A stretch of DNA of 52,892 bases from Aureitalea sp. L0-47 (GTDB lineage: Bacteria > Bacteroidota > Bacteroidia > Flavobacteriales > Flavobacteriaceae): assembly GCF_026126405.1 (NCBI RefSeq), contig NZ_JAFMTQ010000018.1, positions 1 to 52,892 on the forward strand, in the 5' to 3' direction. A program made the position numbers and the translations under genes. Positions 1 through 52,892 of the stretch are shown piece after piece (position 1 is the first letter of the stretch; each line of letters starts with the position of its first letter). Under the pieces are notes generated by a model that saw only the letters and a list, made by a program, of their open reading frames with translations, was not told the DNA's origin and ran no database searches.

Positions 1-120
1 GCATTCCCAAGAGGATTCAGATATCCTGTAGACGAAGTAGAAAACAACCCGAACATCCAACAGCGTCAGCTAACCGACCAGGTATTCTGGGATAATAACC
101 CTGGCGGATTTATTGACTAA
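1..120 (+). CDS. C-terminal end of a probable SusD/RagB-like outer-membrane protein (partial)
   Basis: Only the last 39 codons are inside the window, read in frame 1 and closed by TAA. The tail contains FRYPVDEVENNPN and ends VFWDNNPGGFID. The pattern 'F-x-[YF]-P-[LV]-[DS]-E-x-x-x-N-P-N' near the C terminus is typical of SusD/RagB surface lipoproteins of Bacteroidota, which bind glycans or peptides with a SusC-type TonB receptor. The assignment rests on this short tail alone; the SusC partner would lie upstream, outside the window. A strong terminator follows at once. Confidence 0.5.
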   Translation, partial: AFPRGFRYPVDEVENNPNIQQRQLTDQVFWDNNPGGFID

Positions 121-142
121 ACAATTTTATTTATTTGAAGAG

Positions 143-169
143 AAAAGCCCCTTTCCAGGGGCTTTTTTT
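143..169. terminator. Bidirectional intrinsic terminator
   Basis: The stem AAAAGCCCC/GGGGCTTTT has a six-base loop and is followed by a T run on the plus strand and preceded by an A run. It sits between two convergent genes and can serve both. Its right edge touches the stop of the minus-strand lipoprotein gene. Confidence 0.85.
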
Positions 170-851
170 ATTCGAAGAATCTAAATCCATATACCTTCTC
201 TATCTCTGGAGAAGTGTCAAGGTTTACTATATATGGTATTTTCTTTCCACTACTGAAAACCATGTAAGACTGAAACTGATACGCGGTTCCTTTCGCATCG
301 CTTAATTCGGCTATGCCAAACGGCTCGTAGCCAATAATGCTACCATATTTATCCTTGTACTTGGTAATGGTGATCATAAGTCGTTCCCCAATAGGTTCCG
401 GTATGCTTTCCGTATCACGGATCTCGTCTATTTTTCCTCCATCTCCATTCATAACACTTTCAGAGAACGCTTCAAAGACAGGCGATTTAGCTGCAACTTT
501 CGCAATTGCAGGCACTGGATACGTATAATCTGCAGTATCTCCTTCTTTATTCACCATCTGGACAAAAATATTGTTGTACTTGTCCTTCTCGTCTTCCTCA
601 AATCCCTGGTATACCAGCAGTGCGATATTGGAAGATGTGACATTTGGATTAAGACTGTCTATAAGGTTACTTTCGGAAACCTTTGCGGTGAAATTTCGGA
701 TTGTCTCCTTACCTGCTGCACTGCTAAATCCTTTAGAGTAGGAGGTCTTCGCATCGTAGATCTCGGCAATTCGGTCCAGGCTTTTTTGCTCCGATTCCGA
801 AGCACAACTCACCAGTCCGATCGTTGCAATAATTAGTAGTAGTTTTTTCAT
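168..851 (-). CDS. Hypothetical lipoprotein, last gene of the two-component cluster
   Basis: A 227-residue protein with a Spase II lipoprotein signal (hydrophobic residues 4-14, lipobox LVSC with Cys16), so it is probably membrane anchored in the periplasm or outer membrane. The mature part is mixed alpha/beta with charged stretches and no motif I recognise. It starts 14 bases after the stop of the response regulator and is probably the last gene of that operon. It could be an output or accessory sensor protein of the two kinases, but that is inferred from position only. Confidence 0.8.
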   Translation of the reverse strand: MKKLLLIIATIGLVSCASESEQKSLDRIAEIYDAKTSYSKGFSSAAGKETIRNFTAKVSESNLIDSLNPNVTSSNIALLVYQGFEEDEKDKYNNIFVQMVNKEGDTADYTYPVPAIAKVAAKSPVFEAFSESVMNGDGGKIDEIRDTESIPEPIGERLMITITKYKDKYGSIIGYEPFGIAELSDAKGTAYQFQSYMVFSSGKKIPYIVNLDTSPEIEKVYGFRFFE

Positions 852-865
852 GATGTTTGTATTAG

Positions 866-1507
866 TTAATTGTGAAGTTCATATTCAAGAGCAATTCGTA
901 CGAGTCCGGCCGTATTTCGTGCACCCGTTTTGATTAGCATATTTCTTCGGTGTGTTTCAACCGTTCCGAAACTGATAAAAAGTTTTTCTGCGATCTCATG
1001 GGTAGTATGTTCTTTCAGAATTAACTGAAGTATTTCTTTTTCACGTCGCGATAAGGTAGGGAAGGGGCTGCTCGATTTTTTGTCCTGTCCCGAGGCCACA
1101 CTATTTACCACGATCTCGTTTACTGTTTCATCCAGGTACATTTTACCTGAGTGTACCTTTTTAATGGCTTCGATAACTTCATCCTGACCTGCATTTTTAA
1201 GTACATAGCCCTTTGCTCCGCTTGAAAGCATTAGTTTGATAAGGCTGCTTTCCTTGTGCATGGAGATGGCAACTACTTTAAGGTCGGGATTGATCTCCAA
1301 GAGTTTCTTGCATGTGTCAATGCCATTCATGTCTGGCATATTGATATCCAGCAGGACCACATCCGGTTGTTCCTGCGGAATTCGATCCAATGCTTCCTGG
1401 CCACTCAAAGCCGAACCCAAGACCTGAATGTCGTCCTCATTCTGAAGTAATAATTGCAATCCTTCAATGACCATTTTATGGTCGTCTACTATATATACCT
1501 GTATCAT
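866..1507 (-). CDS. LuxR/NarL-family DNA-binding response regulator
   Basis: The 213-residue product has a receiver domain (about 1-120) with the acidic pair VDD near residue 8, phospho-acceptor Asp54 in LLDINMPDMNG, and Lys104 in the YVLK motif. A C-terminal LuxR-type helix-turn-helix (about 150-210) contains LSRREKEIL and the recognition region FGTVETHRRNM. It should act in the cytoplasm as a phosphorylation-dependent transcription factor. Its ATG overlaps the stop of the upstream kinase by four bases (ATGA), so the two are translationally coupled and very likely cognate. Confidence 0.95.
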   Translation of the reverse strand: MIQVYIVDDHKMVIEGLQLLLQNEDDIQVLGSALSGQEALDRIPQEQPDVVLLDINMPDMNGIDTCKKLLEINPDLKVVAISMHKESSLIKLMLSSGAKGYVLKNAGQDEVIEAIKKVHSGKMYLDETVNEIVVNSVASGQDKKSSSPFPTLSRREKEILQLILKEHTTHEIAEKLFISFGTVETHRRNMLIKTGARNTAGLVRIALEYELHN

Positions 1508-3369
1508 AATGGAATATTTATACTTATCGAGGTTCCATCTCCCGGCTTACTGTCCCATTCAATGTTACCATCCAGGAATTCTGCTCGGCTGTTGATGCTC
1601 TTGATTCCCAGACCGTCTTTCTCAAGGGCCTTTACGTAATCAAATCCATCTCCATTGTCCTCGATAATCAAGTTTAGTTTATTGTCGTATGGAAGCAATT
1701 GAAGCAATATGGTCTTTGCATTCGCATGCTTTCGTATGTTGGAGATGACCTCCTGCATTAAGCGATAGATCATTACCTTTTTCGTATTCTCGATTTCGGG
1801 GAGATCACTCATTTCAAGGGTAACTTTGTATCCTTCTTCCCTAAGGTTCTCAGCCATGTCTTCAACAGCGCCCTTAAGTCCGGAAATACTTAAGGCATGA
1901 GGCATCATGTTGTGAGAGATTCGTCTTACTTCTATGCAGGCCTCATCGATAAGTTCGTTGGTGCGTTCTGTAAGGTTTAGTTTGGCAAGTTGCTGAATTT
2001 CCTTTTGAATGGATACGAAATGTGCTTTTACACTACTAAGCAGTCCTCCCAGGCTGTCGTGAAGATCCTTTGCAATTCGTAGCCGCTCTGCTTCCTGGCC
2101 TTCAATCATACTGCTCAATGCAAGAAGCTTGTTCTTTTGCTGAAGTTCGGTTATCTTTTGAAGTTGCAAAGAAGCGTTCTGTTCTGCGATAGTTTTTTGG
2201 TATTGAAGTCGCTTTCGAAAGAAGAAATACAATATGATTGCGAACATTATCGCCGAGATCAAACCGAACAGGATACGGTTTTTCTGTCGTGCATTCTTTT
2301 CAATCGTTAAGGCCTGCTCCAGCAATGCTTTGTCTTTCTTCTCCGCTTCGTATTTCTGAAGGGCTTCCGTTAAGCTTTTTTCTTTTTCCGAATTAAATAT
2401 GGAGTCCTTAGCCTCAGAATACTCGTAAAAAAGGTTCATGCCTTTTCGGGTCTGATCATTCTCGTAATAAGCATCGATAAGAAAGGGCATAGTTTCCAGT
2501 TTCTCATCCGCAAACCCATGTGCCCTAAAAGCATCATAGGCACGTTCATAGTAGCGTAATCCTCTGCGCTTATCTCCTTCCTGGGTATACACACCACCAA
2601 GTCCGCGCAATAAAGTGGCGTAATGAAAGATATCGGCTGTCGTATCTATCCTCGGTAGGGTGTTCAGGAAAATTTCCTTGGCCTTCTGAGGGCGTTCATA
2701 ATCGGAATAACCATTGGCCAGGTTAATACTTATAGGGATGTAATATTTGGCAAAAGCCGGCTCCGAAAGTATTTCCCGCGAACGTTCAAGATATTCGATG
2801 GCTGTGACGAGATCGCCGCGATTTCTATAAATGTTACTAATATTGTTGAGCGCAATTCCCATTCGTTTTCCGTCCTCTTGCTCCTCGCTAATCTCATAGG
2901 ATTTGGTAAAATACATTAAGGAAAGTGAGTCGATTCCATGTTTTTCATATGCCGCAGCAATTCCGTTATACACCGAACTCAACCTTCCGGGATCATCGGA
3001 ATTTTCAAAATAATTGGCGGCTTTCAAATAATTTGGGAGGGCCTCCTGATAATTCCCCAGTGTGAGATCGGCATTTCCCAGGTAATAACTACACAAGGCG
3101 ATATGGAACGAATCTCTATTTCGTTCTGCTACTTTGAGATACTCCTGGGTATAATTTTTGGACACTTCCGGTTCATTATAATAAGTGGCCTTGCGCAATT
3201 CGTTATAAAGAGTCATTCGAATGGAATCATTCGTAGTTTGCGAAAGCACCACCTTTAAACTGTCCTCAAGCTGGTTGCTTTGCCCCAATGACTGTGCGAT
3301 AAAAGTGCAGATCAATATTATTGTGAGCAAGATGCTTTTGCGTAGTTGTATGTTACAAATGGTCTGCAT
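1504..3369 (-). CDS. TPR-containing sensor histidine kinase (HisKA_3 type), copy A
   Basis: A 621-residue kinase. An N-terminal signal or anchor segment (12-29) is followed by a periplasmic array of tetratricopeptide-like helices (about 50-330), a coiled coil, one transmembrane helix (about 365-384), a second coiled coil, the HisKA_3 dimerisation domain with His437 in AKDLHDSLGG, and a GHKL ATPase domain with N-box Asn544 and G-box DNGDGFD. This is the NarX/DesK-like class that normally pairs with LuxR-type regulators. It abuts copy B without a gap and overlaps the response regulator by four bases. The kinase half is nearly identical to copy B, while the sensor half has diverged. Confidence 0.93.
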   Translation of the reverse strand: MQTICNIQLRKSILLTIILICTFIAQSLGQSNQLEDSLKVVLSQTTNDSIRMTLYNELRKATYYNEPEVSKNYTQEYLKVAERNRDSFHIALCSYYLGNADLTLGNYQEALPNYLKAANYFENSDDPGRLSSVYNGIAAAYEKHGIDSLSLMYFTKSYEISEEQEDGKRMGIALNNISNIYRNRGDLVTAIEYLERSREILSEPAFAKYYIPISINLANGYSDYERPQKAKEIFLNTLPRIDTTADIFHYATLLRGLGGVYTQEGDKRRGLRYYERAYDAFRAHGFADEKLETMPFLIDAYYENDQTRKGMNLFYEYSEAKDSIFNSEKEKSLTEALQKYEAEKKDKALLEQALTIEKNARQKNRILFGLISAIMFAIILYFFFRKRLQYQKTIAEQNASLQLQKITELQQKNKLLALSSMIEGQEAERLRIAKDLHDSLGGLLSSVKAHFVSIQKEIQQLAKLNLTERTNELIDEACIEVRRISHNMMPHALSISGLKGAVEDMAENLREEGYKVTLEMSDLPEIENTKKVMIYRLMQEVISNIRKHANAKTILLQLLPYDNKLNLIIEDNGDGFDYVKALEKDGLGIKSINSRAEFLDGNIEWDSKPGDGTSISINIPL

Positions 3370-5334
3370 TTACTGGTTGGGTATTTCGATAGTTATAGAC
3401 GTTCCTCTTCCAAGTTCCGAATCCCAATCGATCTGTCCGTCTAGAAACTGAACCCTGCTGTTTATACTTTTCAAGCCCAGTCCACCTTTCGATAAAGCCT
3501 GCTCGTAGTCAAATCCTTTCCCATTATCCTCGATAAGAATATTTAGACCGTTTTCAATGGGAAGCAGCTGGATAAGAATAGTATTAGCCTCCGCGTGCTT
3601 TCGAATATTCGATATGATCTCCTGAAGTAATCGGTAGACCACAACTTCACGCGTATTTTCCATTTTGGGAAGATCCTTAAGCTCGAGTGTTACCTCATAG
3701 CCTTCCTCTCTCAAATTCGTGCTAAGATCTTCCACCGCTCCTCCTAAACCCGAAATACTCAGAGCATGAGGCATCATATTATGTGAGATCCGTCTTACTT
3801 CAATACATGCTTCGTCGATCAGGGAATTGGTCTTTTCCGTGATATTTAGCTTTTCGAGCTGTTCTATTTCTTTCTGAATTGCACTAAAATGTGCTTTAAC
3901 TGTGCTTAGTAGGCCTCCAAGACTGTCGTGCAGGTCTTTCGCGATGCGCAATCGCTCGGCTTCCTGTCCTTCTATCATACTATTCAACGCCAATAACTTG
4001 TTCTGCTGTTGTAATTCCACGATCTGCTGTTGCTGTATAGCTTCCTTCTGTTTCGCGATAGTCCGCTGATACTTCAATCGATTTCTGAAGAAAATAGAAG
4101 TGATGATAAGCAGAATTCCTAGCGCTGCTAACCCGATGAGGACCTGGTTCTTCTGTCGCTCTTCTTTTTCGATCACGAGATTCTGCTGGGCGATTTTTCT
4201 TTCCTTTTGTTCAGTATCGAATTTTACTTCCAGTTCAGCAATGTTGTGCTGCATGCGTTCCGATTTTATACTATCACGCATTGCGGTTTCCTTACGCAAA
4301 AAGTTGAACGCTTCCTGGTACTCCGACGCCTGGGCACTTATTCTACTAACTTCAGAATAAAGATCCAGTTTTAGTTGAGGTTTATCGGTGGATTCGATCT
4401 TCTGAATGGCCTTCTTAAGAACTGAAATTCCCTCGAAAGGCCTCCCCATTTTTTCGTAGGTCTTTGCCAGGGCGATTGAGGAAAACGTAAGTGAGTTTAC
4501 ACTATTCAAACTGTCACTAATCCGGATGGATTTTATCAATGATGGAATATTTGATGGATCCGAACGCTTCTCGAAGATCGCCTTTATCGGCATATGACCT
4601 TCAGGTGTATTTGGATTTGCCTCTTCGTACAAAGCCGAAAGCTCCTCGGTATATTTGGCAAGCTCTTCAGGATAATCTGTCTGACTTAAAAAATCTACTA
4701 AAACATAGAGATAAAAACGTTTGGTGGGATTATTTTTAAATTCGCTGGCATACTGCCACATTTTTAGGTAATTGTAATGCTGACCTTCAACATTTTCCAA
4801 CAAATTTTCTAATAAACCCCGGTTGTAGTATATGCCTGCATTATAGTGTTCGAATTCTTCCTTTTCGGCCAAAACTTGTGCTTTGTTTATGTGAAATAAC
4901 GCCTTGTCCGGAAGATTTTGATAGATATACAGATTGCCGATATCGTTATTGTAAACAAGTATAAAATGCTCTTCATTCAATTTCTCCGCTAATTCAAGCC
5001 CCCGCTTTTTAATTTTGAGTGCCTCGTTGGTATTCCCCCTGCGGGAGAAAACAATCGACATGGATTCATAAAAGACCATCTTTGCCTGGTCTGAACTGTC
5101 TTTAGAAAGCGCATATCTGAAAAGTGATTCGGAATTTTCCCCGCCACTTTTCATTATTAACTTATTGATGGCGAAATAAGATGATTCCCGAGCTTCGGAA
5201 TCCTTTCCTTTCAGTGATGATATAATGCTATCGATACGCTGTTTTTCGTTTTCCTGTGAAAACGCATATTGCGGCTTTGTTAGCAAAGCCGCAAATGCGA
5301 TAAAAAAAACAAACAGTTGATTAGTGGATAGCAT
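3370..5334 (-). CDS. TPR-containing sensor histidine kinase (HisKA_3 type), copy B
   Basis: A 654-residue paralogue of the next gene with the same architecture: signal segment (6-26), TPR-like helices (about 50-340), coiled coil, transmembrane helix (about 397-415), phospho-acceptor His469 in AKDLHDSLGG, and a GHKL ATPase with DNGKGFD. Its stop codon lies directly against the ATG of copy A, so the pair looks like a tandem duplication kept in one operon. Both keep all catalytic motifs, so both should be active and may feed the single response regulator as homodimers or a heterodimer. The divergent TPR halves suggest different input signals. Confidence 0.93.
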   Translation of the reverse strand: MLSTNQLFVFFIAFAALLTKPQYAFSQENEKQRIDSIISSLKGKDSEARESSYFAINKLIMKSGGENSESLFRYALSKDSSDQAKMVFYESMSIVFSRRGNTNEALKIKKRGLELAEKLNEEHFILVYNNDIGNLYIYQNLPDKALFHINKAQVLAEKEEFEHYNAGIYYNRGLLENLLENVEGQHYNYLKMWQYASEFKNNPTKRFYLYVLVDFLSQTDYPEELAKYTEELSALYEEANPNTPEGHMPIKAIFEKRSDPSNIPSLIKSIRISDSLNSVNSLTFSSIALAKTYEKMGRPFEGISVLKKAIQKIESTDKPQLKLDLYSEVSRISAQASEYQEAFNFLRKETAMRDSIKSERMQHNIAELEVKFDTEQKERKIAQQNLVIEKEERQKNQVLIGLAALGILLIITSIFFRNRLKYQRTIAKQKEAIQQQQIVELQQQNKLLALNSMIEGQEAERLRIAKDLHDSLGGLLSTVKAHFSAIQKEIEQLEKLNITEKTNSLIDEACIEVRRISHNMMPHALSISGLGGAVEDLSTNLREEGYEVTLELKDLPKMENTREVVVYRLLQEIISNIRKHAEANTILIQLLPIENGLNILIEDNGKGFDYEQALSKGGLGLKSINSRVQFLDGQIDWDSELGRGTSITIEIPNQ

Positions 5335-5362
5335 ACATAAAAGATATAAATATTTTTTATCC

Positions 5363-5902
5363 TTATCTGCCTTTGGTATTTATAACCAGTGTGAAATCAC
5401 CCTCGTCCAATTCCTCGGCTCCAACAACACCAATAACGATGCGGTAAGGCCGTGTAATAGCAACCATATATTTTACGTTTCGGGTGTGGTCCTGAGTTTT
5501 TCCGGCATAACTTCTGTCCCATTTATGGTCAGCTTCACACCTGATACAGGAAGCCAGGTTAGGAGGAAGGGCATCGTTGTTCACACCTACTTCATAGGCG
5601 TAAAGACTGAAGTTTGCCTCCGGATCCTTTGGAATTACGGTGACTGTCGATTCACTGTAAGCAGGTAAAATACCTGTAAAGAATACGTGATTACCTGTGA
5701 ACTTGTGATATTGAGTGGCTGGGAAACAGGCGTTGTTACTTTGCCATGCCCATGACAGATCTTCGATCTTTTGTCCCTGGTTGAGGTTTCCTTCGTATCG
5801 AACCTCCTGGTTGGATACAGGTTCAATTTGAAATACGGTTGGTGGTTCTTGTGCCATGATTATTGATGGTATCAATGCGATAAATGTTAATAGAATTTTC
5901 AT
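5363..5902 (-). CDS. Secreted beta-sandwich protein of unknown function
   Basis: A 179-residue protein with a Sec signal peptide (cleavage probably after IIMAQ). The mature part is beta-rich. Segments such as HVFFTGILPAYSESTVTVIP and a late YRIVIGVVG...FTLVINT resemble a pre-peptidase C-terminal (PPC)-like sandwich, an inference from strand pattern. There are three cysteines, two in the spacing CIRC. The gene sits 11 bases after the upstream Ig-repeat protein and 28 bases before kinase B, so it probably belongs to the same transcript and may act as a periplasmic input protein for the kinases. Confidence 0.8.
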   Translation of the reverse strand: MKILLTFIALIPSIIMAQEPPTVFQIEPVSNQEVRYEGNLNQGQKIEDLSWAWQSNNACFPATQYHKFTGNHVFFTGILPAYSESTVTVIPKDPEANFSLYAYEVGVNNDALPPNLASCIRCEADHKWDRSYAGKTQDHTRNVKYMVAITRPYRIVIGVVGAEELDEGDFTLVINTKGR

Positions 5903-5913
5903 TTTTTGAAGTA

Positions 5914-7398
5914 TTAGGATTTAATTTTTATGTCGAATGTCTTTGTGCTTCCCATTTGGTCACCCTTGTAGTATACATTGAATTGCAGCCTTATGGATGT
6001 TTCATCGGAAACCTTTGGGGCTTTTATGCTCCCACTTACGTACTTGGATTCTCCTGATTTCATGTCAATGCCATCAAGCTCAATGTCGAATACACCCCTG
6101 GGGGGACGGTAGTTGGAAGGCTTCAGTGAACGGGTCTTGCATTTAATTACCCAATCGTCACCGTTAGCCATTACCTCTCCATAGTTCTTCATGTCTATGC
6201 GCAATTTATAGGTCTTGCCGGTAACCATATCATCTTCCAGTGTTACCCTTCCAATGTTAAGTTCGGGCAGTAGTTCAACGATCTCATAGCTCACTGTCTC
6301 TTCACCACCTTCCATATCGGCCGATTTACCATCCTTCATGATCTCGTATTTCACTTCAACTCGTCCGGGAATTGAGGGAACAGTGATGTCGTCAAAGCTT
6401 ACATCATCGCTATCACCTATCTCCATTTCATCACCATCAAATTTTACATCTTGCTCGAAAATATCATCGTCAAGGTCGTTTGATGGCTTTCTTACCACGG
6501 TCGATTTCAGGCTATAGCTCCCTTCTTCCCATTGTACATTGCCGGAATTTTTGATAGTAAAAGAAACCGAATATGTCTTTTCAGGATATAACTTCGTAGT
6601 TACCTTCCTGGAAATATCGGCCTCCGGTTCTTCGATCTTCACATAGGTGTCCTTTCTGATCGTTCCGTTCTTTGCATCGAATTTCTTTCCGTCCTTGTAG
6701 ATGCTTACTTCAATACTGTATGCTCCACCGGTGGAGGGTGTCTCCAGTTTTTCAGCGAATCCAATGCTTACAGAACCTCCGGGAGCCAGGTTAGATAGAT
6801 CCATTTTTTCTTCGAACTCGAATGCTTCTTCATCTTCGTCTTCTGCTTCGGATGGTGCCCCTGTTACTTCTCCCTTGAGTTCATATTCACCTTCCGGCCA
6901 CTGCGTCTTACCGCTATTTTTCACGGTCGCACTCATTGGAGGGTATTTCTTTTCGGGTTCCAGGCTAATGGGAAGATTTACGGATACGTCTGCCGTAAAG
7001 TCTTCATCTATGGTCACCGAAAGATCCTTGCTAGCCAGCGAATTGCTTCCATTCATAAGTGCTAGTTTTACTTTGTAGGTTCCGGGAACTATGGGGGATT
7101 CCATACTCCATTTGAACGAAAACTCTTTGCCGGGATCGATGTTGGTTATTAAGTCTCTAGTCACTTCAAAAGCTTCACCAGCTTCAGCATCAGGTCCGCT
7201 CACATAGCTCATCTGCAGCTTGCAGTTGCTTCTGTTTAGTACGGCATCTCCTGTATTTTTCATGGTGAGATCCAACTGGTACGTGTTCGATGGATTCATT
7301 TTACTGGGAACATCAAATGCCGAGATCTCAGCTTTATACTGAGACCATCCGGTCCATGTAGACCCTATAAGGAGTAAGATTAGGATGTATTTTTTCAT
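5914..7398 (-). CDS. Secreted protein with four Ig-like repeats
   Basis: A 494-residue exported protein (signal peptide about 1-19, ending GWSQ). The mature protein consists of four tandem beta-sandwich repeats at about 22-130, 136-246, 256-374 and 378-494. Each carries a version of 'K-N-x-G-x-x-x-W-x-x-G-x-Y-x-L-K' early and a 'P-x-x-P-G-x-Y/V-x-V' strand late, the pattern of CARDB or NBR1-type Ig domains. Acidic inserts in repeats 2 and 3 (for example EAEDEDEEAFEFEE) could bind divalent cations. No sorting domain or enzyme motif is visible. It heads a minus-strand run leading into the two histidine kinases, so a role in ligand binding or adhesion is plausible but unproven. Confidence 0.85.
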   Translation of the reverse strand: MKKYILILLLIGSTWTGWSQYKAEISAFDVPSKMNPSNTYQLDLTMKNTGDAVLNRSNCKLQMSYVSGPDAEAGEAFEVTRDLITNIDPGKEFSFKWSMESPIVPGTYKVKLALMNGSNSLASKDLSVTIDEDFTADVSVNLPISLEPEKKYPPMSATVKNSGKTQWPEGEYELKGEVTGAPSEAEDEDEEAFEFEEKMDLSNLAPGGSVSIGFAEKLETPSTGGAYSIEVSIYKDGKKFDAKNGTIRKDTYVKIEEPEADISRKVTTKLYPEKTYSVSFTIKNSGNVQWEEGSYSLKSTVVRKPSNDLDDDIFEQDVKFDGDEMEIGDSDDVSFDDITVPSIPGRVEVKYEIMKDGKSADMEGGEETVSYEIVELLPELNIGRVTLEDDMVTGKTYKLRIDMKNYGEVMANGDDWVIKCKTRSLKPSNYRPPRGVFDIELDGIDMKSGESKYVSGSIKAPKVSDETSIRLQFNVYYKGDQMGSTKTFDIKIKS

Positions 7399-7571
7399 GA
7401 TGGTTGTTTATTGATTGTGCCGGGGACTGTATTGTAATTTTTTATTGTGTTCGCGTTGCTTCGGTAAATGGTTTTGATACCAATAAAGTATCTCTCGCGT
7501 TTGAAAGCTGCTCAATTAATTTCACTACAGTTTCGATATGAAGTTTTAATCGAGCAGCTATTGCCTGATAA

Positions 7572-8123
7572 TTATTTCTTCTTGGCGTTAATTCGGTATT
7601 TGAATTTATTACCCACCGACTTATTCCTCATTGCTACGATGATAATCTTACCTTTCACATTATTCAAAGTGAATTTTTTCACTTTTCCGTTCTTGCCGTT
7701 GGGGAATTCATAGGTAGCACGCTGCTGTGTAACTCCATTTCTACCCTGAACACAAATCACAACCCCTGTTTTCGCCTTTCCATCGTATTTGTTGATGGTG
7801 ATCTCAACCTTTTCGTAAAAGGAAGGAGGTGTTACAAACGTACGCTTGGTTTGACCGGCGATGCTTCCTTGTTCGTTTCCTCCATCTAATTCAAGAAAAC
7901 GTGGGCCTATGTTCGCTCCACCGTTCGAGGCGATCCAGTTCCAAACATTTTTTATTTTATTGACTTCGTTTTTGAAAGGGATCAACTGGATATTTGGTTT
8001 CCATGGCCCCCATTTCTCCCAGGTTTTCTGAGCCAGTTTGGCTCCCTGGTTACAGTTCTGTGCTTCTGCCTGGTAGCTGAAAGCAAACAAGGCTATTACG
8101 ATAATGGTAATGAGTTTTTTCAT
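7572..8123 (-). CDS. Small secreted beta-domain protein, paralogue of its neighbour
   Basis: A 183-residue protein with a clear signal peptide (ending AEAQ). The C-terminal ~100 residues align with the second half of the next gene upstream. Shared features are GQT-x-x-T near the start, GKA in the middle, TYEF, a KKFTLNNVKGK strand and a final RNKSVGNKFKYRINA. The N-terminal third is unrelated and Trp-rich (KTWEKWGPW). Function unknown. The basic C terminus and lack of a lipobox suggest a soluble secreted or periplasmic protein. Confidence 0.85.
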   Translation of the reverse strand: MKKLITIIVIALFAFSYQAEAQNCNQGAKLAQKTWEKWGPWKPNIQLIPFKNEVNKIKNVWNWIASNGGANIGPRFLELDGGNEQGSIAGQTKRTFVTPPSFYEKVEITINKYDGKAKTGVVICVQGRNGVTQQRATYEFPNGKNGKVKKFTLNNVKGKIIIVAMRNKSVGNKFKYRINAKKK

Positions 8124-8247
8124 GTTTCGTTGAATTGTATTGTTAGTTGTTGAATTTGATAGTAGTTCTTTTCACTATTTTTAATCATTTCTAAGGTATT
8201 GTTATTCAGTTTAGAAGAGCTAAAAGAATTCCCGTAGCATTTAAAAA

Positions 8248-8263
8248 TCTATGAATTCATAGA
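8248..8263. repeat. Perfect 16-bp palindrome TCTATGAATTCATAGA
   Basis: A perfect inverted repeat without spacer in the gap between two paralogous secreted-protein genes. It could be a dimeric-regulator operator or an mRNA processing structure; nothing further supports either. Confidence 0.4.
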
Positions 8264-8281
8264 GGTCGATTCTCAACCGAA

Positions 8282-8309
8282 ATCGGTCCCCGGAAATCAG
8301 GAGACCGAT
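8282..8309 (-). terminator. Strong hairpin downstream of the two-domain secreted protein
   Basis: On the minus strand ATCGGTCTCC and GGGGACCGAT can form a ten-pair stem (one G-T wobble) with an eight-base loop, shortly after the stop of the upstream gene. No T run follows, so it may be an mRNA 3'-end stabiliser or a weak terminator rather than a classical intrinsic terminator. Confidence 0.4.
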
Positions 8310-8331
8310 AATTACCTATTGAAGTGCCATA

Positions 8332-9036
8332 TTAGTTAGCAGCAAGTGCGTTCATAACATAGCTAAGGGTGTTTCCCACAGATACATTACGAAGTTCTAC
8401 CTTCAGTTTTTTGTTTGAGTTCACAACGAAGATCTTTTTGTCCTGGTTCTTTTCGAAAGTGTAGGTGTGGTTGTTCATCAACGACCATGAGCTACCGTTC
8501 TTTTGCCATACGCGGATATTACCCCTGGCTTTCCCATTGGTTCTTCTTACGATAATTCTCGCTTTACCGGTGCAGGATGCTTTTGTGTAAATGGTCTTGT
8601 TGGTCTGTCCCATTAGCCTACCCGTCGACTTGTCTCCGGAAGTGGTAATGTTGCTGCTCTTTCCTTCGATCTTAGCACTGTACTTGAAAGTATTGGCAAC
8701 GGACTGATTAACTATCTGAACTTTGATCTGCTTTCCGCTTACATTGTTCAATGTCCTGGTCTTCGTACGTGTATAATTGCCGTTATCAAATTCAATTGGG
8801 TTTGGCTGCATTACATTATTAACGTAGATGTTTACCTGAGTTTCAGCGCGTCCACCGGTCTTACTTATCTTCACTACCGCCTGGTTCGAGGTAGCTGTAG
8901 TGATGATTGTTGCCGGATTTGCTGAATACACAGTTCCGTTTTTCGATTTTAACACCGTTGAACAGGTCTGTGCCGATGTCGTAAATGGAATAGCACAAAA
9001 GGCTATTAGCGCGATAAGGATACTTACTTTTTTCAT
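8332..9036 (-). CDS. Secreted protein with two copies of an uncharacterised beta domain
   Basis: A 234-residue protein with a signal peptide ending TTSAQ. The mature part holds two tandem copies of the domain found once in the adjacent downstream gene. Copy 1 (about 45-125) runs from NQAVVKISKTGGRAETQ to NQSVANTFKYSAKIEG, and copy 2 (about 135-232) from GQTNKTIYTKA to RNVSVGNTLSYVMNA. The hallmark is a GK/GG-[KR]-A turn, a Y-T-[FR] strand, a K-x-[FL]-x-[VL]-N hairpin and a closing N-x-SV-[AG]-N-[KT]-[FL]-x-Y. I do not recognise a named family. The fold is presumably a small beta sandwich. Confidence 0.85.
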   Translation of the reverse strand: MKKVSILIALIAFCAIPFTTSAQTCSTVLKSKNGTVYSANPATIITTATSNQAVVKISKTGGRAETQVNIYVNNVMQPNPIEFDNGNYTRTKTRTLNNVSGKQIKVQIVNQSVANTFKYSAKIEGKSSNITTSGDKSTGRLMGQTNKTIYTKASCTGKARIIVRRTNGKARGNIRVWQKNGSSWSLMNNHTYTFEKNQDKKIFVVNSNKKLKVELRNVSVGNTLSYVMNALAAN

Positions 9037-9078
9037 AATTGAAATTATTTAGGTTATTGATTATTAGATAATTTTATT

Positions 9079-9480
9079 TTATTCATCGTCTTCGAAGACC
9101 CGCTCCATCTGCATGAGATGCATTCTTAGTCTTGAACTCAATGCTGGTTTTTCCGTGCCGGGATGCGTTTTACGGGCATTTTTAACAGATTTAGGAAGGA
9201 TTAAATTCTTTCCGGCACCGTTTAAAACCGCCTTTTCATACTCCATTATGGTCTTTTTGGCCATCTGGATCTCGAATTGCAGAAGGCCTTTAGGGGGAAG
9301 ATGCTCGCCTAATTTTGCCAAGGCGATTGCTTTTTGTTTAAAAGCGGAGTTCCAACTGGCCTCTTTTTTGATCGATTCGATAATGATCCAGGGCGAGCCT
9401 TCTTTTCGCTCTTTCTGTGCATGAGTCGTTCCCATTACCATTACGGCTGCGAGGATTAGGATGATTTTTACTGATTTCAT
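9079..9480 (-). CDS. Small secreted basic protein of unknown function
   Basis: A 133-residue protein from the ATG that begins a good signal peptide (MKSVKIILIL...THAQ). An upstream in-frame start would add 23 residues lacking signal character and is not preferred. The mature protein is helical and Lys-rich, with an acidic end (ERVFEDDE). No family recognised. It lies 42 bases upstream of the two-domain secreted protein and about 130 bases after the TonB receptor of locus 1, so it could be the distal end of that operon or a separate unit. Confidence 0.7.
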   Translation of the reverse strand: MKSVKIILILAAVMVMGTTHAQKERKEGSPWIIIESIKKEASWNSAFKQKAIALAKLGEHLPPKGLLQFEIQMAKKTIMEYEKAVLNGAGKNLILPKSVKNARKTHPGTEKPALSSRLRMHLMQMERVFEDDE

Positions 9481-9610
9481 GTTGATGTTATTAAGTGAAT
9501 GATTCATTGATACCGCTAAACTACACAGAGCTAACGCGCTCATTATCAAAGAAATCAGCTAGGAATTGAAAATGTATGAATTCAGGTAGGGTGAATTTCT
9601 ATGCCCAAAT

Positions 9611-12166
9611 TCAGAAGAGAAGTTGAAAGGAGAAGTTAGGTGTAATACCGATAGATGAGGTCCTCACCTGGCTTACCGAGGTATTTCCGGAACCATCGTC
9701 GACAAGCGAGTATCTAATATTAAGAGTATTTCGCGTATCCAAAACATTTAGCACCGCAAGGTTGATCTTGGCTTCAATCTTATCAGAAAGCTGCCATAAA
9801 TATTCTGCGGAAGCGTCAAGGCGATAGTAGTCCGGTAATCGCTCTTCATTTGGATCATCGTATAGGATGATTTGTGAGAGGCCGTCGAATGTTGTTTCCT
9901 CTTCCTCCATCGGAATAGTGAAGGGCTTTCCTGTATGATAGTTAAGTCCAACCGCGATCTTTAATCTTTCCATAGGTGAATAAGAGCCGGCAACCGTAGC
10001 AGTATGTGTGACATCCAGGTTGTGCGGAAAGATCGATGGATCAAATGTCCCGAAATCGTATTCATTGTTCAGGTATGAATAACTCACCCAAATACTATAT
10101 GTTTTTTCCCTGCGGTTGATGATCAATTCACCCCCGGTAGCCGTATAGTTTCCAATCGCATTCGAGAACTGAAACTGATTTTGAAACCCCTGATTCCTGG
10201 AGGTTATACCCTCAACCATTTTGTAGAAACCTTCTGCATTCACAAACCATCCCTTTCGGTCGAACACAAGACCTACAGAACCCTGCTTGCTGTTAATTAC
10301 AGGAATATTTTCTTCATCGGCCAGGATCCATCGCCTTTTTTCAACACCCAAAAAATCACTATCGAAATCGATTCGCTGAGTGGTAGCCTGGCTCTTAATT
10401 TCTCCAAGTGCTTCGACCGAGAAGCCATTTCCTAAGTTCTGATGAACCGATATTCTCGGTTCCACCACAATCTTTTCAAACTTGTCGAAATAGTTAGCCC
10501 GAACTCCTGTAGAAATGTTTGTTTTTTCATTGTCCGACTTATACGTTAGACCCATAAAAACCGAATGCGTTCTGAGAACGTCCTTATCTAAATCGAGGAA
10601 TCGTGGTAAATTAACTTCCTGTTCATTGGTAATGCCAGTTTCCACAAATTGATACCCCCCGGTTAGCGAAACATTATTGGACAACAGTAAATGACCATCT
10701 GCTTTAATACCGGTCTCTAGCACATCGTTCTCCTGGAAAACCTCCTGGGTTGTAAGAAGATCGAGATTCAATGCACGGAGATAGTAGGTAGTGACATATC
10801 CCAGTACTTTGGTACGGAAGGTATCGTTCCACTGGCGTTCCCAGCTCACTCCTCCAAGAAGACTGCGTAAATTTAACTCACTTGTCTTGGAATTCCTCAG
10901 TGATGGGATGGTTTCTGTGAACTCCAGGGTATTGTTCATGGCGAGGAAATTGAGTCGGAACTTATCTCGCTCATTCAGATCCCACAATACCCTAGTGCTG
11001 AAATCGTAGAATGAAAAGTCCTCCTCGGCTGCAATGTCAAGGCCGGCTTCAGCAGCGTTTGTGTTGGTGATCTCGGTGTCTTGAAAAACCTTTTCCGAGT
11101 ACGTTCGATATACAGGGGATTCCCACAAGCTATTCAGTGAGATACGCCCCGAAAATTGCATACTCGCATTCTCCGAAACGGGTACCATCCCAAAGGCACT
11201 TCCATTGATCAGGTTGATCGCTGCCCCGCCTTTGAATTGAGTGTCGATTTCGTCTCGGGAATTCATGGAAATCACACCTGATACTCCATCACCGTACCTG
11301 GCCGGTGTTCCGTTCTTGTAGATATCTACGTCTGCAGTAATATCAGGATTAAAAGCCGAGATGAGACCAAAAAAGTGCCCGCTTTGATATGTTTTTATAT
11401 CGTTCCAAAGGATGAGGTTTTCATCGTGAGTGCCCCCCCGCACATTTATATTGGAAACGGTTTCATTTACACTTTGAATTCCCGGTAATGCCTGAGTGAC
11501 GAAGAGAATGTCATTTTCAACCTGCCCCGGCAGCAATCCGAATTCGGAAGTATTCAAGTGGATCGATCCATTCAGGGTCTTTTCGATACCCTGTACAAGA
11601 TAATTTGTGACAAACACAGTTTCCAGAGTAGATACTTCCGTAGGAATTAAAAAATTTTCACAGTCTTCGGATAATGATGAAACTGAAATTTCCCAGGGTT
11701 GATAACCTATATACCTTATCACTAAGCCTTCCTGGCCTATATACTTCGGAATATAGAAAGTACCATCTGAGCTGGCAATCGTACCATATGCGCTAAGTGT
11801 GGAAACTATACTGGCACCAGCAAGCGGTTGGCCCGTATCGGCGGCGATCAATTTACCGCACACATATTCTGAAACATTCCGAACAATAGATATATAGCGT
11901 TCATCGAGCTTATTGAATTGAACAGGTAGTTTTTGAATCAATTGGTCGAGCGCCTCATCAAGAGTTTCGACATCCTCGAATGCTATAGCCAGGTTCTCCA
12001 GTTCATCTGCAGCATAGGAAAAACGTATGTTGAAGGTGTCCTCTAATTGTTGTAGAACCGCGATCAGATCCTCGTTCTGAAGGTCCTGGCCCGTTCCTAT
12101 CTGAATGGAACAAACCCACAAGAATAACCACAGCAGTTGGTTGCGCCAATTCCGTTTACTTAACAT
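9611..12166 (-). CDS. TonB-dependent receptor with N-terminal signalling (STN) domain, locus 1
   Basis: An 851-residue outer-membrane receptor. After the signal peptide (ending GTGQ) comes an STN/secretin-like domain (about 32-88) that contacts FecR in the periplasm, then a carboxypeptidase-regulatory-like beta domain (about 102-175), a plug (about 190-305) with ALPGIQSVNETVSNINVRGG and ARYGDGVSGVISM, and a 22-strand barrel ending in an aromatic-terminated strand (NFSFQLLF). No SusD partner lies next to it, so this is a FecA-like transducer rather than a SusCD glycan importer. Its ATG overlaps the stop of fecR by 11 bases. It takes up and senses an unknown ligand. The receptor of locus 2 is a close paralogue. 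Confidence 0.93.
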   Translation of the reverse strand: MLSKRNWRNQLLWLFLWVCSIQIGTGQDLQNEDLIAVLQQLEDTFNIRFSYAADELENLAIAFEDVETLDEALDQLIQKLPVQFNKLDERYISIVRNVSEYVCGKLIAADTGQPLAGASIVSTLSAYGTIASSDGTFYIPKYIGQEGLVIRYIGYQPWEISVSSLSEDCENFLIPTEVSTLETVFVTNYLVQGIEKTLNGSIHLNTSEFGLLPGQVENDILFVTQALPGIQSVNETVSNINVRGGTHDENLILWNDIKTYQSGHFFGLISAFNPDITADVDIYKNGTPARYGDGVSGVISMNSRDEIDTQFKGGAAINLINGSAFGMVPVSENASMQFSGRISLNSLWESPVYRTYSEKVFQDTEITNTNAAEAGLDIAAEEDFSFYDFSTRVLWDLNERDKFRLNFLAMNNTLEFTETIPSLRNSKTSELNLRSLLGGVSWERQWNDTFRTKVLGYVTTYYLRALNLDLLTTQEVFQENDVLETGIKADGHLLLSNNVSLTGGYQFVETGITNEQEVNLPRFLDLDKDVLRTHSVFMGLTYKSDNEKTNISTGVRANYFDKFEKIVVEPRISVHQNLGNGFSVEALGEIKSQATTQRIDFDSDFLGVEKRRWILADEENIPVINSKQGSVGLVFDRKGWFVNAEGFYKMVEGITSRNQGFQNQFQFSNAIGNYTATGGELIINRREKTYSIWVSYSYLNNEYDFGTFDPSIFPHNLDVTHTATVAGSYSPMERLKIAVGLNYHTGKPFTIPMEEEETTFDGLSQIILYDDPNEERLPDYYRLDASAEYLWQLSDKIEAKINLAVLNVLDTRNTLNIRYSLVDDGSGNTSVSQVRTSSIGITPNFSFQLLF

Positions 12167-13055
12167 AGAGGGTCACTTCATCCCCTCCAACGGTATAACC
12201 AAGTCGGAGCGGATCGCAAATAGAACGGAGTGCTAACTCCAGGTTGTCATGCGTAAAGCTACCAGTAAAACGTTTGTTGGCTATATTTTCAGGTGAGGTT
12301 ATATTTATTGGATATTGCTGTTCTAATTCATTTATTACTTCGGAAAGAGTAGCGTTCTCAAAACTGCTCTCATTGGCTATCCAACTGGGCGCGCTATTAC
12401 TGATGGCAGTATGAACAACTATTTTATTATTCTGGACTTGCAATTTATTTCCGGCGGGGAGTTTAATAAGTGTATCATTGAACGCAACACTAACTAAGCC
12501 TTCGTAGCAGTTTATGCTGAAATTGCTCTCCCTTGAGAATACGTTGAATTGAGTTCCTAAAACCTTTACAGTTCCCTGGCTTGTTTCTACGCTGAAGGTA
12601 TTTCCCTTGGTTACTTTAAAGTAGGCTTCTCCATCTAAAGCGAGGGATCGATTTTTGTCCCAACTTCTTTTCTTATATCGAATCTCGGAGGAAGCATTTA
12701 GTTGTACTTCGGAATTGTCTGGTAAAGTGAAACTTTCTTTTTGTGCGACGCCTGTTCGCACACTAGTATCTACGGAGTTTATGAACACATAACTTACCAC
12801 AACTAACACGACCATTGCAGCTATTTGAAGTATCCTCTTATAGCTGGATCTATTCGAAGTACCGATTCTTTTCAGTTTTTCCTTCTGAATGGCTTCAAAG
12901 TTTGATTCTGCCTTGAATTCCGGTGGTTCAAATTCTGAAGTGCTTTCTGCTATCCGGGTATATTCGGCATATTCAGGATCAGAACGAAGGACCACAATAT
13001 CCTCCGCAGAAGCATCGCCGTTAAGATATTTGTGTAGTAGGTAATCTTTTTCCAT
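12156..13055 (-). CDS. FecR-family anti-sigma factor / signal transducer, locus 1
   Basis: A 299-residue inner-membrane protein. A short cytoplasmic N-terminal region (1-70) should bind the sigma factor. One transmembrane helix (about 74-92) leads to the periplasmic FecR domain (about 100-200, with LPDNSEVQLNASS, LDGEAYFKV and VLGTQFNV) and a C-terminal DUF4974/STN-like domain (about 225-298) that interacts with the receptor. Order sigma-fecR-receptor is standard for the FecIRA type. A promoter-like element sits just upstream, between the sigma stop and this ATG. Confidence 0.94.
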   Translation of the reverse strand: MEKDYLLHKYLNGDASAEDIVVLRSDPEYAEYTRIAESTSEFEPPEFKAESNFEAIQKEKLKRIGTSNRSSYKRILQIAAMVVLVVVSYVFINSVDTSVRTGVAQKESFTLPDNSEVQLNASSEIRYKKRSWDKNRSLALDGEAYFKVTKGNTFSVETSQGTVKVLGTQFNVFSRESNFSINCYEGLVSVAFNDTLIKLPAGNKLQVQNNKIVVHTAISNSAPSWIANESSFENATLSEVINELEQQYPINITSPENIANKRFTGSFTHDNLELALRSICDPLRLGYTVGGDEVTLYVK

Positions 13056-13073
13056 AATTCTGATAATTCATAG

Positions 13074-13104
13074 GTATAACAGTCATCTGGGATTTTACCC
13101 TACC
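13074..13104 (-). promoter_or_regulatory. Putative ECF-sigma promoter of fecR-receptor operon, locus 1
   Basis: On the minus strand GGTAGG-N16-CTGTTATAC, starting one base after the sigma stop codon and ending 19 bases before the fecR ATG. Sixteen bases between the two boxes fits a -35/-10 pair. The same element with identical spacing precedes the divergent lipoprotein of this locus and both target units of locus 2. Confidence 0.75.
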
Positions 13105-13611
13105 TTAAATATTTTTAAATTCAGTTCGCAGCGCTTTCAGGGCCTGGCTCATCCGCTTTTCAACCGCTTTTACACTAATATTTAAATGTTCTGCTATCTC
13201 AGTATATTTCATACCTTCAATTCTATTCAAAAGAAATGCCGTACGTTGTGCTTCACTCAAATTAGCTATGGCATCCTGTAATTTCTTATGATATTGTTTC
13301 TCCTCCAGCACGAATTCGGGAGATTGGTTATCCACCTTACTCGGACTTAGCTGTGCGTGTTTCAGGACTACTTTTTTATGAGCTACTTCGTTTAGAAAAG
13401 CATTATTGGCTACTGTAAATAAAAATGACTTGGCTTTATCCTTGGTTACCTTTGCACAATTGTTCCATAATTTTATAAAAGCCTCCTGCACCAGATCATC
13501 CGCCTGTGCTTCATCTCCGCATTTAAAATATACGAATCTCCAGACAGACTGACTAATATCATTGTAGATGCTGCTGAATACCATTTCATTGCAAACTGAT
13601 TTTTGATCCAA
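13105..13611 (-). CDS. FecI-like ECF RNA polymerase sigma factor, locus 1
   Basis: A 168-residue group IV sigma factor. Region 2 (about 15-80) includes ADDLVQEAFIKLWNNC for -10 recognition and core binding. Region 4 (about 110-163) includes AFLLNRIEGMKYTEIAEHLNIS and VEKRMSQALKALR for -35 recognition. The only usable start upstream of the conserved VC-[ND]-E segment, shared with the locus 2 sigma, is a TTG at the right end, and an in-frame stop lies four codons before it. A rare start codon may keep the level low. A TATATTTG box upstream points to housekeeping transcription rather than autoregulation. Confidence 0.93.
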   Translation of the reverse strand: MDQKSVCNEMVFSSIYNDISQSVWRFVYFKCGDEAQADDLVQEAFIKLWNNCAKVTKDKAKSFLFTVANNAFLNEVAHKKVVLKHAQLSPSKVDNQSPEFVLEEKQYHKKLQDAIANLSEAQRTAFLLNRIEGMKYTEIAEHLNISVKAVEKRMSQALKALRTEFKNI

Positions 13612-13637
13612 TATTTTGTTTTATAAAGTGGTTCAAT

Positions 13638-13645
13638 CAAATATA
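13638..13645 (-). promoter_or_regulatory. Housekeeping -7 box of sigma gene, locus 1
   Basis: TATATTTG on the minus strand matches the Bacteroidota TAnnTTTG box and lies about 27 bases before the TTG start. No convincing TTTG -33 box is seen. It overlaps the divergent regulatory gap that also carries the ECF-type element for the lipoprotein. Confidence 0.5.
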
Positions 13646-13668
13646 TCAAAAAAAAATCCATAAAGTAG

Positions 13669-13699
13669 GGTAGGGTATTTTGATCGAAGCCTGTTTAAC
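13669..13699 (+). promoter_or_regulatory. Putative ECF-sigma promoter of repeat lipoprotein, locus 1
   Basis: GGTAGG-N16-CTGTTTAAC, ending 26 bases before the lipoprotein ATG. It shares GGTAGGGTA and, 13 bases later, CTGTT with the fecR promoter of the same locus, while the locus 2 copies have GGTAGGAATTTTC and TTGTT. This suggests locus-specific recognition. Confidence 0.75.
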
Positions 13700-13724
13700 A
13701 TCCAAAGAACCTAAATAGAAAGAC

Positions 13725-15509
13725 ATGAAAAAATTTGCACGATTACCATTACTCCTTATTCTTGCCCTAACCTTCCTGGCTACTTCTTGCCAGAAGGAAG
13801 AGGAAATGTTTATTGATGAAACCAACGAAGAAACGATAACTGCCAATTCTGTGCTGGCCAACCTTCTGTTACGCACCTCGCAAAACGCCGGTGATCTGGA
13901 CGACATTATTGACGGGAGCAGTTGTTTCTCGGTTAAATTTCCTATTACCGTGATTGCGAACGGTCAGCAAGTTACCTTACTCGATGAGGATGATCTGGAT
14001 ATAATCGAAGCTATTTTCGATCAATTTCCTAACGACATTGATACTCTGGAGATCGTATTCCCCATTACGGTGATCTTAGATGATTATACCGAACTGGTCT
14101 TGAATAGCCAGGACGAACTTGATGCTCTTATTGCAGCCTGTGAGAATGATGGATTCCCCGACTCTATTAGTTGTCTGGATTTCGAATACCCGATCACATT
14201 CTTCACATTCGATAACAACCAGCAACAAACGGGTACCGTGACCGTGAATAACGATATGGAACTATATCAGTTCCTGAGTAATATTGGCGATGATGATTTC
14301 TTCAGCATCGATTATCCTATCAATGTGATCCTACAGGACGGTACTGTAGTGCAGGTCAATTCTAATTCGGAACTCGAAGCGCAGATCGAAGCGTGTGAAA
14401 ACAGCAGTGGTGGAGGAAACCCCATCGATCCTGCAGTATTTGAACAAAACCTTACCACGGGTGTATGGTATATCACTTATTTCTTTGACGATTTCGACGA
14501 AACATCAAACTACAACAGTTACGAATTTACTTTCGAAACTGATAATACTGCCCAGGCTACTAATGGAACCAATACTGTTCCGGGAACATGGATGTTCGAG
14601 GGTGGAAATACACCGGACCTTACGTTGTTCTTCGGAACGAACGACCCCTTCGACGAATTGGATGACGACTGGGATATAATCGAAGCAACTAATGAGATCA
14701 TTCGTCTGCGTGACGTAAGCGGCGATGGAAGTATAGACTATCTCACATTTGAACGCACGCCAGCCACAGGTGGAGGAGGAACAGGAACTAACGACCTGAT
14801 CAATGAGTTAACCGATGGAGTTTGGTATGTAAACTTACTGGATGACGATGGTGAGATCGAAACCTGTGACTACGTAGAGTATGTATTCACTTACAACCTG
14901 AATGGTACCGCAACAGCCGTAAGTGCCACAACCACGGTTAATGGTTTCTGGAGCGTTCAACTAGATGATGGAATGCTCGATCTTGTACTGAATTTTGACA
15001 TTACAGCCGACCCTAATTTTGAAGACATCAACGACGACTGGGATGTTACCTCCTTTAGTTCAGAACTGATAAGCCTCTTAGATGTAAGTGGTGGAAATGG
15101 CGGAACAGATGTTCTCGAGTTCGGAAGAATGCCAGCCACAGGATGTGGTGGAGGTGGCGGTGGATCTGCCCAGGCTCTAAATGATGCCTTGCTCGACGGA
15201 CTTTGGTTCGTAGCCGAATACCTGGACGACGGATTCGATGAAACCGGAATATACAACGGATATCAATTGGATTTCAGTGCCGGAGGATCGGTAACTGCTT
15301 CCAATGGCGGCAATAACTTCAACGGAACCTGGTCTGTGATCGACACCGGAGGTGATCTTGATCTGATGCTAGACTTCGGAACACAAATACCCTTCGATGA
15401 GTTCAATGACGACTGGGATGTGCTGAATTTTACCACTACCCTTGTAGAACTGGAAGATGTTAGTGGTGGCGGTGGTGGAACCGATAACCTAACACTTCAA
15501 AAACTTTAA
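13725..15509 (+). CDS. Modular lipoprotein: four-Cys PI-repeat domain plus three lipocalin-like repeats
   Basis: A 594-residue acidic lipoprotein (lipobox LATSC, Cys22). The N-terminal domain (about 40-225) has four tandem half-repeats, each opening with a strand such as F-P-I-T-V (72-76, 112-116, 156-160, 198-202) and continuing to a V-N-S-x-x-E-L helix. Cysteines 67, 139, 150 and 224 may form disulfides. A Gly-rich linker leads to three repeats (about 236-345, 355-468, 482-594) of a beta-barrel-like unit with G-x-W near the start, G-x-W-S in the middle, and D-D-W-D plus a D-V-S-G-[DG] turn near the end. The DVSGDGSID loop resembles a Ca2+-binding loop. Transcribed divergently from its sigma factor, it is probably a surface partner of the TonB receptor. 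Confidence 0.9.
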   Translation: MKKFARLPLLLILALTFLATSCQKEEEMFIDETNEETITANSVLANLLLRTSQNAGDLDDIIDGSSCFSVKFPITVIANGQQVTLLDEDDLDIIEAIFDQFPNDIDTLEIVFPITVILDDYTELVLNSQDELDALIAACENDGFPDSISCLDFEYPITFFTFDNNQQQTGTVTVNNDMELYQFLSNIGDDDFFSIDYPINVILQDGTVVQVNSNSELEAQIEACENSSGGGNPIDPAVFEQNLTTGVWYITYFFDDFDETSNYNSYEFTFETDNTAQATNGTNTVPGTWMFEGGNTPDLTLFFGTNDPFDELDDDWDIIEATNEIIRLRDVSGDGSIDYLTFERTPATGGGGTGTNDLINELTDGVWYVNLLDDDGEIETCDYVEYVFTYNLNGTATAVSATTTVNGFWSVQLDDGMLDLVLNFDITADPNFEDINDDWDVTSFSSELISLLDVSGGNGGTDVLEFGRMPATGCGGGGGGSAQALNDALLDGLWFVAEYLDDGFDETGIYNGYQLDFSAGGSVTASNGGNNFNGTWSVIDTGGDLDLMLDFGTQIPFDEFNDDWDVLNFTTTLVELEDVSGGGGGTDNLTLQKL

Positions 15510-15534
15510 AAATAACCCTTACAGAAAATAGTAA

Positions 15535-16017
15535 ATGATGAAAACGCAAATCTTAAAGACAGTTTTAGCCCTATTTGTTTCCTTAATGCTGGTTGGATGT
15601 TCCGATGATGATTCGAACGATACTAATACCAACAACAACTCAAATCTGGTTGCCGAGGCGAATCAGGTAGCCCAAAGCGGAAGTTGGAGAATCTCTTACT
15701 TCTGGGATTCAAACAAGGATGAAACCTCAAATTTCACAGGATATGTATTCAATTTCAATAGTGATGGTACTCTGGTAGCTACGCGAAACAATGACACGGT
15801 GAATGGAACATGGTCTGTAACTGACAGTAGTAGCAGTAGCTCATCGAGCAGTAACGATGTTGACTTCAATATCTTCTTCAATGTGCCTCAGAGTAGCGAT
15901 TTTGAAGATCTGAATGACGACTGGGATATCGTTTCCGTTACAAATACTATGATCGAACTCACGGATGTTAGTGGAGGAAACGGGGATACGGACTTCCTGA
16001 CATTTGTAAAGATCTAA
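15535..16017 (+). CDS. Lipoprotein with a single lipocalin-like repeat
   Basis: A 160-residue lipoprotein (lipobox LVGC; Cys near 22) followed by an Asn/Asp-rich linker and one copy of the repeat that occurs three times in the preceding gene. It keeps SGSWRISYFWD, DETSNFTGYVFNF, NGTWSV, LNDDWDIVSV and DVSGG. A nine-serine run encoded by mixed AGT/AGC/TCA/TCG codons interrupts the repeat. It starts 25 bases after the modular lipoprotein, so both should share the ECF-type promoter. A plausible stand-alone version or ancestor of the tandem repeats; function unknown. Confidence 0.88.
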   Translation: MMKTQILKTVLALFVSLMLVGCSDDDSNDTNTNNNSNLVAEANQVAQSGSWRISYFWDSNKDETSNFTGYVFNFNSDGTLVATRNNDTVNGTWSVTDSSSSSSSSSNDVDFNIFFNVPQSSDFEDLNDDWDIVSVTNTMIELTDVSGGNGDTDFLTFVKI

Positions 16018-16200
16018 TGAGTTTGGTTAGTTGACGGAGAGGTCTCCCGATCAGGGATTCGGAAAATTTAGGCAAACGATTTATCGTAATGAAATAGCCA
16101 TGAAAAAGAAAAGTCCAGGTGACTTCCGTTTCCGGACGAGATCTGACCAGGCGGCCTCTCCTTCCTTAACCAGGAATTAGCTCCTCCTTTTTGCCCCACT

Positions 16201-16235
16201 AAAAAGCCATCCAAATTAAACTGGATGGCTTTTTA
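16201..16235. terminator. Bidirectional intrinsic terminator between locus 1 and locus 2
   Basis: AAAAAGCCATCCA pairs with TGGATGGCTTTTT around a seven-base loop, with A and T tracts on both sides. It closes the plus-strand lipoprotein operon and the minus-strand locus 2 operon. The 180 bases before it hold no supported gene. Confidence 0.88.
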
Positions 16236-16252
16236 TTGTATTTGTATGTCCT

Positions 16253-16654
16253 TTATTCTTTGTGTTTCTGAAGTAGGGATTCTAACTCAGTTCTCATTTC
16301 GGAACGCTTAAGAATAAAAGCGCTTTCCTTTCTGTCATCTACCAATGTCAATACCGAAGTTAGCATTTCCCGTTTATTCGATTTTCCTTCGGGATCATTG
16401 GCGATCTTTTGAGCAAGGTTCATTATTTCCTCGTATTCTGAAGGTTCCAGGGAAACCCTGAAAGCTTCTCCTCCGGAATATACCCCGGAAGAGCTCTCTC
16501 TTTCGGTTATGGGATCATAGGAAAGAGCATCGGAGGATACTACATAGACATTATTGTTCTGGTCCGAATAAACTAATTTCATAGGGTTACTGCTTGTACA
16601 ATTCAGAAAAAAGAAAACGCCTAATACCGCTACAACTTGAATGGTCCGTTTCAT
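16253..16654 (-). CDS. Hypothetical small lipoprotein, coupled to M28 peptidase
   Basis: A 133-residue lipoprotein (hydrophobic segment then lipobox FLNC, Cys19). The mature part has a short beta-like N-terminal region (KLVYSDQNNNVYVV) and a helical Lys/Glu-rich C terminus. No family recognised. Its ATG shares one base with the stop of the upstream peptidase (TAATG), implying translational coupling. A role with the peptidase or receptor is inferred from position only. Confidence 0.8.
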   Translation of the reverse strand: MKRTIQVVAVLGVFFFLNCTSSNPMKLVYSDQNNNVYVVSSDALSYDPITERESSSGVYSGGEAFRVSLEPSEYEEIMNLAQKIANDPEGKSNKREMLTSVLTLVDDRKESAFILKRSEMRTELESLLQKHKE

Positions 16655-18132
16655 TATTTATCGTATAATGCTTTACCTGCTTCCTCGTATTTATCTCCGC
16701 TAACCCAGAAGGGACTGGTGCTGTCGTTAGCAATATTCCTACCTGCCAAAACATAGGCGCTGAAAAACTTAACTAAGTAATCGTAATCCATTGAATCTGC
16801 ATGGTCGCCCGGCTGGTGGTAGTATTTCGTCACTTCACCATCGAAGGAAGAGAATCCCATGGAAAAAGTAGGAGCGGGGATCCCTTTAGCCGCGAAGTGA
16901 ACATTATCACTCCGATCGAACAAACCCTGTTCCGGGGCCGGATCTTCTATGGCCTTAAGTCCGAAGGCAGCAGAAGCATCAATGATATTCTTCTCGGCTG
17001 TAGTTCTTGTAAGTCCGACAATGGTCGTGAGAGAGGTGTCATTATAGCCACCATTGTCGCTGTTGAAGCAATACACCATCTGTTCGAGCGGTAAAACCGG
17101 GTTTTCTACGTAATATTTGCTTCCCAGTAATCCTTCTTCCTCAGCAGTAAACATAATGAACAAGGCAGATCTCTTGGTTGGATACTTTGCCAGGTTTTCC
17201 GCCATGCTAAGCACGGTTGTCGTCCCAACGGCATTGTCCCTTGCGCCGTTATAGATTTTGTCTCCACTTGCATCGGGACTTCCAATACCCACATGGTCAT
17301 AATGCGCGGAATAGATGATATATTCGTTCTTTAACACCGGATCGGTTCCTTCAACAACACCAATCACGTTCTGAGATGAGATTATCTCGCTTTTACTTGG
17401 TAGCATTTCCACTTTAACTGTTGAGGTAGGAGATTCTTCGAATTGGGAGGTCATTTTTCCACCTTCGTCCCTCAACCAAACGTATCCAAATGAGGGATCG
17501 TCTTTTTTAGATTCTTCACCAACCAATTCCAATCGCGGGCCACTCATCCAATGTTCCACGCGGTTCCACATTCCCTGGTCCACATCCATTAATTCTAACA
17601 CCCCCAAAGCACCATTGGCCTTTGCCAGGGCTTCTTTTTGTCCTCTTAATCCAAAAGCCGAGCGAATCCCTGGGGACTTTTCGCTACCCGCTTTTACTAC
17701 AACGAACTTCTTCCGTACATCCTTTCCTTTATAATCGGACTCCATCCCGTGGCCGAGGTAAACTGCCTGAGTTGTGACTTTCAACTGGGCAGGATTCACC
17801 ACAAGTTTGTACTTGTATTCTTTCCCGTCGAAAGAAAGGAACATGGGCGCTGCGGCCTCTGTCTTTTTTAGAGGAACTTTTTGGTAATAATCACCTGTTT
17901 TGGGGTTAGGCTCTACACCATAACTCCTAAGAGAATTTGCAAGATAGGCCGCCGCGATTTTATTCTCCGGGGTTCCGGTTTTGCGCCCTTTTAGAAGATC
18001 ATCTGCAAGGAAATAGATGTGGCCCTCAATGTCACCCTTGTTCACCGTTGTCTCAACTTTTTCGATTTCCGATTGAGCGAAAGCTCCGGAGACCAATAGC
18101 AGTCCCAGGAAAGAAAGAAATACTTTTTTCAT
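16654..18132 (-). CDS. Exported M28-family zinc aminopeptidase
   Basis: A 492-residue protein with a Sec signal peptide (ending GAFAQ), a PA-like insert in the first half and a C-terminal M28 catalytic domain. Visible metal and catalytic motifs are YSAHYDHVGIG (zinc His), GARDNAVG (bridging Asp), TAEEEGLLGS (general base Glu and zinc ligand), NSDNGG, and a late YYHQPGDH with the last zinc His. It should cleave N-terminal residues from peptides in the periplasm or at the surface. It lies 46 bases after the TonB receptor of locus 2 with no terminator between, so the operon may link receptor-driven peptide uptake with peptide trimming. Confidence 0.92.
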   Translation of the reverse strand: MKKVFLSFLGLLLVSGAFAQSEIEKVETTVNKGDIEGHIYFLADDLLKGRKTGTPENKIAAAYLANSLRSYGVEPNPKTGDYYQKVPLKKTEAAAPMFLSFDGKEYKYKLVVNPAQLKVTTQAVYLGHGMESDYKGKDVRKKFVVVKAGSEKSPGIRSAFGLRGQKEALAKANGALGVLELMDVDQGMWNRVEHWMSGPRLELVGEESKKDDPSFGYVWLRDEGGKMTSQFEESPTSTVKVEMLPSKSEIISSQNVIGVVEGTDPVLKNEYIIYSAHYDHVGIGSPDASGDKIYNGARDNAVGTTTVLSMAENLAKYPTKRSALFIMFTAEEEGLLGSKYYVENPVLPLEQMVYCFNSDNGGYNDTSLTTIVGLTRTTAEKNIIDASAAFGLKAIEDPAPEQGLFDRSDNVHFAAKGIPAPTFSMGFSSFDGEVTKYYHQPGDHADSMDYDYLVKFFSAYVLAGRNIANDSTSPFWVSGDKYEEAGKALYDK

Positions 18133-18178
18133 ATGATTGTTTTACGTTTTTTGATTTGGTTAAAGATAGGGATTTGTC

Positions 18179-20686
18179 TCAGAAATTAATTCTGAAGGTG
18201 GCATTTGGAGTAAACGCAAGCGAATTCTCCCTTACCTTTTCCGGATCCCCGTCATTATTGAGCCTGTAGAAGCTATTCAGCTCATTCCGGGTATCGAGTA
18301 AATTCCAGAATGAAATACCGGCGAAGGCGTCCATGTTTTTTCCGAAGGGAAACTTGTAAGTACCCGAAATATCAACACGGATGTAATCGTCGATATTGGC
18401 AGCATTAGGGGCGTCGAAATTCAATTGTCCGTCTACAATTTCGTTGCCCGGAACCAGCAAGGTGATCGGTTTACCACTGTGCCAGTTAAATCCTCCGGAA
18501 ATGTTGAATTCGTTTAAACTGTAATTGATTCCGTAGGTAAACGTATGGCGAATGTCCAGATTGTTCGGAAAGGAAGAGGGTGAAAGGTTGTCAAAGGTAT
18601 AATCGTTCTCAGCGTAGGAATAGCTCAACCAGGTATTCACTTTCTTGAAACGTTTATTAACCAAAACATCAACTCCTTTAACTGTATAGCTGCCATGGGT
18701 TCTTGCTGTTTCAAATTGATTCTGAAAACCCTGGCTTTGAGTAGTGATCCCGTCTATTTCTTTTATATAAGGTTCTACGTTGATCAACCAACCGTTCCTG
18801 CTATAATCGATCCCAACTGAAAGTTGTTCGCTCTTCAAAATAGGTATTTCACCTTCCCGGGCTAGCACCCATCGGCGATTTTCCACACCCAGGAAATCAT
18901 TTTGAAGATCTATTATCTGAGAAGTGGTCTGACTCTTTAACTCTCCTGCGATGTCTATGGAAAAGTACTTCAGGAAGCGATAATTAAAGCTCAATCTCGG
19001 CTCAAACAGGAATTCGTTGAATTTACTCACGTGATTAACCCTAACTCCACCTGTGATAGTGGTATTCGAATTCTTAGGTTGCAAGCTGGCCTGAACAAAA
19101 CCGCTGTTGGTGCGGATCACTTGCTTGTCTGTTCTTTCAAAGAATGGATTGTTGATCTGTTCGAAATTGGTGATGCCGGTTTCGTTAAACTGGTATCCGG
19201 CCATTAAAGATGTTGTGGAAGAGGGATTGTAAAACATTCTCGTTTTGAACCCATTTTCCAGTACATCATTGTTCTGAAGTAAACGCTGATTATTCAGAAG
19301 GTCAAAGTTTGTGGCCTGCAATGAGTAAGATGATCCGTAGAACTGTATGTCGGAAACAAAGGATTCGTTCCAGTTTCTTCGATAATAGAGTCCCCCTGAA
19401 TAATTTTCCTGTGAAAGTTCACTCTGCCTGGACTGCCGGTCACCATCGATCAAAGCATTCTCCTGAAAACCCAACTGATTTCCGAGCAAGAGAAAGTTGG
19501 CCCTGAAGTAATCCTTGGAAGTAGGTTGATATACGAGTCTGAAATGTGTGTCGTAGAAGGTAAAGTCGTCATTTGAGGCCGATTGAGCAGCGGAGTTGGA
19601 TACTACTTCGGTATTCTGAAAAGCCTTGTCGAAGTATTGGGAATAGGTGATGGTCTCGAAGAGGTTGTTGAACGATTTCCGACCGGCTATTTGGACAGAA
19701 GCTTTGGAACCCAAGGGAATATCAACATGGGCATCCGTACTAATGGCATTGATACCCCAGCCACCATTGAATTCAGTGGCAATAGTGTCGTCACCCATCA
19801 TACTGATAATACCTGAAACCCCGTCTCCGTATTGGGAACTGCTACCGTTCTTAATTACTTTTACCTCGCTTGTAAGGAATGGATTAAAGGCGGATATCTG
19901 TCCGAAGAAATGCCCACTCTGGTACATCTTGATCCCATCCCATAGAATCAGGTTCTGGTCGTTGGTTCCCCCTCGTATGTTGATAAATGAAACCGTTTCA
20001 TTAACGCTTTGAATTCCAGGTAAGGCCTGGATGGTTTGCAGTACGTCCGGTTCAATGAGACCGGGGAGGATGTCGAATTCTTTGTAATTAACATTTAGCG
20101 AACCATCCACATTTTTGGTGATACCCCGGGCCAGGTAATTTACCAGTGTAACCGTGTTTAGAAATTCTACTTTCCTCTGAAGGGGTACCGTATTACAATC
20201 GACCTCTATTAAGTTTTCGGGGAGGAGTGTAATCCGTTCATATCCGGTGTACGAGACCACAATAGGATCCTGGTTGTTAAGATATTCAACCGAAACCACT
20301 CCGTTCGCACCACTTGAAAGTTGCTGATATGGAGTAACAACTGATACATTTTCAAAGGGCTGATCGAATTCCGTAGTGATAGTAAGGCAACGAGAGGGTA
20401 GATTTTCTTTCTTGCCTACCGCAATGGTATTGTCTTCCAGTAGGGTGTAATTGAATAAGGTGGTAGCCGAAAGTTGCTGGACTAATTCGGTGAGATTATT
20501 TGCTTTGGGTATTTCTGAATAGTGATATTGGAGATCCAGGTCCTTGTAGGAGAAAGTACATTGATAGGTGGTCTCCAGGGAGCGGAATACATCACGCAGC
20601 GACTTCGGCTGTTCCGAAGATTGCCCCCATAAAAAACTCAAACTGAAAAATGTGAAAAGTAATGCTAACTTCCTTCCCTGGGTCAC
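18179..20686 (-). CDS. TonB-dependent receptor with N-terminal signalling (STN) domain, locus 2
   Basis: An 835-residue paralogue of the locus 1 receptor with the same domain order: signal peptide (ending LWGQ), STN domain (about 26-85), a shortened carboxypeptidase-regulatory-like segment (about 98-165), a plug with ALPGIQSVNETVSFINIRGG and SQYGDGVSGIISM, and a barrel ending in a terminal Phe (ATFRINF). The start is GTG, three codons after the in-frame stop of fecR (TAA CCA AGA GTG); no ATG is available. As a transducer it should signal ligand occupancy to FecR. Unlike locus 1 it is followed by a peptidase gene. Confidence 0.92.
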   Translation of the reverse strand: MTQGRKLALLFTFFSLSFLWGQSSEQPKSLRDVFRSLETTYQCTFSYKDLDLQYHYSEIPKANNLTELVQQLSATTLFNYTLLEDNTIAVGKKENLPSRCLTITTEFDQPFENVSVVTPYQQLSSGANGVVSVEYLNNQDPIVVSYTGYERITLLPENLIEVDCNTVPLQRKVEFLNTVTLVNYLARGITKNVDGSLNVNYKEFDILPGLIEPDVLQTIQALPGIQSVNETVSFINIRGGTNDQNLILWDGIKMYQSGHFFGQISAFNPFLTSEVKVIKNGSSSQYGDGVSGIISMMGDDTIATEFNGGWGINAISTDAHVDIPLGSKASVQIAGRKSFNNLFETITYSQYFDKAFQNTEVVSNSAAQSASNDDFTFYDTHFRLVYQPTSKDYFRANFLLLGNQLGFQENALIDGDRQSRQSELSQENYSGGLYYRRNWNESFVSDIQFYGSSYSLQATNFDLLNNQRLLQNNDVLENGFKTRMFYNPSSTTSLMAGYQFNETGITNFEQINNPFFERTDKQVIRTNSGFVQASLQPKNSNTTITGGVRVNHVSKFNEFLFEPRLSFNYRFLKYFSIDIAGELKSQTTSQIIDLQNDFLGVENRRWVLAREGEIPILKSEQLSVGIDYSRNGWLINVEPYIKEIDGITTQSQGFQNQFETARTHGSYTVKGVDVLVNKRFKKVNTWLSYSYAENDYTFDNLSPSSFPNNLDIRHTFTYGINYSLNEFNISGGFNWHSGKPITLLVPGNEIVDGQLNFDAPNAANIDDYIRVDISGTYKFPFGKNMDAFAGISFWNLLDTRNELNSFYRLNNDGDPEKVRENSLAFTPNATFRINF

Positions 20687-20692
20687 TCTTGG

Positions 20693-21586
20693 TTATTTTT
20701 TTAGAACCACGCTTTTACCATTAATAGAGTAAGACAAGTTAAGGGGAATTGTAATAGCCTGCAAGGCTGTGTCTAAATTTTGATTGGAAAAGCTTCCTGA
20801 GAATAAAGTGTTACTGGTTATGGCTTCGCCGGACACTTGCACATCAAATTGGCGCTCAAGTTCCTGAATCACTTCACGTATGGGCACGCTTTTAAAGACA
20901 GATTTATTTTCCAGCCAGCTCGGTTTACCAAGAGCTGTTTTTTCACTAACCACCATATCTCCGTATGCTTTAACGGCATCACCGGCGGCCAATTCATAGG
21001 TTTTACCTTCGAATTCCACACGAACCAAACCTTCATAGCAACTCACTTCAAAATAAGTGGAGCGATCTTTTACTTTAAATTGTGTTCCAAGGACAGTAAC
21101 AACGCCTTGAGAACTATGAACACTGAATTTCTTCCCTTTTGCGACTTTAAAATATGCCTCACCCTCCAAATTAACTTCTCTGCTATCGTCCCAATTCTCT
21201 TCTTTAAAAGAGATGGAAGACCCTGCATTGAGTATCACTTCGGAAGTATCTGGTAAAACAAACTCCGTCCTGGCAGAATTCTCTGCAACGTATTCTGTAG
21301 ATTGAGGAGAATTCAACAAGGCAAATAATCCGAACGCGACCACAAGGGTGGCAGCAATTCCTGAAATATAACCGTACAGAGGTCGAATCGACTTCTTTCG
21401 ATTTCCGAGTTTATTTTTGAGATCCTGATAACTGGATTCAGTATTGAATTCAGGAGCTTTGAAGTACTTTGCAGCCCTGTCAATACGGTGATAGGAAGCG
21501 GAAACATCCAAGTTCTCGAATGTTTCCTTTTCCGTATCACTGAGGTTAAAGTTTAACCATTTAGAAATTAAATCCTTCTTTTTCAT
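20693..21586 (-). CDS. FecR-family anti-sigma factor / signal transducer, locus 2
   Basis: A 297-residue protein from the ATG (MKKKDLISKW). A TTG two codons earlier is possible but lies closer to the predicted transcription start. Cytoplasmic N-terminal part (1-70), one transmembrane helix (about 73-92), periplasmic FecR domain with LPDTSEVILNAGSS, LEGEAYFKVAKG and VLGTQFKV, and a C-terminal DUF4974-like domain (about 222-296). Paralogous to the locus 1 protein, with the strongest similarity in the FecR core. Followed after six bases by the receptor gene. Confidence 0.94.
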   Translation of the reverse strand: MKKKDLISKWLNFNLSDTEKETFENLDVSASYHRIDRAAKYFKAPEFNTESSYQDLKNKLGNRKKSIRPLYGYISGIAATLVVAFGLFALLNSPQSTEYVAENSARTEFVLPDTSEVILNAGSSISFKEENWDDSREVNLEGEAYFKVAKGKKFSVHSSQGVVTVLGTQFKVKDRSTYFEVSCYEGLVRVEFEGKTYELAAGDAVKAYGDMVVSEKTALGKPSWLENKSVFKSVPIREVIQELERQFDVQVSGEAITSNTLFSGSFSNQNLDTALQAITIPLNLSYSINGKSVVLKK

Positions 21587-21601
21587 AATCAATTTCTATG
21601 T

Positions 21602-21632
21602 ATATAACAATCGTGATCTGAAAATTCCTACC
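21602..21632 (-). promoter_or_regulatory. Putative ECF-sigma promoter of fecR-receptor operon, locus 2
   Basis: Minus strand GGTAGG-N16-TTGTTATAT, 16 bases before the fecR ATG. The first 13 bases (GGTAGGAATTTTC) and the last nine (TTGTTATAT) are identical to the element before the divergent lipoprotein of the same locus, while the intervening nine bases differ, so only the functional parts appear conserved. Confidence 0.8.
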
Positions 21633-21642
21633 ATGCAGGCAA

Positions 21643-22158
21643 TTAAATCCCGTCGATCTCTTTCCGAAGTTTTTCTAAAGCCGAATAAATACGCTTCTCT
21701 ACCGCCTTTCTGGATATGTTCAGCATTTCGGCAATTTCTTTATGACGCTTGCCTTCAACCCTATTCAGTAGGAAGGCAACGCGTTGTCCTTCCGTGAGTT
21801 TAGCAAGTGCCGCCTGGTATTTGGCGAGGTATTCGGCCTCCTCCATGATGAACTCAGGGGATTCATTGGTGTGTTGCTTCGGTTTGGATTGCTGGTATTT
21901 TAGAACAACCTTTTTATGCTTTAAATCGTTAAGAGTGATATTATTGATAACGGTGAACAGAAAACTTCTAGCTTTCTCGGGCGCAACTGTTTTGCAATTG
22001 CGCCATAATTTTATAAACGCTTCTTGTACCTTATCCTCTGGATTAACATGTTCGCCGTATTTGTAATATATGAAGTCGTGCAGATCTTTCGAATGCTCCT
22101 CATAGAGTTTCGAGAAATACTGTTCGTCACACACATTTTTAAAAAGAGGGGTTGACAT
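21643..22158 (-). CDS. FecI-like ECF RNA polymerase sigma factor, locus 2
   Basis: A 171-residue ECF sigma with region 2 (NPEDKVQEAFIKLWRNC) and region 4 (AFLLNRVEGKRHKEIAEMLNIS, then VEKRIYSALEKLRK). It is paralogous to the locus 1 sigma along its whole length but differs in region 2.4/4.2 side chains, consistent with different promoter preference. The start is ATG. A TATATTTG box about 15 bases upstream suggests constitutive transcription, with activity set by FecR. Confidence 0.94.
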   Translation of the reverse strand: MSTPLFKNVCDEQYFSKLYEEHSKDLHDFIYYKYGEHVNPEDKVQEAFIKLWRNCKTVAPEKARSFLFTVINNITLNDLKHKKVVLKYQQSKPKQHTNESPEFIMEEAEYLAKYQAALAKLTEGQRVAFLLNRVEGKRHKEIAEMLNISRKAVEKRIYSALEKLRKEIDGI

Positions 22159-22172
22159 GCTGCGAATTTCGA

Positions 22173-22180
22173 CAAATATA
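22173..22180 (-). promoter_or_regulatory. Housekeeping -7 box of sigma gene, locus 2
   Basis: TATATTTG on the minus strand, a perfect TAnnTTTG match 15 bases before the sigma ATG. It lies next to the divergent ECF-type element, so the two promoters are back to back within 60 bases. Confidence 0.55.
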
Positions 22181-22194
22181 AAAATATTAAAACG

Positions 22195-22225
22195 GGTAGG
22201 AATTTTCGTTTCAGAGTTGTTATAT
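22195..22225 (+). promoter_or_regulatory. Putative ECF-sigma promoter of lipoprotein, locus 2
   Basis: GGTAGG-N16-TTGTTATAT. It ends nine bases before the first ATG and 15 before the second, predicting a very short leader. It excludes the far upstream in-frame ATG that overlaps the sigma start as the real start. Confidence 0.8.
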
Positions 22226-22234
22226 TATCAAAAA

Positions 22235-22891
22235 ATGAAGATGAAGTACTTTTTGTACGTAATGTTGGCGTTAGCCTTTGTAAGTTGCCAGGAAGAAGAA
22301 CTTACCGTAGTTCAGGCTCCCGATGATGAATCGTTCATACAAGATGGTCAGCTTAAAAAGTTGATCATGTCTGTCGTTTCTCACGACGGATCGTATGATG
22401 ATATTGTAGACGATTCTTCCTGTTTCAGTATTAATTTCCCCTATATATGTATCTACAGAGGGAGAGAATACCCGGTGAACTCTATTGAGGCCCTCTCTGT
22501 ATTTGGAGAAGGCGCCAATTTGATGCCCAAATTTCCTGTAACCGTTACCCTTGCAGATTACATAAGCGCAGAAGTACCGAATATCGAAGTCTATCGAGAC
22601 CTTCAAAATGCCTGTGCGAACGGGACTTTATTCAACGATAGTATAACTTGTGTAGATATTAGCTACCCTGTGAATATCTCTATATACAATACAATAACAT
22701 CTAATTTCGAAACCATTTCCTTCTTACACGACAAGCAGACCTTTCAAACGATAGAGGAGATGGACGAAAGCCTTATTGCCAATATTCAGTATCCAATAGA
22801 GATACTCTTACCTAATAACGTTGTTCTCACAATTGAATCGAATGATGTGCTTAAATCGGAAATTTTAAGCATGATACCTATTTGTGAGTAA
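22235..22891 (+). CDS. Lipoprotein consisting of the four-Cys PI-repeat domain, locus 2
   Basis: A 218-residue lipoprotein (lipobox AFVSC) whose mature part aligns with the N-terminal domain of the locus 1 modular lipoprotein. Shared are DD-I-[VI]-D-x-SSCFS, FP-[VI]-TV, DSI-[ST]-C at the start of the second half, YP-[IV] strands and a final CE. The four cysteines are kept in the same order. It lacks the lipocalin-like repeats. I chose the first ATG after the putative promoter; the ATG two codons later is equally possible. Probably the surface partner of the locus 2 receptor. Uncharacterised family. Confidence 0.87.
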   Translation: MKMKYFLYVMLALAFVSCQEEELTVVQAPDDESFIQDGQLKKLIMSVVSHDGSYDDIVDDSSCFSINFPYICIYRGREYPVNSIEALSVFGEGANLMPKFPVTVTLADYISAEVPNIEVYRDLQNACANGTLFNDSITCVDISYPVNISIYNTITSNFETISFLHDKQTFQTIEEMDESLIANIQYPIEILLPNNVVLTIESNDVLKSEILSMIPICE

Positions 22892-22917
22892 CCCGCTTAT
22901 GTTTAGTTATGTTAATT

Positions 22918-22946
22918 TGACCCTCCACCCTGGAGGGTTATTTTAT
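22918..22946 (+). terminator. Intrinsic terminator after locus 2 lipoprotein
   Basis: CCCTCCA pairs with TGGAGGG around a three-base loop, followed by a T-rich tail. It separates the lipoprotein from the fasciclin gene, so the latter needs its own promoter. Confidence 0.75.
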
Positions 22947-23007
22947 TTCTGTTTTTTGTTTAAACATTAACTTAAATAGTTAAACAAATATTAAAATCGG
23001 ATTTTCC

Positions 23008-23038
23008 GGTAGTAGTTTCTATGAATGGGTTGTTTCAT
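23008..23038 (+). promoter_or_regulatory. Putative ECF-sigma promoter of fasciclin gene
   Basis: GGTAGT-N16-TTGTTTCAT, 28 bases before the ATG. One mismatch in the first box relative to the four other elements, same spacing. The spacer begins AGTTTC, closer to the AATTTTC of locus 2 than to the locus 1 type. This is a weaker match, but it is placed where a promoter is required. Confidence 0.55.
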
Positions 23039-23066
23039 CCACAAATCATTAATCTAAACTATTGTT

Positions 23067-24908
23067 ATGAAAAATCTATTTAAAATATCACTTCTAGCGT
23101 TCCTGATGATTTTCGCGACCGCTTGTAGTGACGATGATAACGGGGATACAACACCGGTAACGGAAGATACCATTGCTGTTTTTGTTCAGAACAACCCTGA
23201 TTATTCTTCACTTCTTGCCGCTCTTGAAAGAGCTGGTCTTGTAGAAACATTAAACGGTTCAACCGAGTACACGGTATTCGCTCCGAACAATGATGCATTT
23301 GCTGCTTTCTTGAACGACAACGGGTTCGCCAGCCTGGACGATGTGCCGGTTGACCTTCTTACTAATGTATTATTAAACCACGTAGTTAACGGAACAAATA
23401 ATTCCGGAGATCTCTCAACAGGGTACATTAACTCTCTGGCAACTTTCGGAACGACTGATTTTAACCTTAGCTTGTTCGTCGATACTAGCTCAGGAGTACG
23501 AGTAAATAACGTAGCTTCAGTGACTACACCGGACGTAGCGGTAAGCAATGGTGTAATCCATGCTGTAGATACAGTTATTGGTATTCCGACTATCGTGACT
23601 CAGGCAACTGCAAACCCAGATTTCTCTATTCTGGTAGAAGCATTAATCGCTGCTACTGACGCTAACACCGACTACGTAGCTCTATTATCCGGATCTACTT
23701 CTTCTCCATTCACAGTATTTGCGCCAACCAACGACGCATTTGCTAACCTATTGGCGACTTTAGGAGTAGCTTCTTTGGATGACATTCCACAGAATGTACT
23801 TCAATTGGTGCTAAACTATCACGTAATTGCTGGAGCAAACGTACGCGCCGGAGATCTTTCAGAAGGCCTTACAGCTACAACGTTCCAGGGTGAAGATATT
23901 ACTATTTCCCTTGCAAACGGACCTCAAATAATCGACGCTACCGGTATGCCATCTAACATCATTGTTACCGATGTTCAAACGGGTAACGGAGTAGTTCACG
24001 CTATTGATAAAGTGATCCTTCCACAGGCAGTAATTGACATCATCGATCCTACGATTGCCGGACTTGCAATGATGACTGCAGACCTATCTACGCTGGCCGA
24101 AGCGCTTCAAATTACTGGATTAGACGCTGCTTTAAACGACAGATCTGCTGAGTTTACTGTATTTGCACCAGGAAATGCTGCATTCGATGCCTTCCTTTCA
24201 GACAATGGATTTGCGAATTTAGGTGAGGTGCCAGTAGATGTATTAACACAAGTTATTCTAAACCACGCCCTAACGGGAACAAATTTATCTACCAGCCTGT
24301 CAACTTCATATGATAATACACTGGCTACTTTCGGTACATCCGATGATAACCTAAGTATCTACATCAATACAGATAGTGGAGTAACGCTTAACGGAGTTTC
24401 TAACGTAGTAACCCCAGACGTTACAGCTGCCAATGGTGTAGTGCATATCGTTGACGCTGTGATCGGATTGCCAACAGTTGTGACTTTCGCAGTAGCCGAT
24501 CCAACATTCGAAACACTTGTTGCGGCCCTAACACGTCCGGACCAACCAGACTTCGTCTCTGTTCTTAGCACTGCTAACGGAACAAGTCCAGCTCCGTTCA
24601 CAGTATTTGCTCCAACAAATGCTGCCTTCGGAGACTTACTAGTCGAATTAGGAATTGGAAGTCTTGACGATATCGATACAGCTACGCTAACAGCTACCCT
24701 GAATACGCACGTAATTCCGGAAGCTAATGTTAGAGCTGAAGATCTAGTTGATGGACCGGTTTCAACTCTTGGTGACGATATCACTATCGACGCTACAAAC
24801 GGCACCATTACCGACCAAAATGGACGCGTAAGTACTATAATCGTTGTGAATGTTCAGGCAGCCAACGGTGTAGTTCACGCTATAGACACAGTACTATTGC
24901 CTCAATAG
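23067..24908 (+). CDS. Four-domain fasciclin (FAS1) lipoprotein
   Basis: A 613-residue lipoprotein (lipobox ATAC, Cys20; then an Asp-rich linker) with four FAS1 domains at about 35-173, 177-319, 328-467 and 471-613. Each has the family H1 motif TVFAP-x-N-x-AF and an H2 region ending NGV-[IV]-H-x-[IV]-D-x-V-I. Domains 1 and 3 resemble each other, as do 2 and 4, so the protein arose by duplicating a two-domain unit. FAS1 proteins mediate adhesion to surfaces, matrix or glycans, and this one is probably exposed on the outer membrane. It follows locus 2 and carries a related promoter element. Confidence 0.95.
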   Translation: MKNLFKISLLAFLMIFATACSDDDNGDTTPVTEDTIAVFVQNNPDYSSLLAALERAGLVETLNGSTEYTVFAPNNDAFAAFLNDNGFASLDDVPVDLLTNVLLNHVVNGTNNSGDLSTGYINSLATFGTTDFNLSLFVDTSSGVRVNNVASVTTPDVAVSNGVIHAVDTVIGIPTIVTQATANPDFSILVEALIAATDANTDYVALLSGSTSSPFTVFAPTNDAFANLLATLGVASLDDIPQNVLQLVLNYHVIAGANVRAGDLSEGLTATTFQGEDITISLANGPQIIDATGMPSNIIVTDVQTGNGVVHAIDKVILPQAVIDIIDPTIAGLAMMTADLSTLAEALQITGLDAALNDRSAEFTVFAPGNAAFDAFLSDNGFANLGEVPVDVLTQVILNHALTGTNLSTSLSTSYDNTLATFGTSDDNLSIYINTDSGVTLNGVSNVVTPDVTAANGVVHIVDAVIGLPTVVTFAVADPTFETLVAALTRPDQPDFVSVLSTANGTSPAPFTVFAPTNAAFGDLLVELGIGSLDDIDTATLTATLNTHVIPEANVRAEDLVDGPVSTLGDDITIDATNGTITDQNGRVSTIIVVNVQAANGVVHAIDTVLLPQ

Positions 24909-24945
24909 AGCAAAGTTTGTTTGAATTTAGTTAGTTGTTAATCAG

Positions 24946-24985
24946 GAAACCGTCTCTGTATGCTCACGCAGGGACGGTTTCTGCT
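24946..24985. terminator. Hairpin terminator between fasciclin gene and convergent lipoprotein gene
   Basis: GAAACCGTC pairs with GACGGTTTC, extended by a wobble-containing TCTG/CAGG segment, with a ten-base loop. It is followed only by a short T stretch. Placed between convergent genes, so it may act on both. Confidence 0.65.
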
Positions 24986-25000
24986 TTATAGATAACACTG

Positions 25001-25525
25001 CTAGTAGTCCTGTAAACTTTCGAAAGTCACCTTGGTAGAAACGAGGGTTTCCCCGTCGATCACCACAGTTTTTTTCTGAATCTTTGCCAGGAGGCTGTCG
25101 CTTCGGGTTTGCGTATCAGTAGTTAACTTAAAACTGAATTTTATCCTGGATTCCAGGGAATCTGAGATACCTTCTGTAGACTCCAATACCTGTATCTCTG
25201 AAATCTGCACTATCTCGGAATTGCCAATATCCAGTATACTCTCCTGAGACAATGAAAGAAGCTGCTCGCGAAGATCTGTTTCGAATTCCGGATGTGTATT
25301 GATCAATTCCTGAAGCTCTGCGTATTCCTGTAATTTTTCAGAAACAATACCCTGATAATTAAGTTCAGAAACTACTGGCATTGCTTCATCGATATCCATC
25401 TCTGCGGCAGACACAGTTTCTTCGGCCTCCATGGCTTCGGTAGATTTCATGGCATCCGTCTCCATCCCGCTGTTGCAGGCCATTAACCAAAATAAACTCA
25501 GTATGATTATCAATTCCTTTCTCAT
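25001..25525 (-). CDS. Hypothetical acidic lipoprotein
   Basis: A 174-residue lipoprotein (lipobox WLMAC, Cys17). The first part of the mature protein is a Glu/Ala/Met-rich linker (STEAMEAEETVSAAEMDIDE) and the rest is helical with acidic patches and a beta-like end (VVIDGETLVSTKVTF). No family recognised. The ATG overlaps the stop of the upstream gene by four bases. The linker composition resembles that of the DUF4349 protein encoded divergently nearby. Confidence 0.8.
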   Translation of the reverse strand: MRKELIIILSLFWLMACNSGMETDAMKSTEAMEAEETVSAAEMDIDEAMPVVSELNYQGIVSEKLQEYAELQELINTHPEFETDLREQLLSLSQESILDIGNSEIVQISEIQVLESTEGISDSLESRIKFSFKLTTDTQTRSDSLLAKIQKKTVVIDGETLVSTKVTFESLQDY

Positions 25526-26415
25526 TGTGTACTGAATTTGAGTTTCACGATCTTTCCATCGGCATAGCGTTTGTCCAGAATCCTAATATTTTTCAAACTA
25601 CTTGTGGGAATGGTTAGCTTGTTGATGAATTCTTCTTTGGAATACATCTCAATGCCCGAAGAGTTTGGATAGACCTGGAATATCTGGGCCTCATCGGATA
25701 TAAGATTTGCCAGTTGTTTTCTCCTTTTCTGAAGTTCATTGGTATTCCCAGAACTATAATACTTCAGGATAACAGCGTAATCATCGGTTGCCACAGGTAC
25801 TATTGCATTCTTGTTCGATTCAATATGCCGAACGATGGTGTCTGTTTTGTGATAAGGAGACTGTATTACGAATCGAATCGTCTTTTCAGAAGTTGTATAC
25901 TGAAAACACCCAGTACTGTCGGTTTTCATATAAATTGGCGACTCACCCTCCACCAGGACCTTAATGCTAAGGGCTATTTCTGAAATAGGCTCCCCGTAAT
26001 CCTCGTCTACCATACAGAACTCGTAGGTGTGATCGAAATCGATGAGGCTATAGACGATAAATGCTAAGGGGATAATGGCAAGAGAGTACCAAAGTTTTAA
26101 CCCTGTTCGATTCGTTCCCGACTTAACCTCGCTATTCGCTTGCTTAAAATCATTCCAGTTTTTATACCCGGCATATCCGCTCAGCAAGTTAAGCATATCG
26201 ATTCGCGGTAGCTTATCTGCATCGTTCTTAAAATAGGTGTAGAACCATTTTTCACTAACACGACCCTTTGTCTTTTCAAAAAGGTCTTCCTGGAACCCGG
26301 TTATCTCCTCTCCTTTCCAATTTCCAATATCCTCAGGGGCACTATGCGTCTCCAAATAGGTCCTGGAAACAGCCTCCCTGAGTAATTCGAAAAGTTTTTT
26401 TTGTGCTGAATCCAA
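25522..26415 (-). CDS. Membrane protein with N-terminal helix-turn-helix-like domain
   Basis: A 297-residue protein starting at TTG; no ATG is available before an in-frame stop. The N-terminal ~95 residues end in the pattern 'L-P-R-I-D-M-L-N-L-L-S-G-Y-A-G-Y-K-N-W-N-D-F', which recurs at the front of many uncharacterised Bacteroidota proteins and looks like a small helical DNA- or protein-binding module (inference). One transmembrane helix follows (about 107-125), then an extracytoplasmic part with a carboxypeptidase-regulatory-like beta segment (about 130-205). It may be a one-component envelope sensor. Coupled to the downstream lipoprotein and divergent from the DUF4349 gene. Confidence 0.78.
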   Translation of the reverse strand: MDSAQKKLFELLREAVSRTYLETHSAPEDIGNWKGEEITGFQEDLFEKTKGRVSEKWFYTYFKNDADKLPRIDMLNLLSGYAGYKNWNDFKQANSEVKSGTNRTGLKLWYSLAIIPLAFIVYSLIDFDHTYEFCMVDEDYGEPISEIALSIKVLVEGESPIYMKTDSTGCFQYTTSEKTIRFVIQSPYHKTDTIVRHIESNKNAIVPVATDDYAVILKYYSSGNTNELQKRRKQLANLISDEAQIFQVYPNSSGIEMYSKEEFINKLTIPTSSLKNIRILDKRYADGKIVKLKFSTQ

Positions 26416-26509
26416 GCTTTTAGTAATTGAAAATCAAATAGTTAAAAATTGTAAAACAATTTACAAGGGGTTTACAAGTCATTTGCAACCGTTTCGGTTA
26501 AAGCGGGCC

Positions 26510-26517
26510 TAGGTTTG
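26510..26517 (+). promoter_or_regulatory. -7 box upstream of DUF4349 gene
   Basis: TAGGTTTG matches TAnnTTTG, 29 bases before the ATG. A TTTG lies 24 bases upstream, somewhat farther than the usual 19-21, so only the -7 box is supported. Confidence 0.4.
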
Positions 26518-26545
26518 TTGCTGTAAAACCTAAAAGTATAAAATT

Positions 26546-27421
26546 ATGAGAACAATTAATTCAAAGATCATATCGAAAGCAAGTTGGTTACTCCTTGTGT
26601 TTACCCTTTTATTTTCCTGTCATGAAGGTGCCAACTATAGCGAAGAGCTCAAAATGTCTGAAGTAGACGTTGACGAAAGCTTCGAAGCGGTAGAAACTAT
26701 GGGTGCAGAGGAAACCCCTATAATGAGTTTCAAACCTGATGCAACTCTTACTAAAACGCCCACCAATCTTAAGATCATTAAAACAGCATCGGCCAGGTAT
26801 AAGGTAAAGGATGTAAAGGTGGCTACCGGACAAATCAGGGCCATTAGCTTGAAATACGATGCTTATATCAGCGACCTGCGGTACGAGAATAACCTCTATC
26901 AGAAAGAGAATCGATTAACCATCAAAGTACCCCAGCAGCATTTTGATATGATGATGGATTCAATAGGAAAAGTGGTTGAATTCGTGGAATATGAAAATAT
27001 CACTACCAAGGATGTTACCGAAGAATATGTCGACCTGCAAGGCCGCCTGGCTACAAAACTGGAGGTAAAGAAACGTTATGAGGAGATCCTTAGAAAAAAT
27101 GCGAAGACCGTTAAGGATATTCTCGACACCGAGGAGAAGTTACGCGTACTCCAGGAGGAGATCGAATCGGCACAAGGTAGGTTGAAATACCTAACAAACA
27201 GGGTTGCCTACAGCACGATCCAGATCGATCTTTACGAGACAGTTGAGTATACTGAAGAGCCTACAAGTTATAAGAAAACCTTTGGTGATAAGACCAAGGA
27301 AGGATTGTCATTTGGATGGAATATGATTGAAGCGATAGTATTATTCTTTATCCACATCTGGCCCTTGATTCTCTTCGGATTGATCCTGGCATTCCTCATA
27401 AGACGTTGGCTTAAGAAATAG
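26546..27421 (+). CDS. DUF4349 domain lipoprotein with C-terminal membrane helix
   Basis: A 291-residue protein. A lipobox-like LLFSC ends the signal segment (Cys25). An acidic Met-containing linker leads to the DUF4349 core (about 75-235), with ALKYDAYIS-like and VPQQHFDMMMDSIGKV segments, a long coiled coil (about 155-225) and the beta hairpin RVAYSTIQIDLYE. A transmembrane helix (about 263-285) and a basic tail RRWLKK close it. Members of the family sit in the cell envelope; their function is not known. Lipid anchor and C-terminal helix together would pin both ends to the membrane. Confidence 0.92.
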   Translation: MRTINSKIISKASWLLLVFTLLFSCHEGANYSEELKMSEVDVDESFEAVETMGAEETPIMSFKPDATLTKTPTNLKIIKTASARYKVKDVKVATGQIRAISLKYDAYISDLRYENNLYQKENRLTIKVPQQHFDMMMDSIGKVVEFVEYENITTKDVTEEYVDLQGRLATKLEVKKRYEEILRKNAKTVKDILDTEEKLRVLQEEIESAQGRLKYLTNRVAYSTIQIDLYETVEYTEEPTSYKKTFGDKTKEGLSFGWNMIEAIVLFFIHIWPLILFGLILAFLIRRWLKK

Positions 27422-27438
27422 AACCGAAACTGGGTTGG

Positions 27439-28059
27439 TTACGGGGTTCCCCAATGCGTGAAGACTTTTTCAACTTCGAGAAGTTCCGATCGGTTGGGGA
27501 ATTCCCTTTTCAACTCTTCCACTAAGGTTTTACCTTTCTCGCAGCCCGTGAACTCATATTGGCATTGATAGCTGTAAGCAATGGCAATGCGATACCTGGC
27601 ATCGTAATCCCCTGGATACAATTCAAGCGCTTTGTTATACTGAAATAGCGCATTGTGGTAATGCCATTTCTTCAACCAGGCATCACCATCATTGATATAA
27701 AAAATAAATTCTTTACTAAGATCCCGAGCGGAATTCTCTTTTACAGTTAGTGCCGGAAGTCCGAAACTAAAATTATGGAACGTCTTGTACCCCAAATAAA
27801 AGATCACTGGTAATGCAACTATTAGAAAGGCGGCAAATTTTAAACGCCTTCGACCTCTTTCGCGTATGGTCCTTTCGCGTATCCTGCGGAGCACTATTGG
27901 ATCGACTCCTTCATTCGGAATAGCTCCTTTTCCTCCAAAATCAAGGGGTTTGTTGTCAAACATAGACCGGGATTTTTTGAACAGTTTCTTCTTGCGCAAC
28001 AACCTGGCGTTATTGCGAATAACCGACATCATACCGGGAAAAGAACCTGTGACGGACAT
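27439..28059 (-). CDS. Membrane-anchored TPR-like protein
   Basis: A 206-residue protein. Its first ~75 residues are very basic (RRIRERTIRERGRRRLK) and should be cytoplasmic. A transmembrane helix (about 77-95) is followed by an external part with a TPR-like pair (WHYHNALFQYNKALELYPGDYDA and RYRIAIAYSY region). Cysteines in CQYEFTGCEKG are unusual. Function unknown. It converges with the DUF4349 gene across a 17-base gap. Internal Met codons leave the start uncertain. Confidence 0.75.
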   Translation of the reverse strand: MSVTGSFPGMMSVIRNNARLLRKKKLFKKSRSMFDNKPLDFGGKGAIPNEGVDPIVLRRIRERTIRERGRRRLKFAAFLIVALPVIFYLGYKTFHNFSFGLPALTVKENSARDLSKEFIFYINDGDAWLKKWHYHNALFQYNKALELYPGDYDARYRIAIAYSYQCQYEFTGCEKGKTLVEELKREFPNRSELLEVEKVFTHWGTP

Positions 28060-28121
28060 AAGAAGGATTTAATATATGTTGAAAAATTGCCCAAAAAGTT
28101 ACCGAGTTCAAATTTCAGAAA

Positions 28122-28150
28122 TAAAAAAAGCCACGGGAGAACCGTGGCTT
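28122..28150 (-). terminator. Intrinsic terminator for SnoaL-like gene
   Basis: On the minus strand AAGCCACGG pairs with CCGTGGCTT around a five-base loop, followed by a T7 run. It lies 20 bases after the stop of the upstream minus-strand gene. Confidence 0.88.
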
Positions 28151-28170
28151 CAACATAATTTAGAGGAATC

Positions 28171-28719
28171 TTACTGTTCAGATTCTTCCGCGCCTTCTTC
28201 GGCTGCTTGTTCCATGCCTTCTTCAGAAGCGTCCTCAGACGCAGCCGCAGTCAGTGCCGCTACCAAAGCAGCCGTATCCCAATAGCCGTATTCCTCAACA
28301 ACTTTACCATCCACAAACTGCGCGGTAACATGCACAGGAATCATCATTTCTGTGCCCGTGGAAGCGATTGTCCCTTTCCAAAGCCCCCAGTAATTCACCC
28401 AGGTCTCACCTTTGTCTGTAGTTACCATCTCCACATCCCCTTTATCAGATACGAATCCATAGGAGGATAATCCGGACGTGGTCGTTTTATGTGCTTCAAC
28501 CGTTTCTGCCGGGGTCATCGATTTATCATCTGTGTTGTGATATACCTTGGCGGTATCTGCAAATTTTGCCGTGTAATTTTCCCAGTCGGCCGCTTCATAA
28601 GCCGCGATCACTTCTTTGAAAGTGTCAATTTCAGCGGAACTTTGAGTATAGCGCTCAGGACATTCTTCGCAGGCAATAAAAGTACATGCCAGGACAATTA
28701 TTAATGCTAGTTTTTTCAT
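28171..28719 (-). CDS. SnoaL/NTF2-like lipoprotein
   Basis: A 182-residue lipoprotein (lipobox FIAC). The mature part (about 30-150) has the SnoaL/NTF2-like cone-fold pattern: an N-terminal helix (EVIAAYEAADWENYTAKFAD), VYHNTDDKSMTP, and a set of long strands (WVNYWGLWKGT; PVHVTAQFVDGKVVEEYGYWD). The C-terminal 30 residues are an acidic Ala/Glu tail. Such proteins bind small ligands or act as isomerases, but no catalytic residues can be assigned here. The gene is 25 bases downstream of the next one and is probably co-transcribed. Confidence 0.85.
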   Translation of the reverse strand: MKKLALIIVLACTFIACEECPERYTQSSAEIDTFKEVIAAYEAADWENYTAKFADTAKVYHNTDDKSMTPAETVEAHKTTTSGLSSYGFVSDKGDVEMVTTDKGETWVNYWGLWKGTIASTGTEMMIPVHVTAQFVDGKVVEEYGYWDTAALVAALTAAASEDASEEGMEQAAEEGAEESEQ

Positions 28720-28744
28720 TTTGAGATTATTTGGTTATAATTTT

Positions 28745-29509
28745 TTAGTTAGCTGAATAGCTTAGGTCCGGACGCATCCACCCCTGCATTGTTTCCATTT
28801 TATCAATTATGGATAGAAGTTCCTTCTGCAATGCAGCTCCTTCTTCGCCCAATAATTGATCGTTTTCAGATTGCAATTGCTCAAACGCCGCAGGATTTTC
28901 GGCAGCAACAGCTACAAGGAAGAAAGTACCGTCTGCTCCAAATCCACTGCGGTATACCCTGTAATGCATTTTTGATCCTTTCTGGGCAAATAGCTTCTTG
29001 TATTTCTTGGCTATCTCGTTGGCCTTAGCGTAATTTTCAGGAGAAACATAGTACTTCACATTGTTTCTGTACATTTTTCCTTGAGGCATCTGGTTAATAC
29101 CTGTAGGTTGATAAGATAGTTCCTTGTCCATGGTAATTATATAATCCCTGTGGTCGGTGTAATACTTGTCCATCCTATTGAACATGTCACCAAATGCTTC
29201 TTCACCCATTCCTTCTGCCAGTTCCGAGAATATATTGTCATCAAGGTCTGCCATTTTATTTAATGGAGTTATATACGTATAAACAAATTCCGAAGTGGAC
29301 AGAGTCATCCATGAGGTCTTTGTCACACCGTGCTTTTTACTGTGGCCTACCATTTCTTTGCAGATGGCTTCATATTCACCTATCATGGAAGGTTTTACAT
29401 AATCTTCATGAATAGCAAATGATTGATAATTCTTGTCTTGCGCGAATCCCGTCACAGACAGTAATAAGATAAGGGCGATTGAAATGTTGAAAATGTTCCT
29501 AGTTTTCAT
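28745..29509 (-). CDS. Secreted protein with two ferredoxin-like (ABM-type) halves
   Basis: A 254-residue protein with a signal peptide ending TGFAQ. The mature part seems to consist of two alpha/beta halves (about 30-120 and 140-235), each with a strand-helix-strand pattern (Y-[VE]-x-P..M..Y-E-A-I-C and YYVSPENYAKANEIAKKYK) that resembles dimeric alpha-beta barrel proteins. This is an inference from pattern only. Trp/Met-rich end MQGWMRPDLSY. Function unknown; paired with the SnoaL-like lipoprotein in one operon. Confidence 0.75.
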   Translation of the reverse strand: MKTRNIFNISIALILLLSVTGFAQDKNYQSFAIHEDYVKPSMIGEYEAICKEMVGHSKKHGVTKTSWMTLSTSEFVYTYITPLNKMADLDDNIFSELAEGMGEEAFGDMFNRMDKYYTDHRDYIITMDKELSYQPTGINQMPQGKMYRNNVKYYVSPENYAKANEIAKKYKKLFAQKGSKMHYRVYRSGFGADGTFFLVAVAAENPAAFEQLQSENDQLLGEEGAALQKELLSIIDKMETMQGWMRPDLSYSAN

Positions 29510-29735
29510 TTTATATTGGTTTGGTTAATAACAAATCTGTTTGGTTTCAAAATGAACCCAAGTCAATTACCAGCAAGCAATAAGTGTAGACAAAGGGGAG
29601 AGGAGAAATAAATAATTGATAAACAATTAGTTAAAGTTACAACAATTATATTTGGAAAAGTTGAATGAATTTTCTTGCAGAATAAAATTTATATGTTGAT
29701 CTGCGTTTTCAGAAAGGTTTTATCGGCCGGGCCAC

Positions 29736-29766
29736 TTTGCCACAAGCACTTCAATTTGTATCTTTG
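29736..29766 (+). promoter_or_regulatory. Housekeeping promoter of ffh
   Basis: TTTG-N19-TATCTTTG, an exact match to the Bacteroidota -33/-7 consensus, 26 bases before the ffh ATG. Confidence 0.85.
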
Positions 29767-29791
29767 CCTCTCTTAAAACTGAAGGAATTCC

Positions 29792-31120
29792 ATGTTCGAT
29801 AATTTAACCGACAAACTCGATAAAGCCTTACACGTTCTGAAAGGACACGGTAGTATTACCGAAGTTAACGTGGCCGAAACCCTGAAAGAGGTGCGCAGAG
29901 CATTACTGGATGCAGATGTTAACTTTAAAACGGCCAAAGAGTTTACCAATAGGGTGAAGGAAAAGGCCCTGGGTCAGAATGTACTGACCACCCTTCAGCC
30001 GGGTCAGCTCATGGTGAAGATCGTAAAAGACGAACTCACCGAGTTAATGGGAGGTGATACCGCCGGGCTAGACCTAAGCGGTTCGCCTAGCGTGATCCTT
30101 ATGTCCGGACTTCAGGGTAGTGGTAAAACTACCTTCTCCGGTAAACTGGCCAACTTCCTTAAAACAAAAAAAACTCGCAAACCACTTTTGGTGGCTTGTG
30201 ATGTATACCGTCCTGCCGCGATCAACCAGCTACATGTAGTTGGAGATCAGGTTGGTGTTGAGGTCTATTCCGAAGAAGGAAATATGGACCCTGTGGCAAT
30301 TGCAACCAGCGCTATCGCTCATGCAAAACAGAACGGGTTTAACGTGGTTATTGTCGATACCGCGGGTCGATTAGCGGTGGACGAGGAAATGATGACGGAG
30401 ATCGCCAATATTCACGCTGCTATCAAACCGAACGAGACACTGTTCGTGGTGGATTCGATGACAGGTCAGGATGCGGTAAATACCGCAAAAGCATTTAACG
30501 ACAGACTGAATTTTGAAGGTGTTGTCCTTACTAAATTAGATGGTGATACCCGGGGTGGTGCGGCGATCTCGATCAAGAGCGTTGTAGATAAACCTATTAA
30601 ATTCATCGGTACCGGTGAAAAGATGGATGCCATCGATGTGTTTCACCCTGCCCGTATGGCCGACCGAATCCTGGGAATGGGAGATGTGGTTTCCCTTGTG
30701 GAACGCGCCCAGGAGCAATACGACGAGGAAGAGGCCAGGAAACTTCAGAAGAAGATCGCTAAAAACCAGTTTGGTTTCGACGACTTCATGAAGCAGATCC
30801 AGCAGGTGAAGAAGATGGGTAGCATGAAAGACCTGGTAGGAATGATACCCGGAGCGGGAAAAGCACTGAAAGATGTTGATATAGACGATGATGCCTTTAA
30901 GGGAATTGAGGCGATCATCAACTCTATGACCCCGGATGAACGATCGACTCCTGCACTGATAAATGGAAGCCGCAAAAAGCGTATCGCCAAAGGAAGCGGT
31001 ACTTCGGTCCAGGAAGTTAACCAACTGCTGAAACAATTCAACCAAATGGCCAAGATGATGAAGATGATGCAAGGTGGCGGAGGCCGCAAGATGATGCAGA
31101 TGATGAATAAAATGCGATAA
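29792..31120 (+). CDS. ffh: Signal recognition particle protein Ffh (SRP54)
   Basis: A 442-residue GTPase that with 4.5S RNA binds signal sequences on nascent membrane proteins and delivers them to FtsY and the translocon. The N domain (1-90) is followed by the G domain with the P loop GLQGSGKTTF, DTAGR and TKLDGDTRGG, and a Met-rich M domain (about 300-442) including PGAGK, the RNA-binding segment around SRKKRIAKGSGTS, and a C terminus of MMKMMQGGG type. Length is normal. folD follows after 17 bases in the same direction. Confidence 0.98.
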   Translation: MFDNLTDKLDKALHVLKGHGSITEVNVAETLKEVRRALLDADVNFKTAKEFTNRVKEKALGQNVLTTLQPGQLMVKIVKDELTELMGGDTAGLDLSGSPSVILMSGLQGSGKTTFSGKLANFLKTKKTRKPLLVACDVYRPAAINQLHVVGDQVGVEVYSEEGNMDPVAIATSAIAHAKQNGFNVVIVDTAGRLAVDEEMMTEIANIHAAIKPNETLFVVDSMTGQDAVNTAKAFNDRLNFEGVVLTKLDGDTRGGAAISIKSVVDKPIKFIGTGEKMDAIDVFHPARMADRILGMGDVVSLVERAQEQYDEEEARKLQKKIAKNQFGFDDFMKQIQQVKKMGSMKDLVGMIPGAGKALKDVDIDDDAFKGIEAIINSMTPDERSTPALINGSRKKRIAKGSGTSVQEVNQLLKQFNQMAKMMKMMQGGGGRKMMQMMNKMR

Positions 31121-31137
31121 CCCAAAAACAAGCAACC

Positions 31138-32016
31138 ATGACCATCCTCGACGGAAGAAAAATAAGCAACGACATTAAGGACGAGATCAAGGAAACCGTT
31201 GATCAAATGAAAGCCAATGGAGAAAAGGTGCCACACCTGGCGGCTGTCCTTGTTGGGGATGATGGTGCAAGTTTAACCTATGTTGGCAGTAAGGTACGTG
31301 CTTGCGAACGCATTGGCTTCGAATCTACGCTGGTACATCTTCCCGATAGTACCACCGAAGAGGAATTACTGGACAAAGTACACGAACTCAATAACAACGA
31401 CGATATCGATGGATATATCGTGCAGTTACCTCTGCCGAAGCAAATCGATTCTCAAAAAGTACTTCTGGCCGTTGACCCAAAGAAAGATGTGGATGGATTC
31501 CACCCAACGAATTTCGGGAATATGGCACTGGATATGCCCACTTTTATCCCGGCAACCCCTTTCGGTATCATGGAATTGCTGGAGCGCTTCGATGTTGAAA
31601 CCAGCGGAAAACATGCGGTGGTAATAGGCAGGAGTCATATTGTAGGCCGACCAATGAGTATCCTTATGAGCCAGAAAGCGAAACGCGGAAACTGCACAGT
31701 TACCCTTACCCATAGCCGCACAAAGGATATTGAGAAATTCACCAAAGATGCTGATATCATTATCTCTGCCTTAGGTGTACCAAACTTTCTGAAAGCCGAT
31801 ATGGTGAAGGATGGTGTGGTAATTATCGATGTGGGGATCACAAGAGTTCCGGACGAAAGTAAACCAAGAGGCTATGCCATTACCGGGGATGTCGACTTTG
31901 AAAGTGTAAGTAAAAAAGCTTCTTTTATCACCCCGGTTCCGGGTGGAGTAGGGCCGATGACTATTGCCATGCTACTCAAGAATACTTTACTGGCCAGAGA
32001 GAATAGAAGAGCTTAG
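31138..32016 (+). CDS. folD: Bifunctional methylene-THF dehydrogenase / methenyl-THF cyclohydrolase
   Basis: A 292-residue FolD. It interconverts 5,10-methylene- and 10-formyl-tetrahydrofolate with NADP. Visible are the substrate-site segment LTYVGSKVRACE with the catalytic Lys, QLPLPKQID, KDVDGFHP, the Rossmann motif GRSHIVGRP and the C-terminal PVPGGVGPMTIAML. It is probably co-transcribed with ffh. Its TAG stop overlaps the stop of the convergent permease gene. Confidence 0.97.
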   Translation: MTILDGRKISNDIKDEIKETVDQMKANGEKVPHLAAVLVGDDGASLTYVGSKVRACERIGFESTLVHLPDSTTEEELLDKVHELNNNDDIDGYIVQLPLPKQIDSQKVLLAVDPKKDVDGFHPTNFGNMALDMPTFIPATPFGIMELLERFDVETSGKHAVVIGRSHIVGRPMSILMSQKAKRGNCTVTLTHSRTKDIEKFTKDADIIISALGVPNFLKADMVKDGVVIIDVGITRVPDESKPRGYAITGDVDFESVSKKASFITPVPGGVGPMTIAMLLKNTLLARENRRA

Positions 32017-33089
32017 GACTCCTTTTTTTCGTCTTCTTTTGTAGTTGCTATTGCTTCTGAAATCTCTTCGGAATTGTTATTGTTCGAAAGATATTCCTTT
32101 CGGTAAATATTCACGATCACGAGAAATAGACTAATCAGTAGCGGTCCGAAGATCAGCCCAATGAATCCGAAGAGCGGCACTCCCACGATCACACCGATCA
32201 AAGTGATGAGTGGATGTACGTTATCCAATCGCTTCAGAACATACAACCGAATGATATTATCGGTAGAACCAACCACGATAAGGCCGTAGAGTAATATTCC
32301 CCAGGCCGCAAAGTTATTTCCGGTGGATAGTTCTAAAATGAACACAGGTAATATCCCGATGAGGGTCCCCACGAAAGGGATCATGGAACCGATGGTAACT
32401 ATCACAAACCAGAAGAAAGGATCCTGAATTCCGAAGATAAAGAAACCGATGAGCGCAATGATTCCCTGGGCCAGGGCCACCAGAGGAATTCCCAGGGCGT
32501 TAGAACGAACCATTGCCTGGATCTCTCTGCCAATCACCTTTAAATTGGATTTGCTGATGGGGAGATAGTCGCCTACAGAATTATGTACCAGTCTACGGTT
32601 CGTGAACATATAGAACAATATAAAGTACATTAGTCCGAGTGCGATCACTATATCAAAAGTACTTCCCGCCACACTCTGTAAATTGCTGGAAAGCCAGTTC
32701 GAAATCGCACCTACGTCAATCTCTGAGGCGAGGTTGAAATTGTATTTTGTCTCTAAATCAACCAGCTCACCCTTTAAAGCTGTTATTACTTTTTCTGAAT
32801 TCTGTACGGCATTCCCGATCTTGTTACCTAGCATCACGATAACTCCGGACACGGGTAATACGATACCAACAATGGAAGCGAAAATGAGCAAGCTTGCAGC
32901 CAGGTTTGAATTCCATCCCTTACGCACCAAACGAAGCATCCAGCCACGCATCAGAACATAAATTGTGATGGCTCCAAGAACTCCCGAGAAATAGGGCATG
33001 AGTTCCCTGAAGATCAGTCCCCCTATGAGTATGATCAGAAGCAGTACGAAGATCTGCTGTATGATATGCTGCGGAATAGGCTTGTGCAT
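32013..33089 (-). CDS. AI-2E family (PerM-like) membrane transporter
   Basis: A 358-residue polytopic protein with about seven or eight transmembrane helices: two at the N terminus, one around 65-90, a periplasmic loop (about 95-140), then a cluster from 145 to 330 containing GxxIPFVGTLIGILPVF and GPLLISLFLV, typical of the AI-2E/PerM family. Members export small molecules or ions; the substrate cannot be read from sequence. It ends in a highly charged cytoplasmic tail (EEISEAIATTKEDEKKES). The last codons overlap the folD stop on the other strand by four bases. Confidence 0.92.
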   Translation of the reverse strand: MHKPIPQHIIQQIFVLLLIILIGGLIFRELMPYFSGVLGAITIYVLMRGWMLRLVRKGWNSNLAASLLIFASIVGIVLPVSGVIVMLGNKIGNAVQNSEKVITALKGELVDLETKYNFNLASEIDVGAISNWLSSNLQSVAGSTFDIVIALGLMYFILFYMFTNRRLVHNSVGDYLPISKSNLKVIGREIQAMVRSNALGIPLVALAQGIIALIGFFIFGIQDPFFWFVIVTIGSMIPFVGTLIGILPVFILELSTGNNFAAWGILLYGLIVVGSTDNIIRLYVLKRLDNVHPLITLIGVIVGVPLFGFIGLIFGPLLISLFLVIVNIYRKEYLSNNNNSEEISEAIATTKEDEKKES

Positions 33090-33239
33090 ATGAAAATATA
33101 ATTAAGCGTAAAGATACATTTTTAAGCTATTAATCCTCGAAAATCATGTTTATCGAGTTTCCGGACTGTTTATCTATTTTATTACTGAAATGGATTAGAA
33201 ATTGCTACATTAACACGACCAAATTAAATGATCGATATT

Positions 33240-33509
33240 ATGAAAAGAGTAGTTTTAATTATCGCAGTATTGGCGATTGGACTTGTTTCACTAGCCGCAT
33301 TCAACAAAGATGAGGGGCCTAAGGTAACTATATGCCATATCCCACCAGGGAATCCGGACAACGCTCATTCTATCACTATTAGTATTAATGCTTTGCCGGC
33401 ACACCTTGCACATGGAGATAGTGAAGGAGCCTGTGATACTCAATGTACATTGGAGACCGATCCGGAGTGCTATTGCGCATTATTTCCTAACGATCCGGAA
33501 TGTAATTAG
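33240..33509 (+). CDS. Small secreted Cys/His-rich protein with CHIPPG motif
   Basis: An 89-residue protein from the ATG that begins the signal peptide (an in-frame ATG four codons earlier is less likely). The mature part carries ICHIPPGNPDNAHSI and, after a short gap, AHLAHGD, a motif that elsewhere occurs at the ends of large surface proteins; here it is nearly the whole protein. Six cysteines (ICH, ACD, QCT, ECY, YCA, ECN) suggest disulfides or metal binding together with the histidines. The role is unknown. Confidence 0.85.
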   Translation: MKRVVLIIAVLAIGLVSLAAFNKDEGPKVTICHIPPGNPDNAHSITISINALPAHLAHGDSEGACDTQCTLETDPECYCALFPNDPECN

Positions 33510-33519
33510 CGATAATCGC

Positions 33520-33945
33520 TTACTTCGCGAATAAGTGATCTAAATTCTTAAAGGCTTTAAATTCCAGGGCATTCCCGCTGGGATCTTTAAAGAACATGGT
33601 GGCCTGTTCTCCAACTTCGCCTTCAAAGCGAATGTATGGGTCGATAATGAATTTAATATTCTGCTCTCTAAGTGATTCCGATAGCTGCTTAAAATCTTCC
33701 ATTGTTAGCACCACACCAAAATGTGGAACGGGTACATCTTTTCCATCCACGGGATTGGTATGTGCGTCTTCTTTCTCTTGTTCCTTAAGGTGGATCACCA
33801 GTTGATGTCCGAAGAAATCGAAATCCACCCAATGGTCACTGCTTCTACCTTCGCTACATCCCAAAATGTCCCTGTAAAAAGCGCGGTTCTTGGGTATCTC
33901 ATTAACAGGAATTGCAAGGTGAAAAGGTCGAATATTATTTTTCAT
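33520..33945 (-). CDS. VOC superfamily (glyoxalase/dioxygenase-like) protein
   Basis: A 141-residue protein with two beta-alpha-beta-beta-beta modules: [23 protein letters not shown] at the front and [13 protein letters not shown] then [15 protein letters not shown] at the end. His8-9 region, the central His and the Glu of NALEFK fit metal ligands of this superfamily. The substrate is unknown. The ATG lies one base after the stop of the methyltransferase gene, so the two are co-translated and may act on the same compound. Confidence 0.9.
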
Positions 33946-33946
33946 T

Positions 33947-35566
33947 TCAGTTGTTCACGGTTAAATAATGTATGCTTACTGTTGCCAATTCATTGTTCGG
34001 GAATTTTGAAAAATGTGCCGGATCCGAACGCAATCCAACATCCGCTAATATCCGGCTAAAAACGTCCAATTCCAAAATATACTGATCGCTGAATCCATGT
34101 GTTGCATCGTATGCAGTGGCCGCTGTCTTTCCAATATTCTGAGCAGCAATACTCGAATCTATCGTATGCAGTTCGATCAGCAACAAACCGAACTTACCAA
34201 TAAAACGTTTCCAGTTCTCAAAATGCTCCCGAAGATTTTGCTCAACCGCAGCATTGTGAAGCCGCTTACCCGAATCTGAGAAAGCCCCTGTCGAGGTGCT
34301 AATTGCTTTTGCTTCTGTATTTTCCGGGTCACTCCACGGCCGATTGTGGTCCAGGAACGTACGAACATTCAGCAGGTCGTTCAATTCAATATCGTAACTC
34401 TCCTGAATGTCCTTTTCCAGTTGTTCGGGGTTACCTATATCTCCCCAGATCACCTTGGCCCAGATATCGGCTTTTACCAGGTTGGCTCGGGTCACTTTTA
34501 ATGCCGCCCTGTTGTAATCCACACCTACCAAAAATAATGGATATTCTTCAAGCAACGTTCCGCGGTGGGTTCGTTGTTCGATGACCTCAAAGAGGTGAAT
34601 CAAGAAGGCGCCATTACCACATCCCATGTCCAGTATGCCTTTCGGCTGTTCTTCTATGGGTTTGTTAAAAAGTGAAATGATTATATCATCGATCTTTTTA
34701 AAATAGGCAGAATGTGCACCACCACTTCCCCAGACATTCATTTCCCGGTCTACATGTATTTCACTCACACTGGAAGAAGAACTTTTAAAGATCAATGCAT
34801 TTCCGAACATAAGCTCATCTACTCGCCGGAAGGTTGGGATGTATGAGACTGTAACACCATAGGCAGTGGACCTCCGGGCGAAGAATAATCCTTTGTTGGT
34901 AAATCGGTAATGCTCATTGTTTTTTGAAAACCATTCGAGGTGAGTAAAGAAGTCCAGAATTTTACTGAAACTAACCGGATCCTCATGAAATTCATCTGCG
35001 CTGAACGAAGCTTCCATGAAATATTTGTGAAACATCCCGTCCATTCCCAGCATCACGGTAATAGGCCCTACCAATACCCCTTCAATGTGTTTTTGAATTT
35101 GATATTCCACTTCCCGTGCTGCGGTTTCTTCGGAAGTAGGATCGTATTCGCCGGATTTGTATTTGTTCAGAATTCGATTGAGTGCTGTAAATTGTTCTCG
35201 TTCAAAATGGCGAGGATGAAATTCCGTGGAGATCTTCATAAAATCCACCACCTCCCTGTATTGTTTGGCTCTTTGGAAAGCAATCGGACTTCGTTTGTTA
35301 GTACTTAGATCAACACTATTACTTTTTGCATCTACTTCATACTCCAACCAGCCCTGGGATGCGATCATTCTCAAACCGATATTGAGATAACCCTCATTGC
35401 CATCGAAGGATTCATTTAGTTCAGATAGAGTGACCTGATTCTTTTTCATAAGGAAGTCAAGAACTCCCTGTTTTTTCAGAGCATAAATAACGGGTGCGAT
35501 GGCGATACCGTCCAGATGTCGAAATAGTTCGGCACGATACGCAGATTTTTCCTTGGAAGACAGCAT
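33947..35566 (-). CDS. Large SAM-dependent methyltransferase, AprA-like
   Basis: A 539-residue protein. The N-terminal half (1-290) is a helical winged-helix or lid region with repeated 'L-D-F' segments. The C-terminal half has a class I SAM fold: motif [18 protein letters not shown] (about 314-330), an acidic motif [14 protein letters not shown], and [12 protein letters not shown]. Size and layout recall the AprA-related methyltransferases of polyketide assembly lines, but here the protein stands alone with no synthase nearby. Function inferred from fold only. Paired with a VOC protein. Confidence 0.82.
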
Positions 35567-35625
35567 GGTTTACGGTTGTGTTCTACGTAAATATAGCCCT
35601 TTTTAACCGTTTTGATTTTACCGTA

Positions 35626-36567
35626 TTAGTTTCGGTTCCAAATATCGAGAAGAATTTTCCAGGCTCCGTTTTCCTTTCGCCAGACAATAAGATATTTCCC
35701 TTCGAAATCGGTTTTCTTACCCTTTTTATTTGTAATGCTTCCTTCGTAATAACCGTAGTCATAGGCGTAGTTCCTGAATATTCGAATTTCCAGTGGTGTT
35801 ATCTTGTGATACATGTTCTTTGAGCCTTCCGGAAAGTTCCAGTAACTCAGTATACCGTCGCTACCTTCAACGATATCCCTGCCACCAGGAAATAGTTTCC
35901 CATCGGAGGTGTAAAAACTCGCAATTTGTGCCGCATCGCCATTCATATAGGCTGCGGAGAATGCCTTGATGTTTTCCCTTATCCTATCTTCTTCTGAAAA
36001 TGCAAGTCGTTTTTTACAATCAATAGTCCATGTTGGATATTGAATATTTTCAGCAGTGTCCACCCATTCTCCCAGCCATTTGAAACCTGTTTCCGTCATA
36101 TTACTGAATGTGATCCTATAGAACCCATCCATACCATTTGGTGCTTGCTGTTCTTTATACAGAACAATACTGTCCCCTCTTTTTCCACCTTCCCAGGCTG
36201 GTAAAACTGTGGTAGGGCCCCTATTGGAATAATAATGCACGTACCATTTGCTGCTATCGGCGATAAACTGCCGTATGCTGCCCGCCTGGGTTCCGTCTTC
36301 CAGCCAGGTCTCGTCCTGAACGGCAGTACCATTCATTATGTATTTCCATTTCCAGGTTAAATGCTGTGATTCTGCCCAGCTCCCATCCGGATTCCTGCTG
36401 GTGGAGACGCAGTCACATGTGCCAATTAGAGGTGCGAAATCAGCCACTTCCTGTGGTGCCTCGGGATTAAGCCTTCCGTAAGGGTAATTAACAGATACTT
36501 CGTATGAATCCGGTACCTGAGAAAAACAAGTCAGGGGAACCAGTAAAATGAGGATTAAATTTTTCAT
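35626..36567 (-). CDS. Secreted protein with DUF1579-like and SnoaL-like domains
   Basis: A 313-residue protein with a signal peptide (ending CFSQ). The first domain (about 35-180) has the beta-barrel pattern of heme/lipocalin-like DUF1579 proteins (FAPLIGTCDC, LTWKWKYIMNGTAVQDETWLE, GFKWLGEWVD). The second (about 190-313) is a SnoaL/DUF4440-type cone fold (RENIKAFSAAYMNGDAAQIASFY; KYLIVWRKENGAWKILLDIWN). No catalytic residues assignable. It stands alone between gaps and looks monocistronic. Confidence 0.85.
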   Translation of the reverse strand: MKNLILILLVPLTCFSQVPDSYEVSVNYPYGRLNPEAPQEVADFAPLIGTCDCVSTSRNPDGSWAESQHLTWKWKYIMNGTAVQDETWLEDGTQAGSIRQFIADSSKWYVHYYSNRGPTTVLPAWEGGKRGDSIVLYKEQQAPNGMDGFYRITFSNMTETGFKWLGEWVDTAENIQYPTWTIDCKKRLAFSEEDRIRENIKAFSAAYMNGDAAQIASFYTSDGKLFPGGRDIVEGSDGILSYWNFPEGSKNMYHKITPLEIRIFRNYAYDYGYYEGSITNKKGKKTDFEGKYLIVWRKENGAWKILLDIWNRN

Positions 36568-36608
36568 GGTTGATTGTTTTATTTTGAAATGTACTTAGAA
36601 ACAACCCA

Positions 36609-36636
36609 TAAAAAAAGCCTCTTAACAGAGGCTTAA
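36609..36636 (-). terminator. Intrinsic terminator of lipoprotein gene
   Basis: Minus strand AAGCCTCT pairs with AGAGGCTT around a four-base loop and runs into T7. It lies about 20 bases after the stop of the upstream minus-strand gene. Confidence 0.88.
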
Positions 36637-36654
36637 GATAAATTTGTAAGCTAC

Positions 36655-37236
36655 TTATTCTTCTAAAGTTTCTTCCACTTCACCGTCCCAACCTACCATA
36701 AAGTATTTGAAGGTAGCTGTTTCAGGGATTTGTGTAGCTTCTACTTTGGCTGAGAAATTGTAACGAAGGTTCTCAGGAAGTTGTTTTTTGTCTATAGTGA
36801 TAAAGACATCACTGTCTTTCAGAAATACAACAATAGAGTTGATCGCATTCTCTATGGCGACAATTTCGTAATTGAGTTTTACGTCCGCAAAAGTACTTCC
36901 AAGTCCAAGGCCTTTGTCGGTTATGTAACGCTCGTCAAAGATTTGGATATTGGTGATACGGGAATTGGGATCATCTTCGTTTTCCGGAGAGAGCAACATT
37001 AGCTTCTTTCCGCCTTTTTCGTAGATCTCTACTTCTCCTCTCGTTTCAGGGGCTTCCTCAAGCTCGGTAAGAGAGACGATAGAATCATTTGCGAAAATAG
37101 AATCCAGTTGACGCATCTGGGTTGTTTTATTTATCGGGCCAATACTGTCCTTTGAAATCAGGAAGGGATCGCTGTCTTTACCGCATTGGGTAAGTAGCAA
37201 TAGGCAAATCGTGGATAGTAATAGTAATTTTTTCAT
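36655..37236 (-). CDS. Hypothetical lipoprotein
   Basis: A 193-residue lipoprotein (lipobox LLTQC). The mature part has a helical Asp/Ser-rich start and a beta-rich core (GGKKLMLLSP, ITNIQIFDERYIT, LKDSDVFITIDKKQLP). It contains GSTFADVKLNYEIVAI, reminiscent of periplasmic beta-sandwich proteins, with no catalytic motif. It lies 36 bases after the HerA-like gene and may be co-transcribed. Function unknown. Confidence 0.8.
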   Translation of the reverse strand: MKKLLLLSTICLLLLTQCGKDSDPFLISKDSIGPINKTTQMRQLDSIFANDSIVSLTELEEAPETRGEVEIYEKGGKKLMLLSPENEDDPNSRITNIQIFDERYITDKGLGLGSTFADVKLNYEIVAIENAINSIVVFLKDSDVFITIDKKQLPENLRYNFSAKVEATQIPETATFKYFMVGWDGEVEETLEE

Positions 37237-37272
37237 CTATTTATAAACTTGAATTTAGGTTGTGGTATTGTC

Positions 37273-38805
37273 TTATTTTAAAATTTTTGTGAGGATTCCG
37301 AGTACGCTTCGTATAACAGTTGGACTGGTAAGCACCTTTTCCAGCGGACTTCTGGAGGTGCGTCTTCGTCTACTTCGGCTGCGCCCCGAAGAAGATCTGC
37401 TGGCCGCTTCCTTTTCCTTTCTGGCCTTTTCCTTGGCTTCTTCCTGGTTGGCTGTTTCAATCTTTTCATTCAGCAACTCATAGGCACTTTCCCTGTCGAG
37501 TTCTTTATTGTACTTAGAAATAAGTTTAGACTCACCCAAAAGGTCTGTTAGTTCGTCGTCTTCCAACACATCCATTCGGCTCATTGGTGCACGTAGCAAG
37601 GTAGCGGCAAGTGGGGTAGGTATACCTTTTTCATTCAGTGCCGAAACCAACGCTTCGCCAATACCCAAAGAGGTAAGTACTTCGTCTGTCTTGTAATATT
37701 CTGAAATGGGGTAATTCTCAGCAGTGAGTTTTATTGCCTTCCGATCCTTGGCTGTGAAGGCACGAAGCGCGTGCTGGACTTTCAATCCTAACTGACTCAA
37801 AACCGCATCCGGTACATCGGTTGGATTTTGAGTTACAAAGTAAAGACCTACACCTTTTGAGCGAATCAGTTTTACGATACTTTCTATTTGGTCCAGTAAT
37901 GCGTCGCTTGCCTCTTTGAATATAAGGTGAGCTTCGTCTATAAAGATCACTAGTTCAGGTCGGCCACTATCTCCTTGTTCCGGAAAGGTACTGTAGACTT
38001 CAGCAAGCAAACAAAGCATAAAGGTTGAGAACAACTTTGGCCGGTCCTGTATATCGGTAAGCCGAACAATGTTGATATATCCCATACCGTTCTCGTCTAC
38101 CCGTAACAGGTCGTCAGTGTCAAAGGACTTTTCTCCAAAGAAAAGGTCTCCGCCCTGCTGCTCCAATTCAACGATCTTCCGAAGGATAGCTCCGGAGGAA
38201 GCAGGTGAAATCCGTCCGTATTCTTTCGCTATCTCCGCTTTTCCCTCTTCGGTTGAATACTGAAGGATCTTCTTGAAATCCTTAAGATCGAGCAACGGAA
38301 GTTTATTGTCGTCGCAATATTTGAAAAGTATGGAAATGATTCCCGCCTGGGTTTCAGAAACCCCTAGTATCCTCGAGATCAATACCGGTCCGAATTCACT
38401 TACAGTTGCTCTTAGTCTAACGCCGTCCTGTTCGGACAATGATAGGATCTCAACGGGAAATTTCTTTGGTTCGAAAGGAATTCCGATCTTTTCGTGACGT
38501 TCGTCGATCTTTGGATGTCCCGGACTGGGTTGCGCTATTCCACTCAGGTCACCTTTCATATCCATAAGTAGCACAGGCACACCTTTCTCGGAAAGGTTTT
38601 CCGCTAGGATCTGTAGAGTTTTCGTCTTACCGGTACCGGTGGCACCAGCGATAAGCCCATGACGGTTCATAGTCTTGAGAGGAATCTTAACCAGCGCGTT
38701 TGTAACAGCTTCGCCATCCAGCATGGCTGCTCCAAGTGTTATGAAGTCACCCTTGGTTTTATAGCCTTCATTGATATGATCGAAGAATACCTGCGTATCT
38801 GCCAT
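37273..38805 (-). CDS. HerA-like ATPase of the DUF853 family
   Basis: A 510-residue cytoplasmic P-loop ATPase of the FtsK/HerA superfamily (DUF853, YjgR-like). The Walker A motif is GATGTGKT (about 54-61), Walker B is LVIFIDEAHL (about 272-281), and sensor-like YFVTQNP follows. The C terminus has a coiled coil and a very basic Ser/Arg tract (SSSGRSRSRRRRTSRS) that may bind nucleic acid. No NurA partner is adjacent, so this is the solitary bacterial type of unknown cellular role. Confidence 0.93.
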   Translation of the reverse strand: MADTQVFFDHINEGYKTKGDFITLGAAMLDGEAVTNALVKIPLKTMNRHGLIAGATGTGKTKTLQILAENLSEKGVPVLLMDMKGDLSGIAQPSPGHPKIDERHEKIGIPFEPKKFPVEILSLSEQDGVRLRATVSEFGPVLISRILGVSETQAGIISILFKYCDDNKLPLLDLKDFKKILQYSTEEGKAEIAKEYGRISPASSGAILRKIVELEQQGGDLFFGEKSFDTDDLLRVDENGMGYINIVRLTDIQDRPKLFSTFMLCLLAEVYSTFPEQGDSGRPELVIFIDEAHLIFKEASDALLDQIESIVKLIRSKGVGLYFVTQNPTDVPDAVLSQLGLKVQHALRAFTAKDRKAIKLTAENYPISEYYKTDEVLTSLGIGEALVSALNEKGIPTPLAATLLRAPMSRMDVLEDDELTDLLGESKLISKYNKELDRESAYELLNEKIETANQEEAKEKARKEKEAASRSSSGRSRSRRRRTSRSPLEKVLTSPTVIRSVLGILTKILK

Positions 38806-38885
38806 ATTTCTAATTTTCGATAAAAATAGGAATTGTGAAGAAGCTTGTGAAATATTACGTATTTTAAATTGAAAATAACGTATTT

Positions 38886-39359
38886 ATGATACTATATACT
38901 CGTCAAATCTTGTTTCTTCTATCTGTTATGCTTCTGTTTGCTTGCAATTCTTCTTCAGAGGAACACTTGATAAGTAACGATCTTGTATTTCACCCTTCGC
39001 ACGAGCCTTCGAGAGCCGACAAGCCATTCAGTGATGCGGTTCAGGCAGGTAGTACATTTTACCTCACAGGCCAGATAGGGCTCGATCATTCAACAGGAAA
39101 ATTGGTTGAGGGCGGAATCGAAGCAGAAACCCGGCAAACCCTCGAGAATATCAAGGATGTACTGGCATATCACAATATGGAGATGAACGATGTTGTGAAG
39201 GCTACAGTGATCCTTGATAGTATTGGTGATTTCTCAGCTTTTAATTCCATCTATATACACTATTTTCCCAACAAACCAGCCAGAACCACCTTTGCAGCGG
39301 AATCCATTGCCAGAAATGCTAAAATTGAGATTGAAGTAGTTGCTTTTAGACCTGATTAG
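38886..39359 (+). CDS. RidA-family protein with lipoprotein signal
   Basis: A 157-residue protein. Residues 37-157 are a RidA/YjgF domain with FYLTGQIGLD, TLENIKDVL, VVKATVILD and the active-site arginine in PARTTFAAESIARNAKIEIEVVAF. RidA enzymes hydrolyse reactive enamines and imines, usually in the cytoplasm. Here the domain is preceded by a hydrophobic segment and a lipobox (LLFAC, Cys20), so the enzyme should be membrane anchored outside the cytoplasm. Confidence 0.93.
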   Translation: MILYTRQILFLLSVMLLFACNSSSEEHLISNDLVFHPSHEPSRADKPFSDAVQAGSTFYLTGQIGLDHSTGKLVEGGIEAETRQTLENIKDVLAYHNMEMNDVVKATVILDSIGDFSAFNSIYIHYFPNKPARTTFAAESIARNAKIEIEVVAFRPD

Positions 39360-39396
39360 CTAATAACTTTGGACGTTGATGATTTCAAAACAAAAG

Positions 39397-39432
39397 AAAA
39401 CATCCTCCCAACCAGAGTGAGGAGGATGCTTT
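39397..39432. terminator. Bidirectional hairpin terminator
   Basis: CATCCTCC pairs with GGAGGATG around a twelve-base loop, with A-rich and T-rich flanks. It separates the convergent RidA and DUF2911 genes. Confidence 0.75.
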
Positions 39433-39455
39433 AAATTTAAATTTGTGTTCTGTTA

Positions 39456-39998
39456 TTACTTAGTAAACGGAACTTTTACACGAGTATTACCCCATCCAAG
39501 GTGCATATCTACACCATTATCACTTTCGTCAAAAGCGATAGAAAATGCCTCAAGGCTTTCTTTAGCCGTTCCTGTGGGTACTGTAATCCTGGCGACATCA
39601 TTCGCCTCATTGTAGGAATAGGATCCCCAAACATTCACATCGCTGTTGATGATAGCTGTCCATTCGGTTTCACCCGGAATGGTAAAGAAAGAATACGTAC
39701 CGGCCTTCACCGTCGTGTTGCCTAGTTTCATGTCGGTGTACAAAGTAAGCTCGGCCGCCTCGTTGGCACCGGTTCGCCATACCTTGTCCGGTTGCGCTAG
39801 GGATTCTACCGTACGACCCTTTAATTGGGGTCGGCTGTAAGCTATTTTTATCGCCTTTTCTGAAACCCGGTAACTTGACGGAAAGGATGCTACGTCCATC
39901 GGACTTTTATCAAGATCTGAGAATTTTTGGGCGTATAACGAATCTGAAATTGCAACGCTTAGTGCAAGTGCTAAAAAAAGTAAGAATTTTTGTTTCAT
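39456..39998 (-). CDS. DUF2911 secreted protein
   Basis: A 180-residue protein from the ATG that starts a good signal peptide (MKQKFLLFLALAL...LYAQ). An 18-residue upstream extension lacks signal character. The core has the DUF2911 hallmarks SRPQLKGR, VWRTGANEA, and KAGTYSFFTIPG followed by W-x-x-I-I-N. The family is widespread in Bacteroidota and without known function. Probably periplasmic or secreted. Confidence 0.9.
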   Translation of the reverse strand: MKQKFLLFLALALSVAISDSLYAQKFSDLDKSPMDVASFPSSYRVSEKAIKIAYSRPQLKGRTVESLAQPDKVWRTGANEAAELTLYTDMKLGNTTVKAGTYSFFTIPGETEWTAIINSDVNVWGSYSYNEANDVARITVPTGTAKESLEAFSIAFDESDNGVDMHLGWGNTRVKVPFTK

Positions 39999-40233
39999 AA
40001 ATCTGTTTTTTAAGAAATGGAAAGTTACGTTTTTTAAGAATCGACTATCCATAAAGTTTTGTGAAAATTTTGAAGGAGTTGAATACGTATTTTGTCGCGA
40101 ATTGATAAGAAAGCTTACCGGAAAAAATTAATCAGAAAATTCCTTAATTTTGGGACAATTTTTTTCACAAAAATTTGTTAATAACTTAATAGCTCAAATA
40201 TGCCGAAACCCTAGATTTTATGAGGGGTTTTGT

Positions 40234-40241
40234 TATATTTG
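40234..40241 (+). promoter_or_regulatory. -7 box of gyrB
   Basis: TATATTTG, 36 bases before the gyrB ATG. No clear TTTG -33 box. An AAACCC...GGGTTT inverted repeat (40206-40230) sits where a -33 region would be and may bind a regulator. Confidence 0.6.
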
Positions 40242-40252
40242 TTTGTTAGTGA

Positions 40253-42229
<1,977 letters not shown>

Positions 42230-42250
42230 GATTTCTTCGGAATAAAACGT

Positions 42251-42281
42251 AGCCCCGCCATAGTGCGGGGCTTTATATTTT
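42251..42281 (+). terminator. Intrinsic terminator of gyrB
   Basis: AGCCCCGC pairs with GCGGGGCT around a six-base loop, followed by a T-rich stretch. It lies 21 bases after the gyrB stop. Confidence 0.9.
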
Positions 42282-42293
42282 AGGATATTCAGA

Positions 42294-42324
42294 ATTGAAA
42301 ATCAAATAGATAATTGTATTTTTG
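42294..42324 (+). promoter_or_regulatory. Housekeeping promoter of mdh
   Basis: ATTG-N19-TATTTTTG. The box ends 40 bases before the mdh ATG and shows that an alternative upstream in-frame start lies within the promoter and cannot be used. Confidence 0.75.
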
Positions 42325-42363
42325 CAGCTCGAAATTCAATCATCAAATTTAAAATTTAATTTC

Positions 42364-43290
42364 ATGAAAGTAACTGTAGTTGGAGCGGGAGCAGTAGGTG
42401 CAAGTTGTGCCGAATATATCGCCATTAAAGACTTCGCGAGTGAAGTAGTATTGTTGGATATCAAAGAAGGTTATGCCGAAGGGAAAGCTATGGACCTGAT
42501 GCAAACGGCATCACTCAATGGTTTCGATACTAAGATAACCGGTACTACAAACGACTATTCCAAAACTGCAAACAGTGACATTTGTGTGATCACAAGTGGA
42601 ATCCCACGCAAGCCCGGAATGACTCGAGAAGAGCTAATTGGGATCAACGCAGGTATTGTGAAATCTGTTTCTTCCAGCCTTATTGAACATTCTCCAAATA
42701 CGATCATGATCGTGGTGAGTAACCCTATGGATACTATGACTTACCTGGTTCATAAAACTACAGACCTTCCCAAAAACCGAATCATTGGTATGGGTGGAGC
42801 ATTAGATAGTGCACGCTTTAAATATCGCCTTGCAGAGGCCTTAGGAGCGCCTATCAGCGATGTTGATGGAATGGTGATTGGTGGACACAGCGACAAAGGA
42901 ATGCTGCCATTAACGCGTCTCGCAACGCGTAATAGTGTAGCAGTTTCTAAGTTTATTTCCGAAGAGAGATTACAACAAGTTATGGAGGATACCAAGGTAG
43001 GAGGGGCGACACTTACCAAGTTGCTAGGGACTTCAGCCTGGTATGCACCGGGAGCGGCAGTATCCGGACTAGTGCAAGCTATAGCAATGGATCTTAAGAA
43101 AATGTTCCCATGTTCTGCCTTGCTGGACGGACAATACGGTCTGAATGACCTTTGTATTGGCGTTCCGGTTATTCTAGGTAGAAATGGAATTGAAGAGATA
43201 GTGGAGATCGAACTCACAGATGCCGAGATGGCCAAAATGGCCGAAAGTGCTGAAGGAGTTAGCAAAACGAATGGGCTTTTAGATGTCTAA
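42364..43290 (+). CDS. mdh: Malate dehydrogenase (LDH-like type)
   Basis: A 308-residue NAD-dependent dehydrogenase of the citric acid cycle, interconverting malate and oxaloacetate. The Rossmann motif GAGAVGASCAEY lies at the N terminus, Asp of LLDIKEG binds NAD, and substrate-binding arginines are in GIPRKPGMTREELI. Catalytic residues are in VSNPMDTMTYL and GGHSDKGMLPL (His). Start chosen at MKVTVVGAG, which also agrees with the promoter position. Flanked by two terminators, so monocistronic. Confidence 0.97.
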   Translation: MKVTVVGAGAVGASCAEYIAIKDFASEVVLLDIKEGYAEGKAMDLMQTASLNGFDTKITGTTNDYSKTANSDICVITSGIPRKPGMTREELIGINAGIVKSVSSSLIEHSPNTIMIVVSNPMDTMTYLVHKTTDLPKNRIIGMGGALDSARFKYRLAEALGAPISDVDGMVIGGHSDKGMLPLTRLATRNSVAVSKFISEERLQQVMEDTKVGGATLTKLLGTSAWYAPGAAVSGLVQAIAMDLKKMFPCSALLDGQYGLNDLCIGVPVILGRNGIEEIVEIELTDAEMAKMAESAEGVSKTNGLLDV

Positions 43291-43310
43291 ATCAGGTCGT
43301 TAAATCAAAC

Positions 43311-43338
43311 AAAAAGGCCGCTGCAACGGCCTTTTTTT
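43311..43338 (+). terminator. Intrinsic terminator of mdh
   Basis: AAAAAGGCCG pairs with CGGCCTTTTT around a six-base loop, ending in a T7 run. Confidence 0.9.
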
Positions 43339-43362
43339 ATTGGTCATTTTCAAAGGAAAATA

Positions 43363-43394
43363 ATTGTCATTTCCTTTTTGAAAACCTATATTTG
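43363..43394 (+). promoter_or_regulatory. Housekeeping promoter of secDF
   Basis: ATTG-N20-TATATTTG, 32 bases before the ATG of secDF; good match to the Bacteroidota consensus. Confidence 0.75.
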
Positions 43395-43426
43395 CACGTT
43401 TTTAAAATCATCTAAATACCTATAGA

Positions 43427-46400
43427 ATGCAAAATAAAGGACTAGTTACCGTATTTGCGATCATCTTTGGGTTGGTGTGTTTGTACCAACTTTCTTTCAC
43501 TTTTGTCGCGAATAAGGTAGAGGGTGAAGCTGAGGCTTATGCGAAAGGATTATACGATGCCTCTCAACCGGACGAGCGTATTGAAGCTGAAGCGAAGTAC
43601 CTGGACTCAGTGGCTAACACCCCGGTTTTCGCCGGAATCACCTACAGCGATTCCAAGGAGAAAGAACTAAATAAGGGACTTGACCTTAAAGGAGGAATCA
43701 ACGTGATTCTTCAGGTGTCTGTACGTGACATCCTTGAAGGCCTTGCCAATAACTCTAAAGATCCTGCATTCAACCAGGCATTGAACAATGCTGAAGAACT
43801 TCAGAAGAACAGTCAGGAACCCTACCTGGAAGACTTCTTTACTGCCTTCGAGGCAATTCCCGGGGATAACAAACTGGCGTCAACCAGTATTTTCTTCAAT
43901 AAGAACCTGGAAGACGATATAAGCCGTGATGATACCAACGGGGATGTACAGCAGGTGCTTAGACGTAAAGTTGACGAAGCCATGGTTTCTGCCTTTGAAG
44001 TACTTCGTAAGCGTATCGATAAATTCGGTGTTACTCAACCAAACCTGCAACGTTTAGGTAATTCAGGAAGGATACTTGTAGAACTTCCCGGGGCAAAAGA
44101 TATAGAAAGAACTAAAGACCTTATTACACAAACCGCTCAGCTTGAATTCTGGGATGTGTATAAAGCACAGGAGGTGCAATCTTTCCTCTTAACCGCAGAT
44201 GCAACCTTGAAGGGAATCCTTTCTCCGGAAACGGATGAGGAAGTAGCCGATTCTACCGATACGGAGAACGAAGTGATTGAAGATATTCTCGGAGGTGAAG
44301 AAGTAGATGAAGAAGCAGATCCTGCCAAGGAAAACCCTTTGATGTCTAAATTAGTCGACTTCGGAAGACCAGATGGTCCGGTGATCGCGACAGCATTGGC
44401 TTCAGATACTGATATCGTCTTACAATACCTGGAAACTCCTCAGGTAAGAGCGCAGCTACCGAATGATCTACGCTATATTAAATTCGCTTGGGGCGTTGAG
44501 AGAGAAGTAGAAACCACCGAAGGTGAAACAGTATCGCTTCAGGATCTTTATGGTATTAAAGGAAACCGCGACATGGTGCCTCCATTGAGTGGAGGTGTTG
44601 TAGTGGATGCAGCACAATCCTATGATCCTTCCGGCCGCGTGTCTGTAGATATGCAGATGAACGGTAAAGGAGCTAAAGTATGGGAAGACATGACAGGCGC
44701 TGCTTACACCAATGGTAGTCAGATTGCCATCGTTCTTGATGACATAGTATATTCGGCACCAGGTGTAACAACCGGAGCTATTGCGGGTGGACGTAGTTCC
44801 ATTACCGGTGATTTCACTATTAACGAAGGACAGGATTTAGCAAACGTATTAAGAGCAGGTAAATTACCCGCTTCTGCAGATATTATTCAAGCTGAGATCG
44901 TAGGGCCAACCCTCGGTCAGGAGGCAATCGATAGTGGTGTACTCTCGTTCCTTATCGCCTTAGGATTTGTACTGGTATGGATGGTGTTTTATTACGGTAG
45001 AGCCGGTCTTTTTGCCGACGTTGCCCTTGTAGTGAACATTCTATTCATTTTTGGTGTACTAGCCGGACTAGGTGCAGTATTGACCTTACCTGGTATTGCC
45101 GGTATTGTACTTACGATTGGTATCTCGGTTGATGCAAACGTACTGATCTTCGAAAGGATCAGGGAAGAGCTGGCCAAAGGGAAAGCGCAGAAGGATGCGA
45201 TCAAGGATGGTTTCAACAACGCCTTGTCATCCATTCTCGATGCGAACATCACAACAGGTCTTACAGGTCTGATACTTCTTGTATTCGGAACAGGGCCGAT
45301 TCAAGGTTTCGCGACCACGCTACTTATAGGTATCCTTACGTCCTTGTTCACGGCGATCTTTATCACGAGATTGTTCATCGACCGATACACTAAGAATGGT
45401 AAACCGCTTCCTTGTTCTACTTCATTTACCAAGAATCTGTTTAAAAACGTAAATATCAATTTCCTAGGAAAGAGAAAAGTGGCTTATGTGATCTCAGGAT
45501 TGTTGATCATCGCCAGTTTAGGTTCGTTATTTACAGTTGGTCTTAACCAGGGTGTTGATTTCGTTGGTGGTAGAACGTATACGGTACGTTTTGATAAAGA
45601 CGTGAATGCGACCGATATCCAGAATGACATGATCGCTGTTTTCGGAAGTGCCGAGGCAAAGACATACGGTGGTGACAACCAGCTTAAAATTACAACTAAA
45701 TACAAGGTTGACGATACTGGTGAAGAAGTGGATGCCGAGATCGAGCAAATGCTTTTCGAGGGATTGCAGAAAAACCTGCCTGCCGGAATCACATACCAGG
45801 ATTTTATTAGTGATGATGAAGGCAAGGAAGTAGGGCGTATGCAATATTACAAGGTAAGTCCGACAATTGCGGATGATATCAAGAAAGCTTCCTTCTGGGC
45901 GGTACTTGGATCTCTGGCAGTAGTATTCCTCTACATCCTGTTGCGTTTCCGTAGATGGCAATTCAGTTTGGGAGCCGTTGCCGCAGTATTCCACGATGTC
46001 TTGATCGTATTGGGAATCTTCTCACTTACATACAAGATCATGCCGTTCAACATGGAGATCGACCAGTCGTTCATCGCGGCGATCTTAACGGTGATTGGTT
46101 ACTCGCTGAACGATACAGTGGTTGTATTCGACCGTATCCGTGAGTTCTTTAACGAGCATTCAAGTTGGAAGATGAATCGTATCATTAACAGTGCATTGAA
46201 TAGTACCTTGAGTAGAACATTGAACACCTCGATGACCACACTTATCGTACTTCTTACGATCTTTATCCTGGGAGCAGAATCCATTCGTGGATTGATCTTC
46301 GCCCTGATCATCGGTGTGCTTGTAGGTACTTACTCATCGCTTTTCATCGCGACTCCGGTATTCTTCGATACAGTGAAGAAACGAGGTATTGATCTTAGCG

Positions 46401-46438
46401 ATAAGAAAGACGAAGAAGAGGAAGAAGAGAAGAAATAG
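43427..46438 (+). CDS. secDF: Fused protein translocase subunit SecDF
   Basis: A 1003-residue fusion of SecD and SecF, which uses the proton motive force to pull proteins across the inner membrane after SecYEG. The SecD half has TM1 (about 8-26), the P1 domain with [14 protein letters not shown], an acidic insert (about 265-300), and TM2-6 with a [26 protein letters not shown] segment. The SecF half starts near 665 with FLGKRK, has [14 protein letters not shown], and ends with TM segments including [17 protein letters not shown], then an acidic-basic tail. The single-gene fusion is the usual form in Bacteroidota. Confidence 0.98.
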   Translation: [1003 protein letters not shown]

Positions 46439-46457
46439 TCTTCAGAAGATATTAAAT

Positions 46458-46486
46458 AAAAAACCCACGAATCTCGTGGGTTTTTT
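46458..46486 (+). terminator. Intrinsic terminator of secDF
   Basis: AAAAAACCCACGA pairs with TCGTGGGTTTTTT around a three-base loop. A/T tracts on both sides also allow function for the convergent DUF192 gene. Confidence 0.9.
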
Positions 46487-46507
46487 ATTTTTTAGAATTA
46501 AGACTTT

Positions 46508-46552
46508 GTCATTCTGAATTTAATTCAGAATCTGAAGCGAGTTCAGATTGAC
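46508..46552. repeat. REP-like nested palindromic element
   Basis: The stretch starts GTCA and ends TGAC, enclosing two hairpins: TTCTGAATT-T-AATTCAGAA and TCTGAA-N5-TTCAGA. It lies in the short space between the secDF terminator and the convergent DUF192 gene. Such 'GTCATTCTGAA...TTCAGAATC' units are common dispersed intergenic repeats in Flavobacteriaceae; only one copy was noticed in this window. Confidence 0.6.
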
Positions 46553-46588
46553 AAGATTGCACTTACAAATGGGTTTTTATCAACTAAA

Positions 46589-47077
46589 TCACTGCTTGCT
46601 CCAGTCCACTCTATCTCCAGCCGCTAGCGTCCATTTGTCGCTGAGTCCGGCATTCACTTCCAGTACATATTTGGCAGGCGCTTCTGAAGGGAGCGAAGTT
46701 TGATCGAGTGGTTTAGCATTCTTCTGTATGCTTACCACTTCGTTATCGGCATTGATGAAGATGATGTCAATTGAAAATTCCGTGTTCTTCATGTAGAATG
46801 ACCTGGGCGTCTCATTTTCAAAAATGAACAGCATTCCTCGGTTGTCTTGCATGCTTTTACGGTACATGAGTCCCGTTTGTGTTTCGTATTCACCTTCTGC
46901 GATCTCTATGTCGATGGTAGCGATCAGCGAGTCGGATTCGGCTTTCATCAACTTCAACTCTCCTTCTTTCTTGAAGGTCACTTCCTTGGTAATTGACTCT
47001 ACCTTCTTGTTCTCGTTACAGCTTTCAGTAGTAAATAAGAGGCCCAGAGCCAGGGCGCTTATCAAGATTCTTTTCAT
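46589..47077 (-). CDS. DUF192 lipoprotein
   Basis: A 162-residue lipoprotein (TESC lipobox; Cys20) with a DUF192 domain (about 45-160). Family marks visible are EYETQTGLMYRKSM, NRGMLFIFENETPRSFYMKNT and SIDIIFINADNEVVSI, with a closing YVLEVNAG. DUF192 proteins are small beta barrels of unknown role. The ATG overlaps the lgt stop by four bases, which ties expression to lipoprotein maturation genes. Confidence 0.92.
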   Translation of the reverse strand: MKRILISALALGLLFTTESCNENKKVESITKEVTFKKEGELKLMKAESDSLIATIDIEIAEGEYETQTGLMYRKSMQDNRGMLFIFENETPRSFYMKNTEFSIDIIFINADNEVVSIQKNAKPLDQTSLPSEAPAKYVLEVNAGLSDKWTLAAGDRVDWSKQ

Positions 47078-48006
47078 GGGGTAAACGTCTTATTTTTCGA
47101 TTTCATTAAAATATAGATCCCGGCAATGATAAACGGTATGCTTAATAACTGACCCGTATTGAGAATCCATTCTTCTCTGCCCGGCACCTGTACTTCCTTG
47201 AAGAATTCCACGATCAGACGGGTGGAAAATAAGAGGATGAGGAACCAGCCGAAAATAAATCCGGGATGCTGTTTTTTATTTGTCTTCCAATAAATGTACC
47301 AAAGCACAAGGAATGTGATAACATATCCGAAAGCTTCATAGAGCTGAGCAGGATGTCGGAATGGAATGGATGCCAGTATTTCAGCGAACTGAGGATCGCC
47401 TGCAATCGCATTATAGGCTTCGTTCGGGTTCTTTAAACCAGTTAAGCGCATTGCTGTCTCCGGATGCATGTCGTCTGCATTCCGAACGAGACGGACTCCC
47501 AACGGGAAATCACCCGATGGTCTTCCAACGATCTCGGAATTCATAAAATTACCCAAACGCACGAAGGCACCACCTATTGCTACAGTGATAACTACCCTGT
47601 CGAAGATCCACAATACAGGGTATTGAAGTTTCTTTCGGTTAAAATAGATTAGTGCTATGATTATTCCGATGGCCGCTCCATGACTCGCCAATCCCCTGAA
47701 GCCGGTAAATTCAAATTCGGGGACCGTCCTTATTGGCAAGAACACCGAGATCGGATCTTCCAGGAACAATTCAGCTTCATAGAAAATCACATGTCCAAGA
47801 CGTGCCCCCAAGAGGATGGCAACCACCATAAAAATGAAGAGACTGTCCAGTTTTTCCATTGGGATCTTCTCGTTCTTGAAGAATCGTTTCATGATGAACC
47901 ACCCAATAACAAAGGCGATCACGTAAGAAAGACTGTAAAAACGAATCATGAAAAACCCAAGGTCGATTCCTTCGATAGGATTCCAGGTGAAAGTCAGGAA
48001 TTGCAT
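47074..48006 (-). CDS. lgt: Prolipoprotein diacylglyceryl transferase
   Basis: A 310-residue inner-membrane enzyme that adds diacylglycerol from phosphatidylglycerol to the lipobox cysteine, the first step in maturing the many lipoproteins encoded in this window. Seven transmembrane helices are visible. The HGAAIG segment (catalytic His-Gly motif of TM3) and the Lgt signature GGAFVRLGNFMNSEIVGRPS are present, with a late HPAQLYEA motif. Lies in a run with yidD and cysS. Confidence 0.97.
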   Translation of the reverse strand: MQFLTFTWNPIEGIDLGFFMIRFYSLSYVIAFVIGWFIMKRFFKNEKIPMEKLDSLFIFMVVAILLGARLGHVIFYEAELFLEDPISVFLPIRTVPEFEFTGFRGLASHGAAIGIIIALIYFNRKKLQYPVLWIFDRVVITVAIGGAFVRLGNFMNSEIVGRPSGDFPLGVRLVRNADDMHPETAMRLTGLKNPNEAYNAIAGDPQFAEILASIPFRHPAQLYEAFGYVITFLVLWYIYWKTNKKQHPGFIFGWFLILLFSTRLIVEFFKEVQVPGREEWILNTGQLLSIPFIIAGIYILMKSKNKTFTP

Positions 48007-48060
48007 ATTCAGAAATTAGAAAAGGTTGCGTAAAGATAGAAAAGCATGACTGAACGAATG

Positions 48061-48312
48061 TTAAATATTTCTTTTCTTTTCTGAACCGGGAACAGGGTCG
48101 TAACCACTACCTCCCCACGGATTACAACTTAGAATTCTCTTGGTCGCCAACCAGCCACCTTTGAACAATCCGTGCAGCTGTAACGCCTCAATAGTGTAGT
48201 GCGAACAGGTAGGAGTATACCGGCAAGTAGAAGGAAATAAAGGCGAAATATATCGCTGATAGCCACGAATCAGGAGTACGAACGGGTATATCAGGATTTT
48301 TTTCAATGACAA
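48061..48312 (-). CDS. yidD: Membrane protein insertion efficiency factor YidD
   Basis: An 83-residue protein with the YidD signature: an N-terminal amphipathic helix, [22 protein letters not shown] (the conserved cysteines), and [13 protein letters not shown]. It helps YidC-dependent membrane insertion. No in-frame ATG exists between the conserved core and the stop upstream; the start must be TTG, either the one used here or a second TTG two codons later. Confidence 0.93.
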
Positions 48313-48355
48313 AAGTTTCGAGTTTAAAGATTTTATGATTTCGGACTTCCGACTT

Positions 48356-49840
48356 TCAACTCAAAGAATAAGTCGTTCCTTCTTTCCCATCCTTAAGCTG
48401 GATACCAACTTCTTTCAGCTCATCGCGTATCTTGTCGCTGGTCTCAAAGTCTTTGTTCGCCCTGGCTTTGTTCCTTAGATCTATCAATAGTTCGATAGCG
48501 CCGGAGAGCTTCCCGGAGTCATTGTTTCCTTCTGAAGAGATATCCAATAGTCCGAGCACATCGAAGATGAATCCGTGCATAGTAGCCTTGAGCAATTCAA
48601 GGTCTGCTTCGGAAATAGTTGCTTTTCCTTCCTTCACTGCGTTTACATGCTTGGCCGCTTCAAATAGTTGGGCAATGAGGATCGGACTGTTAAAATCGTC
48701 GTTCATTGCATCGTAGCAGGACTTCCTCCATGCGGCTACGTCGAAAGTACTTTCTGAAGCAGTAGGCAGGTTTCTAAGGTTTCGGTATGCATCCATCAAC
48801 CTGTTATATCCTTTTTCTGAAGCCTCCAGTGCATCGTTAGAGAAATCGAGAATACTTCGGTAGTGCGCCTGGTACATGAAAAATTTGGCTACGATAGGGG
48901 AAAAGGCCTTGCTTAAAACGTCGTTTTCTCCCGAAAACAATTCATTAGGCAGGATGTTGTTTCCCGTAGACTTTGCCATTTTCTTACCGTTCAAAGTAAG
49001 CATGTTGGCATGCATCCAATAGTTTACCGGACTCTCGTGATTGCAGGCCTCTGCCTGGGCGATCTCACACTCGTGGTGAGGGAATTTCAGGTCCATTCCA
49101 CCTCCGTGGATATCGAATTTGTTCCCAAGGTATTTGGTGCTCATGGCTGTACACTCGAGGTGCCAGCCCGGAAATCCGTCGCTCCAGGGTGATGGCCAGC
49201 GCATAATATGCTGTGGTTCCGCCTTCTTCCATAGTGCAAAGTCCTGGGGATTCTTCTTCTCGCTCTGAGCAGCTAGTTCACGGGTATTTGTGATCATTTC
49301 TTCCAGCTGACGCCCGCTCAGTTTACCGTATTCATTGTCTTCATTGAATTTCAGCACATCAAAGTACACAGAACCGTTTTTTTCGTAACCATATCCTTCT
49401 TCAATGATTTTCTCTACAATTCGGATCTGTTCGATAATATGACCGGTAGCAGTGGGTTCGATGCTTGGAGGGAATGCGTTGAAACGCGACATAACGTTGT
49501 GAAAGTCCACCGAATACTTTTGAACAACTTCCATAGGCTCAAGCTGCTCGATTCGTGCTTTTCTAAGAATCGGATCCTCGCCACTCTCACCATCGTTTTC
49601 GAGGTGCCCGGCATCGGTGATATTCCGCACATAGCGAACCTTGAACCCAAGGTGTTTCAGGTATCTGTAAACCAAATCGAACGAAAGAAAGGTCCTGCAA
49701 TTACCCATGTGAACATTACTGTATACGGTAGGTCCACAGACATACATACCAACGGCACCGTCGTGAATAGGAGTGAATTTTTCTTTCTTTTTTGAAAGAG
49801 AATTGTAGATGAACAATTCCTGTTGTTCGTATAATTTCAT
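48356..49840 (-). CDS. cysS: Cysteinyl-tRNA synthetase
   Basis: A 494-residue class I synthetase from the ATG of [14 protein letters not shown]; a GTG five codons earlier is less likely. The zinc and nucleotide-binding start is [16 protein letters not shown] (HIGH-type motif), the second zinc ligand region is [13 protein letters not shown] with the following HHECEIAQ, and the KMSKS loop is [12 protein letters not shown]-terminal DALR-type helical region closes it. It charges tRNA-Cys, using ATP. Situated after folE with a short gap. Confidence 0.97.
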
Positions 49841-49886
49841 TTCAGATGGTTTCACTTTAGGTGAAAATAGTTGTGGAATCTTACCC

Positions 49887-50564
49887 TTAGAATTCAGTCT
49901 CTAATTTAATATAATCCAGGAAATCCCTTCGTACTTCAGGATCTTTAAATTTCCCGCCAAATTCACTGGTTACAGTACTGCTATCAATATCGCGAATTCC
50001 CCTTGAATTCACGCATAAATGCTTGGCGTCGATCACACAGGCTACATCTTCGGTTTTTAGTATCTTCTGAAGTTCCTTAACCACCTGCATCGTCAATCTT
50101 TCCTGTACCTGAGGTCGTTTCGCGAAATAATCCACGATACGGTTCATTTTGGAAAGGCCAACGACAGTTCCGTTAGATATATATGCAATATGGGCTTTTC
50201 CAACGATAGGAAGTAAATGGTGTTCGCAGGTAGAGTAGAGGGTGATGTTCTTCTCAACCAGCATTTCACCATATTTGTATTTATTCTCGAAGGTGGAAGC
50301 TTTCGGCTTGCGTTCTGGATGTAATCCTGCAAACAATTCCTGAACGAACATCTTTGCTACTCTGGTAGGCGTTCCTTTCAAGCTGTCATCAGTAAGGTCC
50401 AGCCCCAGAGTTTGCATGATATTTTTGATATCTTCTTTGATCCTGGCGATCTTTTCGATATCGCTTAACTCAAAGGCATCATCTCGCATGGGAGTATCCG
50501 TCGAGCTGCCCACATGATCATTGCCCATTGCTTCAGTTTCTTTGAGTTGTTTCTCCAAATCCAT
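49887..50564 (-). CDS. folE: GTP cyclohydrolase I
   Basis: A 225-residue enzyme converting GTP to 7,8-dihydroneopterin triphosphate, the first step of tetrahydrofolate synthesis. The C-terminal 180 residues are the conserved core: GTPTRVAKM, the zinc site [42 protein letters not shown], and the second Cys ligand in [11 protein letters not shown]. The N-terminal ~35 residues are a variable extension. First gene of the minus-strand run; a TATCTTTG box precedes it. Confidence 0.97.
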
Positions 50565-50587
50565 TCGGTTTAAATTTAAACGAAGTG

Positions 50588-50595
50588 CAAAGATA
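50588..50595 (-). promoter_or_regulatory. -7 box of folE
   Basis: TATCTTTG on the minus strand, an exact TAnnTTTG match 24 bases before the folE ATG. A GTTTAAATTTAAAC palindrome lies between box and start. Confidence 0.65.
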
Positions 50596-50700
50596 CATAT
50601 TCGTCGATTGCTATGAAAAAGCCAGTTCAGCTATTTTCAGTCGATTAAAATAACAATTTCCTAAATTTTTCTTAATTTTCGCCCACATACCCCTAATCCT

Positions 50701-52892
50701 ATGAAGAAGTCTTACCCCACAAAACTGCTTACGCTTCTCGCGATACTATTTCTCTCGTTAAACGCTACTGCCCAAGGGCCCGGTTCCCTGTTCGTTGATG
50801 CAGGTCCGGATGTACTTGCCGACTGTGCCAACGGAGGATGTGCCGATATTACGGCAACCTTTCTGGAAACATTCGATACTTCAGGATTAACCTATACCGT
50901 TAATTCTATTCCCTACAACCCACCATTCCCATTCAACGGACTGGCCAACTCCCTGAATCCGAATATCGACGACGCATGGTCTGGTGTGGATACTTTACCA
51001 TTTGATTTTTGTTTCTTCGGAAACCTGGAGACCCAGTTCCAGGTGGGTTCTAATGGGGTGATTCGATTCGATGTAGATCCCGGAGACACTTCCAACGGCT
51101 GGTCTTTTACGGAAAACCTGCCTAACAATACCAATCCAACATTGGGCGAAGCCAATGTATTCACCCCCGGACATGATATCGATCCAAGTGTATCCACAAC
51201 GGAGGAAATTGCTTATGAGGTATTAGGCACCTTTCCAAATAGGGTTCTGGTGGTTTCGTATTTCGAAGTTCCGATGTACTCCGGAACATGTAACAGTTTG
51301 CTGGCAACACATATGGCGGTGTTCTATGAATTCAGCAATGTTATTGAAATATATATGCAGGATAAACCTTCCTGTCCGTCCTGGAATAGTGGAAACGCCG
51401 CTTTAGGAATTCAGAATGATGCCGGCGATACCGCCTATGTTCCTCCCGGAAGGAATACTTCGGATTCACCCTGGACGGCTACGAATGAAGCATGGAGCTT
51501 CTCTCCGGATGGCCCACCTACTTACGTTTTCGGATGGTATGATAGTATGGGTACTTTTATTTCCAACAGCCCGACCATAAATGTTTGTGTCTCAGGGACA
51601 GAGACCTTCGAAGCGCGTGTTACATGGACAAATACCTGTAATGGTGAAGTGGTAACCTTGTCGGATTTTGTAGATGTTACTTCAAACGCACCTTTCACCA
51701 TCGATCTTGGGCCGGATGTAGCTACTTGCAATCAAAGTGATATTACACTGGATGCAGACCCAGGTATTCCAGGGCTTTCATACGAATGGTTCATAAATGG
51801 TGTGTCTCAGGGACCTTCCACTATTAACGATAATACGTTCACTGTAACAGCTCCAAATTCCGCCACAGTGTCTGTTGAGGTTTTCGATCCTGCTGACCCT
51901 ACTTGCATAACCGGAGACTCCGTACAAATTGATTTCCTGGTACAGCCTGCAGCATTTCCGCCGGACGATTTGTTCCAATGCGATGACGGTGTGAATATGG
52001 GTATTTTCGATCTCACAGTCAATGACGCCGTTGTGATTGGCGGTCAAAACCCTGCACTTTTTAATATAACATACCACAATTCCTTGTTGGAGGCGAATAC
52101 TGGTGCCAATCCTATAGCCACACCAACTGCCTATATGATCGTGACGCCTCCTATAGAAACAGTTTGGGTGCGAATTGAAGATTTAACAGGCACTTGTTTT
52201 GAAGTGGAAGAGTTCCTTATCCAGTTTCAATCGGCGATGGCGGGACCCATGACCGATATCGTGGTGTGTGATGATGACGCTAATGGAATAGTTACTTTAG
52301 ATTTAGTATTACTGAAAAATCCTGAAGCTTTAGGAGCACAGAGTCCGTCGTTATTTTCGGTTTCATATCACCCCACCCAGGGAGATGCCGATGCAAATAC
52401 GAATGCGCATCCTAATCCATACGATGCTACGGCACCTTCTGAAACAATCTACGTTCGCGTAGAAAATAATGCAACTCCGGCTTGTTATGCAACCGATAGT
52501 TTTGTAGTGGATATTTTCGAAGTTCCTCCGGTAATTATTCCTACTCCTTTGGAAGTGTGTGATGAAATACCGAATGATGGTTTTGCTGAATTTGATCTTA
52601 CCTCTAAAGATGCCGAGATAACAGGAGGTAATCCGAATGCTTCGGTAACCTACCATTTAAGTTTTATGAGTGCTCAGGCGGCAACTTTCCCCCTTGCTAG
52701 CCCGTATACGAATGCAACAGCGGGTTTCCAGACGGTATTTGCACGTGTTGAAAACATAAATAATCCCGATTGCTTCGACATTGTTCCCTTGGATCTACAG
52801 GTGAACGATTCTCCTGCCATCACGGATCCTATTTCGGATTATTTCCTTTGCGACAATGACCAGGATGGTATTGAGGTATTTGATCTAACGAC
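50701..52892 (+). CDS. Large secreted repeat protein of the gliding/T9SS cargo type (3' end outside window)
   Basis: An open frame of 730 codons with no stop before the window ends. The signal peptide is MKKSYPTKLLTLL...NATAQ. The first mature domain has the nidogen-like/choice-of-anchor pattern (IDDAWSGVDTLPFDFCFFG; VGSNGVIRFDV; ALGIQND). Ig-like domains with DLGPDVATCNQ follow, and then tandem ~85-residue repeats with '[FV]-x-[LV]-C-D-[DN]-x-x-[DN]-G' openings and 'YHxSxxxA...P-x-x-[YF]-x-[NA]' middles. This layout is typical of very large gliding-motility or type IX-secreted adhesins with a C-terminal sorting domain, which would lie beyond the window. Confidence 0.9.
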   Translation, partial: MKKSYPTKLLTLLAILFLSLNATAQGPGSLFVDAGPDVLADCANGGCADITATFLETFDTSGLTYTVNSIPYNPPFPFNGLANSLNPNIDDAWSGVDTLPFDFCFFGNLETQFQVGSNGVIRFDVDPGDTSNGWSFTENLPNNTNPTLGEANVFTPGHDIDPSVSTTEEIAYEVLGTFPNRVLVVSYFEVPMYSGTCNSLLATHMAVFYEFSNVIEIYMQDKPSCPSWNSGNAALGIQNDAGDTAYVPPGRNTSDSPWTATNEAWSFSPDGPPTYVFGWYDSMGTFISNSPTINVCVSGTETFEARVTWTNTCNGEVVTLSDFVDVTSNAPFTIDLGPDVATCNQSDITLDADPGIPGLSYEWFINGVSQGPSTINDNTFTVTAPNSATVSVEVFDPADPTCITGDSVQIDFLVQPAAFPPDDLFQCDDGVNMGIFDLTVNDAVVIGGQNPALFNITYHNSLLEANTGANPIATPTAYMIVTPPIETVWVRIEDLTGTCFEVEEFLIQFQSAMAGPMTDIVVCDDDANGIVTLDLVLLKNPEALGAQSPSLFSVSYHPTQGDADANTNAHPNPYDATAPSETIYVRVENNATPACYATDSFVVDIFEVPPVIIPTPLEVCDEIPNDGFAEFDLTSKDAEITGGNPNASVTYHLSFMSAQAATFPLASPYTNATAGFQTVFARVENINNPDCFDIVPLDLQVNDSPAITDPISDYFLCDNDQDGIEVFDLT

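Follow-up and report, generated by a model that had tools for sequence, protein, structure and literature searches.

FecI-like loci in the window

Two gene clusters of the FecI-FecR-TonB receptor type are located in the window, the whole 52,892-nt stretch of DNA from Aureitalea sp. L0-47 that was analysed. In locus 1, sigma 1 (13105..13611, minus strand) is a FecI-like ECF sigma factor with a TTG start and the Pfam domains PF04542 and PF08281. It is followed on the same strand by fecR1 (12156..13055; PF04773 and PF16344), which encodes an anti-sigma/sigma regulator, and by the gene for TonB-dependent receptor 1 (9611..12166; PF16344, PF13715 and PF07715), which has an N-terminal signalling (FecR_C/STN-like) domain and a carboxypeptidase-regulatory-like domain (Pfam). 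Lipoprotein 1 (13725..15509, plus strand) is encoded divergently and contains an N-terminal domain common to lipoprotein 2, followed by repeats that are weakly META-like at scores under the Pfam cut-off. A small lipoprotein (15535..16017, plus strand) corresponds to one copy of its C-terminal repeat.

Locus 2 contains sigma 2 (21643..22158, minus strand), also a FecI-like ECF sigma factor by Pfam, fecR2 (20693..21586, minus strand; ATG start; PF04773 and PF16344) and TonB-dependent receptor 2 (18179..20686, minus strand), with an N-terminal signalling domain (Pfam). Both window receptors carry PF16344 at residues 28-92 and a plug domain (Pfam). The divergent lipoprotein 2 (22235..22891, plus strand) has an unnamed domain; it has no Pfam match, and its AlphaFold model (pLDDT 88.7) gave no fold match against the PDB at E<=0.001. 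Homologues of lipoprotein 1 and of lipoprotein 2 adjoin sigma genes in relatives. A fasciclin-domain lipoprotein gene (23067..24908, plus strand; PF02469) lies further downstream.

A third FecIR locus, absent from the original prediction, was found on contig C12 with a third promoter variant; the plug domain alone was detected in its receptor (Pfam). The FecR-domain regulator adjoins an ECF sigma factor with regions 2 and 4 in all three loci. The top-ranked family for sigma 1 and sigma 2 is TIGR02985 (NCBIfam Sig70_bacteroi1), in which they were not placed because their scores (123.7 and 112.3 bits, respectively) are under the cut-off of 126.4.

Putative promoter elements of the window

It had been proposed that GGTAGG-N16-YTGTT precedes both fecR genes and both divergent lipoprotein genes. 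Four exact copies were found there, at 13104-13078 (-), 13669-13695 (+), 21632-21606 (-) and 22195-22221 (+), whereas the average over 100 dinucleotide shuffles was 0.02, with no shuffle containing four; the spans of the original prediction overshoot the second box by about 4 bases. A fifth copy with one mismatch, predicted before the fasciclin gene, is present at 23008-23034 (+). When up to one mismatch was allowed, six sites were obtained in the window against 1.23 expected; a second one-mismatch site, at 1055, is unrelated. The distance from TGTT to ATG is 13-32 bases for all five elements, which resemble promoters targeted by a pair of FecI-like ECF sigma factors.

The elements of one locus resemble each other more than those of the other locus, as first described. 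The putative sigma-1-type promoter of fecR1 and receptor 1, GGTAGGGTA-N13-CTGTT (13074..13104, minus strand), begins immediately past the sigma 1 stop codon, and that of lipoprotein 1 occupies 13669..13699 (plus strand); both were located by the window scan and are kept in relatives. The putative sigma-2-type promoters of fecR2 and receptor 2, GGTAGGAATTTTC ... TTGTTATAT (21602..21632, minus strand), and of lipoprotein 2 (22195..22225, plus strand) are supported by the window scan and genus conservation. The candidate sigma-2-like promoter of the fasciclin gene (23008..23038, plus strand), identified by the one-mismatch scan, has GTAGT replacing GTAGG. The form [AG]GTAGTA is retained 5' of the fasciclin orthologue in three other genus genomes, and a site of this type is absent 5' of two other homologues examined.

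The sigma genes lack the element, as predicted, and are preceded instead by the box TATATTTG, which is of the TAnnTTTG type of the housekeeping sigma factor. This -7 box lies at 13638..13645 (minus strand) for sigma 1 and at 22173..22180 (minus strand) for sigma 2, with its first base 34 and 22 bases 5' of the start codon, respectively. An element pointing into the sigma gene was found in 0 of 80 named relatives and in 1 of 116 FecR-sampled loci. The box was seen in 64 of 129 loci examined, and in 48 of these it is separated from the divergent promoter by 17-25 bases, a narrow distance that suggests promoter competition. At the level of sequence pattern, the placement of the fecR promoter matches a putative HasI-HasS type of regulation.

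Conservation in the genus and in Flavobacteriaceae

Each variant is kept at its own locus in all seven genus genomes, although the spacers diverge and some copies are altered in G004. There are 22 exact sigma-1-type sites across these genomes (reversed control, 0), 14 at the sigma 1 locus and eight in a cytochrome cluster; one of the 14 precedes a second lipoprotein copy in G004. The sigma-2-type pair occurs at the sigma 2 locus in 7/7 genomes (13 of 14 sites exact, one with a mismatch), and the sigma-2-type search yielded 22 places overall, against two for the control.

Two overlapping sets of genomes were surveyed (G232 of one is G003 of the other). Among the named relatives, the best 80 of 487 confirmed sigma relatives, the element follows the sigma gene in 76 and is divergent in 65; the reversed pattern gave 0 and the reverse complement 1. 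The FecR set comprises the first 120 places of a ranked list minus G000 and G001 and is not a random draw. It contains 116 Flavobacteriaceae loci with an upstream sigma gene, of which 82 have the element 3' of sigma and 73 on the divergent side (shuffled sequences: mean 0.38, largest 3). Spacers of 13-15 and 17-19 are never found downstream; on the divergent side, two sites have a spacer of 13, one of 18 and two of 19. A site of any class 3' of sigma is missing in 33 of the 116 loci, some of which retain the -35 box with a different -10 box, while others belong to distant sigma groups. Outside the family, 26 class-level loci were examined; among the 23 that have a sigma gene, two carry the downstream element and none the divergent one. 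Generality beyond Flavobacteriaceae is therefore not claimed.

Under promoter classes drawn up after the sites had been seen, both outward promoters are of the same class in 68 of the 69 loci in which both were classified. Paralogue pairs sampled within one genome never share a class (0/15), against 31% between genomes. Among five genomes with five or six FecR genes (27 loci), one alone yielded two classified loci (A and B), the remaining FecR genes mostly having distant sigma groups or unclassified sites. The proposal of two sigma-specific variants is thus supported by genus conservation, class agreement and the 15 differing paralogue pairs, and the two specificities may be insulated in function. 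ECF factors are generally known to cross-talk, and sigma 1, sigma 2 (and sigma 3) might read each other's promoters, in which case the variants would have drifted apart inside a common regulon. Both variants contain GTAGG and TGTT, and the locus-to-locus similarity is partly inherited, in agreement with such sharing, but it is made unlikely by the class agreement within loci, the lack of equal classes among sampled same-genome paralogues and the separation of the variants in 7/7 genus genomes despite spacer divergence.

The sigma recognition helix and the -35 box

Sigma 1 and sigma 2 differ at -35 bases 7-8 of their putative promoters (GT and AA, respectively) and in region 4.2, where, in sigma 2 numbering, sigma 1 has V150, M157 and S158 and sigma 2 has R150, I157 and Y158. 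The residue and tree analyses used non-identical proteins with lengths of 140-200; the residue analysis further required a sigma match of at least 60 bits, and its counts cover classified loci of classes other than E. K155 occurs with GTAGG in 132/132 loci and Y155 with TCAGG in 12/12, the latter from one clade; the K155/TCA association represents one single event. Every one of the 58 loci lacking G at -35 base 7 has Y158.

On the sigma tree, nine promoter-class changes were counted against a shuffled mean of 48.9, and the residues that distinguish the classes are mostly clade markers. Independent pairs for base 7 and residue 150 mostly show the same direction (up to three on supported branches), but are too few for this test to reach significance. 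For base 8 and residue 158, one of five supported pairs shows the same direction and four show no difference. Comparison with relatives suggests that each promoter changed together with its sigma regulator. TGTC in place of TGTT at the -10 box needs at least two origins; the candidate columns for a -10 specificity residue (A59, D78 and K94) are scattered and unconvincing.

Candidate distant targets

The genome (3.38 Mb, 67 contigs) contains 17 exact matches to GGTAGG-N16-YTGTT, against six for the reversed pattern, and the generic pattern by itself is therefore noisy. Random hits unrelated to gene starts, which were to count against the original prediction, thus affect the short pattern in part and leave the extended locus-1 boxes standing. 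The form GGTAGGGTA-N13-CTGTT has five exact genome matches, two in the window and three on contig C4, and none with the shifted spacing N12. It has one match with one mismatch and 29 with two; as the reversed control produced 26 matches when two mismatches were allowed, and no exact match in the genus genomes, the exact matches alone stand out.

The sites on contig C4, which the original prediction had missed, mark a putative sigma-1-type target cluster with a Crp-like regulator and a multihaem-cytochrome operon, whose two cytochromes contain 42 CxxCH haem motifs. The site lies 5' of this operon in 7/7 genus genomes, with one fixed base altered in G003, G004 and G005, and in 9/9 clusters read, a count that covers the genomes of these nine clusters and in which two (G205 and G209, outside the genus) were discovered via their sites. 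The gene cytA itself is without a preceding site in G004 and G205. Contig C64 possibly carries a sigma 2 target.

The cytochrome-cluster sites could be read by a different sigma factor, as the genome has 19 sigma region-2 matches and the cluster lies on a separate contig with its own Crp-like regulator and no FecR or sigma region-2 match. This is quite improbable, since the C4 boxes equal the sigma 1 locus sites at all 14 fixed positions in five exact places and nowhere else in the genome, and the site precedes the operon throughout the genus and in the two clusters outside it.

Proposed mechanism

The best explanation overall, to which we assign a probability of about 85%, is that the window contains two paralogous surface-signalling modules, in each of which the sigma factor reads the promoters that flank its gene and some further ones. 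That the elements are instead processing sites, or operators bound by a common transcription factor, is very improbable: the boxes are short and the start sites putative, but the element is directional, sits close 5' of start codons in the window and is associated with sigma genes, and its fixed spacer of 16 and the tracking of the sigma recognition helix by the -35 box led to rejection of this as the main reading.

In the two-module scheme, the housekeeping sigma factor would transcribe each ECF sigma gene, and the two promoters flanking that gene would be read by its product, one driving fecR and the receptor and the other the divergent lipoprotein. On sensing a ligand, the receptor would cause FecR to free or activate sigma, and the sigma-RNA polymerase would start transcription at both local promoters and at a small number of additional ones. 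The additional target of sigma 1 would be the distant multihaem-cytochrome operon, whereas sigma 2 would also act on the fasciclin gene and possibly on a plastocyanin-like protein. More FecR and receptor with no extra sigma would give negative feedback. Specificity would lie in -35 bases 7-8, matched by the region 4.2 recognition helix.

A more comprehensive version is offered tentatively and is less likely than not. In it, Flavobacteriaceae would possess a family of naturally insulated sigma-promoter pairs. Two outward target promoters would bracket each FecI-like sigma gene and be re-tuned with the recognition helix, and paralogues of one genome would avoid a common class. The housekeeping promoter of sigma would be packed against the divergent promoter, such that target occupancy represses sigma synthesis, and a surface receptor would turn on the cytochrome pathway.

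Comparison with known systems and significance

In the account of PMC9249621, HasI-HasS-HasR of Serratia resembles the proposed scheme in that sigma is not autoregulated and transcribes the anti-sigma gene; it differs in being a single haem system of another phylum, and no promoter pair bracketing the sigma gene figures in that account. The FecI-FecR-FecA system of E. coli shares with the present loci the ECF sigma factor, a FecR with FecR and C-terminal domains and a TonB receptor with a signalling domain. It also shares with the proposal transcription of sigma by the housekeeping sigma factor and not by itself; as outlined in PMC9249621, fecI and fecR form one operon under sigma70/Fur and the fecA promoter is read by FecI. 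Unlike in E. coli, the proposed sigma-read promoter is located here between sigma and fecR, which would make the anti-sigma gene a target, and a second promoter would drive the divergent lipoprotein.

SigI factors belong to another sigma group, with other sensor chemistry, and are not known to be TonB based. In cellulosomal clostridia, they likewise form a paralogous sigma set that governs related extracellular functions, according to the description in PMC6056542. Within the same phylum, the SigW-1/SigH-1 promoters of Bacteroides thetaiotaomicron share TGTT at about -10 and a proposed ECF use, but these factors are of the ECF251/ECF114 groups, and neither a GTAGG -35 box nor FecR-receptor locus logic appears in the relevant part of PMC12596196. 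The ECF motif of Flavobacterium psychrophilum SM6, of the same family, is likewise of an ECF promoter class but has CGT in its -10 box and, as far as PMC9723704 describes it, goes with an ECF/anti-sigma pair and with T9SS genes; FecR and GGTAG are absent from the main text of that paper. In literature searches, one of them directed at cytochromes, no report was met of TonB-receptor signalling linked to a multihaem-cytochrome operon.

The avoidance of cross-talk in genomes with many ECF systems is an open question. As a short promoter of fixed geometry stands at a predictable spot by each sigma gene, each sigma can be matched to its promoter across many genomes, and a specificity code (base 7-8 and GTA/TCA versus residues 150, 155 and 158) becomes directly testable. 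The pairing offers regulon prediction for a family in which genetic tools are scarce, and the distant sites connect signalling through a TonB receptor with a large multihaem-cytochrome operon that sigma 1 may control.

Putative promoter elements of the two FecIR loci

The window, contig C9 in a genome of 3.38 Mb with Flavobacteriaceae as its closest named relatives, contains two TonB receptor-FecR-ECF sigma loci. In both, the sigma gene is followed directly 3' by the putative promoter GGTAGG-N16-YTGTT, then by fecR and the receptor gene, and a second copy 5' of the sigma gene, oriented away from it, precedes a lipoprotein gene. All four exact copies of the original prediction are real and far exceed chance (mean expected 0.02). 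The fifth copy, placed with one mismatch before the fasciclin gene, is present at 23008-23038 (plus strand). This fifth site is conserved, since the orthologous fasciclin genes of three other genomes in the genus are preceded at the corresponding position by [AG]GTAGTA...TTGTT; two other homologues lack it. A genome scan for the short generic pattern gave 17 exact matches versus 6 in the reversed control; nine exact matches (contigs C10, C11, C14, C15, C22, C44 and C67) had no assigned gene. Because of the control count, the short pattern alone is unfit for calling promoters.

Lipoprotein 1 (13725-15509) and lipoprotein 2 (22235-22891) have an N-terminal domain in common. Lipoprotein 2 has no Pfam match; its AlphaFold model is good, contains repeated strand-pair and helix units and has no PDB match at E<=0.001.

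Distribution and classes of the element

Among the 80 named sigma relatives that ranked best of 487, the element was located 3' of the sigma gene in 76 and divergently in 65, and pointed into the sigma gene in none (controls: reversed 0, reverse complement 1). An open frame for the divergent gene was found in 65 of 80 loci and encodes a homologue of the window lipoproteins in 58 of them. A second set contained 120 FecR loci, 116 of them with an upstream sigma gene; in these 116 the element was found downstream of sigma in 82, divergently in 73 and into sigma in 1 (shuffled mean 0.38). On the 3' side of sigma, no element had a spacer of 13, 14, 15, 17, 18 or 19 bases, one had 12 and four had 20; on the divergent side spacers other than 16 gave 0-3 each. 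Outside Flavobacteriaceae, the element was downstream in 2/23 loci and divergent in 0/23.

Most sites belong to four classes: A (GTAGGG..TGTT), B (GTAGGA..TGTT, position 7 any base but G), C (GTAGGG..TGTC) and D (TCAGG..TGTT). The downstream and divergent promoters of one locus are of the same class in 68 of the 69 loci with both classified. A downstream site of any class is missing in 33 of the 116 FecR loci. In some of these 33 the -35 box is retained and a different sequence, for example GCGTT or TGGTT, takes the place of the -10 box; in L066, L091, L286 and L229 the sequences at -10 distance are CGGTT, TGGTT, GCGTT and GGATT. Further promoter classes may exist.

Paralogue pairs in one genome shared a class in 0 of 15 sampled, versus 31% of 3388 between-genome pairs; by our own arithmetic this has a chance of about 0.4% if pairs are independent, which they are not quite. 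The genome under study contains three FecR genes. Its third FecIR-receptor locus, L010 (G000:C12:1-8000, 241-4256), carries a shifted variant, GGTAGT-N15-CTGTT, between sigma and fecR, and in L231, the adjacent locus on the sigma tree, the element reads GGTAGC-N15-TTGTT. L010 and the two window loci have three different variants, and thus one for each of the genome's three systems. The L010 sigma has G at the position of E154 in class A-D sigmas.

Correspondence of site class and sigma protein

Mapped onto a tree of 124 sigma proteins, the classes require 9 changes, versus 48.9 in shuffles; class D is one supported clade and class C has at least two origins. Residues (sigma-2 numbering) were compared in 144 non-redundant sigmas. 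In the region-4.2 recognition helix, position 155 is occupied by K in 132/132 GTAGG sigmas and by Y in 12/12 TCAGG sigmas. All 58 loci with a base other than G at position 7 of the -35 box have Y at residue 158; among the 86 loci with G at base 7, 79 have S or H there and five have Y. Those five loci, all inside the Y158 group, have V150 (5/5), and V or I occurs at residue 150 in 4/46 class-B Y158 loci. These associations between residue and promoter box are strong but still include clade history; independent-pair tests had too few pairs.

Remote sites and their genes

Five places in the genome match the sigma-1-type pattern GGTAGGGTA-N13-CTGTT exactly and outline a candidate sigma-1 regulon: two belong to the sigma-1 locus, and three lie in a cytochrome cluster on contig C4 (L009; G000:C4:80000-99000, 3309-17036). 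This cluster, possibly an extracellular respiration pathway, encodes a membrane protein and an Fe-S/FAD oxidoreductase, two multihaem cytochromes, one with 23 and the other with 19 CxxCH motifs, and a large fused ResB/CcsA-type cytochrome assembly protein. The seven genus genomes hold 2-5 exact matches each, 22 in total (control 0): 14 at the sigma-1 locus (in G004 one of these stands before an additional lipoprotein copy), eight in the cytochrome cluster and none elsewhere. A protein search located the cytochrome in 7/7 genus genomes, and the cluster occurs in all seven and at least two others. With the relaxed pattern NGTAGG-N16-NTGTT, a site precedes the cytochrome operon in 9/9 clusters read, comprising the seven genus genomes and Luteirhabdus pelagi (G205) and MAG Ww86 (G209), which came in through their sites. 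A second site precedes cytA in 7/9, and of the 8 clusters with the assembly gene 3 have a site before it; G002 has one further relaxed match, in the opposite direction, without an assigned gene.

Class-A places number 63 in 25 of 30 named genomes searched (control 0), and the five genomes without one were all reached via a class-B sigma. Remote class-A sites in these genomes occur before a META-like repeat protein in five cases and before a single-CxxCH lipoprotein of 121-122 residues in three; others have different proteins or no clear gene downstream.

The sigma-2-type pattern GGTAGGAATTT-N11-YTGTT (<=1 mismatch) forms a site pair at the sigma-2 locus in 7/7 genus genomes; 14 of its 22 places in the genus are these pairs and 8 are elsewhere (control 2). 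A plastocyanin-like protein carrying a T9SS sorting tail lies downstream of two of the eight (G003, G004), and likewise downstream of a sigma-2-like site in the genome under study (L018; G000:C64:11500-16500, site at 2620, minus strand), where the protein matches PF00127 and PF18962. Assignment of these sites to sigma 2 is tentative because base 7 is G in 2/3 of them. A homologue of the plastocyanin-like protein is also encoded in the three loci with a class-A site before the single-CxxCH lipoprotein (L172, L173, L175), so this copper protein may have moved from one sigma system to another.

Putative promoter of the sigma genes and probable regulatory mode

The sigma genes had been noted to lack the element, and both window genes carry instead a housekeeping-type box, TATATTTG, whose first base lies 34 (sigma 1) and 22 (sigma 2) bases upstream of the start codon. 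The box is of the TAnnTTTG type, described for the housekeeping sigma (PMC9723704, PMC7366714). Among 129 loci that carry the divergent element, 64 have TAnnTTTG no more than 90 bases from the start of sigma (4 shuffled, 6 reversed, 12 reverse complement). In 48 of these 64 it lies 17-25 bases from the divergent -35 box, with a peak at 22-24, the 129 loci being related and so not an independent sample; its spacing from the start codon is more variable. Two polymerases at the sigma and divergent promoters would overlap and might compete.

Among the papers listed by the literature searches, none was seen to describe the promoter pair or the multihaem-cytochrome link. The motif itself is perhaps not new, as the main ECF classification may already contain a similar logo for this group. 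Serratia HasI-HasS is a precedent in which the anti-sigma is a target and the sigma is non-autoregulated, and E. coli fecIR likewise has no autoregulation (PMC9249621). The most likely mode is FecI-FecR-type cell-surface signalling, in which each sigma would direct transcription of its own anti-sigma, receptor and divergent lipoprotein, and not of itself.
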